Source of the DNA: Gracilaria domingensis
Lineage: Eukaryota > Rhodophyta > Florideophyceae > Gracilariales > Gracilariaceae
Assembly: GCA_022539475.1 (NCBI GenBank)
Contig: VCMS01000091.1
Span: forward strand, 62,001 to 126,000
Length of the DNA: 64,000 nucleotides
Direction: 5' to 3'
The translations under genes were made by a program, and so were the position numbers. The notes below the pieces were generated by a model, which saw only the letters and a program-made list of their open reading frames with translations, was not told the DNA's origin and ran no database searches. Positions 1 through 64,000 of this stretch are shown here, one piece after another. Within the stretch, counting starts at the first letter, position 1. Every line of letters begins with the position of its first letter.

Positions 1-3000
1 GCAGCTCACGCCTGCGGAGCTGCGCGCCTTTGTGTTCATCATTCTCAATTGCGTCGGCGTGGAGGGGCCGCTGCCGTGTGAGAGACGCTCGTCGTCCCGA
101 CATCGCTCCGATCTGTTCAACTGCCGCAAGTTTGCCGAGATGGACGGAGATCAGGTGCTGCACTTCCTCTCCCCGAGCAGAAAACACTTCACGCAGGGGC
201 TGCTGGAAGTGGACGATGAATTTGCCGCCATGTACAACGAAAACAAGTTTCGCGCGCCCCGAGAGGTGCTCAAGGCTGTGTATGGCTGCACGCTTACCGT
301 CGACGAGGCCATGACGCTTGGATCTTCTGCCATTGCGGAGGTGCTGGCTGAGGAGCCGGGTAGTGTCATTGGCGCCGATGCCCAATTCACCCCTGCTACG
401 CTGTCGAAACCCATTCCGGGCATTGCGGACGTTCACCTCAGCAACGCCTTTCGCAACCACAATGGCGGCAGGAACCGCACCACCGATGACTCGGGAATGC
501 TCGAGTTTTTGTCCGAATTGCGAATGGAGGACGAAAAAAGGCTGGCTACCACCTCCTCAACGGACGACTCCAAACCAGCCAAGCCGACCGTGATGGAGAA
601 CGGCGAACGCTCGGACTGCACTGAGGAGGAAACGCACGTGGAGACTGACGTCGATCCGTTCAAAGACGATATGGATTACTTGAAGGACGGCTTTGAAGTC
701 GTTCAGGAAGCGTGCAAGGTGCACAACTTTCGCGAGAAGAGTAATGAAGAGGATCGCTACACTAGCACAAAACGGCCCGTCGAAGCTCTGCAGCGAGAGG
801 CAAATGCCAAACTTCGCAAGGCTATGAACCTTTTTACCCGAAGACTGACAAAGACCACCCAGGCCGGCGGCTTTCTGCCCCGGCTTGAGCTGTTGGTGGG
901 CAAACTGAAGCTGGCTCATTTTGAACGAATGGTTATTCTCACACTCGGTATGTTCATATTTGTTGTGCTCAGAAACAAAAAGAAAATTGAATCCATGTTT
1001 CTTTATGCATGTACCAGGTTGCAGCAAAACAAGTTCTTTTCTACTTCATGACGCTAACCTTTTCTTCTTGTGCATAACTTTTCTTCGACGAAAACGCTAC
1101 GCGTGTATCTTTGCTGGGCCTGCGACTTGATGAATCTTGTGGTATTGCAGTTGGAGCAGTTCTGAGCCAGTCCATTCGGAAGACATTACGTTCAGATCCG
1201 TCGGCCAACTATGATACTGGAATTACGGTGTCAAAGCTGCTACGCCTACACTGCGGGGGTGAGCTCCGCGAAGAGATCAAGTCCCGCTCATATTTTTATC
1301 GCAATGCTACACTGATTCGATCCGGTATCGTCACAATTGACGTGCCGTATAACATGACTTATTCTGATCTGGGTGATTTCTGTTGCGAACTGGACCACAT
1401 GGTTTTGGATTATGTGGCTGGTTTGAGCACCGAATTGGATGAGATAATGGATAGCGCGAGATGTTACTCTCCGAAAATCGATATGGAGTCTGTAATTCTG
1501 CCGAAGAAGATGAAAGAGCTTGTTCTCCAGAGGGTGGAAAATTTTGAAGTATTTCGACGGTTGCGGAAAGAGGTATGTAAGATAAGTCCGCCCATGTTGA
1601 GCAACTCGCGGTCAGACGTTGCTGTTTGTTTCGGTCGATCGATACTCATCGATAGCTAACATTGATGGCACACTCCATGTGTTTTCTGTTTTATTTTTTT
1701 TTCGCACGCTCCCTCAATCCTTGACTGTGCTAGGTTGGATTCGATGACATTGTGAGATATGGGAAAGGGTTGACATTGTTCTTCCACGGAAAGTCAGGCA
1801 CAGGGAAGACGTTGTTCGCCAATGCTTTGGCTTCGCACCTGAAGAAAAAGTTGCTTGTGGTGGACTTTGCATCTCTCAACAGCTCCAAGCATTCCAATGA
1901 AGAAGCGTACCGTATCGTTTTCCGCGAAGCACGCGTACATGGTGCCATTGTGTTCATGGATGAATGCGATGAGCTGTTTGAAAGTAGAGATAGAGGGGGG
2001 AAGGGTGTCACGGTGGCTCTGCGGGAGATGGAAACGTTTGACGGGATCATGATCCTGGCGACGAATAGACCGCAAATGTTGGACGAGGCGATGCATCGCC
2101 GAATTGCGCTGTCGCTCATGTTTGAGCCGCCAGATGCGAAGCTTCGACTTTCTATCTGGCAGAAGCACATTCCCAAGAAACTGCAACTGGCAGACGATGT
2201 GGATCTGCGCGTTTTGGCGCTGGAGTTTGAACTCACCGGCGGTTTCATCAAAAATGCAGTGTTTCAAGCACTGGCTCAAGCTGTGAGCCGCGTGCAGGAG
2301 CAGAGAAAGAAGGAGAAAAAGGCGAACGGGGAGGTGAAATGTGTGCCAGGATTGCGGCCAGAGGATGTGGTCGTGACGATGGATGAGCTGCGACAGGCTT
2401 GTCGCCTCCAAGCACGCGGCGATCTCAAACGCGCAAAACTGGAACGTCGAGTGTTGCCGGAACATGGATTGGATCGACTGGTGGCGGCGGAAGAGGCGAT
2501 GAAAACGATGCGCGACATCGTGATGGTGGAAAAGGTCAGAGGGCTGATTGGAACGAGATGGGGTTTCAAGGATCGGCAGGCGAGATCAAATTGCGTGTTG
2601 ATCTTTGGCCCGAGCGGTTGCGGAAAAACGTTTGCAGCGGGTTGTCTGGGGTATGAAACGGGGCGGCCGTTACAGCGGTTGGCGGCCACAGAACTGCACG
2701 GATCAAGGGAAGGTGTGTCGCAGATGGGCGAGGTGTTTGGACAGGCAGCTGTCGCTGGGGCTGTGGTGGTGGTGGAGCACGCGGAACAATTGCTGTTCGA
2801 AGCGTCCAATCCTGACACGACAGCGTCGCCAGGCTTAGAACTGCTGTTCCACATGCAGTCGTTTGACGGCTTGGTGGTGCTGTGCTGCACGACGGCGCAG
2901 ACAAGTTCACAGGCAGGATGGCCAATGCATGTCCCGATTCCGGATCGTGTGAGTCGGCTGCTGAGCTACATCGTGGTGCTGACAACGCCGACAAGAGAGG

Positions 3001-3305
3001 CGAGATTACGACTGTGGAAACAGTTGATCCCTGCAAACACGCCGGTGCACGAGGAGGTGATGGAGAAACTGGAAGGAGTGGCGACGACGTATGAATTTAC
3101 AGGAGCGAAGGTGGCGTCTTGCATTCGACGAGCGGCTGCTGCGGCGGCGATGCGAAGAAATCGAACGGCGTTGGTGGATGCGGGAGCTGGGGAGGAGGAA
3201 GAGAAGGTTAGAATTGAAGACATTCGATTGGCGTGTGAGGCGGAAGTGCAGTTGGAGAAGGACGCCGATGGAACTGCGGCATGGGTACGTGCGCTGTACG
3301 TTTAG
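1..3305 (+). CDS. Double AAA+ ATPase, 5' partial, three exons
   Basis: The frame is open from base 2, so the 5' end lies outside the window. Three ORFs join through clean introns: exon 1 to 947, exon 2 1151-1572, exon 3 1734-3305, giving about 979 residues. Both junctions keep frame (G|TT codes V; GAG|GTT is a codon boundary). The N-terminal half is unrecognised and mostly polar. The first AAA+ module starts at exon 3: 'GFDDIV', Walker A GKSGTGKT (about 1792-1815), Walker B IVFMDECDE, then an 'ATNRP' sensor 1 and 'RRI' arginine region. The second module has Walker A GPSGCGKT (about 2608-2631), but its Walker B reads VVVVEHAEQ, losing the usual DE pair, so D2 probably binds but hardly hydrolyses ATP. 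This layout is that of Cdc48/Pex1/NSF-type unfoldases. I cannot assign a subfamily. Possible roles are protein unfolding or complex remodelling. Confidence 0.85.
948..1150 (+). other. Intron 1 of the AAA+ ATPase gene
   Basis: It begins GTATGT right after ...ACACTCG and ends TATTGCAG before TTGGAGCAG. It splits a codon after its first base. Removing it joins the frames of 2-947 and 1151-1572 without a stop. Confidence 0.8.
1573..1733 (+). other. Intron 2 of the AAA+ ATPase gene
   Basis: It begins GTATGTAAG after GAG and ends GTGCTAG, preceded by a T-rich tract (TTTTATTTTTTTTTCG). It falls between codons. Removing it joins the upstream exon to the 'VGFDDIV' lead-in of the first AAA+ module. 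Confidence 0.85.
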
Positions 3306-3432
3306 AGACAAGGAGGGTGGGGGGGGGGGGGGGGGTGGGGGACGGAGGCAAGCAATGCGTTTCGACGATCTGTAGACGTAAAGAATGTTTTTTTGTGTGT
3401 GCGTGTGTGAGCGTGTGAGTGTGCGGTGGCGT
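3306..3432. repeat. Homopolymer and GT-rich tract between convergent genes
   Basis: A long G run at about 3317-3336 is followed by an irregular GT/GTGA microsatellite near 3394-3423. It lies between the convergent 3' ends of the AAA+ and RING genes. Confidence 0.7.
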
Positions 3433-4008
3433 TCAGGGGGGAAGCGGAGGGCGGGCGGAAGGGTTTGAACGGCTGCTGGATGAGGAGGAAGCGGAGGGGT
3501 GGGCGAGGTTTACGTTGTTCCTGAACACCATTCGGTCTATCTGACGTCCGCGCTCCATGGTGCGGCGAAAGGCGGCCGAGGGGTGGGAGGGCATCTGCGA
3601 CGTTGATCGCGGACGGTCGGGGCGCGAACGCAGCGACAGGCGAAGATTTGAGGCGGAGCGCGAGGAGTCTGAAAAGACGCTGTCGGTGACGTTGGCACGG
3701 CAGTTGGGGCAGTGGTCGGAGGTTCTGAGCCAGCGCTGCACGCAGCGGGCGTGGAAAGGGTGGCCGCACGGCAGCAGGCGCGCGGTGGCGGGCGCGGAGA
3801 TGCGCTCGGTGCACACGGTGCAGATGGGATCCTGCAGGTGGGCGAGCGAGAGCGAGGGCGGGCCGGCGGGCGGCGCGCGCGGCACGGACACGAGCGACGG
3901 CAGCACGGCGAGCGTGGCGGGCTCTTCCAGATCGGGGTGCGGCGCGACGCTGAGCGACGAGGACGACGAGTGCTGCGACGGGGGGCGCGGCGCGGGGGGG
4001 GGCGCGGA

Positions 4009-4044
<36 letters not shown>

Positions 4045-4143
4045 GGAGGCGGAGGCGGAGGCGGGCGGCGGCGGCGGCGAGCGCTGGCGCTGGCGGTGGC
4101 GGCGCACACGGCGCGGCAGCGAGCGCTGGCGACGGGGGGCCAT
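3433..4143 (-). CDS. RING-H2 zinc-finger protein, probable E3 ubiquitin ligase
   Basis: The frame is open to 4344, but the Met at 4143 is the natural start, because upstream is GC-rich promoter-like sequence. The product is about 236 residues. Residues 1-60 are Arg-, Pro-, Ser- and Ala-rich low complexity. Residues 108-148 form a complete RING-H2: CTVC, then CGHPFHARC, then CPNC, the C3H2C3 ligand order. The tail is basic and Ser-rich. RING-H2 domains recruit E2~ubiquitin; no transmembrane segment is visible, so it is probably soluble. The gene is divergent from the peroxiredoxin gene, with under 300 bp between starts. The substrate cannot be inferred. Confidence 0.85.
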
Positions 4144-4222
4144 TGCTGCGCGCGGCGCGGGCGGGCTTGGCGCGCGGCGTATAGCGCAGTGCGGGCGCTC
4201 GCCGCGGGCCGCGGCCGCCCAC

Positions 4223-4231
4223 GCGCCAAAA
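4223..4231 (-). promoter_or_regulatory. E2F-like motif (TTTTGGCGC) upstream of the RING gene
   Basis: GCGCCAAAA on the plus strand reads TTTTGGCGC on the minus strand, about 80 bp upstream of the RING start. It matches the E2F/DP core, but in DNA this GC-rich chance matches are likely. Confidence 0.3.
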
Positions 4232-4412
4232 CGCGCCGTGCTATTTATGGCGCGGCGCCGCGGCGCGCGTCGCGCTGACAGGCTTACAGCCGGCGCGAGA
4301 TGCGCGCCGCGCGCCGCGCGCCGCGCGCCGCGCGCAGCTCGCATCGCGCGATTTGGGCGCGCGCGCGCGCCGACAGTGGCGGCGGCGGCGGCGCGGCGCG
4401 GCGCGGCGCGCG

Positions 4413-5003
4413 ATGATGAAGACGACGGCGTTTGTGGGCGGCGGCGTGGGCGCTCTGACGCGGCGCGTGCTTTCGGCGACGGGCGCGCGGTGCGTCGCGA
4501 GACCCAGACAGCTTGCCATGGTGGCCAAGGGCGACCGCGTCCCCATGGACGTCGACCTCATGCAGCTGCAGGACGGCGCGCCGGCCGCCGTGCCGGCGCG
4601 CGCGCTGTTCGCCGGCAAGAAGGTGGCGCTGGTCACCATCCCGGGCGCCATGACCAGCACGTGCCAGAACTCGCACATCCCGCAGTGGATCCGCGCCGCG
4701 GACGAGATGCGCGCCAAGGGCGTGGACGACGTGCTGTGTCTGGCCGTCAACGACCCGTTCGTCATGGACGCCTTCGACAAGGCGCTGGGCGCCGCCGGCA
4801 AGCTCACCTTTGTCGCCGACGGCGGCGCCGAGCTCACCAAGAAGATCGGCAACGACGTGGACACCGGCGGCTTTGGCGGCGTGCGCGCCAAGAGGGCCGC
4901 CTTCTTGGTGGAGGACGGCGTGTTTACGCAGGTCAACGTGGAGCCGGACGGCACGGGCTACAGCGGGCCGTCCAAGCCGGAGACGCTGCTCGCGCAGCTC
5001 TAG
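4413..5003 (+). CDS. Type II (PRX5-like) peroxiredoxin with targeting presequence
   Basis: Start chosen at the double ATG 4413/4416, giving 196 residues; upstream in-frame sequence is low-complexity GC. The first ~30 residues (RRVLSATGARCVARPRQL) look like an Arg-rich, acid-poor mitochondrial or plastid presequence. The Prx domain has the peroxidatic Cys in PGAMTSTCQNSHIPQW, the type II variant of PGAFTPTCS. A second Cys sits in the conserved 'VLCLAVNDPF' position and may act as resolving Cys. The enzyme reduces H2O2 and alkyl hydroperoxides using glutaredoxin or thioredoxin. The two Met-for-Phe and Ser-for-Pro changes in the active-site loop are mild. Codons are strongly G/C-ending, unlike genes a few kb away. 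Confidence 0.92.
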   Translation: MMKTTAFVGGGVGALTRRVLSATGARCVARPRQLAMVAKGDRVPMDVDLMQLQDGAPAAVPARALFAGKKVALVTIPGAMTSTCQNSHIPQWIRAADEMRAKGVDDVLCLAVNDPFVMDAFDKALGAAGKLTFVADGGAELTKKIGNDVDTGGFGGVRAKRAAFLVEDGVFTQVNVEPDGTGYSGPSKPETLLAQL

Positions 5004-5156
5004 CTAGACTATACCATAGTCACTATAGTCTATCGATAAACAACACGGGCGATTGTTTTTGATCAAACATCAAAACCGCCCCCATTTCATCACTGATCCG
5101 CGCGTCGCGATCCCCCACCGTCGCCCCCCCCCCCCCCCCCCACGCACCGCACCGCC

Positions 5157-5759
5157 ATGGCGTCGCGCGCCTTCCGCCGCCTGCTCTGCGCGTCGGCGCG
5201 CGCGGCCGACGCCGCCGCCGCCGCGCCGTTCCGCACGCGGCCGCCGCCGCCAACGCGCCAGCCGCTCGCATCCGCGACGCGCCACGCGACGGGGCCGTAC
5301 GAAGTGGCCGGCCAGCCGCGTCTCGCCTACCCCAAGCGCCGCAACCCGTACCGTCGCACCACCGCGCTCATCGACGCGCTGCAGCGCGAGGAGGCGCTGC
5401 GGCTCGTCAGCGAGCGCCGCGCCGTGCTGGCCGCCAAGCTGCCGTCCATCTGCGCGGGCGACGTGGTGCGCGTGGGCTACGTCTCGGCGATGGGCGCCGA
5501 GGCCGCGGAGCGAGTGCAGTGGTTTACCGGCATCTGCATCGCGGTGCGCCGACGCGCGCTGGGCAGCTCCATGCTGCTGCGCAACGTGGTGCAGGGCGTG
5601 CCGGTGGAGCGCTCGTTTCCGGCGTTTTCGCCGCTGGTCAGGGACGTGCAAGTGATTGGTAAGCGGCGTGCAAAGAGAGCAAAGCTCTACTATCTCAGGG
5701 ACAAGCCGTTGAAGGAGTCTACTGTGCCGAATCCTACCCGACCGCCGCCCCAAGCATAG
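5157..5759 (+). CDS. Mitochondrial large-subunit ribosomal protein bL19
   Basis: The product is 200 residues. An Ala/Arg-rich presequence (about 1-45) is followed by the bL19 core: GDVVRVGYV, the ERVQWFTGICIAVRRR strand pair, LRNVVQGVPVERSFPAFSP, and the signature RAKLYYLRDK at the C-terminus. bL19 sits at the subunit interface near the A-site. A plastid version is usually plastid-encoded in red algae, and the presequence is mitochondrion-like, so mitochondrial assignment is preferred. The ATG follows a C-rich 5' leader (CACCGCACCGCC-ATG) within 160 bp of the peroxiredoxin stop. Confidence 0.9.
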   Translation: MASRAFRRLLCASARAADAAAAAPFRTRPPPPTRQPLASATRHATGPYEVAGQPRLAYPKRRNPYRRTTALIDALQREEALRLVSERRAVLAAKLPSICAGDVVRVGYVSAMGAEAAERVQWFTGICIAVRRRALGSSMLLRNVVQGVPVERSFPAFSPLVRDVQVIGKRRAKRAKLYYLRDKPLKESTVPNPTRPPPQA

Positions 5760-6782
5760 CTGCTGCTTTGAGTGAGAGCAATCCGCTTCGTCATGCTAGC
5801 AGAGTGGATGGGTGTAAACTCGAGGGCGGGGGCGCGCGGAGCTTTTTCTTGCCGATGACATCATATCACGTTGCACCCTCGTGATCGATTGCGCTCTTCT
5901 TTTTGCGTGTACCGTTGGTACCTCTTTAAACCTTCCCACACTGAGTGCTCTTCTAAGGTTGCAATATCGTTATGCTGCAAAAAGTTTCCCCTCCTCACTG
6001 TCGTATTGAAACTGTTTTGAACAACTCCTCTTCTTGAGACCCTCCTCCTTTTTGCGCCCATCAGACCTCTGTGCTTTGCTGGATCTTGTTTGTCGTCGCG
6101 ATACACACTAATAAAGATATTATCTGGTCTGAACACCTGCTCTAGCAGGGTGCCCGGTCTAATAAAAGCGCAGCTCCACCCCCTAACACAGACAATATGT
6201 AAAACTGTTTCCAGCCGCCCATCCCTCTTCGTTCTATATTCCGTTTGCATCCTCTTCAAACATGTTGCTACTGACAAGTCTCGCTCCAAGCGTTTAGATC
6301 ATGTACCGTTGTTGCTCTGCATGCAAGTCGTCCTCGCATACAAAAATAGACTTGCCATTCAGAGCCTATCTTCCTTCGTTCCTTCCCTCACAACAACTAT
6401 CCCTTGCGTGCGGCAAGCGACGGGAAGTATTCGCTCGACGCGACCCTTGACAACCAATGGGGAAAAAGTGACGAGGAGTTTAGTCCGACATAAGGCAACT
6501 TCAGTCAGAGCTCGAGTTTTGTGCAATATCTTCCTTTGGTACCTTCAGTGTCTTTAACGCAGCGGTGCGCGAATCAAAAGCCGTTAGTTAAGACTTATTC
6601 TTTTCTGTTGTTCATCTTAAGAGCCGTATCGATAACAGCATATCTGTCTAGAGATATCTGCTGTAGATTCTACAGTGTAGTAGAAGCCCCGGAAACTTTG
6701 CACCGACGATTTAAACTATTTTCATCCGTTGCCTTTGCATGCCCGATTCTCCTCATCGCCGCCAGTGAGCGAGCTTTCTAGC
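5760..6782. other. Intergenic region, no gene recognised
   Basis: About 1 kb between the bL19 stop and the next start. Short ORFs occur on both strands but none has coherent composition or a recognisable motif. No tRNA or terminator-like structure was found. Confidence 0.6.
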
Positions 6783-7724
6783 ATGTCTAGCGCCGCGTCT
6801 CAGGAGCAAAAGCCAACTGGCACTGACACCATCTCTAAATCGGCCCCGTCCCAACCCGCCCAACCTCCGTCGAAGAAGCGGCGCCGCAGAAAAATCGTCT
6901 CGAAAGCCGATATTCGCAAACAAGTTTGTGCTCAAGCCCAGTATCTCAGGAGGAGAGGTATATCTCCAAACACCTTGTTCTTCCCGTTGCTGTCTGAGCA
7001 CTCCGTTCAGGACCATGATGTTCGAGCTGTGTTGGGCACGGCCGTGCAGAGCTTCAAGATGGTGCCTTCAAAGGGACGACATGGTTGTATGGCCTGGGTT
7101 GCTATGGCTTCTGAGCAGGAATGTATGGATGGCTTGCTGCAACTGCGAACTGTATATCCCTCTCTTGTCGTCTCGTTTCATAAGCCTTCTCAAGCTTCTG
7201 ATCAGGCTACAAGAACCCTACAATCTAACCAGCTCTTGTTCGATGAAAAACTCGCCAAGGTTATTCATAATGGTGGCGTAGGTAACACGTTAATGTTTCG
7301 AAACGTACCCGTCGAAGTTTGTCAAGAGGAGTTTTCTGGTATTCTCCACGAGAAGCTCTCATCTACGCCAACATGTGATGTCCTTCGCGTCCGAACATCC
7401 GTTGCGAACAATGGCAATGTGCGCAACTTTTGGGCTGTGTTTAGTGGCATACCTTCGGCCAAAAGTGCTTTCTGTGTATTGAATCATAGCTTTACAAAGT
7501 TTCGGTGTGGCAAATCCGTCAAGCTTAATGCTATAGTTCATGACGATTCTACCGACGTTGATGAGAACAAGAGAAGGCAGAGGATTATGGTCTTGTCCAG
7601 TACAGCTCACCACGGTCAAATTCATGCTCCATCTGCGCAGACACCTGTGAGCAACGTGAGTTTGTTAGAGGCTCATTTGCGAGAGATTAACGCTCCACTT
7701 CTTTTCACAGATTTGTACTCTTAA
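6783..7724 (+). CDS. Basic protein with a possible RRM-like fold, function unknown
   Basis: Start at the Met beginning MSSAASQEQ; 313 residues. The N-terminus is Ser/Pro/Gln-rich and ends in a strong nuclear-localisation-like cluster, KKRRRRK. The middle (about residues 40-150) is compact and of normal composition. From about residue 170, 'NTLMFRNVPVEV' followed by an acidic helix and 'NFWAVFSGIPSAKSAF' resembles beta-alpha-beta RRM geometry with RNP-like aromatic positions, but the match is weak. The C-terminal ~40 residues and 3' flank were copied downstream (see 10090-10262). A nuclear RNA-binding role is a guess. Confidence 0.6.
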   Translation: MSSAASQEQKPTGTDTISKSAPSQPAQPPSKKRRRRKIVSKADIRKQVCAQAQYLRRRGISPNTLFFPLLSEHSVQDHDVRAVLGTAVQSFKMVPSKGRHGCMAWVAMASEQECMDGLLQLRTVYPSLVVSFHKPSQASDQATRTLQSNQLLFDEKLAKVIHNGGVGNTLMFRNVPVEVCQEEFSGILHEKLSSTPTCDVLRVRTSVANNGNVRNFWAVFSGIPSAKSAFCVLNHSFTKFRCGKSVKLNAIVHDDSTDVDENKRRQRIMVLSSTAHHGQIHAPSAQTPVSNVSLLEAHLREINAPLLFTDLYS

Positions 7725-8342
7725 TTCCCGGATGGATATCAGTATCTAGCTGTCCTTTCGTCAGTGGAAACAAAGACAAGCGCTCTCGTGAAAAGCTCAC
7801 GTTGTTCGTTTTTTGAAAGAGTACACGTACCGCATCGATTCAACTCTCAATTTAAACTTTCTACAACGTCAACTCAAACCGTTTCCATTTTGGGATATGC
7901 TAGTCACCATCTCCTCCATGAAGGCGTGGGGTATGTGTATGGAGGGTTTAAATTTTGCAAGTTGACTAACAAAACGAACCGTTGCTTACAACTGCGCCAT
8001 GCAACACTTTTTTGCTTCGTTCATCACGGATTTCACGCAGTGGACGGTCGTCATCCCCTTTTCATATTTCTGCTTGTATTATACCTCTCAAGCAAGTCGC
8101 AACGTATACATTCAGGTTACCACGAACATTCCGCTCTTCGATTTCTGTCGAGAGCAAACTCGCTTTTGAACTACCTGAATTCCAGCTTGTACTACCTTTG
8201 GTACATATTTCAACCGCAGTCAGTACCTACGAAGGTATCCTGGATACCTCTACAGAACGTCGCCTCCATTTCTATCACTGCACGTCGACTATCTTCTCGC
8301 AGCAACTTTCCCAGTATTCGAGCTCCGTTACGTCTTTCTTCC
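7725..8342. other. Upstream region of the basic protein gene
   Basis: The frame of the next gene is open from 7764, but this upstream part lacks protein-like composition (many Ser, His, Phe and Leu typical of AT-rich non-coding DNA). It is treated as 5' leader or promoter. Nothing else is seen. Confidence 0.5.
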
Positions 8343-9737
8343 ATGAACATCAATGGAGAAGAAACGCTTGCTCCTTCTCCAAGAGACAGGACAAGACCCC
8401 GTATCCTTCAGACTCGGCAGTCCTTAGGCGCCGTTGGAAGGGTTGCTTCTAGAGTAAAAACTTCGGGAATGTCTATGATGCCGACCTCTATTTTAGGTTG
8501 GGGGAAAGAAGAAGGGAATGAAAGCGTTTCACCCTGGGCAGCAGAGAAGAGTGCATCAAAACGAACGGAAGACGAAAGTTCAGAGTCGGGCGGAGACAAC
8601 GAGCCTTTGGAGAAGAAGATATCAAAGTCACCACGAACACAAGACTCTGCGGGTTTCGCCTCCCCTGTGTCAAACACGTCGCGCCAGGGAACGATGGAGG
8701 ATGTAAACCGAAGAGTTCAGAGAAGAAAGACCGGAAACTTCACTGGTCTTGCTCGCAAACCTGACCTCGTGTTGGAAGAAACGAACGAAAAAACTGGACA
8801 AAGAAAGATTAAGTCCAGCACCAATCTCGTTCCTCGCAGTCGCTCCACTCACATCAGTGGCGAGACCAGAACACGTTCAAACCTCGACTTGAGTAAGGAC
8901 AAGTCGGGCGCGAGCAATTTCAATCCAACTTCCTTAATGAAAGGCGTTTCCAAGCTGATTTTGAGGAATGGAGGTGGGGATGCTGAGGGCAAGCCAACGT
9001 CATCATCAGAAGAAGACGTTAAAGCCCAGTCAGTGCCCGGCACGTCACCGGTGTCTGATGACCTTGATAATGACTCTGAAAACCAAAGGAATCTTAAACC
9101 GCTCCGACTCTCTCGTGGGTTTGGTCTGCACAGGGAAAGGCCGAAAGATAATGCGACAGGAAGCAAAAACAAACTTACGATGACTCCTGCAAAGGAGTCA
9201 AAGATCGCGCAAAGCAAAAGCAAGGTTGCCGTCGATATCAGTAAAGGGCTTGCCAGAAGCATCTCTTCAGCCGCAAGAGCACCAATGGATCTCATGTCCG
9301 ACAAAAGCACAGCAGCCACCTCACAGGCGAGAGGCAGGAAAAACAGCGTTGGAAAGCATCAAGTGCTGTTTAACATGTCTGGGAAGGATAAAGAGGTAAA
9401 AGCTGTGAAGCTTCGGCATTCATGGTTTGGCTTCAGCCGAGAAGAACCATCGAGTGAAGACCAGAGAAAACGTGGACCTTCCAGGGTTAGAGGCAAGTCG
9501 AAACTTCGAACCCAACCGAGTCCTACCCGTCCAGAAAAAGGGACTTCTTCCAGTCATGTTAAGAAGAAGAACCCAAAGGGGTTGGACAAAGTTGTCGATT
9601 TTGCTGTAGATGAATATTTTGATAGTGACGAAGATGAGATGGAGGCGGGCGGGAATGTTCGGTCTCTCGCTGAAGATGACTTTATTTCCTACCAAACAAG
9701 ACATATGAGGAAAGGGGATCGTGGGAGGAACCGTTGA
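8343..9737 (+). CDS. Basic, Ser/Lys-rich low-complexity protein, unknown
   Basis: Start at the Met of MNINGEETLAPSPRDR, 464 residues, chosen because composition changes sharply there. The protein is dominated by Ser, Lys, Arg, Gly and Asp with no globular domain visible. It has repeated RK-rich patches suitable as nuclear localisation signals and a conserved-looking tail: an acidic stretch (DEYFDSDEDEMEAGG) followed by a basic end (RHMRKGDRGRNR). A disordered nuclear or cytoskeletal-associated protein is possible. No family is recognised. Confidence 0.6.
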   Translation: MNINGEETLAPSPRDRTRPRILQTRQSLGAVGRVASRVKTSGMSMMPTSILGWGKEEGNESVSPWAAEKSASKRTEDESSESGGDNEPLEKKISKSPRTQDSAGFASPVSNTSRQGTMEDVNRRVQRRKTGNFTGLARKPDLVLEETNEKTGQRKIKSSTNLVPRSRSTHISGETRTRSNLDLSKDKSGASNFNPTSLMKGVSKLILRNGGGDAEGKPTSSSEEDVKAQSVPGTSPVSDDLDNDSENQRNLKPLRLSRGFGLHRERPKDNATGSKNKLTMTPAKESKIAQSKSKVAVDISKGLARSISSAARAPMDLMSDKSTAATSQARGRKNSVGKHQVLFNMSGKDKEVKAVKLRHSWFGFSREEPSSEDQRKRGPSRVRGKSKLRTQPSPTRPEKGTSSSHVKKKNPKGLDKVVDFAVDEYFDSDEDEMEAGGNVRSLAEDDFISYQTRHMRKGDRGRNR

Positions 9738-10089
9738 CGTACAGACAGGCTATTGTGAAGCATTAGAGCATGAGATGGAGTCCAAACCATCAGATAATAA
9801 ATCTGTTTCGAAGCTATCTCTATTTGAGAATGTAATTTATGCGCTTCTCCACAGCAAGACAAAAGGTTTGGCCAATATAGTGGTTCGGAGTAGTGAAACT
9901 ATCTTCTGGTTCACATTCAAAGCGATCACCACCATCACCTCCACATGCGACTTCTCGGACTGAGAAGAAAGCTGTTTGCCAATGTCGCCATGAAGAACTT
10001 TACGGCATTAAGCACTTCTGCGGTGTCCAAAAAGGGCCCTTTTCTCTAGACTTTAACAATCCTATCGTTCCGTGTACACCGTCACGCGC
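9738..10089. other. Intergenic, possible eroded coding sequence
   Basis: A short plus-strand ORF (9721-9963) contains a plausible segment 'LFENVIYALLHSK' but no recognisable domain. It may be further decayed sequence belonging to the duplicated fragment that follows. Confidence 0.35.
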
Positions 10090-10262
10090 AAGACTTTGCT
10101 GGAGGCAGAGGATTGTCGGGTTGTCCCGTACAGCGCACCATGGTCAAAATCATGTTCCACCAACGCAGACACCTGTGAGCAACGCGAGTTTGTTAGAGAC
10201 CCATTTGTGAGAGACTCTCGCTCCACTTGTTTTCAGAGTTGCACTCTTTAATTCCCGGATAA
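10090..10262 (+). pseudogene. Partial duplicate of the 3' end of the 6783-7724 gene
   Basis: This stretch aligns base for base over about 170 nt with the end of the RRM-like gene (about 7569-7735). Shared blocks include GGCAGAGGATT, ACACCTGTGAGCAACG, GAGTTTGTTAGAG and TTAATTCCCGGAT. The similarity crosses the original stop codon into the 3' flank, so it is a genomic copy. The copy has a premature TGA (CATTTGTGA) and lacks everything upstream. It cannot encode a function. Confidence 0.8.
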
Positions 10263-10497
10263 ATGCCAACGTCAACCTATATACCGTAGGACAGAAAGGC
10301 AACTTCGTAACGAAAAAATGTCGAAGCAGGTCCCACAGGGTCCTGCAGGGAAGTACGTGTAGAAGTATTCTTTACTGACGGACTTCTGGCTTCACTTTCA
10401 GTGCAATTTAAGCATGCCAAAAATCTTTCTTTGAAAGAACTATAGAAGAAGGAACATGCAGCTGCTTAGATACGTTGATATTCGGAGCGCGAACAAG

Positions 10498-11454
10498 TTA
10501 ATCACGGCACATGGCAGCGGCAACAGCGGGGTAGGCATAGATTTGAGTCTCTTCATGATGACAACTGCTAGCATAAAGCTTGCGCGCAGTACGTGCAGAT
10601 TCGTACTGCTGGCCGGTGACAGCGCTGGCAGACTGCTGTGCCGCACGGTACTCAGCAGCGAGGGCGGCGACACGAAGGTTCTCAGCATCTCCCTTGGCGT
10701 ATCCATCCTCGCACACACCTACTCGGTACACGCCACTCGGATGGGCCTTGGCGGTAAGCTGCGCACGCACACCAGCCGCCATGTAATCCTCCGCAACGGA
10801 AGACGGGGTCACAACTCTGTAGCAAGTTCCCATCGCCTCGGCACGACCGGCAACGAAGGTGGCCGATGACATGGGCATGGTGGAGAACTGCTGCTCCTCC
10901 CTGTGGCAGCCGTTGGACATGATGAAACACAGACGACGGGTTTCGTACCTCTCGGCGAGACGGACGTTGATGGGCTTCTGCGCCTGGCGGAAGGCCTTGG
11001 TGCGGTTGAAGACACGCTTCTCGAAAGCTTGTTGCGGGACAGTTCCCTCCGTGCACTTGGTATTGTAGGTACCGAATGGAACGGCCGAACGCTTGAACAC
11101 TTGCATCATGCCCTTTGCACAGTACTCGTCATACTTCATGAGGATCTTGGTGCAGGCGCTGGGGACGTTGCAGTTTGAGATGGAGTAGTGACCAGCCATG
11201 GACGAGGCGTTGGGGTAGTCCAGACCGACCGGGTAGCCGGCGCGCTTGTAAGTCGCGAGTTTCTTCGGGCGCGAGTAGTCAATGTTGATCTTTCCAAAGC
11301 TCTGGAACTTCTTCTGGAAGGCATCGACGGCCATGGTGACGCCGGCCGGCGACGCGGTGTTCTTGCGCGGCGAGACATTGTTAGACGCAAAGGAAGAGGT
11401 TCCCACCTTGACGGCGGAGAACATTCCATTGACAGCAAAAGCGGGCGAGTCCAT
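10498..11454 (-). CDS. Phycoerythrin gamma subunit / phycobilisome rod linker
   Basis: Nuclear-encoded, plastid-targeted linker that sits inside phycoerythrin hexamers and can carry bilins. Start taken at MDSPAFAVNGMFS (318 residues). Residues 1-45 are Ser/Ala/Val-rich with few acids, as in plastid transit peptides. The mature part shows an internal duplication typical of the family: a first unit ending ERYETRRLCFIMSNGCHREEQQ and a second ending QYESARTARKLYASSCHHEETQ, each with Cys residues able to bind chromophores. Abundant Tyr, Arg and Cys fit a basic linker. Upstream, a strong pyrimidine tract and TTTGCAG directly precede the start exon, suggesting an intron in the 5' leader. Assignment is confident as a gamma-type linker; the exact gamma isoform is not. 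Confidence 0.88.
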   Translation of the reverse strand: MDSPAFAVNGMFSAVKVGTSSFASNNVSPRKNTASPAGVTMAVDAFQKKFQSFGKINIDYSRPKKLATYKRAGYPVGLDYPNASSMAGHYSISNCNVPSACTKILMKYDEYCAKGMMQVFKRSAVPFGTYNTKCTEGTVPQQAFEKRVFNRTKAFRQAQKPINVRLAERYETRRLCFIMSNGCHREEQQFSTMPMSSATFVAGRAEAMGTCYRVVTPSSVAEDYMAAGVRAQLTAKAHPSGVYRVGVCEDGYAKGDAENLRVAALAAEYRAAQQSASAVTGQQYESARTARKLYASSCHHEETQIYAYPAVAAAMCRD

Positions 11455-12233
11455 GGCGATGGGGGAGAATATCTGCAAACGAAGCGCGGGGAGGAACGAG
11501 AGGGGGGGCCGGGGGCTGGGAGGGAGGGGAGGAAGGCGGGAGCGAGCGGACGGGGCTGTGGGTACCGGTTTTGGGTTGGCAGAGCTTTATCGTCTGGGTT
11601 GGCGTTTGGATGCTGAGCGCCGCTCCGTGAGCGGCGTGCCGATTCGTGCGCGCAGCTGCGCAGATTGTGTGCTCGCGATCTGCCGCTGCGGCCGTGCCGC
11701 CCTACAGAAACCCTCAGAGCGCCCCGTGGCAACGTGGCGTTCGCTGCCGGTGCGTGCTCAGAATCAGAGTGCAGATTTTTAAGGGCGTCCTTGATCCAGA
11801 TTGCGTTGGTAAATGATGATGATGAATGAGCGTTGGTAAAGGTTTATTCCACGGGTCAGGGGTAAACAGATCTACCGAAGGTAACGTACAGAGTCTGTAC
11901 TGCAGACGTACGAAGCTAGGTCCTTCGAGACGATGTTCTGACATTTCAGCTTCAAGATTACAGGTCTTTGCTGAGCTATGTGAGTCATCAACTTTCGTCG
12001 ATGGCTTGCTTGCGTGAAGGGTACCGACGGTATATACAGGAGCAACAGGGCTGCGTGAGAGCGCTGTGAAAGCTTGGGAAAAGAACAGATGCACCACCAG
12101 TGCGGATGAGCAAGGCACCAAGGCCTTCGAGCGTGTATTTATGTACATCTACATGTTTGTTTGCGATTGTGATTGAACACTCAGCTTCTACAATTCGACC
12201 CCTACCAGCGCTCCCGATTGCTTACTTCGCTGG
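11455..12233. other. Promoter and leader region of the phycoerythrin linker gene
   Basis: About 780 bp between the linker start and the PIF1 stop, both on the minus strand. On the minus strand the sequence just before 11472 is C/T-rich and ends TTTGCAG, a convincing 3' splice site about 18 nt before the start ATG. The matching 5' splice site could not be fixed. A GATGATGATGAATGA microsatellite lies near 11815-11830. Confidence 0.45.
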
Positions 12234-14453
12234 CTAGCTTTTCATCTTCGACTGCGGCTCAGCAATCTGGCTGTTCCACCATTCACTGCCGTTGGTCAAC
12301 GTCAGCAATTCGCTGTCACTCACCAAGAACTCGTCACTGTTTTGCTCTTCCTTCTTCACCCTGGCCACAGCCTCTTCCTTCACCTCTCGCTGTTCGTTCT
12401 CAACCGAGTCATGGAACGCTCTAACCTTGTGATGCGTCCGAACTTTGAACGGATTGAAGCTCAAAATGCGCAGACCTTGTAGACTCGTAGCCCGCGAAAG
12501 CGCGACGTACACCTGTCCATAATCGAACGAACCCCCCACATCAGTCTCCACGTTCAGCAACGTCATACCCTGCGCCTTGTGTATCGATAGTGCCCACCCC
12601 AGCGTCAGAGGGATTTGAATGCGAGTCCCAGCAACCTTCCCGTCCAGTCCGTACACGGTCCATTTCTCCTCTGGAACTGACTGCGAAGTGCCGTTGTCAA
12701 ACTTCACAACTGGAATCAACTGTGGCTTATCCCCACTCATGATCACTACATTATTCTCGTCGCGTGGTAATTCCATTAACAACTTTGAAACTATATCATT
12801 TTCTTTGCTCTCATCAAATTGTACTTGCTCCTCTGGTAGCAGGCCGTCCTTCATCATTTCATCCCGCTTCTCAGCCAAGTCCTCCGTTGTCATGTACTTG
12901 AACTTCTCGAGTTGTTCTAATCGACAGGTATCCGACAATCTGAATCCGGTCACGATACCAGCACTACCGTTTACGATCCCCATGTCAGGGTCTATGTTTT
13001 TCACACACAGTACTCGACATGACATCTTCACTGTGAACATCTTAAGACCTGAAACCCCGTCTAGTAATGTTCGAACAATCCTCTTGTTAAGAGGCCCAAG
13101 ATCAGAGGACACCATGTCCTTCGCCAAATATCGAACAGCCTGCACCGGAATCTCATTCAACTGCGTCAAATTCTCGTGGTCTACCTGCCTTCGGAACGGG
13201 TACAACTTCGTGTAATGAATCTCAGCACCGTTCCCATCCAGTTCCACAGGAGTAGCACTACGTCTCACACAACATGCGTCCAAAACATTTTTCGTGGCCG
13301 TTGACACCACTCCTCTTCGAAGCTCATTCAGCATTCCAATAAACACCTTATCACTTTGTCGATGAACCTCATGTAGACAAAAAGTCTTTGTAATACGCCT
13401 TTTCCATGCCGTTGATTCAAATGCAAAAAACTTCTCTTTCAGAAACTGGTGACGATAATCAGAGCAACTAACAGGAGGAAGTTGATAGAAATCACCGCAT
13501 ACAATCACCTGCAAGCCACCAAACAAAGGCGGTTTTGGGTGCTCAGTTTCATTCTCTGCACTTGATGGTTCATTTAAAACTGACCGCCGTTGTCGACGAC
13601 GCTGCTTAGGCGCCTTTCCATATGCACACATGATTTCTATCTTGTCAAACAAAAACGAATCAATCATGGAAACCTCATCAATTACAAGAACATCAAGTCC
13701 ATCCAACCGCTTTCTCAATTCGCGATCACGAAGAGCACGTTTTCTAAGCGTGCCTTCTGGATCCATTCCTAGCCCTAATGAAAGAAATGAATGCACGGTA
13801 CAACCTTGAATGGCAACAGCAGCACATCCGGTACTTGCAGTGACAGCAACTTTCTTCGAGTTCGCACGCAATTCAGAGATGATTCGTCGAAGAACAAACG
13901 ATTTCCCCACACCAGCACTGCCTGTAAGAAAGAAGCTATCGCCCCTTTTTGCAGCTTGTAGTGCGGCAGTCTGGTAGCAGTCCAAGTCTACTTCTTTTTC
14001 ACCATCAGGGGATGGTTGTATCTGTTCAGATGGATTTCCCTTCTGATCGCGTTCTTGCTCTTCGTGCGACACATCAATGACAGTCTCATCTTTTACGCCG
14101 CGTCCACTCTCGCAATAAAACTGTTGTGTATCGGAGGCCTTCGAGTTCGACGCAGTGGCCTTTTGGGGAGATTCATCGTAAGTGCAGCTGCGAGAAGATT
14201 GCCCATACTTTGTCTGAGGCACAAACTGGGAAGAAACTGGGGTCCATCTAGAAATAGCATATGAAATAGAAGCCATACGCCGCCGCCTCCATGCCTTTGC
14301 CTGTGCGATAGCGTGGTCGAAAGGAGCAGGGAGAACGCTACCTTCAGCAACTTTTCGAGAATCATCCGAACGCTCGGGAGAAGGGGAACGCCTTGGACGT
14401 TTTGCAGGGGGTTGCGGCGATGACTCTGATGATGGATTCATCGTACGGCTCAT
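12234..14453 (-). CDS. PIF1-family 5'-3' DNA helicase
   Basis: The product is 739 residues, intronless. Residues 1-150 are polar with a nuclear-localisation-like RPRRSPSPERSD. The helicase core follows: Walker A GSAGVGKS (about 178-185), motif Ia 'TASTGCAAVAI' with HSF, Walker B VLVIDEVSMID, a GDFYQLPPV motif III, and the C-terminal superfamily 1B motifs GWALSIHKAQGMTL and YVALSRATSLQGLRI. PIF1 helicases unwind G-quadruplexes, assist lagging-strand and telomere metabolism and act in mitochondria or nucleus. The length and motifs are complete, so it should be active. It lies 434 bp downstream of POLE on the same strand. Confidence 0.95.
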   Translation of the reverse strand: MSRTMNPSSESSPQPPAKRPRRSPSPERSDDSRKVAEGSVLPAPFDHAIAQAKAWRRRRMASISYAISRWTPVSSQFVPQTKYGQSSRSCTYDESPQKATASNSKASDTQQFYCESGRGVKDETVIDVSHEEQERDQKGNPSEQIQPSPDGEKEVDLDCYQTAALQAAKRGDSFFLTGSAGVGKSFVLRRIISELRANSKKVAVTASTGCAAVAIQGCTVHSFLSLGLGMDPEGTLRKRALRDRELRKRLDGLDVLVIDEVSMIDSFLFDKIEIMCAYGKAPKQRRRQRRSVLNEPSSAENETEHPKPPLFGGLQVIVCGDFYQLPPVSCSDYRHQFLKEKFFAFESTAWKRRITKTFCLHEVHRQSDKVFIGMLNELRRGVVSTATKNVLDACCVRRSATPVELDGNGAEIHYTKLYPFRRQVDHENLTQLNEIPVQAVRYLAKDMVSSDLGPLNKRIVRTLLDGVSGLKMFTVKMSCRVLCVKNIDPDMGIVNGSAGIVTGFRLSDTCRLEQLEKFKYMTTEDLAEKRDEMMKDGLLPEEQVQFDESKENDIVSKLLMELPRDENNVVIMSGDKPQLIPVVKFDNGTSQSVPEEKWTVYGLDGKVAGTRIQIPLTLGWALSIHKAQGMTLLNVETDVGGSFDYGQVYVALSRATSLQGLRILSFNPFKVRTHHKVRAFHDSVENEQREVKEEAVARVKKEEQNSDEFLVSDSELLTLTNGSEWWNSQIAEPQSKMKS

Positions 14454-14886
14454 CTACAACAATGACTTTGCTAAGCCAGATGAACCCAAAGAGGAAGAAC
14501 AAGAGAATGGAATCCAAGTTGTATTCATTTACAACGGAGAGCTTCACCGGGAAGCAGATGTTCAGATGCAATGAGGTTGCCGTAGGAACATCTTTGGGGG
14601 GAAAAACGAAACAGTGCAGCATGCACGTGCATGTGAATGGCCAGAGTCTCTGGCCCAGAGATAAGAAAGTCTTGGGCAAACACTGTAAGAAATGAATAGG
14701 TGTAACCTCGTACGTTTTGTGAAGTTTGTAGATTCGGCCCTTCTCGCACTCTTTGACAAGCACAATGGTCTTTGTTAGCGGGAAAGAGACACCTCTGTTT
14801 TTGTTTCGTTCTATCTTCATCGCCCGACGGTACAAACTGTGCAAGATATCATAGTTAGTTTACACATTTCTACGCATAGAGCTAAT
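14454..14886. other. Spacer between POLE and PIF1
   Basis: A 433 bp gap holding the POLE 3' end and the PIF1 promoter. Minus-strand ORFs here are short and AT-biased. No motif is recognised. Confidence 0.5.
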
Positions 14887-17800
14887 CTATTGCAGCTCTT
14901 CAACAACCGCGACCGAATCATACATCCAACTAACAGTTTCTAACAGGAACTCAAATCGATGGAATTCGGCCACACTCCGGAATGCATACAACTGCTTTCG
15001 CAAGCTCGTGCTGTCCACCACCAACTCGAAAGGACTTCCACTGCAATTGCAGTGACTGGTCATGTTCTCTCGTTTCACCATTCGACATTTCCTGCAGATC
15101 AAGTCCTGAACTTGATAAGCAGTATACAACTTCTGCGCAATTCTCATCAACTCCATCTCAATGCGACGAACATCATATGAGTTACCGCAATACTCACAGG
15201 CCCACAAAAGCTTACTATGGCCTTGCAATTCTTCGTCTTGTTCCTCCCTTTGTTCATCAGTCCACAACCTTGAGTCTCTTGCGACATCAAGATTAACAAC
15301 GGCGTTACAATATGTACATATCACGTCCTGAAGAAGAACCGGCGCGGCGGGATCCACAAACTTAGCTTCCGTGGCAAATTCTCTGACTCCAAGCAGTTGC
15401 AAAAGGCTTCTTCGCATATCCGCCACTTCTTCAGTTGATGACGAATCCAACGAAAGAACATGACAGAGAGAACGAATAAACTCCAGGGCGGGATTTCGCT
15501 TGCCTTCCTTAACTGAACTCAGAGCAGACGGAACTTGTGGAAATACTAACGACGGCGTCTTCTCGCGCATTTCGTGCACCTTCTCCAACAATTGAGTGGT
15601 CAGTCCCCTAACGAGCCATTTCACTTCTTCCGCGAATCCATCACCTCTCGGTCTCAGACGAAGCTTTTTCTTGTGTTTCTTCTCAGCCTCCGCCGCAGAA
15701 TCGTTTTCATCACTTCCTGTGGTATTGTCTTCGACCTCTTCCACATATTCTGCCTCTTCCGAAACACATCTCTGAATTATAGGACGACGAATAAACTCCT
15801 CCACTACTTGTGACCATAGAACCGCGATCGGGAGCGGAAGGTAGCGTGGAAAATCCCACTCCATGCGAGCAAATGGAATGTCCTGACTCGCATACGTACG
15901 CTTGCGATTCGCATTGGTCCTTTGGGTCTGAGTAACCTCCCCGGTCAAAATCGTAGATTCTTCTGGCGCTGGAAGTGCACCATAGTTGAATCTGTCCACG
16001 AACAGCAACCCTGCGTATACGCCTATGACAGGATGGAAACGGATATGTCGGAAGAGAGGTTTTTCCTTGATAGTCTTTTCCAGAAATCCAGCGTACCTAA
16101 GTCCATCAAACGTGTGAGTCTTGGGCGTCGCAAGTATAAGGCGGGATGATGAAGCATATACAACGGATGCTCCAAGATTTTTCAACTCTCCAATCAGTTG
16201 TCGGAATACCTTCTTGACCAGCCAGCCCAAAAACCTTGACAGAGCTGGGTCGAACAAAAGCGAAGATTCCGAACGCGTCCAGCGATTCAGATGGTCCAAG
16301 AGACTACGCGCTACAGACGCAATTTCGCCGTTTGATTCTTGAGAGGCTATCTTGTCCCAGTTGCGTACAAGATCCTTCAACACATTGAAAGCTGGTGCTG
16401 AGGAGGCCATTTCATCCAGCGGGGCCACTCGCTTCCTTCCAAACGTTTCATCATTTCCACCTGAAGCCGTACTGGGTCCAGAAGAGGACGAAGCGGCTGT
16501 CCTTATTGCTTTGGCGCTTGCATCGGCTGCAGCATCAAATGCAAGATCGGTACCTTCTACTTGATTCACATAAGATGAGGACAGAATTGTTGCAATTGAC
16601 AGATTCGACAGTTCTGTGTCAATGCAAATCGTGCGGTACGATCCCGGGTTTGTCACCTCCGGAACTGATATCATCTCGTTTTGCAAATTGCAATCATCTT
16701 CCTCAAGTCCTCCAAGATCCGGTTGGGACGAAGTAGAGGCCCAGAGAATATGATCCCGATTGATAAGCTCCCGCCCAACAAGCACGTCGAGTGCTTGGGC
16801 GTGCACGTCTGTCAAGGACATATTTCCAATAGGGATACCAGCGAATCGCGAGAGAAGTAGTTGATTGGGAAGCCAGTCTGTGATATCCGCGTACCTTGAC
16901 AAGGCCGTCGTTGTAGCTCGATGCTCCCAACCAACTGGCAAGTAGTTACCATCTTCTGCATTATTTGGAACTCGAATGAGAGGGTAACTTCGAGTTGCCG
17001 GGATACATTCTTGAAGCGCGGAAAGCTTCTTGCGGAGATCTACTTTCTTTCCGCTTGAACCAAACATGGCGTTTGTCGCCATTGCTGTGTCCATCGCAGG
17101 CCATTGTGCAAGTACAATTGTCTTCAGACCTGTAGAACGTAGTTTGTCGGACAGACGTGGACCAGATCGCAGATTCGAAAGTAGTCTGTGCAACTCAGCC
17201 CAAGCTTCCTGCCGTGTTCGCACTGCAGTTAATGTGAAATTAGAGTCTAGCGATAATGTGCTCTTCGTCGAGTCCTCGTCACTGTTCCCCTCGCCTTGTT
17301 CTCTTCTTTCCTTCAGAATATTCTTCCATATTCTTTTCACATTGAAACTCACACCTTCTGTTGGTGTAACGACGACAATGTGCACAATCTTCGCGTCAGG
17401 GGCGACAAACGCGTACAAAGCACGAGAGGTTCCATCTACAGCGTGTGATCCATAAAGAAATGCTTGGTGCAACACTGTCTCGGCAGACATACTTCGCCGT
17501 TCTTGAAGATATGGGACAGCTTCGGGGTTTCGCGGAACGATGTCATCCAGACTCAGTCCCTTCCGCAGGAGTTGCTTAGAGCTCATACTGGCAACCGCCG
17601 CTTTCCGTGGGGCGCATAAGGTGCCGAGGGTAACGAGGATTTCATAATCCAACGGCCTTTGCGTTCCATACACGCTGTCAACGGTTCCAGCGTCTGTTAG
17701 AAGTGAAGTTACATCCTTATCGCTTTGCTGGAAGCGCTCCTCGCAGACCTGAACACGAAAGAGATGGTGCACTGCCCGAGATCTCGGGAGAGTGACTCCA

Positions 17801-20800
17801 CGCACCGTTCCGCACGAAGCTCCTGGAATATCCGGGACCTCTTTGGTTTTTGAGTTCAGATAAAGGATCCTCTTCACGTGCAGCGGTATACTATAGAGTT
17901 GTCCAGTCTCAAACCGATTTGATTCTTTCTTAACCGGGAGAACCCAAAGTCGAAATTCTCCGGGAGATTCCACGACGGGCGACACCGCAACAGTCTGCCA
18001 GGATATGCCAGATCCAATGAGAGGGACATTCTTCCTCCTGAAGAAATCATACGGGGCCGCACTTCTTCGAAGATCGACAACAAAATTCGACGGAGCATAA
18101 TCCATGGATGTAATATCGCTCGAACGATGCCTTTTCCGAGGTCGCCTCAGCCCAAACTTCCTGGCGAATGACTCACCTCCGAAAGGTTTTTCGGCTGACT
18201 TTGACGCTTCTGAGTCTTCTTCTTCGGCATCACCTTCGGTTTCATCATCCGAAACCTGCGCGATGCTTCTCTTCCCGGCGTATCGTTGAACCCTTATGGC
18301 GCGTTGTGCGCGCCAAATTCGTTTCGCGTAACGAACCCATCCAGAGTAATCGGAACGAATAGAGGGATGGGATGCCCGAATGAGTTGCAGCATCGCATTC
18401 CGGGCTTGTGTTGCTCGTTCATCAGGATCTATGGCGTTGCGGCGGAGAAGCAATTCATCAGGATGGAATCCGACGCTCCGTGCTTTCTTCAAAGTGACTC
18501 GTTCATTCCGCAGTCTCCTCGTCACTACTGCCTTTGCTCTTCGTTTGGCCACGCGAGCGGCGGTCCATGAACCTATGGGTAGATCCTCGATGTCGTCGAT
18601 GCCAAGTCTGTCCGTATCATCCACAGCATCCCTCAACGACTTGCCGGAAATGTGTGCTCGCTGACCTTTCGGGAGGGCTGAAAAGAAGGAAGAAACCTTC
18701 TGTTGCTTTCTCACATCTGCAAGCTCCTTACATTTCTTCACCAGCCAAGGAGGGTATTCGATTCTTGGGACAGGATTGTCGACAGCTTGAAGAGCAGCTG
18801 GAATGCTGACAATCTTGAGGATGGCATTCGCAAGACGTCCCTTGTAGTAGTCCCAGTCAAGTAATTCTCGTAGTTCAAGACCTTCGTTGTCTGCGCTTTT
18901 CATCCACTTCCTCAAAAGTCTCTTTCGCACAACTTCCTTCTGAAACTCAAAGATTTGGACCGGAATTGCGCGCGAAGTTACCTGGGTGTCTTCGGGCTTT
19001 CGTGCGATGACATACATGGTGGCCAAACCCTTATCTTTCACGATCTCAGAACCTAGAAACTCCTGCATTCTGCCAGCACACGTGATAGCACAACTCTTTT
19101 GTCCTGCCTGAAGGTATTCTTGCAGTGGTTTGCTCATATTATTCTGTTCGACTAGCAACTCGAGGAGCTGTGAATCGGTCAGCCCTTTTCCCTTCGAGGT
19201 GATGATATCCAGCCATTTGTTACAAGTCACACCAACTTGCTTGTAACATCCAGAAATAGAATTCCCTTCAAGGAAGCGCTTGAATATTTCTCCCTGAAAC
19301 TCCTTGATCAACTTCAGCTCCCCTCTTCTCTTGATCTCAAAGCCCTTCAGTTCCGCGAGAGACCCATCGTCGTTGAAAACCGCGTACCGCTTCTTAATAC
19401 TCTTGCCTTCCTCCAAGGAGGCAGGCAGAACCATAGCACGATACGGTCCATCTACTTCGAAAAGGATTGAGCATTCACTTCTCTGCTCATATTCCAGCGT
19501 CTCAGGGTCCACCAGATCTTGATACTGATGATTTGTGAAATTGTCCGCCACGTCTGCGTTGAACACAGAGCAGATGTAGTTGATAGAAATCTTCTTTCCA
19601 GATTCTGTGGTGAATGAGAAGTTCTCTGGAAACGATGTGGGCAATACACACCAAATGCCATCTGTATCAAGCTCGAGAGGAAGTCCAACCTTGTCGATGA
19701 ATTCTCGAGCTCTGCGAATGATCAGCCCACCGGTGTTTGTCACGACGCCCGCCATTTCCATAGAATACCACCGAGCCCCCTTCCTCATCACGTATCCATA
19801 AAAAGAATTCAAGATGCACTTGTGTGCCAATTGAAGAGAATCATACAAAACAACAAGTTTCTCTGCGGACTTCAACGCATCGACGTCGCCAGACTTCTTT
19901 GCTTCAGCCTTCAACTTCTTCTGCTTTTTCAAAAGCCCCTTGTACTCGTATCTTCGATCTCGAAATGCGCGCACGGTGTCGACATAAAACGGGTTCTCTC
20001 TCTGGCAGACTGTTGCGGTCTTCGGAACGACTCTGGTCTCCACCGTCTTCGAATAGTTACGACGGCAGTACTCCTTCAATCGAGACCTGAACAGAGCATC
20101 CTTACGTGCTTCCTCGTCATTGAAATTTGGAATGGCCGAAGAATCGCGGCTTGTTCGGAGATTCTTGACAGGAGAGTTGCGCTTCCTGTACCGCGAAGTA
20201 TATCGTCCATCATCATCCTCATTCTCGGCGGACTTTGCAGCTTCTGCGGCGGCACGCAACTCTGCGTCCCTTTGTTCATGGGCAGTTCTCCTTTGAATCA
20301 TCTCTGCCTCTCCACGTGAAGCTGGAAAGTGCTCTCCGCGCCAGGTCCATTCCATCTCGCGTTGGCACTCAGACATGCCGTTAAAGTCACAAGCAGCACA
20401 CTGGGCAGGAGTAACAATGGCATGAGGCTGCAGACGGTTCGTCAAAATGATGTTTGGATACATCGCGGACACGTCCAGATGGTAGATGCGCGGTAATTCA
20501 GTTCGCCTCGGCTTGGCACGTAGCGCATGCAGCTCCTTGAGAATCTGAGCCCGAACTTGCTCATAGTTAGTTACATCCTCTACGGGCGTCTTGTTCTCCA
20601 CGGTGATTGCGAAGCGAAGCGTATCATCAAGCGTCTTCTCCAAGTCATCCAAAGCTGAGACATCAATGTCGAAAGAGAGCGGCAGGTCACTTCGGTATAT
20701 GCCAGTTCGTATGGCTTCCACATGCCCGCCGATGTACGTCTCGGATTCCAAAACATGGCCGTCCTCTGTGAGCTTACCAATGGCGCTCCCGTGGTGCTTG

Positions 20801-22455
20801 TTCGGAGCCACAATACGTTTGTCGCGGGCTTGGCACATGAGCAACATTTCGCACAAGGTGCCGGATCCCTTACGCAGCACATCATCAGGGTTGAGCGGGA
20901 TAATGTTGCACAAGGAGAAGATGAAAGGATGCACATACTTCATGTACAGATAATACGTACACACGGCATCGGACACTGAGTATTTCGCCATCTCGTCCGG
21001 TCGTTCGATCGCAGCTGCCATCATCTCCTCCGGCGGAATTTCTTCCGGCTCAAAGCCGAGAAGCACTCGGGTAACAGCCTTCAAGCCACGGGATCCCTGA
21101 GGAAGATACGAATCTCGATTGACCCAATGAAAGACATCCATATGAACTGCAGACCTTCCATCGGTGTGCTTGATGTTTCGAAGGTCGGTTTCACATCGAA
21201 TACCAATCTCTTCGCTCATGTCCATACCCAACATGGACGCACGAGTCTCCACAAAAGGCCAGTCAAAAAAGTCGCCATTGAAGGTGACGAACACCCTCGG
21301 AGCAGCAAGTCGGACCTCGCTGAAGAACCTTTGCAACAAGCTCTTTTCATTCGGCTCATTGTACAGCTCAAAGTGGCCGTGATACTCCGGATGCGGTCGG
21401 TATTCAAAGTCCTCAATGTCCTTTGACACAACCTCGCGGTTAATGCCCAAAAAGCCCTTGCCGTCAACCATCCACGAAATCATCATCACCTGATCGCCCG
21501 CCTCTGCATCCGGAAACTTCAACGGCTTCTTCGTACATTCGATATCAAAGGCAAGCACAACGGGGGACGCTCGCTCCACAATCTCAGAAAGGCGAGTGAG
21601 ATGGGCGCTGAAAAAGTCGTTGGCTCGGCCCTCATTCATGTCGGGGTCCAGCTGCACATCAAGCTGCTCCTCGTCACGCAGGTCATCCATGTTCGACTTT
21701 GGGCGTTGCTGATTGCCTCCTCCAGGAGTGACGCTGTACCAGTAGCCGACATTGATCTTGTTATCAATCGCCAGTCGATTGACGGCGGCCACATCATACT
21801 CCCTCATCTCCAAAACAGCATCCAGAGGATCCGAAGGCGCGGCAAACGCATCGTCGCCCTCCACATTAACGGCAGCGTTCCTCTTATTGCGCTCCGTATT
21901 CCTGTCAATAATTGGCGTGAGTGACTTTCGCAACGAGAACAGCTCCGCCGACGTACGCGCGTCCACCTTGAGAAAAGGGCGCCCCTGATCCGTGAGCGCC
22001 AGGTGATTCGGCGCCGAAATATCCTCCAGCCTGACGACGGACACGTCGGCAACCACATCCACAAACTGTCGCCGCAGCGCAATCTCCACCTCCCGCAACA
22101 GCGAAGGCACCACGGCCAGGTACAGGTACGGGCGCGCAATAATGGAGGCGCGAAAGTCGGACGCGCTCGCATCGTCCGTGATGAAGAACAGGTCGACGGC
22201 CTGCACCGGCTTGTTGGTGAGCGGCTCCTCAATGACGGTGGGCACCATGTTGAGCAGCCAGCCGACGCGCGCGGCGGACCCCGGCGGCAGCTGCTCGAAG
22301 CCCATGGCGGCATCCTGCAGCAGCTGCGTCGCGCGGCGCTGCTTGTGCGCGACGGGCTGCGCGCCGGCGCTGAGCGCGCGGTCCGCGCGGTCCGCGCGGT
22401 CCGCGCGGAAGGCGGCGCGATACGGGCGCCGACTACGGTTGCGAAAGTTGCCCAT
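14887..22455 (-). CDS. POLE: DNA polymerase epsilon catalytic subunit
   Basis: Leading-strand replicative polymerase, 2522 residues from MGNFRNRSRRP; the open frame extends further but only through low-complexity GC DNA. Exonuclease motifs are intact: DIECTK (303-308), NGDFFDWPF (about 393) and YSVSDAVCTYYL (about 492). Family B polymerase motifs follow: A, HLDVSAMYPNI (about 660); B, NSFYGYVMRKGARW; C, ELDTDG (about 920). Cys residues in AQCAACDFNGMSEC match the Pol epsilon iron-sulfur site. The long second half is the inactive-polymerase region. The C-terminus keeps two zinc-binding clusters (CTYC...CEYC and CRKC...CNC), which bind the B subunit. It is intronless and uninterrupted over 7.5 kb. 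It is divergent from the alpha-galactosidase gene and has an E2F-type site upstream. Confidence 0.97.
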   Translation of the reverse strand: MGNFRNRSRRPYRAAFRADRADRADRALSAGAQPVAHKQRRATQLLQDAAMGFEQLPPGSAARVGWLLNMVPTVIEEPLTNKPVQAVDLFFITDDASASDFRASIIARPYLYLAVVPSLLREVEIALRRQFVDVVADVSVVRLEDISAPNHLALTDQGRPFLKVDARTSAELFSLRKSLTPIIDRNTERNKRNAAVNVEGDDAFAAPSDPLDAVLEMREYDVAAVNRLAIDNKINVGYWYSVTPGGGNQQRPKSNMDDLRDEEQLDVQLDPDMNEGRANDFFSAHLTRLSEIVERASPVVLAFDIECTKKPLKFPDAEAGDQVMMISWMVDGKGFLGINREVVSKDIEDFEYRPHPEYHGHFELYNEPNEKSLLQRFFSEVRLAAPRVFVTFNGDFFDWPFVETRASMLGMDMSEEIGIRCETDLRNIKHTDGRSAVHMDVFHWVNRDSYLPQGSRGLKAVTRVLLGFEPEEIPPEEMMAAAIERPDEMAKYSVSDAVCTYYLYMKYVHPFIFSLCNIIPLNPDDVLRKGSGTLCEMLLMCQARDKRIVAPNKHHGSAIGKLTEDGHVLESETYIGGHVEAIRTGIYRSDLPLSFDIDVSALDDLEKTLDDTLRFAITVENKTPVEDVTNYEQVRAQILKELHALRAKPRRTELPRIYHLDVSAMYPNIILTNRLQPHAIVTPAQCAACDFNGMSECQREMEWTWRGEHFPASRGEAEMIQRRTAHEQRDAELRAAAEAAKSAENEDDDGRYTSRYRKRNSPVKNLRTSRDSSAIPNFNDEEARKDALFRSRLKEYCRRNYSKTVETRVVPKTATVCQRENPFYVDTVRAFRDRRYEYKGLLKKQKKLKAEAKKSGDVDALKSAEKLVVLYDSLQLAHKCILNSFYGYVMRKGARWYSMEMAGVVTNTGGLIIRRAREFIDKVGLPLELDTDGIWCVLPTSFPENFSFTTESGKKISINYICSVFNADVADNFTNHQYQDLVDPETLEYEQRSECSILFEVDGPYRAMVLPASLEEGKSIKKRYAVFNDDGSLAELKGFEIKRRGELKLIKEFQGEIFKRFLEGNSISGCYKQVGVTCNKWLDIITSKGKGLTDSQLLELLVEQNNMSKPLQEYLQAGQKSCAITCAGRMQEFLGSEIVKDKGLATMYVIARKPEDTQVTSRAIPVQIFEFQKEVVRKRLLRKWMKSADNEGLELRELLDWDYYKGRLANAILKIVSIPAALQAVDNPVPRIEYPPWLVKKCKELADVRKQQKVSSFFSALPKGQRAHISGKSLRDAVDDTDRLGIDDIEDLPIGSWTAARVAKRRAKAVVTRRLRNERVTLKKARSVGFHPDELLLRRNAIDPDERATQARNAMLQLIRASHPSIRSDYSGWVRYAKRIWRAQRAIRVQRYAGKRSIAQVSDDETEGDAEEEDSEASKSAEKPFGGESFARKFGLRRPRKRHRSSDITSMDYAPSNFVVDLRRSAAPYDFFRRKNVPLIGSGISWQTVAVSPVVESPGEFRLWVLPVKKESNRFETGQLYSIPLHVKRILYLNSKTKEVPDIPGASCGTVRGVTLPRSRAVHHLFRVQVCEERFQQSDKDVTSLLTDAGTVDSVYGTQRPLDYEILVTLGTLCAPRKAAVASMSSKQLLRKGLSLDDIVPRNPEAVPYLQERRSMSAETVLHQAFLYGSHAVDGTSRALYAFVAPDAKIVHIVVVTPTEGVSFNVKRIWKNILKERREQGEGNSDEDSTKSTLSLDSNFTLTAVRTRQEAWAELHRLLSNLRSGPRLSDKLRSTGLKTIVLAQWPAMDTAMATNAMFGSSGKKVDLRKKLSALQECIPATRSYPLIRVPNNAEDGNYLPVGWEHRATTTALSRYADITDWLPNQLLLSRFAGIPIGNMSLTDVHAQALDVLVGRELINRDHILWASTSSQPDLGGLEEDDCNLQNEMISVPEVTNPGSYRTICIDTELSNLSIATILSSSYVNQVEGTDLAFDAAADASAKAIRTAASSSSGPSTASGGNDETFGRKRVAPLDEMASSAPAFNVLKDLVRNWDKIASQESNGEIASVARSLLDHLNRWTRSESSLLFDPALSRFLGWLVKKVFRQLIGELKNLGASVVYASSSRLILATPKTHTFDGLRYAGFLEKTIKEKPLFRHIRFHPVIGVYAGLLFVDRFNYGALPAPEESTILTGEVTQTQRTNANRKRTYASQDIPFARMEWDFPRYLPLPIAVLWSQVVEEFIRRPIIQRCVSEEAEYVEEVEDNTTGSDENDSAAEAEKKHKKKLRLRPRGDGFAEEVKWLVRGLTTQLLEKVHEMREKTPSLVFPQVPSALSSVKEGKRNPALEFIRSLCHVLSLDSSSTEEVADMRRSLLQLLGVREFATEAKFVDPAAPVLLQDVICTYCNAVVNLDVARDSRLWTDEQREEQDEELQGHSKLLWACEYCGNSYDVRRIEMELMRIAQKLYTAYQVQDLICRKCRMVKRENMTSHCNCSGSPFELVVDSTSLRKQLYAFRSVAEFHRFEFLLETVSWMYDSVAVVEELQ

Positions 22456-22630
22456 TGCGGCGTTGCGCGACAGCGAGGAGGGGGGGGGGGGTGGGGGTGG
22501 GGGCGTGCGCCTTGGGCGCGTGTGTATCGGCGCAGCGCCGCGCGTCGAGCGGCGGCGAGCGGCGCGCGCGCGCGCGCGCGCTCGGCGCTGCGATGGCGCG
22601 CCCGTCAGCACGACCGTTTCGCTTCTGTCG

Positions 22631-22644
22631 TTTTGGCGCCAAAA
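22631..22644. promoter_or_regulatory. Palindromic E2F/DP-type site in the POLE promoter
   Basis: TTTTGGCGCCAAAA is a perfect palindrome containing the E2F consensus TTTGGCGC on both strands, about 180 bp upstream of the POLE start. E2F control of replication genes in S phase is known in plants, algae and animals. The function here is inferred from motif and position. Confidence 0.6.
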
Positions 22645-22652
22645 ACAGGCGC

Positions 22653-22720
22653 CACAGCTGGCGCCGTCGCACAGCTGGCGCCGTCGCACAGCTGGCGCCG
22701 TCGCACAGCTGGCGCGCGCG
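22653..22720. repeat. 17-bp tandem repeat, four units, in the POLE/alpha-galactosidase promoter
   Basis: Unit CACAGCTGGCGCCGTCG repeats three times exactly, with a fourth copy diverging at its end. Each unit carries CAGCTG (an E-box) and the palindrome GGCGCC. It begins directly after the E2F-type site. Confidence 0.85.
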
Positions 22721-23310
22721 CCGCGCGCCGCGCGCGTGCGCCGCGCGCGCCGCGTGCGCGCGCGTCTGATTCAGCAAGGCATTGGCGCACGCGCGCGGCG
22801 CGCGCTCCTTCCACTCGCGGCGGCCGCTTTCAGTGTTTCTCCGGCCGCGCATACAGCTGAGCTGTCAGCAGCGAAGGTGCAGTTTCTCTGCTGCGTCATG
22901 CTCCGCGCCGCAGCCTCGCCCTCTCCCCGCCGTGCGGCGCCGGGTTTTATCCGCGTAGCGGCGCCGCGCGGTGTTTCCACTCGCGCGCGCGAGCCGGGCG
23001 GCGGCTCTTCTACTCAGCGTGTACCGTTGTGTGCGGGCCCGGTAGCCCGCCGATCGCTGTCGCCGCCGCTTTTGTTGTTGAGGTCGCCTTGCGCGCGCGG
23101 CCCCCTGTCGTCGCGTTGTCCATCGTGCTCTTGCGAGCTTGTTGCCTCGTTGTTGGGCTAGCCACGCACCCGACGCCCGTCGCATTTAAGCGCCCGTTGC
23201 GCCCGCTCTAGCTCCCATTGCCGCGCTCCCCCCCTCCGCGCCTCCGCTCCTTCCCCTGCTCGTGCGATCGATCGCTTCGTCGCACCGAAGCGTTCGTTCT
23301 CTAATAGATC

Positions 23311-26300
23311 ATGTCGAGAGCCGTCATGAATAGCCACCAAGCGCAGCCTGCGCTCGACGCAAAGGTGCTGGATGAGCCCGGTGTGTACTACGACGGCAAT
23401 CTTCGTCTCTTTCGTCTCCGTTGCAAGAATTCCCTCTACATCTTTCGCGTCGACGATGCCAGAAATCTCGAGCATTTGTATTGGGGCATGCCGTTGCCAC
23501 CGGGCGATGACATCACCTATCTCATTCGATCCCATGTCCCGACGCCCTTTGATCCCAAGGGCACCATATCCCTCGCCAAGGTCATGGGACTCGATGAGCT
23601 GGACGACATTGACAATGTGCAGGACCTCTCCGAAAAGTGGAAGGTGTATACCAAACAGCGCGACGAGGACGATCCGGAAAGCGATAAGCGCAGCCGTCGT
23701 CTAGAGAATGCTTCATGGCGTCTCTGGCATCGTGAGCGCAATCGAGGAGGTGATCTCAATCGCGATCTCTCCGATAACACTGTTGCACAGGCTTTACAGA
23801 TGCCCAAAGGTGCGCCGCCACCATCGGAGGCCGCCGAGGAGCAAACGCATGCCTCTCCTGAAGAGGTGCAGCAGGAGACGTTGCCAGACCGGCCAAGGCC
23901 GCGTCCAGGTCGCGGGCAAGGTCTAGGCATGAGGAGATCTGCTGGTGCCGCTAGTATGGTCAATGTTGCTGCACTTGGTCGTGATGCTTCCTCCACGGTT
24001 CTTACCAGACCTGCCCAGGGAATCCCCCAGTCGCAGCCGCCCGCGGTCGACAGGACGGAGCGCCTCCCCGGGTCGTCTAGTCCGAGGATCATGCCTCGTG
24101 TCCCTAGTTCGATCTACAGTCCTATTGGTGGCTCCTTCGGTGATCTTACTTTGCCGGAGCAAGTCACCAATTGGGGAACTTTGGATCCCGAGATATTGGG
24201 TAAGAATACCAAGCTGCTGGAGTTTTCTGATCAGGGTACTGGCGATTACCGCAACCCTTCGTTTAAGGTCGCCTTTTCTTCAGATGGATCATCGGTGTGT
24301 CCGATCGAATACAGGAAACATCGCATTGTGGAAGGCAAAGTTTTGATGCCGCCGCCTATGCCAGCGATTTACACCGATACCACGGAAGAGGCCACCACGC
24401 TAATTGTGGAAATGGAGGACACCCTTACCGGCCTGAAGTTTTTGCTGCACTATACGGTTATGCACGACTATGATATTATCACTCGTCGCACTGTCGTGAT
24501 TAATTCTGGAAAGGATCCCGTCACTTTGAAGCACATTGTGTCTGGTACCTTTGACTTTGATGCCGAGTCGCAGTACTACATGACACATCTTGCCGGAGGT
24601 TGGGCGCGAGAGCGAGACATTATCACCCAAAAGTTGGATTACGGTACGCAGGTTGTCAAGTCCAACAGAGGTGCAAGCTCTCATCAGTTCAATCCTCATA
24701 TTGTGATTCATCCTGAGGAGGAAGCGACTGAAGATCATGGCGATTGCTTCGGGTTTACTTTGGTGTATTCTGGTAACTTTGCCGCCACCTGTGAAATTAC
24801 AGAGTACGGCCGGCTTCGCGTGAACATGGGTATCAACCCGGATGATTTCACCTGGTATCTGGATACCAATAAGATAACCAATACTTTCCATACGCCAGAA
24901 GTGGTCATGTCGTTCAGTAACGAAGGTATGGGAGGGCTCTCGCGCACTCTACACAGAGTATTCCGTGAGCGACTTATTCCACGGACGTGGAGGTACTCGG
25001 TTCCACCGGTACTGATCAATACGTGGGAAGCTGCGTACTTTGATGTAAGTCATGAGGTTGTGGTCGAGATTGCACGTGCGGCACAAAAGAGCAACATCGA
25101 GATGCTCGTGCTGGACGACGGATGGTTTGGAGAGCGGAATAACACGCAGAGTGGACTTGGGGACTGGCACCCCAATCTGACCAAGTTCCCTCTAGGACTC
25201 AGGGGTATTGCGCGGGCGGTGAATGACATTGGCCTAATGTTTGGCATCTGGGTGGAGCCTGAAATGGTTTCGCTGAACAGTCAGCTGTACCGCGCTCACC
25301 CCGACTGGTGCCTGTGCGTTCCGACGAGAGATCGAACCACTGGTCGTAATCAGCTGGTGCTCGACTTTTCTAGAAAGGTTGTGCGTGACCACATCTACGA
25401 GCAACTGTACGATATGCTGAGCACGGCCAATATTGAATACGTCAAGTGGGATATGAACCGACATTTGACCGAGGTGTTCTCCCAGGAATGGCACAAGGAA
25501 CGGCAGGGCGAGATTGCGCATCGATTCATTCTGGGCGTGTACGAGGTGTTTGGACGACTGACTGAGGCGTTCCCCAAGGTGCTGTTCGAAAGTTGCTCTG
25601 GCGGTGGCGGGCGTTTCGACGCCGGCTTCCTGTATTTCTCGCCGCAAATCTGGACGTCTGACAACACGGACGCGCTGTCACGAACGTCGATCCAGTACGG
25701 CACGTCTCTGGCGTACCCGTGTTCAGCGATGGGATCGCATGTGTCGGTGGTGCCAAACCATCAGACGCTTCGCTCGACGCCGATGAAGACGAGGTCAGTG
25801 GTGGCCCTGTCTGGAACGTTTGGGTACGAGCTTGATCCGCGGACTTTTACGGCGGATGACATCAACGAGGTGAAGGGATACATTGACCTGCATAAACGGC
25901 TGGCGCCACTGGTTTATCAGGGCGATATGTACCGGTTGTGGTCGCCGTTCAAGTCAGACTCGGCGGCGTGGATGTTTGTGTCGCGCGACAAGCGACATGC
26001 GGTGGTGATGGCGATCAACGTGCGGCGTGTGGTGGGGCGCTTGCTGCCGCGACTCAAGCTGAGGGGGCTGGAGCCGGACACGACGTATCTCGTGGAGGAG
26101 CTTTGTCCTGGGACGGTGGTGAGGAATAATGATACGGGCGCGATTGAGTATATGCCGGGTGGGGTTTATCAGTACGGGGACGCGCTGACTGTGACGGGCA
26201 AGACGCTGAGGGATGCTGGGTTGCCGGTGAAATTTATTTTCGACGCGGATTCGGTCATGTTCGAGCTGACTGCGACAGCGCGCAAGGACAGCAAGGTGGA

Positions 26301-26331
26301 CTTTGTGTTCTCGGACGGGGTGGCGAACTGA
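23311..26331 (+). CDS. Alpha-galactosidase, glycoside hydrolase family 36
   Basis: Hydrolyses terminal alpha-galactosides; in red algae the likely substrate is floridoside, the main low-molecular photosynthate. The product is 1006 residues, against about 730 for bacterial GH36 enzymes. The catalytic nucleophile is the Asp in YVKWDMNRHLT, and the acid/base Asp lies in WTSDNTDALSR. SCSGGGGRFDAG and WVEPEMVSLNS are further family signatures. The extra length is a polar, Pro/Gln/Arg-rich insertion at about residues 110-250 inside the N-terminal beta-sandwich, interrupting 'YLIRSHVPTPFD' and the 'IYSPIGGSFGDL' region. No signal peptide is seen, so a cytosolic enzyme is likely. Start: the first of two close Met codons. 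Confidence 0.95.
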   Translation: MSRAVMNSHQAQPALDAKVLDEPGVYYDGNLRLFRLRCKNSLYIFRVDDARNLEHLYWGMPLPPGDDITYLIRSHVPTPFDPKGTISLAKVMGLDELDDIDNVQDLSEKWKVYTKQRDEDDPESDKRSRRLENASWRLWHRERNRGGDLNRDLSDNTVAQALQMPKGAPPPSEAAEEQTHASPEEVQQETLPDRPRPRPGRGQGLGMRRSAGAASMVNVAALGRDASSTVLTRPAQGIPQSQPPAVDRTERLPGSSSPRIMPRVPSSIYSPIGGSFGDLTLPEQVTNWGTLDPEILGKNTKLLEFSDQGTGDYRNPSFKVAFSSDGSSVCPIEYRKHRIVEGKVLMPPPMPAIYTDTTEEATTLIVEMEDTLTGLKFLLHYTVMHDYDIITRRTVVINSGKDPVTLKHIVSGTFDFDAESQYYMTHLAGGWARERDIITQKLDYGTQVVKSNRGASSHQFNPHIVIHPEEEATEDHGDCFGFTLVYSGNFAATCEITEYGRLRVNMGINPDDFTWYLDTNKITNTFHTPEVVMSFSNEGMGGLSRTLHRVFRERLIPRTWRYSVPPVLINTWEAAYFDVSHEVVVEIARAAQKSNIEMLVLDDGWFGERNNTQSGLGDWHPNLTKFPLGLRGIARAVNDIGLMFGIWVEPEMVSLNSQLYRAHPDWCLCVPTRDRTTGRNQLVLDFSRKVVRDHIYEQLYDMLSTANIEYVKWDMNRHLTEVFSQEWHKERQGEIAHRFILGVYEVFGRLTEAFPKVLFESCSGGGGRFDAGFLYFSPQIWTSDNTDALSRTSIQYGTSLAYPCSAMGSHVSVVPNHQTLRSTPMKTRSVVALSGTFGYELDPRTFTADDINEVKGYIDLHKRLAPLVYQGDMYRLWSPFKSDSAAWMFVSRDKRHAVVMAINVRRVVGRLLPRLKLRGLEPDTTYLVEELCPGTVVRNNDTGAIEYMPGGVYQYGDALTVTGKTLRDAGLPVKFIFDADSVMFELTATARKDSKVDFVFSDGVAN

Positions 26332-26832
26332 GAGTGGAGGTGTGGCCGGGGGTGGGGAGGCATATAACTATACGTCTAACATGATTGGTTGGGGTTGTGT
26401 GTAGCGTAGTGGAAGAGCATTGCTCGCTGTGAGCGCTGTTCTCCGACGCGGATGTACGCGGGTGCGATGAGCCGGTGGGCGATGCGCACGCGCGTAGACA
26501 CTGGCGAGGAGGTTGCAGCGACGTCGTCGTACTGTACGAAGCCATAGATAAAGGGGAATGAGATAGATTGTCGGCGAGGGAGATGAGGCAGATATGCGCG
26601 ATGCGGGCGTCGATTCGATGGCGACGCGTCGCCTCGCTGGCGGCGCGCGCTTTCCCGAAAGTTTCTAGCACAAACTTTCTACGCGGCCACGCCTTTTCGC
26701 CGCCACGTGCACAGCTGGCACGCTCGGTCGCCCACGCGCCGCAGCGCCCCTTGGCATCGCCTCCTCGGCCGTCGCCGCCCACCCCCCCGCCGCGCTGGGC
26801 CGCCGTCCACCAGCGCCCGCGGCAGCACCACC

Positions 26833-27267
26833 ATGGGGAAGAGAAAGCGCGCCACCAAGCCGCTGGCCAGGAAGAAGGTGCCCAAGCTGGAGAAGGTGTT
26901 CAACTGCCCGTTCTGCGGCCACGAGGAAAGCGTGGAGTGCCACATCTCCAAGACCGAGAACGTGGGCCGCATCGAGTGCCGCCTGTGCGGCGTGCGCTAC
27001 TCCACCACCGTGGGCAGACTGGAGGCCGAGATCGACGTGTACTACAAGTGGATCGACGCGTGCGACGCGGCCAACCGCGCGGCGGGCGCCGCCGCGGACG
27101 GCGAGGAGCACGACGGCGAGGCGGAGCTGGACGTGCGCGCGCGCGGCGGCAAGCGTTTGTCCGAGCTGGATGAGGACGGCGAGGACGATTTTGAGCGCGA
27201 TGGGCGCGCCAAGGAGGGCGTCAAGGTGCTGGTGGACGACGACGACGTCGACGACGAGGCTTTGTGA
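26833..27267 (+). CDS. Transcription elongation factor Elf1 homologue
   Basis: Small zinc protein that travels with RNA polymerase II. The product is 144 residues from MGKRKRATKP, the family's invariant basic N-terminus. The zinc ribbon has CPFCGHEE, then CRLC, followed by GVRYSTTVGRLEAEIDVYYKWIDACD, which matches the family core closely. The acidic tail (about residues 85-144, ending DDDDVDDEAL) resembles yeast Elf1 and is absent from the shorter animal ELOF1. The ATG context is CCACC-ATG-G. The gene is compact and convergent with the neighbour at 27326. Confidence 0.96.
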   Translation: MGKRKRATKPLARKKVPKLEKVFNCPFCGHEESVECHISKTENVGRIECRLCGVRYSTTVGRLEAEIDVYYKWIDACDAANRAAGAAADGEEHDGEAELDVRARGGKRLSELDEDGEDDFERDGRAKEGVKVLVDDDDVDDEAL

Positions 27268-27325
27268 GGATGGCGGCTGCTCATCGAGAAGCACGCAATG
27301 TGTTTATGTGTTTACAAGCACGCTG

Positions 27326-28393
27326 TTAAAGCAGTTGGCTCTCCGCTTTGAACGCCAGCGTCACGGCGTCGCTCAGCGCGTTGGCGCCGCAGCTGACGTT
27401 GAGTCGCCTGCTGTGCACGTCGCGCCACACGCGGCGCAAAAGGTGGTAAAGCTCGCCGCGCGCGTCGCGCACAAACTGCGCCTCGCGTCGGACCATGGCG
27501 TTGCGCTCCCTCAGCCGGCGCAGCTGCTTGGCGACCTTCTTGCGCAGGCGCATGGTAAAGCGCGCCTGGCGCTCCTTGGAGTACGAGCCGTTGCGCAGCG
27601 CCTTGATGAGCAACGCGTCGGTCTCATACTGCCTCATCTCCGCGAACAGCGCGTCGCGCGCGTCCTTGACGGCCTCCGGGCTGGTGCGCACGACGAGCTG
27701 CAGCGTGTCGTTGTGGCGCTTCCAGAAGCGCACGTGGCGCGCAAAGTCGTCGTTCTCGAACGTGAGCCGCTTCACCTCCTGCTGGATCACGCGGTAGTCC
27801 ACCGACTGCACGTACTGCACCAGCCGGCTGTACTGCGCGCGCACGTTGAGCGCGTCCGCAAACAGCGCGTCCACGCGCTGCAGGCGCTGCAGCGCGTCGC
27901 GGTGGTAGCGCACCATGGCGTCCGACACGCGCATGGCCGCAAACTGCGCGCGCGTCTGCGCGCGCAGCCGCTGCGCGCGCCGCCGCGCGTCGCGCAGCCG
28001 CGCCGCCAGCGCCGCCAGCGCGGCGCGCGCGCCGCCGCGCGGCGCGGCGCGCAGCAGCCCGCACGCGTGCTCGAAGAAGGCCGGCACGCAGTCGTTGGCC
28101 ACGCAGCGGATGTACGCGTCCCACGGCCACACCGCCGCCGTCAGCGGCAGCGCGCGCCCGCAGCGGCGCGCCAGCTCGCGCACGCGCGCCAGCGGCGCGC
28201 ACGAGCGCGCGCACTGCGCGCACGCCGCGCCGCCGCAAAGCGCCTCTTGGCTCCCCACCGCGCGGCGCGACGCCCACGCGCGCGACGTGAGCGCGCGGCG
28301 CGGCGGCGACGAGCGGCGCGGCGCGAACGGCGCGCCGCAGAGCAGCAGCAGCAGCAGCAGCAGCAGCGAGAGCGAGAGCGAGCCGCGGCTCAT
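27326..28393 (-). CDS. Secreted or lumenal Arg-rich coiled-coil protein, unknown
   Basis: The product is 355 residues. The N-terminus MSRGSLSLS followed by about ten Leu is a clear signal peptide. Its hydrophobic core is encoded by a CTG trinucleotide run. After a Cys-containing segment (CGGAACAQCARSC...C), the rest is helical, rich in Arg, Ala and Leu, with heptad-like spacing, and carries an N-glycosylation sequon (NGS). No family is recognised. It shares a very GC-rich ~0.9 kb upstream region with the SAPS gene, transcribed the other way. Confidence 0.65.
   Translation of the reverse strand: MSRGSLSLSLLLLLLLLLCGAPFAPRRSSPPRRALTSRAWASRRAVGSQEALCGGAACAQCARSCAPLARVRELARRCGRALPLTAAVWPWDAYIRCVANDCVPAFFEHACGLLRAAPRGGARAALAALAARLRDARRRAQRLRAQTRAQFAAMRVSDAMVRYHRDALQRLQRVDALFADALNVRAQYSRLVQYVQSVDYRVIQQEVKRLTFENDDFARHVRFWKRHNDTLQLVVRTSPEAVKDARDALFAEMRQYETDALLIKALRNGSYSKERQARFTMRLRKKVAKQLRRLRERNAMVRREAQFVRDARGELYHLLRRVWRDVHSRRLNVSCGANALSDAVTLAFKAESQLL
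28340..28367. repeat. CAG/CTG trinucleotide repeat inside a signal peptide
   Basis: About nine CAG units on the plus strand encode Leu on the minus strand, forming the hydrophobic core of the signal peptide of the 27326-28393 gene. Confidence 0.85.
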
Positions 28394-29303
28394 GGTGCAG
28401 TCAAGTGTGCGCGACGGCGGCGCGCCAGCCAGCGCGCAGCGCGCAGACGGCCGCGGGCTTATAAGGCGCGGCGCGCGCGGCGGCAGCCGCAGCCGCAGCG
28501 GCGGCGCCGGCGGCGCGGCGCGCGGCGGCGGGCGCGGCGGGCTGCAACGGGCGCGCCAAATGCAGCGGCGCGGCGCAGCGGACGGCGGCGCGCGGCGGCC
28601 GCGGCGGCCGCGGCGCGGCGCCTCGCGAGTGCGCGGCGGCGCGACGAGCGGGCGCGCAACGTGGCGCGCGCGCCGCGCGCACGTGGCGGCAACTCATGGC
28701 GCGCGCGCGGCGGCGGCCGTGGCGCATCTGTCAGCCGCGCGGCCGCGCGCAGTGCCGTCGGTAGCCGACGTACCAGCGCAACGGCTTCTGCGCCGCGCGC
28801 CGCGCGCGCCTTCCATCCGCGCGCCTGCGCTCTTTTCTGCCGCTTGCCGCCCCCCACGCGCGCGCGTCCCACTTCCCCCCCTCCTCCCTCCCCCCCCCTC
28901 CTCCCTCCCCCCCCCTTCCCCCCCCCACCTCCTCCTCTCCCCAAATCCCCGAGCCGCTCCCCCGCTCCGCTCCGGCTGCGCTCTCCCTTTCCCACCACGC
29001 CCCACCCCCGGGTCTCCCCGCCCGCGCGCCTCGCGCGTGCGACCCTGCCTGCCAGCGCGCCCAAATCGTCCGCGCGCGCCCGGCCGACAGCGCCTGCCGA
29101 CCCGTGCCGCCGTCATCGTCGCGCGCCGCACGCGTCACCCCCGTTGTCCCCCTCCGCTCCCCTCTCGCCGCCGCCGCCGCCGCCCCCCCCCCCCCCCGCC
29201 CCCCACCCCGCGCGCGATCATTTTGTGGCTGCTCGCGGTTGTTCCGTTGCTGGCGGCGTTCCCGGCGGCCCGAAGGGCGTTTGTGGCAGTTCACCGATCG
29301 CTC
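28394..29303. promoter_or_regulatory. Divergent GC-rich promoter region
   Basis: About 900 bp between divergent starts. The left half is dominated by GCGC/GGCGGC; the right half (about 28850-29210) is a C-rich, strongly pyrimidine-biased leader with long C runs before the SAPS start. Long ORFs across it are composition artefacts. Confidence 0.5.
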
Positions 29304-32285
29304 ATGACGCATCTGGCGCCGAATCCGGCCGTGTCGCCGCTCAGCGACTTGCTCTGTGCCTTGGAGGCTGTCGATGCGCCGCGCACCGTCGATCACCCCG
29401 ATGCCCCCCCTCCTCCGCCCATTCCGCCGCTCTACCGCCTGCTTAGTGACGAAGGTATGTTTCATGTCCCTTTTTTTTTGCCGCGATGCCTTTTGGCTTC
29501 TCTTGCTGCGTGAGCCATGTGTGTTAACTTTTGAGAGTGTGTTTATTCTTTGCAAGACGTTGTGAGGGAGTTTCGCGCAGACAATCAGCGTCTCATCAAC
29601 TATCTTTCGCAGCCCGACATCATCCGCCAATTGCTCGAAAAGTGTTTCGACGTCCCGTCCGTCCTCACCCCGCAGCAGTATGCGGCCGGCGTCGCCCACA
29701 CGCCGCCACGCTCCCCACAAAGCCCGTCGGCCTCTCAAAACCCCCAGCACGTGCGCGAGATGCAACTCAAGCAGGCCTACGTCGCCTGCGAGCTGCTCAC
29801 GTCGGAGAACAAACTGCTCAGTGCCGCCTTCGTTGCCGATGATGCCGCGCTCGCGCAGTTGTTCGCCGTGCTGGAGAGCACGGACGCCGGACAACTTGAA
29901 CCGCTCGTCATCATGAATTTTTCGAAGATCTTTCTTACCATGTTGAAGACCGAGAGCGTTCGCTTTCTGCAAAAGCTGTCCGCGCGCACCTCCTTCATGC
30001 CCGTTTTTCTCAAGCACATGGACTGCGATGCCATTTGTGAGCTGTTGGTCAACATTCTCGACGCGTCGGACACCTCCTATCATGACGTGTCTGACGTGAG
30101 ACGACCCGCCGACGACGCGCTCAAGCTGCTTGAGCACACCGATCTCATGGGCGGCCTTGCGCAGTGCTTTGTGCGCGCCTCTGCCGAAGCTGTTGATCCG
30201 CAGAGTCAACAGCAATCGCAGCAATCGCAAGCGCGCACGTCTCAGCACGGCAACAGCGCCAACTCCATGTCGTCGTCCTCGCCTGACAGTCTGGAACTAC
30301 GCGCGAAACAACGGCGTATGCGCGAAGAAACTATGGCCAATGTCACCACCACCATCGTGGGTGTCACGGAGCGCTTGTTGCAGCTTCCAGAGCTCGGCGT
30401 GCGAATTCCTGACAAGCTTAGCCCATATGGCAATCCTGAGGTGGTTTCGCGCATTCTCGACGCTGGATTGTACGCGTATTCGCATGGTATGGTGGATGCC
30501 AATGGTGTGCCGCGTGCTGTTGGCGAGCCTATCACCAACGAACAGAGGGTGGAAGCGTTTAGTGCGCGCAATAATTCTGCTCTGCTGCACAGCTTAGGTC
30601 TTGTCGCTGACCTGATGACCCTTGATGCCAATGTGTACCGTGACGATGATGGAGATATTGGACCAACTGATTTTGGCCAGGGTGCTGGTATTCGCCCTGT
30701 TAGCATTGGTGTCGGCAAGCCCATGGGTGCTCACAAGGGACCTGGTCCCAGCATTATTGCGGCGTACGCTGCCGCAAAGGCTGAGGCCAATGAGAGACAC
30801 CAGGCTTCGAAACCGAAGCCGCTGCCGGAACTGGCGGACAAGAAAGCGGGCGATCCGATTGTAGAGACCACTGCGCTGCAACGAGAGCTTGCGTTACGGT
30901 TTCCTCGTCTTTCGGAGATGTTCGGTCCCGAGGATGATGGCGAGGCAATTCCGTCAGATCACGTTTTGCCGCTTGGGTCGTTACGCCTCAAAGTCGCAGA
31001 GTTTTTCGTGGCGTGCATGAAAAACTCTTCTCAAGACACTGTGGACCAGATCATGGGTTTGGGAGTGCCAAAGAAGCTTCTCAAGCTGTTCAGCAAGTAC
31101 CAATGGAGCTCCATGCTGCACGGAGTTATTACCAAGTCCATCGTCAACTCGCTAGATGCGATTGAGCTTGGACGGTCGTCGCGAAAGGCTTGGTTCGAAG
31201 CGGGCGTCATTCCTTGGCTAATCGAGTCGTGGTCTCTGAATGCGAAAGCCGAAGAAGAAGAGAAGAACAGCAGAAGAAGATCTCGCGCTGGCTACATGGG
31301 ACATCTTATTCGTATTGGGACGGCGTTGCGATTTTTCATTGAGGTACAGAAGGACGAAGGGCATGAGAGTAGCGCCGAGATGCCGGAACAGTCGCAGCTT
31401 GACGCGTTTTCCGTTTTTGCAACAGAAGCACTTTCTCCGGCGCAGGAGCTAGAAATAACCCCGCTATGTGATGACCAGGAGGACGAAGCAGAGGCTACGG
31501 ATCTGCTCGAGATGGGCGGGATAGGCTTTTCGGACCACTTTGGAGATGGCTCTGGCACTATGCACATCTCTTTGATGCAAAATCCTCCCAGACCCGGCGA
31601 TGACATTGTAGATGAAGAAGAAGAAATCAAGCCTGTTGATGTGGATGATCTGGAGCAATTTGCTGCCGATGATGAAGATGCACGCCATGCGAAACCTGTT
31701 GATCACGACATTCCCCTGGCAATGAGAGCGCGTTTTGCAAAAGAAGAAGAAGAAGAAGTGGAGGTGGTGAAGCCGATTACAGACCCCATCGTCGCTGAGG
31801 ACTCTTCAAAGCCGAGGGCTGTATCACGGGAAAGCAGTCGCGACCGAAGCCAAAAGGCTTACATGTCGAAGCTACATGAACCTAGGGATGTTGAGTTGGA
31901 ACAAGTTATCGACACTGTTGATTCTTCGTCGGACGAGGAAGGATCATATGAAGCGTTTGTTGATACTCAGATCAAGTCCTTGTCGGAAACCACCGAGAAG
32001 TTCTCAAAGCTAAAGGTTGTTGACAATGAACCGGGATCAGCATCTTTGGACGGCGCTGTTACGGAGATTGAAGAGGAGACCTTGCCCCTAGGTACAGACA
32101 GCAACCTCATGCAATTAGCTTCCAATGTAATATCCGTTGTCGACGATGCTGCGGATTCTTCCGATGACGAGGAATACGTGGAGTGGAATGATACAGGTAG
32201 AGTAGATGAATTGAGAACTTCACCGCAGAGTACTCAACGTAATGAGCCAGAGAAAGGTATGAGCAGAGAATCATCGGCGAGGTAG
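29304..32285 (+). CDS. SAPS-domain protein, PP6/Sit4 phosphatase regulatory subunit
   Basis: Regulatory partner of the PP2A-like phosphatase Sit4/PP6, acting in cell-cycle and nutrient signalling. Exon 1 (29304-29454) begins at MTHLAPNPAVSP. The intron 29455-29556 rebuilds ...LLSDE-DVVREFRADNQRL, matching the family's 'LLDEDDvlqE.k..N.kLi.fL' start. Total length is about 959 residues. Further matches are NYLSQPDIIRQLLEKCF, YVACELLTSENKLL, the helical repeats around 'LGVPKKLLKLFSKYQWSSMLHG', and GRSSRKAWFEAGVIPWL. The C-terminal third is acidic and disordered, as in yeast SAP proteins. Family assignment is firm; the paralogue is not. Confidence 0.93.
29455..29556 (+). other. Intron of the SAPS gene
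   Basis: Begins GTATGT and ends TTTGCAAG, 102 nt. It splits a codon after its first base (G|AC, Asp). Excision restores the conserved acidic lead-in of the SAPS family. Confidence 0.88.
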
Positions 32286-32510
32286 GATAGCTAAAGAGAC
32301 AGGCATATTGTGTGCAGCTCAACTTTTGTCTTCCTTTATGAATGATGTACAAATTTGGACGCGACTGCATTCAGAGGTCGTATCCTAGCAACGAACCCCC
32401 CCGATCGCTTCATGGTGGCTTATAATTTACATACATCTCTCTGTCTCGCTACTGCAGCGAACTCTTCGAGGCGGCAGTCAGTCTTAACCAGGCATGTAAG
32501 TGGCACTGTG

Positions 32511-35500
32511 TTACATATCTTGAGTGCTTGTAAAGTATGCTCCAATACTGCTGGTCTCACCCGAAACAAAGGAGACAACGGCTTCGCGAAGAATTTCAAG
32601 CTGTTCTTCCTTGCCGCGAAGGTGAGACTCCACTTTTTCGCATCTGCTTTTGACAGCGCTACTGCGTTTCCGCTGTCGACGAATAGCCCGAGCAGAAAGA
32701 AGGGAGCTTCGTAGAGTCGCCTTAGCGTGAACAAGATCATGAGTCTTGCTAACGGCTTTGAACTGGGCGTCTTGCACGACAAGTAGAGGAAAGCGAGGTC
32801 GAAGACCGCCGCGGAAACGTAGAGCCCTTGGGAGACACTTGGTATCCTCGTCACAGAGCTCCAGAGCCAGGACCCTGATGTCGTTACCCGGGTCATCAGT
32901 CAGGTAGACGAATCGAGATGTGTGGTTGTTCGTGTCACTTGGAGTCACGTGAAGAATGGCAAACACACCGTCAAACGTCTCACCCGGCTGCACCATGTCT
33001 TTTTGCAGGTCCACAACGGAACGTATACTTCGGGGAAACAGTGAGGCGTGGGTGGGGGTAGAGCGGGACTCCTTTCGCAGCTCTTGCACTGCCTCTGGTT
33101 TGCAGATCCAGATTCCGGGCCGAGGCCATACCTGTGTCAAACACAAGGCCTGGCCTTCTTTAAGAACACCTTGCAACGATTCTGGAGCGTTATAGATGCG
33201 AATCAATTTGCGTGCAGCACTGTCCTTGGGATCATCCTCCAGGCCACACACCAGAATGTCTTTCACACAAGAAACACATCGCTGTTCAACCGGAACAGCA
33301 CTGGGATCGACAGCCTCACCTAGCTTCTTTTGCTTTTCGACAGATGCCATTATTTCTCGACGAACCTTTTCTTCAAACGCTGACCGTGCCTCGTCTTCTC
33401 CTTCCTCCCGTCGACAGACGAACTCATCCTTCTCTTCCTCATCAGTTGCCGCAATCGTCTCCTTGTAAAACACAGGATATGTTCGCAGGACTACAACGTG
33501 AAGCGGTGGACATGTACCATGGCCATCCAACAAGCGCTTTAGCGATTTCGCTATTGCAGGCTTCCGGATACCAAGACGGAGGTCAGCCGGTGCTTTGTGC
33601 AAACCATTGGCGGTAATCCGAAGGTAAGATGCACCCAGCTCATCTGCCTCGCCGAAAAAGAAAGGGCGGCTAACGGACAGCGTCTGTAGCGTCGAGCCAG
33701 ATAGGCTGACTTTGTCTCCAACTCGAAGACGCCCCCGCCACACACGACTTTGTAACGTATCGTCCAACGAACACCTTGCGACGTACCAACCGTCCGAGAC
33801 GACAAGACTGAGCTTGTCAGAATCACCTGCCAACGGCTCAATTCCAACGATGCGCAGAACAATGTGAGACGACGGACTTGAATCGTTTCGCATGATACGC
33901 AGAAGATGAGGTTGTTTGCTTTGATGCCATTCTACGGAAAGTCTCCGCATAAACTCTCGCACAACGTTCGCGGCACAATAGAAATGAGCTTGGTTCGCGT
34001 CCGAGCTTGAGGACTGAAGAACCATGAGCTTATACACTGCGAGACTATAAACCATCCGAGTCCACGCTTCGCTCCCAACACAAGAGGCAGGCTTGCTGCA
34101 AACACCTGGGAACATTTGTTTGGTCCACTGTACAAATGTAGACACAGCACACTCTTCGATGGAGACGAGACTTAGGGCGTTTGCAATGTAGGGGGGAAGA
34201 CATGACACATGTCCAAACTCATGCTTTCTAAAGATCACGTTGTGGCATTTCAAGAGCAAAGTTGGTGATTGTAGGATAGACAGTTGGGGCTGAGGAAGAT
34301 GTTGTTTCGTCAAAGTTATGATGGCTGGGCTCAAAGTTGGGCAGTTATGTGTGTCAGGGTTTGCACATGTAGTGAGACCGTTGGTTAACAGTGAGGGCAG
34401 GGAAAACTGGGGGACGTTGCTTTGGTTAACAGTTGTCTTGATGGCAGAATTCTGGCCAGAGGGCCGAAGAAGGCGTCGAGGTCGTTTAAATGGAGTAGTA
34501 CGTGTTGTAGATGCAGCCGAAGCGCGACGACGTCGGACGCGAGCAGGTGGTGGAAGAGGCGTTTCCACTGTGACGGGCGATTTCTTAGCGGATGAATTGC
34601 GAGCAGACTCGGGGAACAAGGCTTTTCGAAGATCATCAATTGGAAGCGATGGCGTTTGCGGACTGGGAAGCGAACGAGAGCGCGATGCGGAACGCGTGTC
34701 GATGATGGAATTGGACGGGCGTGCTACGGAGATTGCATTGCTCAGTGCTGCCGATAGGAGCAGCGACGACGAAACACTTGGATTGGCTGTGTTCGAATTG
34801 GCGACAGACGGGTTCCACTTGGCGGCCGAGGAGGGAGGGATATGCGACGGACGCGGGCGCGGCAGCGGTGATGGAGTAGCAAACGGAGCGACGTGGTGCT
34901 GGTTGCCCATGGCGCGTTTCGGAGCACTGGTCAGAGCTCTCGGGGTTGTGGTCGCGGATTGCTTCGCATCGGGCGAGTCGTGGATGAGCTGAACAGGCGC
35001 GGCAGATGGGGGTGGAATCCGAAGCGATTTGCCCGAAGCGGTGGTGAACAAGGACACAGTGGGTCTGCGCGGGCGCGGCGTCTTGAAGGACGCAGTGGAA
35101 GCATCGACGTTCTGGCCGAGCGGCAGTGGCGGCGGCAGCGGCAGCGGCTTTCCGGACCCGGTGGTGAAGAGCGCCACTGCCGGCACGCTGTTCGCGGCGG
35201 GCAGAAACGCATCGGCGCCAGCGGCGTGCGGCTTGGGCGACGCGGCGACGGGGCGTCGCGACGGCGCAGCCGGCGGGACGCAGTCGGCGAACAGATCAAT
35301 GACGGGGCGCGACTTGGCGGCACTGGGCGGCGGTATGGAGAGGCGCTTGCCAGACGCGGTGGAGAACAGCGACGGAAACTTGGGCGGCTGCGCCTTGTGC
35401 GGCGCGGCGGCGGCGGCGGCGGCGCGCGTCGCCGGCGCGGCGGCCGGCGCGCATGCGGACGGCGCTCCCGAAGCGCACACGTCGGACGTGGGCGTGGCGG

Positions 35501-35661
35501 CGGCGAACAGCGCGCGCGCGGTGGGCGGATGATGCGGCGTGATGGGCGACGCCGGCGCGGCGCGCTCGCGGCGCAGCGCGTGCGGCGCGCCGCGGGCGCC
35601 CGGCGGCGAGTGCGCGGGTCGCGGCGGCGGCGGCGGCGCGGCGCGCGCCGCGCGCGAGCGC

Positions 35662-35701
<40 letters not shown>

Positions 35702-36068
35702 GCGGCTGCCTGGGCGCGGCGGCGGCAATGGGCGTGACGGCGCTGGCGGCGGACAGGCGGCGCGCGGCGCGGCACGGCATCTTGGCGCGCGGCGCGTCGT
35801 CCGGCAGCATGGCGCGCGCGGTGCGCTCCGTGGCGGGGTGCAGCACGATGAAGCGCGCGTCGGAGCGCTCGGGCGTGAGGCCGAGCGCGCGCTGCATGGC
35901 GCGGATGGTGTCGGCGGGCAGCACCAGCGGCGTGGACGGCGTGGAGTCGGGCGACGGCGCGGGCGCCATCACGGCGGACGCGGCGGCGGCGGCGCGCGGC
36001 GGGTCGAACGCGGTCGCCGTGGCGGCCGACACCGACCGCCACGCGGAGCGCTTTCGCTTGCGGCACAT
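32511..36068 (-). CDS. BRCA2: BRCA2 orthologue, recombination mediator
   Basis: Loads RAD51 onto RPA-coated single-stranded DNA. The product is 1185 residues. Residues 1-230 are Ala/Pro-rich low complexity, including poly-Ala. Three BRC-type motifs follow: SLFSTASGKRL (about 234), ALFTTGSGKPL (about 299) and SLFTTASGKSL (about 339), each with the FxTxSGK core that contacts RAD51. The C-terminal half is the DNA-binding region: a helical segment (about 640-715), OB1 with 'LVVSDGWYVARCSLDDTL' and GRLRVGDKVSLSGS (about 755-795), a charged helical insertion at about 875-920 where the tower sits, then OB2 and OB3 to about 1130. It is compact next to animal BRCA2. Divergent from the fucosyltransferase-like gene. 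Confidence 0.93.
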
Positions 36069-36077
36069 GGCGCGCGC

Positions 36078-36084
<7 letters not shown>

Positions 36085-36176
<92 letters not shown>

Positions 36177-36178
36177 GG
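36085..36178. repeat. GGC trinucleotide run followed by GGGCGC hexamer repeats
   Basis: About 16 GGC units run into about seven CGGGCG-type hexamers in the shared BRCA2/fucosyltransferase promoter, immediately upstream of the BRCA2 start. Confidence 0.85.
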
Positions 36179-36285
36179 AGCGCGGTGAGCGGCGCTGGTG
36201 GGGGCGGCGCGACGGGGCGGGCGGCGCGGCTGGCGTTTGAAAAAGCGCGCGCGTCCGGGGCGGCCGCCGGGCGGTTTGAAAAGCA

Positions 36286-36293
36286 TTTGGCGC
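36286..36293 (+). promoter_or_regulatory. E2F-like motif (TTTGGCGC) in the BRCA2 promoter
   Basis: TTTGGCGC lies about 220 bp upstream of BRCA2, with two TTTGAA elements nearby. BRCA2 is S-phase regulated in other eukaryotes. Chance occurrence in GC-rich DNA cannot be excluded. Confidence 0.35.
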
Positions 36294-36361
36294 GCGGCGC
36301 TGCGCGCGCGCGGTGCGAGCGGCGCGCAGTGCGTGACGGCGTCGGGCGCGGAGCTCGGGCG

Positions 36362-37678
36362 ATGCGCGCGGCGGTGGCGGTGGCGGCGCGGGCGCGCCGG
36401 CGGCGGCGACTGCGCGCCGCGCGCCGCGCGCTGCTGCGCCTCGCGGCGGGCGCGGTCGCGGTCGCGGCGGCGTGCGCGCTGCTGGCGGTGGGCCGCGGCG
36501 CGCCGCCCAGCGCGGCGGCGCCGGCGCCGGCGCCGGCGCCGGCGACGGCGCGCGTGCGCTACGCCATGTATGTGGCGGCGTACGGGCAGTTCAACAACCA
36601 GATCGTGTCGCTGGTGAACGGCCTCTACTTTGCGCGCTCGCTGCGCGCCGTGCTGGTGCTGCCCTTCACCACGCTGGGCAAGGAGTCGACGCGCGACGCG
36701 GCGCTGTGGCGGCGCGCGCCGCGGCGCGAGCCGCCGCACGAGCTGGTGGGCGACTACTTCAACTACTCGCGCCTGCTCGCGCTGTACCCCGTGCTGCGCC
36801 CGCGCGCCTTCTTCGCGTCGCCGCCGGCGGCGCGCCTGTTTGCGCGCCGCAACGTGACCGTGTCGCACCGCGCCGGCAACTACTACCGCCGCCTGTTCCG
36901 CGCCGCGGCGCACGCGAGCGCGTCGCCCGTGCGCGTCGTGTCGCGCCGCCCGCCCGCGCCCATGCCGCGCCCGCGCTTCTGCCGGCACGACGCGGCCGAG
37001 GAGCTGCGCCGCCACCGCGGCTGGGGCGACGACCCCGAGTTTGTGCTGCTGCCCATCATCTTCTTCCGGCACAACCTCAACTGCACCGCCACGCACCCCG
37101 ACTGGATTTCCATGCGCCGCTTCATCATTCCCAACGACGCCTTTCTGCGCGCCGTGCGCGCGTTTCTGCGCGCCGTGCAGCAGCCCGTCATGGCCGTCCA
37201 CCTGCGATTGTTTCTCAACGGAGACGTGCCCAACACGTCGCCGCACGCGATCGTGCAAGCGCTGTGGCGCCGCTTTGCGCCCCAGCTGCGGGAGGCGAAT
37301 ACGCTCTTTCTGGCCTACTCTCCGAGCTCGCCCATGTCCGTTGAGGTGTTCAACCTGCTCAAGCATCGCTTTGAGGGGCATGTTGTGGACGGATCCAACT
37401 ATGCGCGCTATTTTGACGCCGATGCGCAGCACGTCACCCAGCTTCCTCTCGCCGCTGTGCTGTTCGATATGTGGGTGTGTGTCAGGAGCCGTTACTTTGT
37501 TGGCAGGCTTGGCTCCAGTTTGTCGTGGAACGTGGTGCAGTGGAGGATGGCGCTTTGGGAGCCGTACGGCTTGGAACGCCATATCGTTGAATCGCCCTTG
37601 TGGTACGCGCTTGAGCACTTTACAACCACGGGTGCCAAGAGGAACGAAGGCGATCTGTATGGAACTACCTCTGCGTGA
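36362..37678 (+). CDS. O-fucosyltransferase-like type II membrane glycosyltransferase
   Basis: Start at MRAAVAVAARARRRRR, 438 residues. A short Arg-rich cytoplasmic tail and an Ala/Val/Leu-rich membrane anchor (about 20-45) give type II topology for the secretory pathway. The lumenal part has 'YGQFNNQIVSLVNGLYFARSL' and VLPF, matching the GDP-binding start of protein O-fucosyltransferases. 'MAVHLRLF' fits the HLR motif and 'YFVGRLGSSLSW' fits the C-terminal GDP-fucose binding motif. Three N-glycosylation sequons (NYS, NVT, NCT) are present. The donor and acceptor are inferred from fold only; red algae glycosylate abundant sulfated galactans, so other acceptors are possible. GC drops sharply in the last 400 bp. 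Confidence 0.75.
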   Translation: MRAAVAVAARARRRRRLRAARRALLRLAAGAVAVAAACALLAVGRGAPPSAAAPAPAPAPATARVRYAMYVAAYGQFNNQIVSLVNGLYFARSLRAVLVLPFTTLGKESTRDAALWRRAPRREPPHELVGDYFNYSRLLALYPVLRPRAFFASPPAARLFARRNVTVSHRAGNYYRRLFRAAAHASASPVRVVSRRPPAPMPRPRFCRHDAAEELRRHRGWGDDPEFVLLPIIFFRHNLNCTATHPDWISMRRFIIPNDAFLRAVRAFLRAVQQPVMAVHLRLFLNGDVPNTSPHAIVQALWRRFAPQLREANTLFLAYSPSSPMSVEVFNLLKHRFEGHVVDGSNYARYFDADAQHVTQLPLAAVLFDMWVCVRSRYFVGRLGSSLSWNVVQWRMALWEPYGLERHIVESPLWYALEHFTTTGAKRNEGDLYGTTSA

Positions 37679-37698
37679 ATTCGCTCACTCATAGCAAA

Positions 37699-37717
37699 AG
37701 CGCTCGGCTCGAGCGCT
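37699..37717 (+). other. Perfect hairpin in a 3' untranslated region
   Basis: AGCGCTCG-GCT-CGAGCGCT, an 8-bp stem with 3-nt loop, lies 21 bp after the fucosyltransferase-like stop. It resembles a histone-type or transcript-stabilising stem in shape only. Confidence 0.4.
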
Positions 37718-38024
37718 TCGGGCCAAGACCAACTTGTTCAATTTGAGCGCGCTAACTCCTTTAACACCTAACAGCTCTTGACCATCAAGAACAACAAAGT
37801 TTTACTTCTTCATAATGTCTTTAAACTTGATACAGTTTTGTTGGAGCAAGCAGTTTTCCGCTGTTTGGTTTCAAATCTATCACTAAAACTCCATCTCACT
37901 TTCATTTCGCTCATGGAGTCATCCCAGGTATGGCGCTTTGTTCAAATCTATACGGCTAGTTAGTTGGCACATACTTCGTAGTTAACCAAGTCACGGCACA
38001 TGTTAGTCAAGAAGAGTGAGCCGT
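37718..38024. other. Intergenic spacer between convergent genes
   Basis: AT-richer spacer between two convergent 3' ends. No gene or motif recognised. Confidence 0.5.
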
Positions 38025-39221
38025 CTACACGGCAGAGATCATCTGTCTGCTGTGGGAGGCGCTGAAACTGTCACGAAACGTACTGGCACAGCTCTGAGCT
38101 CGGCTGTCGTTTCCAGCCACATCGCTCTCCGTCGCAAACTCCGCGATTAACGCCTGCTGCTCCTGCGCGCGAGCCCTCGCACACTCACTCTCCAGCAGCT
38201 GATTCTCGCGTTCCCGGTGAGATTCAATCAGTCGTTGGTTGAATTCCGTCACAATTGACTTGTGGTTCTCCTGATAGGTGCCCACCCATTTCTGGAGCAG
38301 GCGTCGCGTATGCGCGGGGAAGAACTTGTTCTTGATTCGGCGGATGCTTCGACGATCCATGCAGCTCGTCATTGCAGACACCAAGTACGCCGGATGCTCC
38401 ATTCGGCGAATCGTCGCCCAGAACTTCTTTTCCAGGGCTGCCGCCTGTCTGGACGAGAAGCGTTCCGAAATCATCTTTGGCAGTTCCAACTTCTTCAGGT
38501 CAAAGTATGCGTGGAGTTCGGCCACCAAGTTGCGGACATGAACTGCTAATTGCGGCAATTCCTGCATCACGGGACGACCTTCAAATTGAGAACCGTAGCG
38601 AATGATTTCCGAGGAGATGGCCAGGATTGCGCCATGCTTCTTCTTGCGCCGTCCCTCGGAGAGCTCACCTCGAATCGGCGATGGCTTTTTCTCCCATTTA
38701 CGTTGCTCGTCGGTCAGCTCATCCGCACGCTCTATCCAACTGAACAAAACTGCTTCTTCGAGGTAAAACACCTCGCTGATAACCGAGTGAAGCACGGCAA
38801 ACCAGTTGAAAAACAGGTTTGTATCCGTTTTCGTCAGCATTAGGGGTCGAAGATCCATGTTACCCAAAATGCAATACATGTCTTTCAGTTCACTTCTGAT
38901 TGCATCATCTGTCAATGAAGAAATGTACAGAGGATGTCCAGGCTCAAGTCTTGCAGCCTTCAGTGCATCAGCATCTATAACCGTGAAAAGTTTCTCGTAG
39001 TTCGGGGGCGCCATCGAGTACTTCTTATCCGGAGCAGTGTTAGAAGGTGATCTCACATACGGATTGGATGAAAACATGCGACGAAAGATGCTTTGCTTGC
39101 GATCTTCCGGGTCGGCTGATGTGATTGAGAACAGTGGATGGCCGGGGTTTTCTCCATTTGATGGTGGTTGGTTTTCAGCATCATCACCTGACGATCTTCG
39201 TAGAGACAGTAGCTTGTGCAT
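38025..39221 (-). CDS. Helical protein with hemerythrin-like features
   Basis: The product is 398 residues from MHKLLSLRRSSGDDAENQ. Residues 1-80 are polar. Two helices, 'LHSVISEVFYLEEAVLFSWIE' (about 143) and 'VAELHAYFDLKKLELPKMI' (about 234), have the His-x3-Glu-like spacing of hemerythrin HHE bundles (H...EE..LF; H.yf..kE..lP). However, several iron ligands are replaced, so metal binding is doubtful. The C-terminal ~60 residues form a Glu/Arg/Gln-rich coiled coil followed by a Ser-rich tail. Function is unknown; oxygen, nitric oxide or iron sensing are only possibilities. Confidence 0.6.
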   Translation of the reverse strand: MHKLLSLRRSSGDDAENQPPSNGENPGHPLFSITSADPEDRKQSIFRRMFSSNPYVRSPSNTAPDKKYSMAPPNYEKLFTVIDADALKAARLEPGHPLYISSLTDDAIRSELKDMYCILGNMDLRPLMLTKTDTNLFFNWFAVLHSVISEVFYLEEAVLFSWIERADELTDEQRKWEKKPSPIRGELSEGRRKKKHGAILAISSEIIRYGSQFEGRPVMQELPQLAVHVRNLVAELHAYFDLKKLELPKMISERFSSRQAAALEKKFWATIRRMEHPAYLVSAMTSCMDRRSIRRIKNKFFPAHTRRLLQKWVGTYQENHKSIVTEFNQRLIESHRERENQLLESECARARAQEQQALIAEFATESDVAGNDSRAQSCASTFRDSFSASHSRQMISAV

Positions 39222-39926
39222 AGCGTTGATATGAGAAATAACTGATATTGTTGTTGGGTGCGGCTGAAGACTCTGCCTTCGATGATGAGCGAAGGCGGAC
39301 GATGGAAGGGGCGGGGCGGTCTCTCCGTTTAAATACCTGAGAGCTCCAGGTGCATGGCTGGAGTGCGAAGCAACAAAATGTAAAGGGCGGACACAAAGCA
39401 GGTAAACACGCTCGTCTTTACTGCACTTGTATCAGGAAGAAGGCCTTCTAGTCGAATTGATGTAGCTCATGCCTACATCGATTGAATTGTTGGATTTGTT
39501 CTTATGGCGTCCAGAAGCCAGGAAATACACGAAACACTCGTACAAAAGCGGACGCATGGACGGTTGGCCATCCGTTCTCATCATTGATTTCTTAAGTATA
39601 AATTGACGGCTTGCGTACGTCATCAGGTAGATTAAGAATTAATATGAATAGAAGGACACCTACCCAGCACACAGTGTTGCACGCTATGCCGATGCGACGT
39701 TATTGCCAACAAAATATGGACGGGAAGTGCCAAGAAATGCAGCCGTGAATGTAACGATGAGTTTGGCGTGACTTTACCATTGCTGTGAACGGATGCCTTT
39801 CCTAACCCGGAAACTGGTGAAGACTCATCTGTGTGCAAAAAGGGGGCCCGCGTCCTATGTGCAATGTTCAGATGTGTGACTGATTTGTGTCGGTTTGTTT
39901 TCAACTGCTTTCAAAACATCTGCTCG
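39222..39926. other. Intergenic region
   Basis: About 700 bp with promoter elements for the gene at 38025 and the 3' flank of the carrier gene. Short ORFs only; nothing recognised. Confidence 0.5.
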
Positions 39927-40886
39927 TTATGCTGGACGTCCATTCATAGACTGCTCAAATACAGAAATCATGTGCTGTGCGATAGTGAAACTGAAAACCA
40001 GCTTGGGGCCGACGACGAGGAGCTTAGGCACCAGACCCTTAAACAGAGCACTTGGGCCCTCCTTTGCTAGTAAGTCGCGTAATATTTTAGATCCACTTTC
40101 ACCGCTTCCAAAATCTCTAGTCTGCAACCTTGTCTTGACAACATCCAAAGGACTGGCAACTGTGATACTCGCAATTCCTCCCGCCGCAGACGCGACGAAA
40201 TTCTGAGCAAACGTGGCGTCATTGAAGTTCTTCAGCCCAAATACACGCTCCTTGACAAAGGCAGAAGCACCAAAGAGGGCAAAACTGCCAGGAGCGTTCC
40301 GTGCAGCAGTCCAACCCGCACCTCGATATAAGCCTGATATCCGCTCTTCACGCAAAATAGTGAGCAGTCCTCTTCCTCGCAAAGCTTCCGGATTGTTTTG
40401 ACTCTTGATTTTGAGGACATCCAGAGGCAAAAGGGCGATTTCACCAACTCCAACAGCAGCACCGCTGATGGCATGTACCCACATCTTGGCTTTTCCCTTA
40501 TCTCCGCCAACCAGGTTTTCAATCTGTGATCCGAAACGGCGCTCCATCATCTCCCTCACAAACGGTTGACCACCAAATTTGTAGACCCGCTGCAAGATCT
40601 TATAACCGGCCGCAAAGGACAAACCAGGGAACAAAGAGGTATATTTCCGAAATGCGCCAGCACCATGTGCTTCTCGAAAGATGATACGAGAGTACCCCTC
40701 CATGGCCATGGTCGTCGATACGCCCCGTGTACGAATTGTATCCGGAGAATTCATGAGCCGTTTTGCTACGGTATCGACAGGATGAAAGCCAAAAAGTTCC
40801 ACAACTCCAGCAAACGCACTGCCAGTTACGCGCGCAAGCGGAACAGCAGATCGATCCTCTCGGCATTTTCGTCCTGGCGGGCTCAT
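39927..40886 (-). CDS. Mitochondrial GTP/GDP carrier (GGC1-like)
   Basis: The product is 319 residues, with six membrane segments in three repeats of the mitochondrial carrier family. Signature motifs are FHPVDTVAKRL, LLPLDVLKIKSQ and ASPLDVVKTRLQ. The characteristic stretches FPGLSFAAGYKILQRVYKFG, RGAGWTAARNAPGSFALFG and GLVPKLLVVGPKLVFSF match the yeast GTP/GDP exchanger Ggc1 closely throughout. Ggc1 imports GTP and exports GDP across the inner membrane and influences mitochondrial iron balance. Length and motifs are complete. Start: the first Met (MSPPGRKCRED) gives a short, basic N-terminus. Confidence 0.93.
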   Translation of the reverse strand: MSPPGRKCREDRSAVPLARVTGSAFAGVVELFGFHPVDTVAKRLMNSPDTIRTRGVSTTMAMEGYSRIIFREAHGAGAFRKYTSLFPGLSFAAGYKILQRVYKFGGQPFVREMMERRFGSQIENLVGGDKGKAKMWVHAISGAAVGVGEIALLPLDVLKIKSQNNPEALRGRGLLTILREERISGLYRGAGWTAARNAPGSFALFGASAFVKERVFGLKNFNDATFAQNFVASAAGGIASITVASPLDVVKTRLQTRDFGSGESGSKILRDLLAKEGPSALFKGLVPKLLVVGPKLVFSFTIAQHMISVFEQSMNGRPA

Positions 40887-41497
40887 CTTGAAGAATTCTG
40901 GTGCGTTTCGACAGAGACTGGAAATCTAGAAGGAGCTTTTGTCAGAAAGCTTTGTTATGGAAGTCACCTGAAGTACCCTGGTACCAATCCTTCTACCGCA
41001 ATGTGAACGAAGAACGAGGGGATCAGAGCAATTTTGCAGCAACGATTGTCGCGGTGCACACCTGTCCACGTTCCGTGTACCAGCGGTACACTTACGTGTA
41101 CACGCCAATGAAGCCAACGTTGTCGTCGGCCAGAAGCCTTGACTGTCTCAAGTGTCTGACTTCAATAGATGTCATTATTACATATGGCGACATCGGGGGG
41201 TGTCTATGATCGTCTCCTAAATTGGAATGCTGGCTGCTAGCTCGCAGAGAGGTGATGCGTTAAAGCGTGTTGTAGGGGTGTGTCAGGAATGCATGGCAAG
41301 TTTACTGGAAGTGGCGCTAGTCGCCTGTTCTCAGGTACCGTCGTAGACGCTTGCAGCAACCAGTGACGTTGACAAAGATGTGTGAAAAAGAAAATAGCAT
41401 TGCGTCACAAATTTGTCCAAGCCAAAGACTTTTATGTGTTACACACTTAGTGTGGAATCTTCTTTCATCTTCCAAAGAGCATAACAGCACTAACTGA
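40887..41497. other. Intergenic region
   Basis: About 610 bp upstream of the carrier gene and downstream of the secreted-protein gene. No gene, tRNA or repeat is seen. Confidence 0.5.
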
Positions 41498-42094
41498 TTA
41501 GTTTTCGAAAAGTAGTTTGAGACTCGAAACTCCAGACTCCGCGTCGTAGTCCAATACATTGCTGTTAGGATCAAAGACGGCGGAAAAGTTTGGCACCGCT
41601 TGAAGGCTGGCGTAAGCATCTTCGTACACGGTCTGATCCACTTGACAATCATCACCAAGGGTGGTAATGATGAGAACAATACCACAGGGAAGGGCTACCA
41701 CCTTCGCACCAGCACAATCGTATCCTTTGTTGAGGAAGAACTGGAGACAAATAGTTTGAACTTGGTCGGCTTGCTCTTCTGGAGTATCGTCAATGCCAAA
41801 ACTATAAGGAGATACAGACGGAGAGGGAGTTGGTGTTGCCGTTCCAGTTGGAGTTGGCGCTATAGAAGCAATAAGCGTCGGACAACATCTCCACCCGAAT
41901 GTAACGAAAACGTTATTACCTCCTATCTGGCAAAGATTGACGGCACAGTTGGTCGGGCAAACCGGGTTTGTGCCTTTTATGCACGTACAAGGACAAAAAG
42001 CTTGCGGTCCCGACAAAATTTGCGTTTTGGCGACGCAGAACAAGTTGGATAAACAGAAAAATGTGACGGCGGCGAAAAGACGGGTTGAGTTCAT
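41498..42094 (-). CDS. Small secreted Cys-rich protein with Thr/Pro linker
   Basis: Start at MNSTRLFAAVTFFCLS (198 residues); the frame continues upstream, but this Met gives a classic signal peptide cleaved near VAKTQ. The mature protein has a Cys-rich N-terminal segment (CPCTCIKGTNPVCPTNCAVNLC) ending at GWRCCP. A TPTPTGTATPTPSPSVSP linker, probably O-glycosylated, leads to a C-terminal domain of about 90 residues with paired Cys. This layout suits a cell-wall or extracellular protein. The Cys pattern loosely recalls extracellular-matrix modules. No family is recognised. Confidence 0.6.
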   Translation of the reverse strand: MNSTRLFAAVTFFCLSNLFCVAKTQILSGPQAFCPCTCIKGTNPVCPTNCAVNLCQIGGNNVFVTFGWRCCPTLIASIAPTPTGTATPTPSPSVSPYSFGIDDTPEEQADQVQTICLQFFLNKGYDCAGAKVVALPCGIVLIITTLGDDCQVDQTVYEDAYASLQAVPNFSAVFDPNSNVLDYDAESGVSSLKLLFEN

Positions 42095-42714
42095 GGTGCA
42101 GAGGCTCGCCAGTGAGCACGACCGAAGAGTTTGGCTGAAAGTTATGAAACGGATTCTGCTCAAAAGTTGCGCTTAAGTAGAGATTGAAAGAAGCATGATA
42201 GGTGGAAAGGCGGCAAAGAGAAATGGAAGGGGCAATCACTCGTAGTAGAAGATAAAGGAAAGGGGCACCATGGCGTAAGGGCGTTGAAACAAAGACCAGA
42301 CCTGGACCGAAGCTTCTTCCAGAGAACAGGAACCAGCAAAACGTTACAGAACTTCTCTCTAGAGTTGTGATTGAGGCCTTGAGGTGAGCTCTTTCTCGCT
42401 CTGCTTATGCATCTGATCCCACCGCCTTCTCGCCATCTCAGTCTCACTTGCGCTAGCTTTAAGCCATCATAGGGCCTTATCAATACTATTTTATGAGCAC
42501 TATGATGATTGCAATATGCGTTCAAGATCCTACGCCACGGCTCGCCTCTATAAAGGGCCTGGAACGATGTATTGCGGAAAAGAACAACTTATGTCGATGT
42601 TGATCGCGAGCTCTTGCGGAAAGAGCCATAAAGCGGGCGTCCGAAGGGGAGGAAGGTACAAGTGAGTAATAAACGCTTTTGCCTCATCTCGTGTTGCTGC
42701 TCGGGCCTCGGGCC
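42095..42714. other. Gene-poor region
   Basis: No convincing coding sequence. A TATAAA element at 42549-42554 (CTCTATAAAGGGCC) resembles a promoter, but no gene can be attached to it with confidence. Confidence 0.4.
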
Positions 42715-43272
42715 TCAATTGCGCCACTCCCCAAAGCTACGCTTGCGATTCAGCATGCAGTCTGCGTTTGGCACGTGCTGCACGTGAAAAAACGAACACC
42801 TACAAGGTTTTGCTTCGTAGCAGTCTATTTTCCCAACAGAGACTACTCCGTTCAGCCAAGCCAACGTCTTCTTTAGCTTCGTATGATGCAAGATGACAAG
42901 CATCAACAGTTGCTGGTACTCCGCCTGCGCACGCACAGGATTGGCCCTATCCCAGTGCCTTTGGTTTGCAAGAACTCCCTGACATGTCTTTCCCCGCTCT
43001 ATCACTTGGGTGAAAGTGCAGTGGAGCGGGTGGCCCGCTGACTCGCCGCCGCAGCTCCGAATTGCGCCGACGAAGCACTGCATCGCCCTCCACGCACACA
43101 CCCTCGGGCGCCGGCGTGTATACACCCGAAATCTCCATTTAAGCACTGTCATGAGCGTACAGAGAAGCATCATATTCAATGTCCACCGATTGAGCAGCCT
43201 CGAATATGATGACAGGCAATGCTGATCTAAGATCCAGTCAGAAAATATTTCAAGTGCCGATGCCAGTTGCAA
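42715..43272 (-). CDS. Uncertain 185-residue ORF
   Basis: The frame is open with mixed composition and several Cys and His residues, but no recognisable domain. It overlaps other ORFs of equal quality, so it may be chance. It is recorded because it is the longest frame in an otherwise empty 4 kb. Confidence 0.2.
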   Translation of the reverse strand: MQLASALEIFSDWILDQHCLSSYSRLLNRWTLNMMLLCTLMTVLKWRFRVYTRRRPRVCAWRAMQCFVGAIRSCGGESAGHPLHCTFTQVIERGKTCQGVLANQRHWDRANPVRAQAEYQQLLMLVILHHTKLKKTLAWLNGVVSVGKIDCYEAKPCRCSFFHVQHVPNADCMLNRKRSFGEWRN

Positions 43273-43305
43273 GCTTACGGCAGCAGAGTCGATGTGTTAG
43301 GTTCA

Positions 43306-43683
43306 TCAACTTCCTGACGATGCTTCTTGAGTCAGCCCCAAGGCGTGCGTGAGTTCCAAACAGTGCGCGGCGTACATTATGACAGACTGAAATTGCATAA
43401 AGTTAGCCATGGCTTCGAAGCGCGATACAGATATCGAGAGTTTAAAACACACGTTGCAACTCTTGTTAGTAGTGATCATACCACGACGAGAAACAATGTC
43501 CAAGACAGTTTGAAATACTCTGGGCAGCGAGTACTCGGCAGCAAGCATAGTCCAAAGAACAACAGCAATTAAACATGTGGAATAAATAGCATTCAACGCC
43601 AATACTACGGATATCGAAGTTGTGATCAAATCGAGCAGATAGGTTGCGATGGCATTTGGAGTTTGTAAAATCATCCAGGCCAA
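43306..43683 (-). CDS. Uncertain small hydrophobic protein ORF
   Basis: The product would be 125 residues with two hydrophobic stretches, around residues 10-50, that could span a membrane. Nothing conserved is recognised. It may be a chance frame. Confidence 0.2.
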   Translation of the reverse strand: MAWMILQTPNAIATYLLDLITTSISVVLALNAIYSTCLIAVVLWTMLAAEYSLPRVFQTVLDIVSRRGMITTNKSCNVCFKLSISVSRFEAMANFMQFQSVIMYAAHCLELTHALGLTQEASSGS

Positions 43684-43739
43684 AGTGTGTGAACAAAAGA
43701 AAGGTAGATATACAGAATGTCTCTAGGGAGGGACGCATC

Positions 43740-46282
43740 CAGCCAGTCGGGCAACCGAGAGATGCAAAACACGCTCTCTCAGAGAGAATAAGCCAGAGAG
43801 ATTAGAACAGCGTCAAGGAGTAAGACCTAACAACTTGAGATGCATAAAGTAGTGACGTACAGTGCCCTAATGTGGATCACTTGCCCTAATATACGATTAT
43901 TTGACCATTTAACCCCTATACAAGGGTTCTCTCTGTTGTCAGCTGACAGGGCTTGCTCACAGAGAACGTAACTACCCGTGACAATATCACGCCAATACCT
44001 CCACCACACGGCTAATTGATGATGATCCATAGTGCTACTCCTTCAGCCAAACCCTGAAAAAAAGTAGAGGTGTTTGTGGAATTCACGAAAATGTGTGCCT
44101 TTGAGAAAAGATTTTGCTTCTGTCGAACGGGCAACTGGCTATGTATGGTAGCAGGGGTCATTTTATTGCCTACACAAATGTCTGGTATTAGCAGGGTCAC
44201 CGCCTTCAAAATCTTCATCTTTTGTTAGTCCTGTTTCTACAAAACTGGAGTGTTTTCCATTTAAAATCCTGTAAAACCCAAGTAAGTATCGTATGGTTTG
44301 ATCCTTGACAACTCTATTCATTGTGTTCTCTTGTAGAAAGCAAACTTCAATGTTTGAGAGCTAGCTTCACACAAATATCTAAGAGACATGTGTAAAACAT
44401 TTTTCCTCAAGAGAATTGGCCTTTGTTCAATATCACTTCTATGCATTATTGTCAAGTACAACTGATAAAGCTAAGCATAACAAAAACGGTATTTTTGAAG
44501 AAGTGCAGTTCAGCTTTGTTCTTCTTGGACGACCTATCAATCTTATGACACATGCGATATTGTACAAGTACCATCTTGACTTATATTCATCATATATGCA
44601 TAAGCGCGCGTAAAGGGATGGTTTTGATTGGTTTACCTACCATTTACCGGTACCACCTCTACATATCTGATTATAACTATATAAATATATGTGAAGTAGT
44701 TTAAACTTTTTGCTTCGACAGTTACTCAAACAATACATTCTCTCTAGATTCTTTGGGCAACTACATCTATGGAAACCATATGTTCATCATTTCGTTACAT
44801 TGTACCGCCCATGAGTCGCTTTAATCAAAATCTTGCTCGTTTCGCTACCTCCACCGTCAAGATTTTGGTACTGAAAAGGTCAAAGTGGTGCAAACCGGGT
44901 GACGGGAAAACAACAGCCTCGTCGCGGAAGACCACCAACAGGGGTGTTCGAACCCTGCTCCCTACAGGGGTAGACGCAGTGACAGAATCCTCCGATAGAG
45001 CCAACACGAGCCGGGTGTAAATCCGGGTGACCCCGATCTGGGCGTGCAGTCGGAGGTAAAGGGAGTAGAATCGGCGTAGGTATCCGGATGGTTCCGGCGA
45101 GCCACAGCGAGTGAAAGTATACAGCCCAACGGTATGGGACGACAAAAGATTAGCCAGCGAGCCGCACTGCGGAGCACTGACTCGAGATAACAGAAATAAG
45201 TCCCGAGACTAATGACCAAGACCTGTATGACAGGTCTAAGTATCGAAGAGCAGTAAGACGAAAGTGAAAACAATAGAATAGATAGTAAAGGTGCCATGAC
45301 GACGGATTAGTACTCCTGAGAGATGAAAGTTGGTTGATCAGCCCGGAATTGCGGCGGTATTCCCCAGGATGGGGCTGGTGACCGTGCGCGAGCGGCAAGA
45401 AGATCAGAGCCAAAGGCCTCGTTGAGGTTTACTTTACGTACAGTGGCGGCAAGTGCCGCCACTTATAAACGGAACTTGAAAATATCAATTAAAATATCTA
45501 ACTATCCAGCGCTGCCGGCCAATACACTACAGGTCTGCCCCCGTGGCAGGCTTGCCACGGCGCCCGCGCGATCGGGCCAACTTTGCCCACGTGTGCAGAA
45601 ATACTACCCTTCCTAGGCATACCCCAAAATAGGGGCACTACCCCAGTAGCCTCTCATAACCTGAGGTGTCGAAGCCGGTAACGGATCAACAAACTATGAA
45701 AAGCACCTCGGTGCATCCCCACAAAGGGCGTTTTGCTCTACAGTCAGACCTCTTAGCAGGGCTGATATTTTCGTATGTTGAGCCCGGAGTACAAAGAAAC
45801 ATCGAAAGCACTACTTTCTGTGTGGAAGTATGAGACGGACGAAGCTACCGCTCGTACTGCATTTATCAGTGTAAAGTTCTAATCGTTTCCAGCGTTGAAC
45901 AACGTCTCTCTTAAGTGATGCACAAGCTTGTCAAGATTCCAAATCGTGCTACCTTGGGCCAACAGTTCTGGCGTAATCAGCGTTGCTCTATACATCTTTG
46001 TGATGCCTATCAAACTATTCCAAGAATGATATGTTTTCGTTTTTAGAAGATTAGTTCCACTCTGATATAAGTCTCTCGACGAACGAGGAGAAATAGAAAT
46101 TTGGATGATCAGGATGTTCAACTGCTACAGAGAGGTCTTTTCCAGAGCACCACAAAAGCTCAAGAATGATGTGCGCATATGATCCTATTACATCGGTTAG
46201 TCTAACAATTTTTTTTTCGAAGCGAACGTGACTCTAACAAACACTGAAGCACACAAGGCATCCTCGGTTTTTCTCACGCTAA
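43740..46282. other. Gene desert, possible decayed repetitive DNA
   Basis: Over 2.5 kb without a believable gene on either strand. A GC-richer island at 44880-45660 lies in AT-rich flanks and contains perfect hairpins. Read on the minus strand, 43830-43690 has a TGTTAG start and a composition reminiscent of a retrotransposon LTR, but no second copy or polyprotein is present to prove it. Confidence 0.35.
45442..45463. repeat. Perfect 10-bp stem hairpin
   Basis: AGTGGCGGCA-AG-TGCCGCCACT. About 80 bp further on a second hairpin (45541-45560, CCGTGGCA-GGCT-TGCCACGG) shares the same style and GC content. Confidence 0.7.
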
Positions 46283-46807
46283 CTATCTAGCTAACTTTGA
46301 AACGTTGCACACCTGCACATTCGACATGAATGTGCTTCTTCTGTAGTCTGTGGTACTGTCCTCATCGACTTCTGTGTCGCACCAACGGCAACCGGGTGCG
46401 CAGCGTCGACGGGTGGATGCATGCTGGCGGGGAGCGTTTGGTGTTGCGACGTGGCGACGTTTGACGCAGATTGTTGGTGTGGGTGTGGGGCGCGCGATGG
46501 TTGCGGTTGTTGATTTTTTTGCGATGGTTGAGTTTGCTGCTGCTGCTGCTAAAGATCTGGTGGGATGGGATACTGCCGCACGAAGAACGACGAACGTTGT
46601 TGGGCGTTGTAGCGATGCTAATTGGCTTCGTTTAACGGTACGGGAAACGACAGGAGCTGCACAGGGAGATGCAAGGCACAAGAAGAAGAGAAGGACTGCA
46701 CAGGCAACGTCTGTGTTCTGCAAAGTGGAATATAGTCTGTTCGCTTTGGAAACTAAGCTAGTTTTGGGGCTATTTGGGGCGCGCGAGGGGGTAGCAGAGG
46801 CTGGCAC
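46283..46807 (-). CDS. Uncertain 174-residue ORF with a hydrophobic segment
   Basis: One hydrophobic stretch (VACAVLLFFLCLASPC) is followed by a Ser/Thr/Ala/Pro-rich middle and a Cys pair (CAPGCRWC). The opposite strand has an equally long frame, so coding strand and reality are unsure. Confidence 0.2.
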   Translation of the reverse strand: MPASATPSRAPNSPKTSLVSKANRLYSTLQNTDVACAVLLFFLCLASPCAAPVVSRTVKRSQLASLQRPTTFVVLRAAVSHPTRSLAAAAANSTIAKKSTTATIARPTPTPTICVKRRHVATPNAPRQHASTRRRCAPGCRWCDTEVDEDSTTDYRRSTFMSNVQVCNVSKLAR

Positions 46808-47175
46808 TCAAAAAATTAAGAAAGTTTGGAATATTAAATTCCATTTCGCGCAGTTTAGTTCTTGGGTCCCCTAGTTTTTGTAGAGGTTCTACTTCGCCGC
46901 ACCACCCCATTCACTCTTTTCCGCGACCCTCTCTCAAAACTGCACTCGTGCTAGTTTGCGTTTCCATTTTCTCCCATGTTGCAATGCCAATCGCAACTCA
47001 TCCCATCTCAATCATCCCATCACTTCTTCCCAGTCCACACCACCCCCGCTATTTACCCATTTCTCGCCCATCACGCGTTCGCATCCTCTCTCTCCGTCTC
47101 CGCAAACGTCATTTTATAGAATTCAGGTGGACAACCCTCCCCCTTCTCGTATACCCGCCTCGCCCCAAAACGGCT

Positions 47176-48105
47176 TCACATCCCTCCCATCCTTCTCTCC
47201 TCCTGTCCCCTCAGAATCCCCTTCGCAGTCCGCGCTACCTCCGCCGCACTCCTAAACCCAGTCACCACCGGAGCTCCCACTCCCTCCCGCGGCACCTCCT
47301 CCACCACCTTCTTCATCTCCTTACGCCTCTTCTTCAGACGGCTCTTCCCATCCCCAACCCCACCACCCTTTGTCTTCGGTGTCACAGGGGACCCCTTCTG
47401 CACCGCCACCCTTCTTACACTTCCCTTCTCCGTCTTTCCCTCCACACTTCCTTTCACCGTCTCCTCTTCCACCAATCTTTGCCTCTTGCCCAGCTCCTCC
47501 ACCTCCTTCTCCAGCACGTCCAACCTCTCGTTCAGAACCCTATTCTCCTCCCGCAACTCTCCAACCTCCCTTCCCGCACACTCCACTATCCCATACACAT
47601 GATTTCTCATCTCCACTCCCAATACCGACAACGAATTCCGCAGGCTCGAAATCGCCTCAACCGAAACACCACTACCACCCCCACTCAGCGCCACACCGCC
47701 CATTTCCGTTACAATCTCCACAATTCCATCGTCCAGTTGCTCCTTCATCACCAACCCCAACATCCCCACCCTCGCCTTCATCTCCCCCACAAACCGCATC
47801 TCCCTGTCACCCTCTCCGCCCCCACTCTCTATCTGGTCTCCAACCTCTAACTGACTCAGATGCACCGCACCCCTTCTCTCCATTGCGACCCCCTCCACCT
47901 CCAATTCTACCCCCTTCTCCACCTCATCACCATCCCCTCTCCTCGCCTCACACTTCTTTCCTTCATCAGCCACTTCCTTCTTCTGCGACATCCGACCAGC
48001 CGCCGTAATCACGTCCTCTTCCGGCTTTGGTGACGGCGTCTGCGGTACCTCCTCCCCCTCCAACAGCGCCAACAGCTCCTCATCCTTCACGTATCCGTTC
48101 GACAT
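47176..48105 (-). CDS. Coiled-coil protein encoded by an extremely purine-rich strand
   Basis: Start at MSNGYVKDEELLALLEGEE, 309 residues. The protein is Glu/Gly/Val/Lys/Arg-rich. A helical region (about 105-175) leads into a canonical coiled coil at about 175-225 (LREENRVLNERLDVLEKEVEEL). A Lys-rich nuclear-localisation-like cluster (SRLKKRRKEMKK) lies near the C-terminus. The coding strand is overwhelmingly A and G for nearly 1 kb, which makes the opposite strand look like an ORF too. It could be a nucleic-acid-binding or mobile-element structural protein. No family is recognised. Confidence 0.5.
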   Translation of the reverse strand: MSNGYVKDEELLALLEGEEVPQTPSPKPEEDVITAAGRMSQKKEVADEGKKCEARRGDGDEVEKGVELEVEGVAMERRGAVHLSQLEVGDQIESGGGEGDREMRFVGEMKARVGMLGLVMKEQLDDGIVEIVTEMGGVALSGGGSGVSVEAISSLRNSLSVLGVEMRNHVYGIVECAGREVGELREENRVLNERLDVLEKEVEELGKRQRLVEEETVKGSVEGKTEKGSVRRVAVQKGSPVTPKTKGGGVGDGKSRLKKRRKEMKKVVEEVPREGVGAPVVTGFRSAAEVARTAKGILRGQEERRMGGM

Positions 48106-48446
48106 CTTCAGAAGAAGAAGTAGTAGTTGGATCGAAGTTTCCGCTGCGATACAGTGCAATCGAGCTAAACTGTGCTGTCCACCCCCACTGTCCAACCACA
48201 CGGGCTATATCCAGCACCATGATTGTCCCTGTTTCCCTCATCCCATTTCCCGCCAAAACATCTACTGTACACCTCCGCACCTTCCACTATTTGAGCGCCA
48301 CCTCTCTGTCTCCTCTTTCGCGCTCACATAATCCCCACCCACCTCTCCTCGACCGGCGATATTTTTCTCTTCCACCATAACCCTACTCGATGGTTATAGC
48401 AAAACAGGAAGATATTGCCAGTGGAGGCAAGCTAGGGACTAGTGAT

Positions 48447-48700
48447 TGTACTTAGAGTTGCTCACCCTCTGTCTCGACTGGGGGCATGTTCTTCTTCCGT
48501 CACATCCTTTGTGGGTTGTGAAAAAAAAAGAATATGTCACCACTCGACACCGGATGGGTAACAATGGTAGCACGTAGAGTAGTTCATCCTCCCTCTCAGC
48601 GTCCACTGGGGATATATTGATGTTCTCTCACATCCTTTCCCGGTTGTGATACAAGAGAAATACATCTCCAATGGACACGGAGAATATAGTCGTGATAACA
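48447..48700. repeat. Two diverged tandem copies of a ~120 bp unit
   Basis: Copy 1 (48447-48566) and copy 2 (48567-48700) share ordered blocks: AGAGT.GTTCA.CCTC, CACTGGGG or GACTGGGGG, TCACATCCTTT, GGTTGTGA, and a closing GTAACAATG. They are diverged by substitutions and small indels, like old satellite DNA. Confidence 0.55.
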
Positions 48701-48745
48701 CGTAAAGGTAACAATGTAATAAACAATAAATTTATGCTACTATCT

Positions 48746-49060
48746 CTAACCAACCTTTCGAAAACCAGCTATGACATGAGCTGGGTTACTCGAGCCAAAG
48801 ATGGCAGATCCTGCAACTGAAATGTTTGCACCGGCCTTCACTACTGCTTTCACAGTACTCAGTCCAATACCTCCATCCACCTGTATCCCTATTCTTGGGT
48901 ACAACTTCCTTGCATGTCGCACCTTATCAAGAACACCCTCCATAAACGCCTGTCCTCCAAACCCTGGCTCCACCGTCATCAACAATAACATGTCTACAAC
49001 TCCTTCCTTCATAAGTGCTTCTACGACCTTTATAGACGTATTCGGGCGCAACCCAACTCC
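48746..49060 (-). pseudogene. Ribulose-phosphate 3-epimerase, C-terminal fragment
   Basis: About 105 residues match the second half of the RPE TIM barrel: GVGLRPNTSIKVVEAL, MLLLMTVEPGFGGQAFM, the catalytic-Asp strand QVDGGIGLSTV, and GANISVAGSAIFGSSNP, ending at the normal C-terminus. A TAA lies in frame just upstream of KDGVGL, with no ATG. The first ~125 residues, including half of the active-site metal ligands, are missing. No splice acceptor links it to upstream coding sequence. It is best read as a truncated copy; the functional RPE must be elsewhere. Confidence 0.8.
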
Positions 49061-49348
49061 ATCCTTTTAATTATGGCAATCCGAGTGAAGCTATAAAACC
49101 CGTTCACGTCATTTATGAAGCCAAAATGGCTCCTTTCATCCTGTATTCAAGCTCCCCGTAACTCGTACATTACAACTACTTTACAACTCAGGTTCGAAAT
49201 CAGTTTCATTCATTGCACACTTTCTACTCTTCCACCTACCTTTCATAAAACATCATCACACTTTGTGGCTTGTCGTCTCATACAAGCCCTATCATTCATT
49301 CAGTACAATCACATATCATACATTTCGCTCACTTTCACAAAGTGAACC

Positions 49349-50392
49349 ATGTTCCCGTTCTGCGCTTCCCAACCGTTTGTACTTAAGTATCACTCTTTAC
49401 CCCAGCAGTTCTCCGCCCCATCTTCCATTTCTATCGTCACACAAAAACATTCGAACACTTGCAATGAACTCCCAGTCCGACATGCCTCTCTGCCTCCGAG
49501 TCCCAGATACTCTGACGTCCCTCAGGCCTCATCTCCCGCCCGAAGGACTCGGGCCGTTATTGTTGGAACGGGGCGTATAGGTACCATGCTGGCCAACGAA
49601 GAAGATACGGTCATTTCCGCACACGAATTCTGCAGCATGGCTGCTACCTCTCATCTTTCTGATGTACCGATACTAGTTTGTGGAAGAACGAACACCCTGG
49701 AGACCGTAATTCAGGCTTGCCCTTATTCGCTCAGAGAGAATCCCGTTTTCTTCCAGAATGGAGACATCATACCATTGGTTTCGAAGCTCGGTGTGGACAA
49801 ATGTTCAAAAGTTGTCCTATACGTTGGTGTCCCCTCAAGAAACGCAGCTCCGCAGGATGGTGTCACTCCTCAAAGTCCGGATGGTCTCACTGTCGCAACA
49901 GGAAAGTGGGCCTCCAACGTTGCAGACAGGTTTAGGTCTATGGGTCTCACTTGCGGGGTTGTCGACCAAGACACATTTCTCGTAAGCTATTATGAGAAGC
50001 TCGTGTGGCTATCAGCGTTCAACATCGTCGGGGCCTCAAGAGGTTTCATTCCTATGGACGTAGTCGCTACGGAGTGCAGTACGGTTGTGCTCACAATAAT
50101 GAAAGAGCTGTTGAAGATAGTTTCGCTTAAGACAGGTACTACTTTCAACCTGGAAGAGACCGTTGGGCGACTTCTTGCATATGGGAAAACTCTCGTTGGC
50201 TTCCCTACTTCTTTCTCCGACTTTCAGTTTAGGAACGCGTACTTCTACGACTTTTCCCGCCAAGAAAGAAACATTGTAGGTGGTGACCCCGCTCCTTTTC
50301 ATACAAACTACGTCAACGTTGTTAAGGAAAAGTTATCCCCTCCCCATTCCCCCAGCTTTGAGGTTAGAACACATGACTTTTCGGTGTTGTAA
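49349..50392 (+). CDS. Ketopantoate reductase-like NAD(P)-dependent dehydrogenase
   Basis: The product is 347 residues. Residues 1-65 are a Ser/Pro/His-rich extension, possibly a transit peptide or leader; two small in-frame Met codons follow. The Rossmann fold begins 'RAVIVGTGRIGTML' (about 67) with the GxGxxG dinucleotide loop. Strand-helix units lead to 'YEKLVWLSAFNIVGASRG' (about 216), which matches the KxxxN catalytic helix of the ApbA/PanE C-terminal domain, although the Asn position is not unambiguous. Such enzymes reduce 2-ketopantoate to pantoate for CoA synthesis, but many relatives have other substrates. The active-site loop is unusual enough to keep the substrate open. Confidence 0.6.
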   Translation: MFPFCASQPFVLKYHSLPQQFSAPSSISIVTQKHSNTCNELPVRHASLPPSPRYSDVPQASSPARRTRAVIVGTGRIGTMLANEEDTVISAHEFCSMAATSHLSDVPILVCGRTNTLETVIQACPYSLRENPVFFQNGDIIPLVSKLGVDKCSKVVLYVGVPSRNAAPQDGVTPQSPDGLTVATGKWASNVADRFRSMGLTCGVVDQDTFLVSYYEKLVWLSAFNIVGASRGFIPMDVVATECSTVVLTIMKELLKIVSLKTGTTFNLEETVGRLLAYGKTLVGFPTSFSDFQFRNAYFYDFSRQERNIVGGDPAPFHTNYVNVVKEKLSPPHSPSFEVRTHDFSVL

Positions 50393-50987
50393 ACCTTTTA
50401 GAGATAGTTAAACATAAAAGTTACTTTATCGAAATGACCTGTTCCTATTACATTACTTATATTGTTCGTCCTTCTGTGGTTCAAATATGCCCCTTTAAAT
50501 CCTACATCCCTTATCACTAATACCTGGCTAAGTTTTTGCTAGATGGAAAAGGGTCATTCCACATCATTAAAGTGCACGATACTAGTAAGGAAACAAGTAC
50601 AAAATTGTGATATTTCTGAAGAACTAAGCCTTTGCAATACTTGGGGCACCCGTATAAAGTAAGGTAAACCTTTTATGGGTTTCAACCCTTAATGGAGGTT
50701 GTTTTACTGATCTTGATTTCTAAGCTTATGTTGAAGATATTCATAGTTTTCTTTACCCACTTGAACACGTACATATAATTTATGACTAAATCATCCTTTC
50801 TTTACTGCAAATCGATGCAAAAGCTTCTCGTCGTAGTAACGTTTTAAAACAGTACTACAATACCCGTATATGGTCGTTCTTAGACTCTTTTTATACTACG
50901 AAACACCTTGTGAACATCAATCACATCCTTCTCATTCGTATACCCACACCCATTTGCAAAACGAACCCTTTCGAAATCTTTCAAAAC
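50393..50987. other. AT-rich intergenic region
   Basis: About 600 bp between two plus-strand genes. It contains AT-rich promoter-like DNA and the sequence TTTTTATACTACG near 50887. No gene recognised. Confidence 0.5.
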
Positions 50988-51860
50988 ATGTATAACTCAG
51001 AAGTTAGAGCCCAAGAAGTAACTCCTCAGCAGCTGGCTAACGAAATATTCGAAAATGGCTACGCCGTGATTAGTGATGTTGACGGTACTCTGAAAAGAGC
51101 TGGGGAGAACATTCCTGCCGAAACAGTCAAATGCATGAAGTACATCAACGCACTCGTTGGTTTCGGAATTGCTACTGGGCGAGATATAGAGGATGCCGAG
51201 AGTTTCATGGAGCACCTGGGTGGCTACACTTTTGGCATCTCTGGAAACCAAGGCGCACGGGTGAGATTATCCAATGGTACCGAAATTGATCAGGACCTTG
51301 ACAGGGAAGGCTACGAAAGATGTGCAGCCGAACTTGAGAGACTTGCACTCTCCTTAAATGAATCGCACGGACTTCACGAAGAGCGTCAACAAGCAGTGGT
51401 GAGCACTAGAAAAGACAGTGGACTCCCTAACTTCACGTACAATGGACTGTCGAAGTGGAAAACAGAAGTTAACTCCAGTATTTCAAAAGTGTTGACATCC
51501 TTTCCGAACCTGGTTGCGTACCCTCAAGATGAAAACTGTGACATAGGGGACATTCGTTTCACGAAAAATAGTGGGGCGCTAGCCTTGGTTGAAAACGACC
51601 CCCAGTTCGACACACATTTAATCGTTGCTTTCGGGAATGCTTCCAATGATGGCCCTCTATATGAAATGGCAACCCTGGCAGTTCATGTGAAGGGAGAAGA
51701 CCATCCAGCAGCGGTAACATATCTTGTTGATGGGGTGGAGGACGTGCATGAGACCATCAGAAGAGTGGCAGAACTGTACGGGTACAGAAAATGCAAGTGT
51801 CAATGGTTTAGAAATGCTCTTGGAATTTGTTTCAAGTGCTACGATGCCTTTAATACTTAG
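50988..51860 (+). CDS. HAD-superfamily phosphatase (IIB-like), copy A
   Basis: Start at MYNSEVRAQEV, 290 residues. Motif I is intact: 'AVISDVDGTLKRAGE' (about 28), with both Asp residues of DxDGT. 'FGIATGRD' fits motif II (the Thr of hhhT), and 'AFGNASNDGPLYEMA' (about 227) fits motif IV, with Asn for the first Asp but the ND pair kept. The cap between motifs II and III is of type IIB size, as in sugar-phosphate phosphatases. A sugar- or polyol-phosphate substrate is plausible; it is not provable. The gene is convergent with a paralogue 52 bp away. Confidence 0.75.
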   Translation: MYNSEVRAQEVTPQQLANEIFENGYAVISDVDGTLKRAGENIPAETVKCMKYINALVGFGIATGRDIEDAESFMEHLGGYTFGISGNQGARVRLSNGTEIDQDLDREGYERCAAELERLALSLNESHGLHEERQQAVVSTRKDSGLPNFTYNGLSKWKTEVNSSISKVLTSFPNLVAYPQDENCDIGDIRFTKNSGALALVENDPQFDTHLIVAFGNASNDGPLYEMATLAVHVKGEDHPAAVTYLVDGVEDVHETIRRVAELYGYRKCKCQWFRNALGICFKCYDAFNT

Positions 51861-51912
51861 CTATGATATGAGATCTCAGTAATAAAAGTGTCGTATATAT
51901 CTCAATACCCTT

Positions 51913-52824
51913 TTATGAATCATGGTGGTTTTTATCGTGCTGCTTTTCCTCGTAGCCGTACAACAGAGCCACCAACATAATTGTCGAATGTAGATCCTCC
52001 ACGCTTTCGAACAGGTTGTGTACTCCACCAGGGATACAATCTTCTTTGACGTGAACGCCGTACACGCCTACCTCATGCAAAGGCCCGTCGCTCAAAGCAC
52101 TTCCGAACGTCACGACGTCATCCGTATCAATAAATCTCGGTTCATTATCCACAAGATTTTCTCCTCCGCTTCCTTTTGTGTATCGCTTGTCCACAATTTC
52201 GCAACTTTTATCGCCGGGATAGATAACAAACGCATCCATCTTCTGCAACAGGTACGCAATAGCAGAATCCACTTTTTCCTTCCACTGCCACAGTTTGTTG
52301 TACACGAAATTGGGAAGGCCACTATCACTTCTGGTCTCCACGAACCCCTTGTCATCATCATTCACAATACCATGCCTCCTATTCAAATCCCTTGCCAGGA
52401 ACAGTAGTCCGTCAACAGTGTGGTCAAGGGTGTGATCATTGAATGCAGCCTTAATTTCCCTCTCGTCAGAGAAGCGGAGGAAAGCTCCATGATTCGCCGA
52501 GACACCAAACTTATAGTCTCCAAGTCCTTCCATTTTCCCCTCCACGTCGACCACATCACCCCCTGTGACAAGTCCGAAACCAACACGTTCGTCAATGAAC
52601 TTCATACACTTCACAACTTCTTCTGGAATTGACTCTCCTTCTCTTCTCAACGTTCCATCAACAGAACTTAATATACCGTAACCATTAGCATGCATGAACT
52701 TAGAGAAGGTATTGGGTGAAATTTCCGCCAAGTCTCTCTGTTCCTCTGCCATTTTTCCTGATACAGTCACCATACTGCCACAAGTACCGCATAGACAGGA
52801 ACTGTATACACTTCTCAGTTTCAT
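51913..52824 (-). CDS. HAD-like pseudophosphatase, copy B
   Basis: The product is 303 residues and a clear paralogue of the gene at 50988. It shares NGYGILSSVDGTLRREGE, IPEEVVKCMKFID, the SGLPNFVYNKL segment, and SDGPLHEVGVYGVHVKED with the same spacing. The nucleophilic Asp of motif I is Ser here (SSVDGT instead of SDVDGT), and motif IV reads FGSALSDG, losing further acids. It should not catalyse phosphoryl transfer. The frame is intact over 303 codons, so it is likely kept for another role such as substrate binding or regulation. Start: the first Met, though MVTVSGK or MAEEQ are possible. Confidence 0.72.
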   Translation of the reverse strand: MKLRSVYSSCLCGTCGSMVTVSGKMAEEQRDLAEISPNTFSKFMHANGYGILSSVDGTLRREGESIPEEVVKCMKFIDERVGFGLVTGGDVVDVEGKMEGLGDYKFGVSANHGAFLRFSDEREIKAAFNDHTLDHTVDGLLFLARDLNRRHGIVNDDDKGFVETRSDSGLPNFVYNKLWQWKEKVDSAIAYLLQKMDAFVIYPGDKSCEIVDKRYTKGSGGENLVDNEPRFIDTDDVVTFGSALSDGPLHEVGVYGVHVKEDCIPGGVHNLFESVEDLHSTIMLVALLYGYEEKQHDKNHHDS

Positions 52825-53101
52825 AATTCTCTTAAAAGCAACCTTAAGTGCAGTTTCAGAAATGTTAGGACGCTACATGTTCAATTGCGAATTGACTGGT
52901 GCCACCAATGATGTTAACGATACCGAGCATTTGGCATGTTGCAATTAGACGCAACTGGACCAAAGACGTTTGACATTTGTTCAATTACCAGCCTGCCGCA
53001 CCTTTTCTATGTTCATATGTATAGCCTTGTAATAGTATACTACTCTTAATACTCGCAAGACCGTCTTGTGTGACACTCATAATTTACTAATCATCTCATT
53101 C

Positions 53102-54136
53102 TCATCCACTTCGAGGCGCTCGCAGCCTCATTATTGGCAAATCGTCATCACTACTACTCTCGAGCACTTCGGTTCTACCGGCGTCCGCTTCCACACCAAT
53201 CTCCACGACCACTTGGTCTTCGTCCATGTCAACCGCCCCACTGTCCTTATCGGACAACAGTTCATCCTCCGCCTCCTCCTCCTCGTCACCATTGACAAAC
53301 GTGGGTCGGAAATCCCGCACCCGATGAACAGCATCAGGTAGTGCGTAGCTCTCTGGTACCATGTACATGTGGTATCTAACCAGCAAATCCATAGACTCGG
53401 GCCTATCCACCTTGTCCTTCCCACTTGCTACAGCATATATCACATCACCACGGCCCACGAATACAGAGTACGGTGGGATGATTATCTTCTTCGCTGGATA
53501 CACCTCTGACATCACTCGCAACTGTTGGTTGTTCATCCCCACCAGTTGATGGCTTCCAGCGCTCACCCAGAGAGGAAAGCCCTCTTTCCCAGAGGCCATT
53601 ACAAAGTATCCGGGGTTGCCAGTATTCATTGTTTCCTTCGTAACCAGACCACTGAAGTCGGTTTGCAGCGTCTGGCGCTTGCACTTTCTCGTCGTCCCCA
53701 GAAATCGACCACCAGTTTTCGGAGTGTACATCTTCACAGCTTCCCTTTCATTGTCCCATAGTCCCAAAGCCGCACCAATTGTACCCATTCGAACATCAAG
53801 TAAAGCACGCGAACTTAGAACCCAACTGAGCTCCTCATTATCCTCCGGCTTCTCCACCGTACCCCAACGTGTCGACATCCCTCTCCCCTCAAATGGTCCA
53901 TCGCTACCGTCCTTCCATCCTTCATCATCGTTGATTATTTGAACAAACGACTTCTGTTCCTCCCCTTTCCGTATATCCGGCATCGCTCCATACTCATTCT
54001 CGAAGAAGTCCACCAACTTCCCCGACACATCTCCGAACTCCCGAACTTCTTCCAACTCCTCCCATTTAAGGACACCATTATCCGTCGCAAAGCCATCAAG
54101 CACGCAATATCCATTCTGCCTTAGCTCAGCTTGCAT
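53102..54136 (-). CDS. Leftward unit, C-terminal part: degenerate 2-oxoglutarate-dioxygenase-like domain
   Basis: This 344-residue ORF begins 'FARMQAELRQNGYCVLDGFA', the usual N-terminal helix-strand of PhyH/2OG oxygenases. RQTLQTDFSGL sits where the family has Q..HxD, with His replaced by Gln. 'FVGRGDVIYAVASG' sits at the distal His (GDxxHxG), with Tyr instead. LLVRYHMYMVP fits the Arg that binds 2-oxoglutarate. Two of three iron ligands are thus missing. The C-terminal ~80 residues are acidic. It runs from the preceding ORF (54121-54588) after a one-base shift near 54145. If intact the fold may bind rather than oxidise a substrate. Confidence 0.5.
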   Translation of the reverse strand: MQAELRQNGYCVLDGFATDNGVLKWEELEEVREFGDVSGKLVDFFENEYGAMPDIRKGEEQKSFVQIINDDEGWKDGSDGPFEGRGMSTRWGTVEKPEDNEELSWVLSSRALLDVRMGTIGAALGLWDNEREAVKMYTPKTGGRFLGTTRKCKRQTLQTDFSGLVTKETMNTGNPGYFVMASGKEGFPLWVSAGSHQLVGMNNQQLRVMSEVYPAKKIIIPPYSVFVGRGDVIYAVASGKDKVDRPESMDLLVRYHMYMVPESYALPDAVHRVRDFRPTFVNGDEEEEAEDELLSDKDSGAVDMDEDQVVVEIGVEADAGRTEVLESSSDDDLPIMRLRAPRSG

Positions 54137-54588
54137 TCGGGCGAAAACATTTGCCCAAATTCGTCATGCTCCTTCGCAGCAACCCACAGCACCTCTTCAT
54201 CATCCATACCTGTCGGTCGAGTACGAGGATACTGCATACCAAATGTCTCCGCCCGTAGGCGATGTTCAGCCCTTGCAGCGTGCCAAATGAGAAGATGGTG
54301 TACATCTCTGAGATTCGAGACACTTAGCAGCTCCGACCTATGTCCCTTTGGCAAGTAATGACTCTGAGTCAGGGGTCCTTGTGCTCAATTACGTTCTTTC
54401 CTTGCCATTCCTGCGGTCTCAGCCTGGCATACCCGCACCATGATGGGTTGGTGGGCCATCGTATGGGTCTCCTCGAACAAGTCCGTGCTCCTCAGATTCC
54501 GGAAGAGCTGTAGGTAACTCGTCATCAAATGACCCCCCACCTGTCTCTTGCTGATCGTCTGGCGCAGCATCTTTCTCGACGGTGACAA
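54121..54588 (-). pseudogene. Leftward unit, linking segment with in-frame TGA
   Basis: One reading frame with a TGA at 54385-54387 (RKERN-stop-AQGPLTQSHY). It carries a helical stretch ('SNLRDVHHLLIWHAARAEHRL') and a Thr/Pro segment ahead of the 2OG-like part. It overlaps both neighbouring ORFs at their ends, as expected if one gene is interrupted by single-base shifts. Decay and sequence error look alike here. Confidence 0.45.
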
Positions 54589-54994
54589 CCCGTGGAACTG
54601 TCACAGAAAGAAGCTCATCGTCATCCACAAATGCAGAACTGCCTGCGTTCTCTGCATTCGCTCCCTCTCCCAATGCCACGAACTGAACCTTCGTCGACCT
54701 TCCTCTCAGCACATGTTCATTTAGTTGAGACATCAGGTCATCCGATGTCATGCTGTTCAGAGTAGATCTCATCTGTTGTGTGAAAGTCTTTCTCCGTTTC
54801 TTCCTCGGCGGAGCCCGCTGTTCTTCTTCAGAGCTATCCAGAACTTCTATGGCACCTCGATTTCGGCCGTGCTCAATTTCCCTATAACTCACCTGCGCCC
54901 GTTCTCGTGCACTTCTTCGCGGCTCCCCTTCTTCACTGGCAGATGTTGCAGCAGCAGCAGCGGGAGTCCTCCTCTTCGTCACGGACTGCTTCAC
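54419..54994 (-). CDS. Leftward unit, charged nuclear-type segment
   Basis: The 191-residue ORF has basic clusters (KRRTP, PPRKKRRKTF) that look like nuclear localisation signals, separated by acidic patches (DSSEEEQ). No domain is recognised. The frame is open upstream of its first Met toward the segment at 55011, which supports one longer protein with a shift at about 55015-55060. Confidence 0.4.
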   Translation of the reverse strand: MKQSVTKRRTPAAAAATSASEEGEPRRSARERAQVSYREIEHGRNRGAIEVLDSSEEEQRAPPRKKRRKTFTQQMRSTLNSMTSDDLMSQLNEHVLRGRSTKVQFVALGEGANAENAGSSAFVDDDELLSVTVPRVVTVEKDAAPDDQQETGGGSFDDELPTALPESEEHGLVRGDPYDGPPTHHGAGMPG

Positions 54995-55010
54995 TGGTGC
55001 GGGGGCGGAA

Positions 55011-55499
55011 TTACCTTGAGCATCGTCCGCAATCGATTCTGAACGGAAGTCGTGGCAGTTCTAATTGAGTTCGTCCTGCTCCGAACACGCGGCAAGTGTT
55101 GAAGTTCACAACTTGTCCCAAAAGGAACTGATACACAGCTGCGTTGTTGTCTGGGTCTTCAACGTCATCTTCATTCGATGGAGCAGAAAGACTGACTTCG
55201 CGTTTCAGGAACACTTCCATGGACTCTTCCTCGTTCAGTTCATTCCTCACTGCTCTAGCCGCGCGGAACAGAGACACTGCTCTATCATAAAAGAAACCTC
55301 GAACCTCCTCAAAGCTTTTCCATTGCTTTGTCTTCGTCGACTTGCCCTTCAATAGAAACATCTGAAGACAATCAAGAATGAAGGAAAACTCCTCGGCATC
55401 CAAAACATATAGCGGAGTATGGGACAGATGTGTGAGACCTATGTCACTCACAGTCTCACATATATCCTCGAAATGGGCCAGCATTCCCTCACGAGACAT
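55011..55499 (-). CDS. Leftward unit, helical segment after the ParB-like domain
   Basis: A 162-residue ORF, helical and of normal globular composition ('FSFILDCLQMFLLKGKSTKTKQ', 'DRAVSLFRAARAVRNELNEE'). Upstream the frame stays open past its first Met into 'ARASVLRYANVALQLM', directly continuing the end of the ParB-like ORF after a single-base shift near 55540. Probably part of the same protein. Confidence 0.45.
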   Translation of the reverse strand: MSREGMLAHFEDICETVSDIGLTHLSHTPLYVLDAEEFSFILDCLQMFLLKGKSTKTKQWKSFEEVRGFFYDRAVSLFRAARAVRNELNEEESMEVFLKREVSLSAPSNEDDVEDPDNNAAVYQFLLGQVVNFNTCRVFGAGRTQLELPRLPFRIDCGRCSR

Positions 55500-55525
55500 G
55501 AGTTGCAGGGCGACATTGGCATATC

Positions 55526-57013
55526 TCAGTACTGACGCTCTTGCACAGTCCCAATCAGTTGGCTCTCCTTCAACACTTCTGTCACTTCTGCAGGATCCAC
55601 GTCTGCCGGCGTCACCCCCTCAACATCTTCAATTAGAATGGCGACCACACTAACTATAGAGTGTATCTTGTCTGCAAACATCATCCTTCGCATGGTACTC
55701 GTCGACTCATTGAGGTACGAAGCAACACATAACAATTCCTTCATCCCAATGGGCCTCCCATCTCTTCGTATCAGCAGATTGCAACGCCAAAACTTGGCTA
55801 ATCGCTTCCACTTCGGTGCACCAGTCGCTGCCAAATATTGTATAGCTTTCAGACGATGCAAACCATCTACAATGAAGCACTTCTTCGTTAGGCGTCCCTT
55901 GTCAGTATCCCTCTCTCCCGTAGTAGCATCTTGTAAGGCCACCACTGGAGAACCCATCGACTGCAATATCCCCCGCTCCTCCATACTCTTCACAAGGGCT
56001 TCAACGTGGCGTTTACTTACTCCACGGAGTAAATTGGGCGGAGTGTCCACCAGAGTGATGTCAACAGTAACAACAACCATCCGGTACTGATTGAGGTTCA
56101 CCTTTGGTACCTTCTGACGAATTCGTCTGTACGTCTTGCTCCGAGTAGGTGTCCCTTGTGTTCCAGACCGCTCGCCAGAAACACTTGAACGTGCCATTCT
56201 TGCGGACAGAAGCACAACGTCATCGTCCTGCTGCTCCGCAGTTTCTGGTGCAGTTTGGGGTACAGATGGACCAGCTCCTTGCGCGGATTGCGCATCCGCG
56301 TCTGGAAGGGGACCTTTCATGATCTCATCTTCCTCCTCTTGCACAGCCGTCCCCTGCTGAACCGTCTGTTTCGACGCAGAAGATCCCCTTGTGTCGACGG
56401 TCTGATTCATCGCAGGAGAAGCCCTTTTCGACGCAGTGGGCTTCGTAGCGGAGGTAGACTTTGTTTGACCTGTCCGCTTCGTAGCTGGGGATGCTCTCGT
56501 CTCCATAGACCGCTTCGTAACAGACGACGGACCTGCCCGCGGAGGTGCTACTGATGCGCTACCTCTCGGTGTTGATGAACTTCGAATTGGCTCCGTGCGG
56601 CTTGTCGGCGTCATCACCTCACTCATAGCGCTCACCGTTCCTCGCTTCGACGCCGGAATGCTGGCTGCCACCGGTTCCATCATTTTCTCATCCCAAGGAG
56701 CGGCCGTCCGGAGATCCTGGATATATTGTGGAAGATCCAGGCCCTCCGCCCGGTAAGGGTAGAACGTCTGACCGCTTCGACTGATGAGAATATTATGAAC
56801 CACCACAAGACCTGGGTCCAATTGCTTCCCGTGCAACTCGCGGCGTAGAACACTTCCAATTCCATGCAACAACGCTTCCCCGACTATCACCTTTCCTTCA
56901 TCCTCAATATCCATCTGCAGAGAAACCCGCATTCCACCTTGCAATAATCGAGTGCTCCGCCGAGTGCGAGGAGTCACGCTTTGCGTACGCTTTCGAACAC
57001 GAGTTGGCTTCAT
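55526..57013 (-). CDS. Leftward unit, N-terminal part: ParB-like domain protein
   Basis: The 495-residue ORF starts MKPTRVRKRTQSVTPRTRRS, a basic DNA-binding-like N-terminus. Residues ~150-240 hold short Ser/Thr/Lys repeats of the type (T)RASPATKRT. The C-terminal third is a ParB/sulfiredoxin-like fold: 'VDITLVDTPPNLLRGVSKRHV', 'ALVKSMEERGILQ', and the signature FIVDGLHRLKAIQYL, equivalent to the DGxHR.xA nucleotide-binding motif. ParB-type CTPase/nuclease domains are common on plasmids, phages and chromosomes of bacteria and rare in eukaryotic nuclei. Its start lies 60 bp from the outer arm of the large palindrome, mirroring the rightward gene. Confidence 0.65.
   Translation of the reverse strand: MKPTRVRKRTQSVTPRTRRSTRLLQGGMRVSLQMDIEDEGKVIVGEALLHGIGSVLRRELHGKQLDPGLVVVHNILISRSGQTFYPYRAEGLDLPQYIQDLRTAAPWDEKMMEPVAASIPASKRGTVSAMSEVMTPTSRTEPIRSSSTPRGSASVAPPRAGPSSVTKRSMETRASPATKRTGQTKSTSATKPTASKRASPAMNQTVDTRGSSASKQTVQQGTAVQEEEDEIMKGPLPDADAQSAQGAGPSVPQTAPETAEQQDDDVVLLSARMARSSVSGERSGTQGTPTRSKTYRRIRQKVPKVNLNQYRMVVVTVDITLVDTPPNLLRGVSKRHVEALVKSMEERGILQSMGSPVVALQDATTGERDTDKGRLTKKCFIVDGLHRLKAIQYLAATGAPKWKRLAKFWRCNLLIRRDGRPIGMKELLCVASYLNESTSTMRRMMFADKIHSIVSVVAILIEDVEGVTPADVDPAEVTEVLKESQLIGTVQERQY
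56350..56545 (-). repeat. In-frame minisatellite in the ParB-like gene
   Basis: About five imperfect units of 11-13 residues, for example METRASPATKRT, TASKRASPAMNQT and DTRGSSASKQT, giving a Ser/Thr/Lys-rich flexible linker. Confidence 0.55.
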
Positions 57014-57438
57014 GTTGAACAGCTATTGCAGTGAAAGGTGTATATCAACAATACGCTCGCTCTGGACGATACAACAACGGAGGCGAGCCTTTAAAAGGCG
57101 ACTTACGCTGGGCACCCCCGCTTTCGGCAGCTCCTCCCAGCGCACTGCCAGTCTCGTCCGTGTCCTGTCCGTGGCCGCTCGCACGCTGATTGTACGCTTT
57201 AGAGTCGTGGAGTTCGCGCAATGATGACTCACGCGAGCAATGGTCGCGTTCTCTAATCATGCTCTTCAAATGCTTTGCATAGTAGTCAAGAGTACACTCA
57301 TTCACTTCCATGTACAGCCTACTCCCGCAATACACGTGGACAGCGGCGCCAACGTACCGGCGGCCGGGTGTAGCGAAATCACTGCGCGGCGGCGTGTTTT
57401 GCGAGGTCCCGGGAAGGCACCGGAATGTGGCAGAACGT

Positions 57439-57508
57439 GCCCGCGGGCGGGGGGTCGGTCGTGTTAGGGTAGGTACCCTAACACGACCGGACCCCCCCGC
57501 CCGCGGGC
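57439..57508. repeat. TTAGGG-containing hairpin 1
   Basis: GCCCGCGGGC and a G run lead to GTGTTAGGGTA, a short centre, and its mirror TACCCTAACAC, closing with GCCCGCGGGC. First of four related hairpins in the large palindrome. Confidence 0.9.
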
Positions 57509-57546
57509 ATAAAATCGCACATTTTTCAAAAAATCGCCCAAAACGT

Positions 57547-57625
57547 GCCCGCGGGCGGGGGGGGGGGGGGGTCGGTCGTGTTAGGGTAGCTACCCTAACA
57601 CGACCGACCCCCCCCGCCCGCGGGC
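57547..57625. repeat. TTAGGG-containing hairpin 2
   Basis: Same plan as hairpin 1 with a longer G run (about 16); centre GTTAGGGTAGCTACCCTAAC is itself a perfect palindrome. Confidence 0.9.
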
Positions 57626-57849
57626 ACGTTCTGGCCACATTCTGGCACCCTCCGGAGACCTCCCAAAACACTCCTCCCGCACTTCCTGTACCCACTGCGT
57701 CACCTTAGTGCACCATCCCGTCATCTTCACCCTCCAGACACTCCCTAATTTCCGGGATGGTGCACTGAGGTGACGCAGTGGGTACAGGAAGTGCCGGGAG
57801 GAGTGTTTTGGGAGGTCTCCGGAGGGTGTCAAAAAATCGTCCAAAACGT

Positions 57850-57919
57850 GCCGCGGGCGGGGGGGGTGGTCGTGTTAGGGTACTACCCTAACACGACCGA
57901 CCCCCCCCCGCCCGCGGGC
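57850..57919. repeat. TTAGGG-containing hairpin 3
   Basis: Mirror partner of hairpin 2 in the right inner arm. It has a slightly shortened centre (GTTAGGGTACTACCCTAAC) and one C missing in the flanking GCCGCGGGC. Confidence 0.9.
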
Positions 57920-57957
57920 ACGTTTTGGGCGATTTTTTGAAAAATGTGCGATTTTAT

Positions 57958-58027
57958 GCCCGCGGGCGGGGGGTCCGGTCGTGTTAGGGTACCTACCCTA
58001 ACACGACCGACCCCCCCGCCCGCGGGC
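57958..58027. repeat. TTAGGG-containing hairpin 4
   Basis: Mirror partner of hairpin 1. The 40 bp between hairpins 3 and 4 is an exact inverted copy of that between hairpins 1 and 2. Confidence 0.9.
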
Positions 58028-58354
58028 ACGTTCTGGTCACATTCCGGCGCCTTCCGAGACCTCCCAAAACACTCCTCCCGGCACTTCCGGCAGTGATTTC
58101 GCTGCACACGCCGTGCACATATATCAAACTAGAGAAAACTAGCGCTTCACACCCACTTGATCCGCGACTTTTAGCACAATACGGGACCGTTGCAATAGCT
58201 CCGAATCGCGACGTGGCCGACACGCGACGCTATCGCTCCGAGCGGACACGGACACGGACGAGACTGGCAGTGCGCTGGGAGGAGCTGCCGAAAGCGGGGG
58301 TGCCCAGCGTAAGTCGCCATTTAAAGGCTCGCCTCCGTTGTTTGCGCTGAAGCG

Positions 58355-59275
58355 ATGGATTCCACCGATGTTGGAGAGGAGATACATCCTATCGACATGA
58401 GTGCTCCGCCTCCGGCGTTCCATGCATATGTCAGACTTTTCTTGGTTCTTCGCGATGCTTTGGCAAACAGCGATGGAGGCCCTGATCGGCCACGGGACGT
58501 GGGTTTAGAGGGTTAATAGAGTTCTGCGCCGAGAACTATAAGGATATTCCGGAGGCAAGGAAGATGTTTGAGGAGGCCACTAACTCCAAGAACCTGCAGA
58601 ACTTGACACTGCAACAGCTGCGAAAGAGTGTTGTGAATAACAAACCTGTGGAACAACGATATCTTGTAACGAAGCTTCTTGACAAGAAGGACGGGGATGA
58701 GGACCAGAGACTGCGCGATTTTTTCCTTCTCTCTAGGATATGGGTATATACCTACCGGTGCGATGCCTGGTTGGTTATTTCATGACCAGGAGAAAGCAGG
58801 TTCTGGAAGACGACAGTGTTCATCCCACCAACAGCTGTGAACCCATTTGAGGTCGTTATATACTTATCATACCTCGGCCACATAATGGGAGAGAACGACA
58901 ACATCCGGAATGATGAAGAAGAAAACAACCGAAAAAGAAACGAAAAGTGAACCATGCACCACCTGTGGTACATACCCACTTTTACGGTCGTTCTCCCAAA
59001 GACAAACTGGATCGGACTGGGATTACGCTATCAGTGATGTCTCGTATGGGCATGGGAGTTGTGTGCGGCTCATCTTGGATACACGGAACGTTCAGCACAT
59101 GGTGAAACCATTACANAAACGAAAACTGAACCATGCACCAGCTGTGTACATACCCACTTTACGTCGTTCTCCAAAGACAACTGTGATCGACTGGGATTCG
59201 GTATCAGTGAGGTCGTATGGGCATGGAGTTGTTTTGCGGCTCATCTTGGATACACGAACGTTCAGCACATGGTGA
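58355..59275 (+). pseudogene. Rightward unit, first gene, frame-broken, unknown
   Basis: The ATG at 58355 lies 12 bp from the outer palindrome arm. The first frame ends at 58516; a one-base shift near 58490-58510 leads into the frame of 58501-58950, which carries one in-frame TGA at 58783 (LVIS-stop-PGESRFW). The segment is helical then ends 'VVIYLSYLGHIMGENDN' and a Lys/Arg/Asn-rich stretch. The final ~50 residues lie in a 180 bp block that is duplicated around an N. No family is recognised. The true product, perhaps 260-300 residues, needs better sequence. Confidence 0.4.
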
Positions 59276-59287
59276 AACCATACATTT
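58941..59287 (+). repeat. 180 bp tandem duplication flanking an ambiguous base
   Basis: Copy 1 (58941-59117) and copy 2 (59121-59287) start CGAAAAGTGA and CGAAAACTGA. They differ chiefly by one-base changes in homopolymers (CCTGTGGTAC versus GCTGTGTAC; CTTTTACGG versus CTTTACG). The N is at 59117. This looks like two low-quality reads of the same segment joined end to end. Confidence 0.8.
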
Positions 59288-59289
59288 AC

Positions 59290-60945
59290 ATGAATATGCA
59301 GACGTTGAAGTATACAGCGCTAGAGACACGGGAGTCTGGTTATGCCCCGCCGAGCCAGAGTACTCGATTCAACACAAAGGATGTGCCACAGAGCAGTACT
59401 AGTGGATCGGTGGAGACCTTGAGTGATGAATGCGATACAAACCTGCGAATACTGGCTAAGGAGTTTTTGACAGACCTCGAAACCATATGCACCCACGATA
59501 GCCTCTATAGCTTACGGGTTGATCAGATGAGGAACTGGATAGAGTTTTCGGAGATACGGATGGATACCGTATCTAGCTCTGACTCCGGTGAGTTGCCTGC
59601 TCGATTTCAGAAGTTTTCGGAGTTGCTATGGAAACCGATACAGGATATGCGTCATGCGGCAGGGTTCCATGTCGGCATTCACGCGAAACCTGATATTGAA
59701 CTGACGAAAACCCCTAAAACTTCCGGTAATGCCGAACCTTCTTCGACCAAGTCTGCCCCACCCCCACCTCGTCGAGAGTATATGAACCTCGTGAGCTCCG
59801 ATAGCGACGAGTTCGAGAAGCCGGTGAATCTTGCGGAGCATGAATCTCGGGTTGCTGGTTACAACATCCAAAAGACTGGTATTGAGCCGCCCATGAAGGG
59901 GATATCCAGTCTCCTTCGAATGAATATGGACAAGGTGTGGAAGGGGATGAGAAAGTCACACTTTGTAGCGTACAACTGTGACATGAAGGACCTGAGGCAC
60001 ACACACGAAACGTTTGTGAATCAGAGTGAGATTTTATGGGGTGAGGCACAGCTTGTCCTAACAGACCCTCCCTTTAACACTCGAAGGAAGAGGAACAAAC
60101 GGAATAGTGGTCACGATGTCTTCAGTGAGGAAGACATGATCCGTACGGCTGACTTAATAAGTTCCGCGCTTCGGTCAGGTGGGCACTTCATTATATTCTG
60201 TGCCATGGCACAGTTTCATGTGTGGCACAGGATACTTTCGGAAACGGCGAGTACGAAAGATGAAGCTGGAAGCGAAGGTAAACCAGAACTCATGCCTTCG
60301 TTTAAAGTGGATGCGAATCCACTGGTGTTCATCCGGGATCGCAGTAATGTTGGAGGGAATCCACGGAAGTTTGGGATACAGCCCGTAACGGAGTACGCCG
60401 TTCATGGGGTGAAGCGTGGATTGCGACCATCGGAGGAAGCCAGTCTTACTCCATTTGAGGAGAACAATTTCATTCCTTCCACTTTCCCGGCTAACAGGAA
60501 TGTAATTGACCGGGTGCCCAAACCGAGGGCGGGGGAGTGGTTGACATGGAAGGTACATGAGCCAGGTAGCTCAGTACCAGGTGGGCAGTACATAAGACCG
60601 GAGCAGAAGTCGAGGGAGTTGATGAAGGAGTTGATATGTCGCTTCACAAGACCGGGTGATCTTGTCATGGACATGTTCGCGGGAACTTTTTCTACGGGTA
60701 TGGCGTGCCTATCGCTGACAAAGCATAGGAAGTTCTTGGGGTGCGAGAAGAATAGGCCATGTTTCAGCCATGCGAAGCACCATCTAACGACTCTTATGGC
60801 CGAAGTTATTCGGGGGGGAAGAATGACATCCTGGTTGAACAGGAGGTGGTGGATGCGGCTTCAACGACCTATGAACGGGTTCCACATCGGGACCGAGGTC
60901 GGCTTGAATGGGAGGCTCCATTTGGTTACCCCCAGTACCAAGTGA
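59290..60945 (+). CDS. Rightward unit: beta-class DNA aminomethyltransferase (N6-adenine or N4-cytosine)
   Basis: Start at the first Met after the duplicated block (MNMQTLKYTALETRE), 551 residues. Motif IV, LVLTDPPFNTRR (about 259), precedes motif I, DMFAGTFSTGMACLSL with FLGCEKN (about 461-487). That order defines the beta class of bacterial amino-methyltransferases. It differs from eukaryotic MT-A70 (DPPW) and from phage Dam. The 180 residues between are the target-recognition region; the first 230 are unrecognised. The enzyme would transfer methyl from S-adenosylmethionine to an exocyclic amino group in DNA. The last ~45 codons after the G7 run at 60812-60818 look non-coding; the true frame probably shifts into the SET ORF. 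Confidence 0.8.
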   Translation: MNMQTLKYTALETRESGYAPPSQSTRFNTKDVPQSSTSGSVETLSDECDTNLRILAKEFLTDLETICTHDSLYSLRVDQMRNWIEFSEIRMDTVSSSDSGELPARFQKFSELLWKPIQDMRHAAGFHVGIHAKPDIELTKTPKTSGNAEPSSTKSAPPPPRREYMNLVSSDSDEFEKPVNLAEHESRVAGYNIQKTGIEPPMKGISSLLRMNMDKVWKGMRKSHFVAYNCDMKDLRHTHETFVNQSEILWGEAQLVLTDPPFNTRRKRNKRNSGHDVFSEEDMIRTADLISSALRSGGHFIIFCAMAQFHVWHRILSETASTKDEAGSEGKPELMPSFKVDANPLVFIRDRSNVGGNPRKFGIQPVTEYAVHGVKRGLRPSEEASLTPFEENNFIPSTFPANRNVIDRVPKPRAGEWLTWKVHEPGSSVPGGQYIRPEQKSRELMKELICRFTRPGDLVMDMFAGTFSTGMACLSLTKHRKFLGCEKNRPCFSHAKHHLTTLMAEVIRGGRMTSWLNRRWWMRLQRPMNGFHIGTEVGLNGRLHLVTPSTK

Positions 60946-61670
60946 TGCCTGGACATATTACTCAGTTCCTAGGAAGATACTGGAAGGACTGGGACTTTGT
61001 CGACAAGTGTGGAGAGCGTACTGTAGATCTTTGGGAGGAGAAGTACCGAGGAGCTCTGAATCTTATGGATATGCATATGCTGTTGACTGTTGAAGCCAAT
61101 CGATATCGCTTACATATAGCATCTTCTAAGATCCGACATCCCCGTGCTGGTATGGGGGTGTTCACGGAACATAAGATATTGGCTGGGGAAACTATCTGTC
61201 ATTTCTATGGAACTTTGGTATACACGGATCTGACGAACCGGAAGGAAAGACACTTAACGTATGGAAGTGGCTGTCTCGGAGCAACTCCAGTGCGGTACAA
61301 GTTGTTTTCTATGATGGTCACTGTGACTGGTACGGAGTTTCTGCACCTGAGGAACAGACCAGGACAGGCTCAGGATAGAAAGGAGAGCGAAGTCTACATT
61401 GTCCCGGCGCCTTTTTGTATCGGGGGCTACATTAACGACGCCGGATATCATGCCGGGGATCCCGATTTATCGGAGCCCCGGTCAAACAGGACTCGAAGTG
61501 CCAATGTGCAGGTGGTGGAAGCGAAGTCCGTGATACAGTTCAAGTCAGACCTTTCTAACTATGCTCTACTTCGTTGTAGAGCAGTAAGAGATATTGAGAG
61601 GGGCGAAGAGTTGTATTTCGACTACGGAGAGCAGTACGCCTGGGACTGGGCTCTGACATTGGAGCAATAG
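60759..61670 (+). CDS. Rightward unit: SET-domain lysine methyltransferase, probably fused to the DNA methyltransferase
   Basis: The SET core lies at about residues 125-300 of this frame: 'RAGMGVFTEHKILAGETICHFYG' (N-SET GxGvfA and GE), 'IGGYINDAGY' at the RFINHSC position, and 'CRAVRDIERGEELYFDYGEQYAW' (GEEL.fDYG), all in order. INDA replaces INHS, so the cofactor-binding His is missing. Upstream sequence from 60819 (KNDILVEQEVVDAASTTYER) is protein-like, while the ORF's own first 20 residues repeat the methyltransferase's nucleotides in another frame. One base in the G7 run would fuse both into ~790 residues. SET enzymes methylate lysines on histones or other proteins. Confidence 0.75.
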   Translation: MFQPCEAPSNDSYGRSYSGGKNDILVEQEVVDAASTTYERVPHRDRGRLEWEAPFGYPQYQVMPGHITQFLGRYWKDWDFVDKCGERTVDLWEEKYRGALNLMDMHMLLTVEANRYRLHIASSKIRHPRAGMGVFTEHKILAGETICHFYGTLVYTDLTNRKERHLTYGSGCLGATPVRYKLFSMMVTVTGTEFLHLRNRPGQAQDRKESEVYIVPAPFCIGGYINDAGYHAGDPDLSEPRSNRTRSANVQVVEAKSVIQFKSDLSNYALLRCRAVRDIERGEELYFDYGEQYAWDWALTLEQ

Positions 61671-61919
61671 ATGAGTTCAGTAGCGAATAGAAAGTAAATA
61701 TGCTTGTGAGTGTTGCAGCTGCCTGCAATACGCGTTGTTGTACATGTACACTGGAGCTCTTCATCTGTAACGGCGATATTTGCGACCCATTGGGCACCTC
61801 AAATTCCTAAAAAGCAGGAACTGCGGAGTCTCCCGGAATATCTGAACCATGCACCCCCCCCCCACCCCCTCCCCCCCTCCCCAACAATTTCGTTTCATTA
61901 CCCTGTTTATCTCCACAGC
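61671..61919. other. Spacer with C-rich tract and probable 3' splice site
   Basis: Contains a C-run (CACCCCCCCCCCACCCC type, 61852-61882) followed by TTTATCTCCACAG directly before the ATG at 61920. That is a good pyrimidine tract and acceptor, so the next gene may have an intron in or just before its first codons. Confidence 0.45.
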
Positions 61920-64000
61920 ATGGGTATAACGCCGAGAAAGCGAAATAGTACGCAGCGGAACAAGAGTGGACAGAAGAAGAGAAGAGCATCGGATGATACG
62001 AATCAGGCTACAAGCACCGCACTTCCTAAACGGAAGTCGTCCTCGACGAAGGAGAGAGTCAGTGGGCGTCCTTCTACAGGACTCTCTCGCCCATCTCGCA
62101 GCGGAGCGTCTTCCGGGATTGCGTCAAGAATTCGTGGATCAGCGAACGATGTCGTGCCGTCAACTGCCGATAATGCAAATCGTGCATCTGTCTCTGCTCC
62201 TCAAGAAGATGAGGTAACTCGGCCAGCGGGTCAGGACAGGAGGGCATGACAACTGGAACCGAAGAGGTTCGTATGACACCAAAACCTTCATGTCCCCGGC
62301 CGATATCGAAGACCGGAGCTACTGGGGCGCGGGTTACGCCGCCCAGTGGATCTGGACAACAAGGGACAATGACGAGAAGTCGTGAGAGTCCTAGTATATT
62401 AAGATCGTCACGTCCATCCCTCTCTTCTAGAACTGGGGCCGCTATGAATCGTATCATGCCTCGCAATGGGTCCGGACAAGGGAGAAACACAATAAGAAAT
62501 CGAGAGACAACTGATAGACGAGTTACTTTTCGACCTTCCCCTCTTTCCAGAACGGGGGCCGTTGCAGCTCGTACGAGGCCCAATTCATCTGATATACCAT
62601 GCCATGGAGGAGGACATACACGGGAGTTGGAGCTCGGAGCCGTGCCAAGGGTGGACACAGAACGCCTGCAGCCTCTCGTGGCTAAGGCTATGGCACATGA
62701 GGATAGTTCCGATAACGAAATAACACCGAATCCTGCGGCATTACCGGGGCCTGTCGCCGAAGAAGCTAGGGAAATAACGGAAGATATCCAAACTGGTGTG
62801 AATTCAAGCTCTATGAACAGACCTGATCTTTTAAATGAACTGAATTGCTTGAAAGAAAAGGTTAAGACGCTACAAGAGGACTTGATGGTTCGGGGAATTC
62901 TAGTGAAGGTCGCCCAAGAGCAGAGTACGGCTTTGAAAAAGAGGCTTGAAGAGAAGGATCTAGTCATTGAAGGGCTAAGAGGGGCACTGAAACAGGAGGG
63001 AGATAGGAGTACACGTGCTGGTGAACCTGGGCAGACAGGTCGAAAGAAGCATAAAATTGAGGTGTGCGACGAGTTTCGAGGGGTTGCTCGAGCAGTGTAT
63101 CACAACATGCTGACGTGGGCAAGGAGAGAAACAAGTGAGCTATGGCTCGAAGGTGAGTCGCTCACCCGAAATTGGGGTAACCGTGCCGAGAAGGTGGAAG
63201 ACGCAACTGAGAGTGGGGAAGGGCTTATTGAGCCGGAGGAAGGTGGTTCATACATGGTTCCTAAAAACCCCGTGGAGCTCTTGGGCAGTTTTGGCATGTT
63301 CACACCGTCGGTAGAGGGGGGCCAGATGCTTTGCTGAAGAAAATGGTTGAAAGCGAGTTGAAGGAGTTGAGCTGGGAAGGTATTAGAAAAGCATCTCTTA
63401 CCGACAGGTGTATACTGGAACTTTGTGCAGATATGTGCCTTAGGCAGAGAATGCGGCAGACCATGAGTGACGTCGTGGGCGTTCGTAAGAGAAATACGAG
63501 GGATAAACTATTTCTGCTCCTGGGGTACGATCTGATTTGGAGAAGAACAAAGCTGGTAGAAGAGAATGCTGACGAACTCACAATGCAGTTGAAGGAAGCG
63601 CAGGAGAACATACTGCGTTTGACGAAAATGGTGTACCGAACACTTCATGGTGGAGAAAAGCCCCATTTGTTCGTCTAAAGTACTCCAATGCGGACAATGT
63701 CGAGGATATGCCGACGGAAGATCAAGACTTGTTCTTCCGAAACCGTGTCGGGGTACAAGTGCTGAAGGAGTTTATTGGGTATGATGTGGAAGACAAGGAT
63801 ACGGGCACCTTTTTAGATGGCACAATACTGTTGCTCGCACGTTTGGACGCTTGGGTGTTGACGGTTGTGAGCCTTCTAAGTACGGATGTGTCAAGGGGTG
63901 GCCAGAGACAGAAACTGTTTACAAAGAAGTTTGCTGAACTGCTACCTCTGTGTTTAAAGAATGTTCTGGGGGATGTTAGGCAACATGTCTTGAGGACCAA
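61920..64000 (+). pseudogene. Rightward unit: basic, repeat-containing coiled-coil protein, frame-broken, 3' partial
   Basis: Four ORF pieces join by one-base shifts: 61920-62249 (shift near 62240), 62246-63337 (shift in the G6 run 63316-63321), 63331-63678 (shift near 63656-63664), and an open frame from 63663 to the window end. Together they cover more than 690 codons. The N-terminus is Ser/Arg/Lys-rich (MGITPRKRNSTQRNKSGQKK). A set of ~35-residue repeats follows (STGAxxxRxxPxxGSGQ type, about 62290-62600). A coiled coil lies at about 62830-63000 (LKEKVKTLQEDL, KKRLEEKDLVIEGL). The last part is helical and globular. No family is recognised; a structural or nucleic-acid-packaging role is possible. 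Confidence 0.5.
62290..62600 (+). repeat. In-frame ~100 bp repeats in the coiled-coil gene
   Basis: Three recognisable units of about 33-36 residues share S[KR]TGA, a basic residue, P, then SGSGQ or NGSGQ and R-rich ends (TMTRSRE, TIRNRE). The DNA units share AGAACTGGGGCC/AGAACGGGGGCC and GTGGATCTGGACA/ATGGGTCCGGACA blocks. Confidence 0.6.

Follow-up and report, generated by a model that had tools for sequence, protein, structure and literature searches.

The window, the whole stretch of 64,000 nucleotides of Gracilaria domingensis DNA analysed here, carries part of a transposon of 22.9 kb that runs from 46708 to ~69636, its right part lying beyond the window. These limits come from blastn against other copies in the same genome: the portion inside the window (46708..64000, plus strand) aligns with them at ~98% identity and with common ends. 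The left terminus reads CGTCTGTGTTCTGCA (46708..46722, plus strand), and its first seven bases return in inverted orientation at the right end (69630-69636 in window numbering), giving perfect 7-bp terminal inverted repeats, CGTCTGT...ACAGACG, common to the copies. An earlier note on this DNA had drawn the element at 53102-64000, which is too narrow, since homology to the other copies spans 46708-69636 and the HAD-hydrolase genes at 50.8-52.9 kb belong to the element.

On the left, a 342-aa, low-complexity, coiled-coil-like frame (47176..48204, minus strand) matches no family above cut-off and recurs at the same length in two other copies (C157 and C8d). A 348-aa frame (49346..50392, plus strand) has no match in Pfam or NCBIfam at E ≤ 1, and a guess from the sequence that it is ketopantoate-reductase-like found no support there. 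It is followed by a HAD-IIB/Cof-type hydrolase (50790..51860, plus strand; PF08282, E = 7.3e-13; TIGR00099, E = 5.5e-11, below its cut-off) and by a second HAD hydrolase (51913..52872, minus strand; PF08282, E = 9.5e-6). At the right edge of the window, a basic/coiled-coil gene (62213..64000, plus strand) is split into three overlapping frames, the first of which matches no family above cut-off; in copy C178 the gene is a single frame of 535 aa. Two proteins of the transposon family are misleadingly named in public annotation.

A large palindrome (57073-58342) occupies the center of the element; its two outer arms, each 93 nt long, agree at 92 of 93 positions and enclose nested palindromes. 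The left arm (57073..57165, minus strand) lies upstream of the ParB-like gene, contains a TTTAAA box and may serve as a mirror core promoter; the right arm (58250..58342, plus strand) is its mirror image. Two divergent genes begin just outside the arms, with an ATG at 58355 on one side and the first methionine of the ParB-like gene at about 57013 on the other. Between the arms, four palindromes of the form GTGTTAGGGTA-(N)1-2-TACCCTAACAC (57461..58004, no strand) start at 57461, 57578, 57872 and 57981. A longer form of this array palindrome occurs at 907 sites genome-wide, against none for the reversed control, and no site of the array palindrome lies in the 71 kb of the contig stretch outside the element. 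Both arms are kept in six of the seven copies examined, window copy included, and one arm in the deletion copy C8d; identity to the window copy is 99-100% in six copies and 96-97% in C8d. The palindrome and the divergent genes starting outside its mirror arms are thus as the earlier note had described them; its position is central, and it is the presumed promoter and the array of the element, not its ends.

The leftward gene (53102..57022, minus strand) falls into four frames in the window copy and is also broken in several others; it forms one frame of 1308 aa in two copies (L115 and L116), and two of 115 scored matches have it intact. One part of it is weakly assigned as ParB-like, from four PHROGs ParB families, all weak matches, the best at E = 9.3e-4 and the others at E = 0.28, 0.30 and 0.36; no Pfam or NCBIfam family matches it above cut-off, and its predicted structure has a mean pLDDT of 32. 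The C-terminal part (53102..54163, minus strand) is predicted to be 2OG-dioxygenase-like from an HxD...H...R motif, whose residues we take to be the Fe ligands. Of 19 sequences, 18 retain these ligands (HTD, H), namely all 18 other copies checked for them; in the window copy other residues stand in place of both predicted Fe-binding histidines (QTD, IYA). This part has no match in Pfam, PHROGs or NCBIfam, nor a meaningful sequence match among solved structures (PDB). Little constraint is seen on the gene, with dN/dS of 0.86 in one pair and of 0.68 for the catalytic stretch over 19 copies. A protein search with ParB-2OG at E ≤ 0.001 returned two G. domingensis proteins only among the candidates scored.

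The rightward gene (58355..61670, plus strand) is likewise broken in the window copy and in several others, and forms one frame of 1055 aa in five copies (L110-L114); nine of 80 scored matches have this frame intact and free of stops. In the window copy, a tandem duplication of roughly 170 bp around a single N at 59116 (58927..59281, plus strand), absent from the other five copies compared, is probably an assembly join. The window frames match PF01555 (E = 1.3e-15) and PF00856 (E = 2.1e-8), and the 1055-aa fusion matches PF01555 (N6_N4_Mtase, E = 3.9e-15) and positions 1-105 of the 105 of PF00856 (SET, E = 1.8e-7); the SET part also shows weak similarity to the SET domain of KMT2A (E = 0.0088). 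The methyltransferase contains DPPF and FAGT..G, which presumably are the catalytic DPP[YF] and SAM motifs. As judged from sequence, it is of the N6-adenine beta-class type, because its nearest solved proteins are DpnA and CcrM and because of the DPPF motif. With dN/dS of 0.25-0.64 in 10 of 10 pairs, drawn from five copies chosen for intact frames, the fusion is under constraint by this sequence-based measure. A protein search with the fusion found no relative at E ≤ 0.001 among the scored candidates. A plasmid search gave none, nor did scans of viral and genome contigs; the phage search gave distant methyltransferases only (26-29% identity in the ten of 29 matches listed). The ParB-like protein ending in a 2OG-like part and the bacterial-type methyltransferase with SET, both put forward in the earlier note, are present as minus- and plus-strand frames respectively; in the window copy the parts are separate, and each fusion exists in some copies only.

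Extension past 64 kb, as the earlier note had proposed, reached a transposase at 64310-67612 (minus strand, 1100 aa), 310 bp beyond the window end. It matches the Plavaka family in Pfam (PF18759, E = 1e-18, 68.1 bits against a cut-off of 26.3) and is stop-free in 38 of 42 scored copies, the best 42 of 1795 candidates. Its sequence has no match to solved structures at E ≤ 0.1, and no relative at E ≤ 0.001 was found among the candidates scored. The features of Plavaka membership present are the PF18759 domain, terminal inverted repeats and a 2-bp target duplication, Plavaka duplications being of 2 or 3 bp according to PMC12730594. The same source gives TGT..ACA as the termini of fungal PlavakaA and CATCA..TGATG as those of PlavakaB. 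Since CGTCTGT..ACAGACG fits neither, we do not file the element under PlavakaA or PlavakaB.

In the 77.9-Mb genome, exact ends occur 489 times on the left (25-mer) and 458 times on the right, and the reversed control of the left 25-mer gives no match. Scored copies are very similar to one another, and of 47 copies with paired ends, 37 measure less than 19 kb; as a rough estimate, the family may make up some 6.5-7 Mb of the 78-Mb genome. A single-copy syntenic host locus, which the earlier note had named as the case against a mobile element, is ruled out by the hundreds of copies in the G. domingensis genome; the suspicion of mobility is borne out within this genome by several copies with the same gene order, defined ends and a transposase located past 64 kb. 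The genes travel together, because in C178 identifiable fragments of the two HAD genes and of ParB, 2OG, methyltransferase, SET and transposase all lie between the two ends of the copy, which has an AT duplication, and C8d is an internal-deletion derivative that keeps both ends (with a GG duplication).

Among 24 copies whose two ends were both read, 14 have a direct 2-bp target duplication; shuffling gives 2.4 on average, and none of 5000 shuffles was as high. We picked these 24 copies non-randomly, from end pairs and from copies studied earlier; C20 was left out for a mismatch in its left end (by eye, it is ~22.8 kb long with AG on both sides). From five copies read early on by eye, the flanks had looked palindromic (inverted) and not duplicated. 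Inverted flanks of at least 2 bp do occur in eight of the 24 copies, a count reached by 2 of 5000 shuffles (mean 2.0), but five of the eight are self-complementary duplications and the other three (the window copy, C157 and C395) are near chance level; direct duplications are the more frequent (14 versus 8). C178 has a 7-bp mirror flank, which remains odd. Seven of the nine long copies in the flank set, the window copy included, have no matching duplication. This excess is most simply explained by assembly chimerism across long repeats, because right flanks are common to C157, C643 and C142, to C597 and C412, and to C577 and C51; segmental duplication is a less simple alternative.

Alongside the directly observed common ends, 2-bp target duplication, Plavaka transposase frame, gene content, central palindrome and copy number, we give a probability of about 0.75 to the reading that the locus is one copy of a cut-and-paste Plavaka (EnSpm/CACTA-like) DNA transposon, the view of its cargo and palindrome as a self-marking device included. 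In this model, the transposase would bind the CGTCTGT ends and subterminal repeats and move the element, and two mirror promoters in the central palindrome would drive the two fused proteins. The ParB-like domain would probably bind the element's own palindromic array and recruit the 2OG-type dioxygenase there, while the second protein would combine a putative N6-adenine-type DNA methyltransferase with a SET lysine methyltransferase. Between them, the two proteins would add marks to element copies or remove them, on DNA as well as on histones, and the copies would be kept expressible or coordinated against host silencing. A fully self-addressed chromatin system is a more tentative proposal, to which we lend limited credence: the ParB-like protein would load on the array as prokaryotic ParB does on parS, bringing an enzyme that oxidises DNA bases, and the bifunctional protein would write DNA adenine and histone lysine methylation, so that hundreds of copies share their own mark. 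The copies carry no CpG-decay footprint of 5mC silencing (rate ratio 0.96), a measure uninformative on other marks. The two fusions on one high-copy transposon would be a natural experiment on a selfish element handling host chromatin, in which hundreds of similar copies could be compared, and would make testable the idea that transposons import non-native DNA marks into eukaryotes.

The fused genes could instead be captured passengers, hitch-hiking and decaying with no use to the transposon. The few intact frames, the ParB-2OG ratios of 0.68-0.86 and the loss of both 2OG histidines in the window copy are consistent with this. However, the ratios below 1 in all methyltransferase-SET pairs, the 2OG ligands kept in nearly every sequence and the near-identical promoter arms argue against it, and we consider it unlikely. 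We judge it equally unlikely that the element marks its own copies silent, limiting its number as a host would, and not to escape. Fusions of SET and DNA methyltransferase can write repressive marks, and rotifer N4CMT, a bacterial-type DNA methyltransferase with a chromodomain, acts in transposon silencing, as stated in PMC8885841; on the other side stand the association of eukaryotic 6mA with permissive chromatin, according to the title of PMC12695648, and the high number and close similarity of the copies. Less probable still is a composite origin, in which the block of palindrome, ParB, 2OG, methyltransferase and SET began as a second mobile element that landed in a plain Plavaka transposon and has been carried along since. 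In its favour are the block's own central promoter palindrome, its prokaryote-type domains and the position of the transposase to one side, but no repeat brackets it (among the repeats located at 50-64 kb, with 25 of 41 inverted pairs listed), and C8d, the sole short copy fully read, is a deletion derivative with a ParB piece and the palindrome and not an element cleanly lacking the block. A viral insertion or a Polinton-like element is highly improbable: a length of ~23 kb, several genes in both directions and prokaryote-type enzymes would suit it, but the Plavaka transposase, short inverted ends and 2-bp duplication do not, Pfam reveals no polymerase, capsid or packaging ATPase in 11 element frames and both fused proteins, and viral contig scans with the methyltransferase, 2OG and transposase parts, which detect close relatives only, found none. 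The plasmid- and phage-like traits that the earlier note had stressed belong to a DNA transposon with a Plavaka transposase.

The abstract of Petroll et al. 2025 is said to name giant Plavaka transposons, and the G. domingensis fusions may or may not already figure in that work. Giant EnSpm-type elements that carry accessory genes have already been reported, as have algal transposons encoding ParB-methyltransferase proteins, so that "undescribed", the word of the earlier note, was too strong; PMC12477816 cites Petroll et al. 2025 (Bostrychia moritziana) and Iyer et al. 2011 for ParB plus DNA-methyltransferase-like proteins in transposons of green and red algae. Like the giant EnSpm/Plavaka elements of B. 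moritziana cited there, ours is a red algal DNA transposon of giant size that carries several accessory genes. Sola1-1_Ec32 of Ectocarpus (PMC12477816) is 21.5 kb long and encodes a 1104-aa protein with ParB-like and N4/N6 DNA methyltransferase domains; its transposase is of the Sola-1 type, whereas in G. domingensis the two domains lie in two divergent frames of 1308 and 1055 aa, each fused to a further part (2OG and SET).

Fungal Plavaka and KDZ transposons that carry TET/JBP (PMC12730594, in the sections covered) share with our element a Plavaka transposase, a 2OG-type cargo and Plavaka 2-/3-bp duplications. They differ from it in their termini, as detailed above, and those sections mention no DNA methyltransferase or SET cargo; the G. 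domingensis 2OG part has no family match to TET/JBP. HarbingerS and MuDR of Phytophthora are also DNA transposons with a SET lysine methyltransferase, but belong to other transposase superfamilies, and their SET is not described as a DNA-methyltransferase fusion in the same text. In the Plavaka giant repeats of Amoebidium, many genes are tyrosine recombinases (PMC11244446), unlike those of our element. Bdelloid N4CMT combines, as here, a bacterial-type amino-methyltransferase with a chromatin domain in a eukaryote, but is a host gene pairing a 4mC writer with a chromodomain reader (PMC8885841), whereas the G. domingensis protein is transposon-borne and would pair a DPPF-type adenine methyltransferase with a histone writer. 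Overall, the fused enzymes grouped about a central palindrome appear to make this element a novel version of an established kind.

The element extends well beyond the 53102–64000 interval proposed in the earlier note. Stretches around five other copies were aligned with the window and the 30 kb past its end. Homology of ~98% begins at 46704–46707 in the three copies traceable leftward (contigs C157, C178 and C351), placing the left end at 46708 after trimming, and stops at window-equivalent 69636–69637 in the three traceable rightward (C137, C157 and C178). Runs of N cut the C137 and C465 copies short of the left end, the C351 copy is cut by its contig's end, the C157 copy has a gap inside, and other sequence interrupts the right part of the C465 copy.

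The several copies with defined ends sought in the earlier note are abundant in the 77.9 Mb searched (680 contigs, with the window at C91:62001–126000). Phycobilisome-linker genes, present on C680 and further contigs, mark this genome as that of a red alga. A 1-kb piece of the noted locus was found in at least 40 copies at 99–100% identity (40 scored out of 320 candidates). The termini read CGTCTGT...ACAGACG; the genome contains 489 exact matches to the left 25-mer and 458 to the right 26-mer, and none to the reversed control pattern of either. From 99 left and 91 right places among the matches listed, 47 end pairs lie in the correct orientation within 26 kb, spaced by 6.4–24.3 kb (median 13.4 kb, mean 14.3 kb; ≥19 kb in 10 of them). 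By multiplication, the family would total very roughly 6.5–7.0 Mb. Contig C465 also carries, next to its younger copy, a diverged relative in pieces (L014:7126–10000, 85–87% identity), and at least two generations or subfamilies may hence exist in the family. A heavily deleted derivative (L026:22–3387), ~5 kb away from the C157 copy, retains the palindrome array, a transposase piece and the right end.

Past 64 kb, where the earlier note suggested looking for a transposase, a minus-strand frame of 1100 aa matches the Pfam Plavaka family (E = 1e-18) at L009:310–3612 of the adjoining stretch, that is, window-equivalent 64310–67612. This frame is stop-free in 38 of 42 scored copies, a proportion biased toward good copies because these are the best 42 of 1795 candidates; it is broken in C178, C157 and C137. 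In the window copy, repeats of the TGCTAGTTTTTGG / CACTCGTGCTAGTT type occur in inverted orientation in the outermost ~250 bp at either end, as would be expected of putative transposase-binding subterminal repeats. Overall, the anatomy gives good support to a Plavaka transposase moving the element. Directly beyond the right end, further minus-strand frames (L009:6142–9544) perhaps belong to another repeat; one of them, 409 aa long, weakly matches ZSWIM RNaseH-like (E 0.025).

A 2-bp target duplication is indicated by identical flanking bases on both sides in 14 of the 24 copies read at both ends; when right flanks were shuffled, 2.4 matches were obtained on average and 14 in none of 5000 trials. 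The duplication is found in 12 of 15 copies below 15 kb and in 2 of 9 copies of at least 19 kb. The window copy has none (AA versus TT). The 21.5-kb C178 copy is flanked by AT on either side, and the ~22.8-kb C20 copy, left out of the 24 for a mismatch in its left end, by AG as read by eye. Three right flanks each recur on two or three contigs (C157/C643/C142, C597/C412 and C577/C51), three of these contigs being short. This fits duplicate or chimeric assembly joins at long repeats, or else segmental duplications. The C178 flanks (L027/L023–L025) are also a 7-bp mirror of each other, which exceeds what a 2-bp duplication explains.

Between its ends, the C178 copy contains, in order, recognisable pieces of HAD1, HAD2, 2OG, ParB, methyltransferase, SET and transposase. 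In addition, a 10.3-kb copy with a GG duplication, C8d, is the same element minus several internal stretches. Therefore, these genes form one mobile unit. Besides the transposase and the two divergent cargo proteins, the element carries two HAD hydrolases, a 348-aa frame of no assigned family and two low-complexity proteins.

The methyltransferase and SET regions, separate frames in the window copy, form a single frame of 1055 aa in L110–L114, copies with unbroken fused frames; 9 of 80 scored matches have stop-free frames of exactly this length. Both Pfam N6_N4_Mtase and SET are detected in the protein. Among proteins of solved structure, the methyltransferase part is related to DpnA and CcrM, both adenine methyltransferases, and the SET part weakly to KMT2A. 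The dN/dS values are 0.25–0.64 (10 pairs among five copies picked for intact frames). At 58927–59281 the window shows a ~170-bp tandem duplication around a lone N at 59116, absent from the other five copies compared, which looks like an assembly join disturbing the methyltransferase gene.

Similarly, the ParB-like and 2OG-like regions, separate in the window copy, are fused in one 1308-aa frame in copies L115 and L116, with stop-free frames of exactly this length in 2 of 115 scored matches. One PHROGs match (E 9.3e-4; three more are at chance level) and GLHRLKA, which we take to be a ParB motif, weakly suggest the ParB assignment. The second region is designated 2OG-like from its HTD...TH...RYH(MY) spacing, presumably the 2OG-dioxygenase motif. 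Both histidines and the aspartate are kept in 18 of 19 sequences, including C81 and C296; loss of both histidines is confined to the window copy among these 19. The dN/dS of ParB-2OG is 0.86 for the single pair available, and the catalytic stretch (95 codons) gives an uncorrected ratio of 0.68 with pairs of 19 copies summed. Two public G. domingensis proteins matching this frame, P0001 and P0002, come from the transposon; their names, 'mediator of RNA polymerase II transcription subunit 15-like' and 'cell-wall-anchored protein SasA', look wrong.

The two genes start just outside the arms of the central palindrome, ParB-like at the left arm (57073–57165) and methyltransferase at the right (58250–58342). 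The arms mirror each other at all but one of their 93 positions and contain a TTTAAA box. Between them lie GTGTTAGGGTA-N(1-2)-TACCCTAACAC palindromes, often ~110 bp apart and numbering 1–4 per copy (seven copies read, two partial or deleted). A longer form of this palindrome has 907 sites genome-wide, those inside and any outside elements counted together, and none in the 71 kb of contig C91 outside this element. The array palindromes (57461–58004) contain TTAGGG/CCCTAA, resembling a telomere unit. Elsewhere in the window, G+C reaches 64–81% at 27000–30000 and 35000–37000, with long overlapping Arg/Pro/Ala-rich frames at 35–37 kb.

We propose that the cargo proteins would act on DNA and chromatin of the element itself, given their domain content, the palindrome array beside the divergent promoters, the conservation of catalytic residues and what has been suggested in print for transposon-borne ParB-methyltransferase proteins (PMC12477816). 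The effect may be either escape from silencing or support of silencing. Among transitions, no CpG excess was seen in six copies compared with the window (ratio 0.96, 88 kb aligned); hence, these young copies carry no sign of 5mC-driven decay.

A giant Plavaka element in Bostrychia was reportedly described by Petroll et al. in 2025. The separate pair of ParB-2OG and methyltransferase-SET proteins was not found among the matches listed in the open-licence literature. In Kojima's article, Plavaka elements with TET/JBP cargo have 2–3-bp duplications and termini that differ from CGTCTGT...ACAGACG, and SET is mentioned on HarbingerS and MuDR elements (PMC12730594). In PMC12477816, Petroll et al. 2025 is cited for giant EnSpm elements bearing accessory genes in red algae. 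The same source describes a Sola-1 element that carries ParB and methyltransferase in one protein (PMC12477816), whereas the G. domingensis element distributes ParB-2OG and methyltransferase-SET over two.
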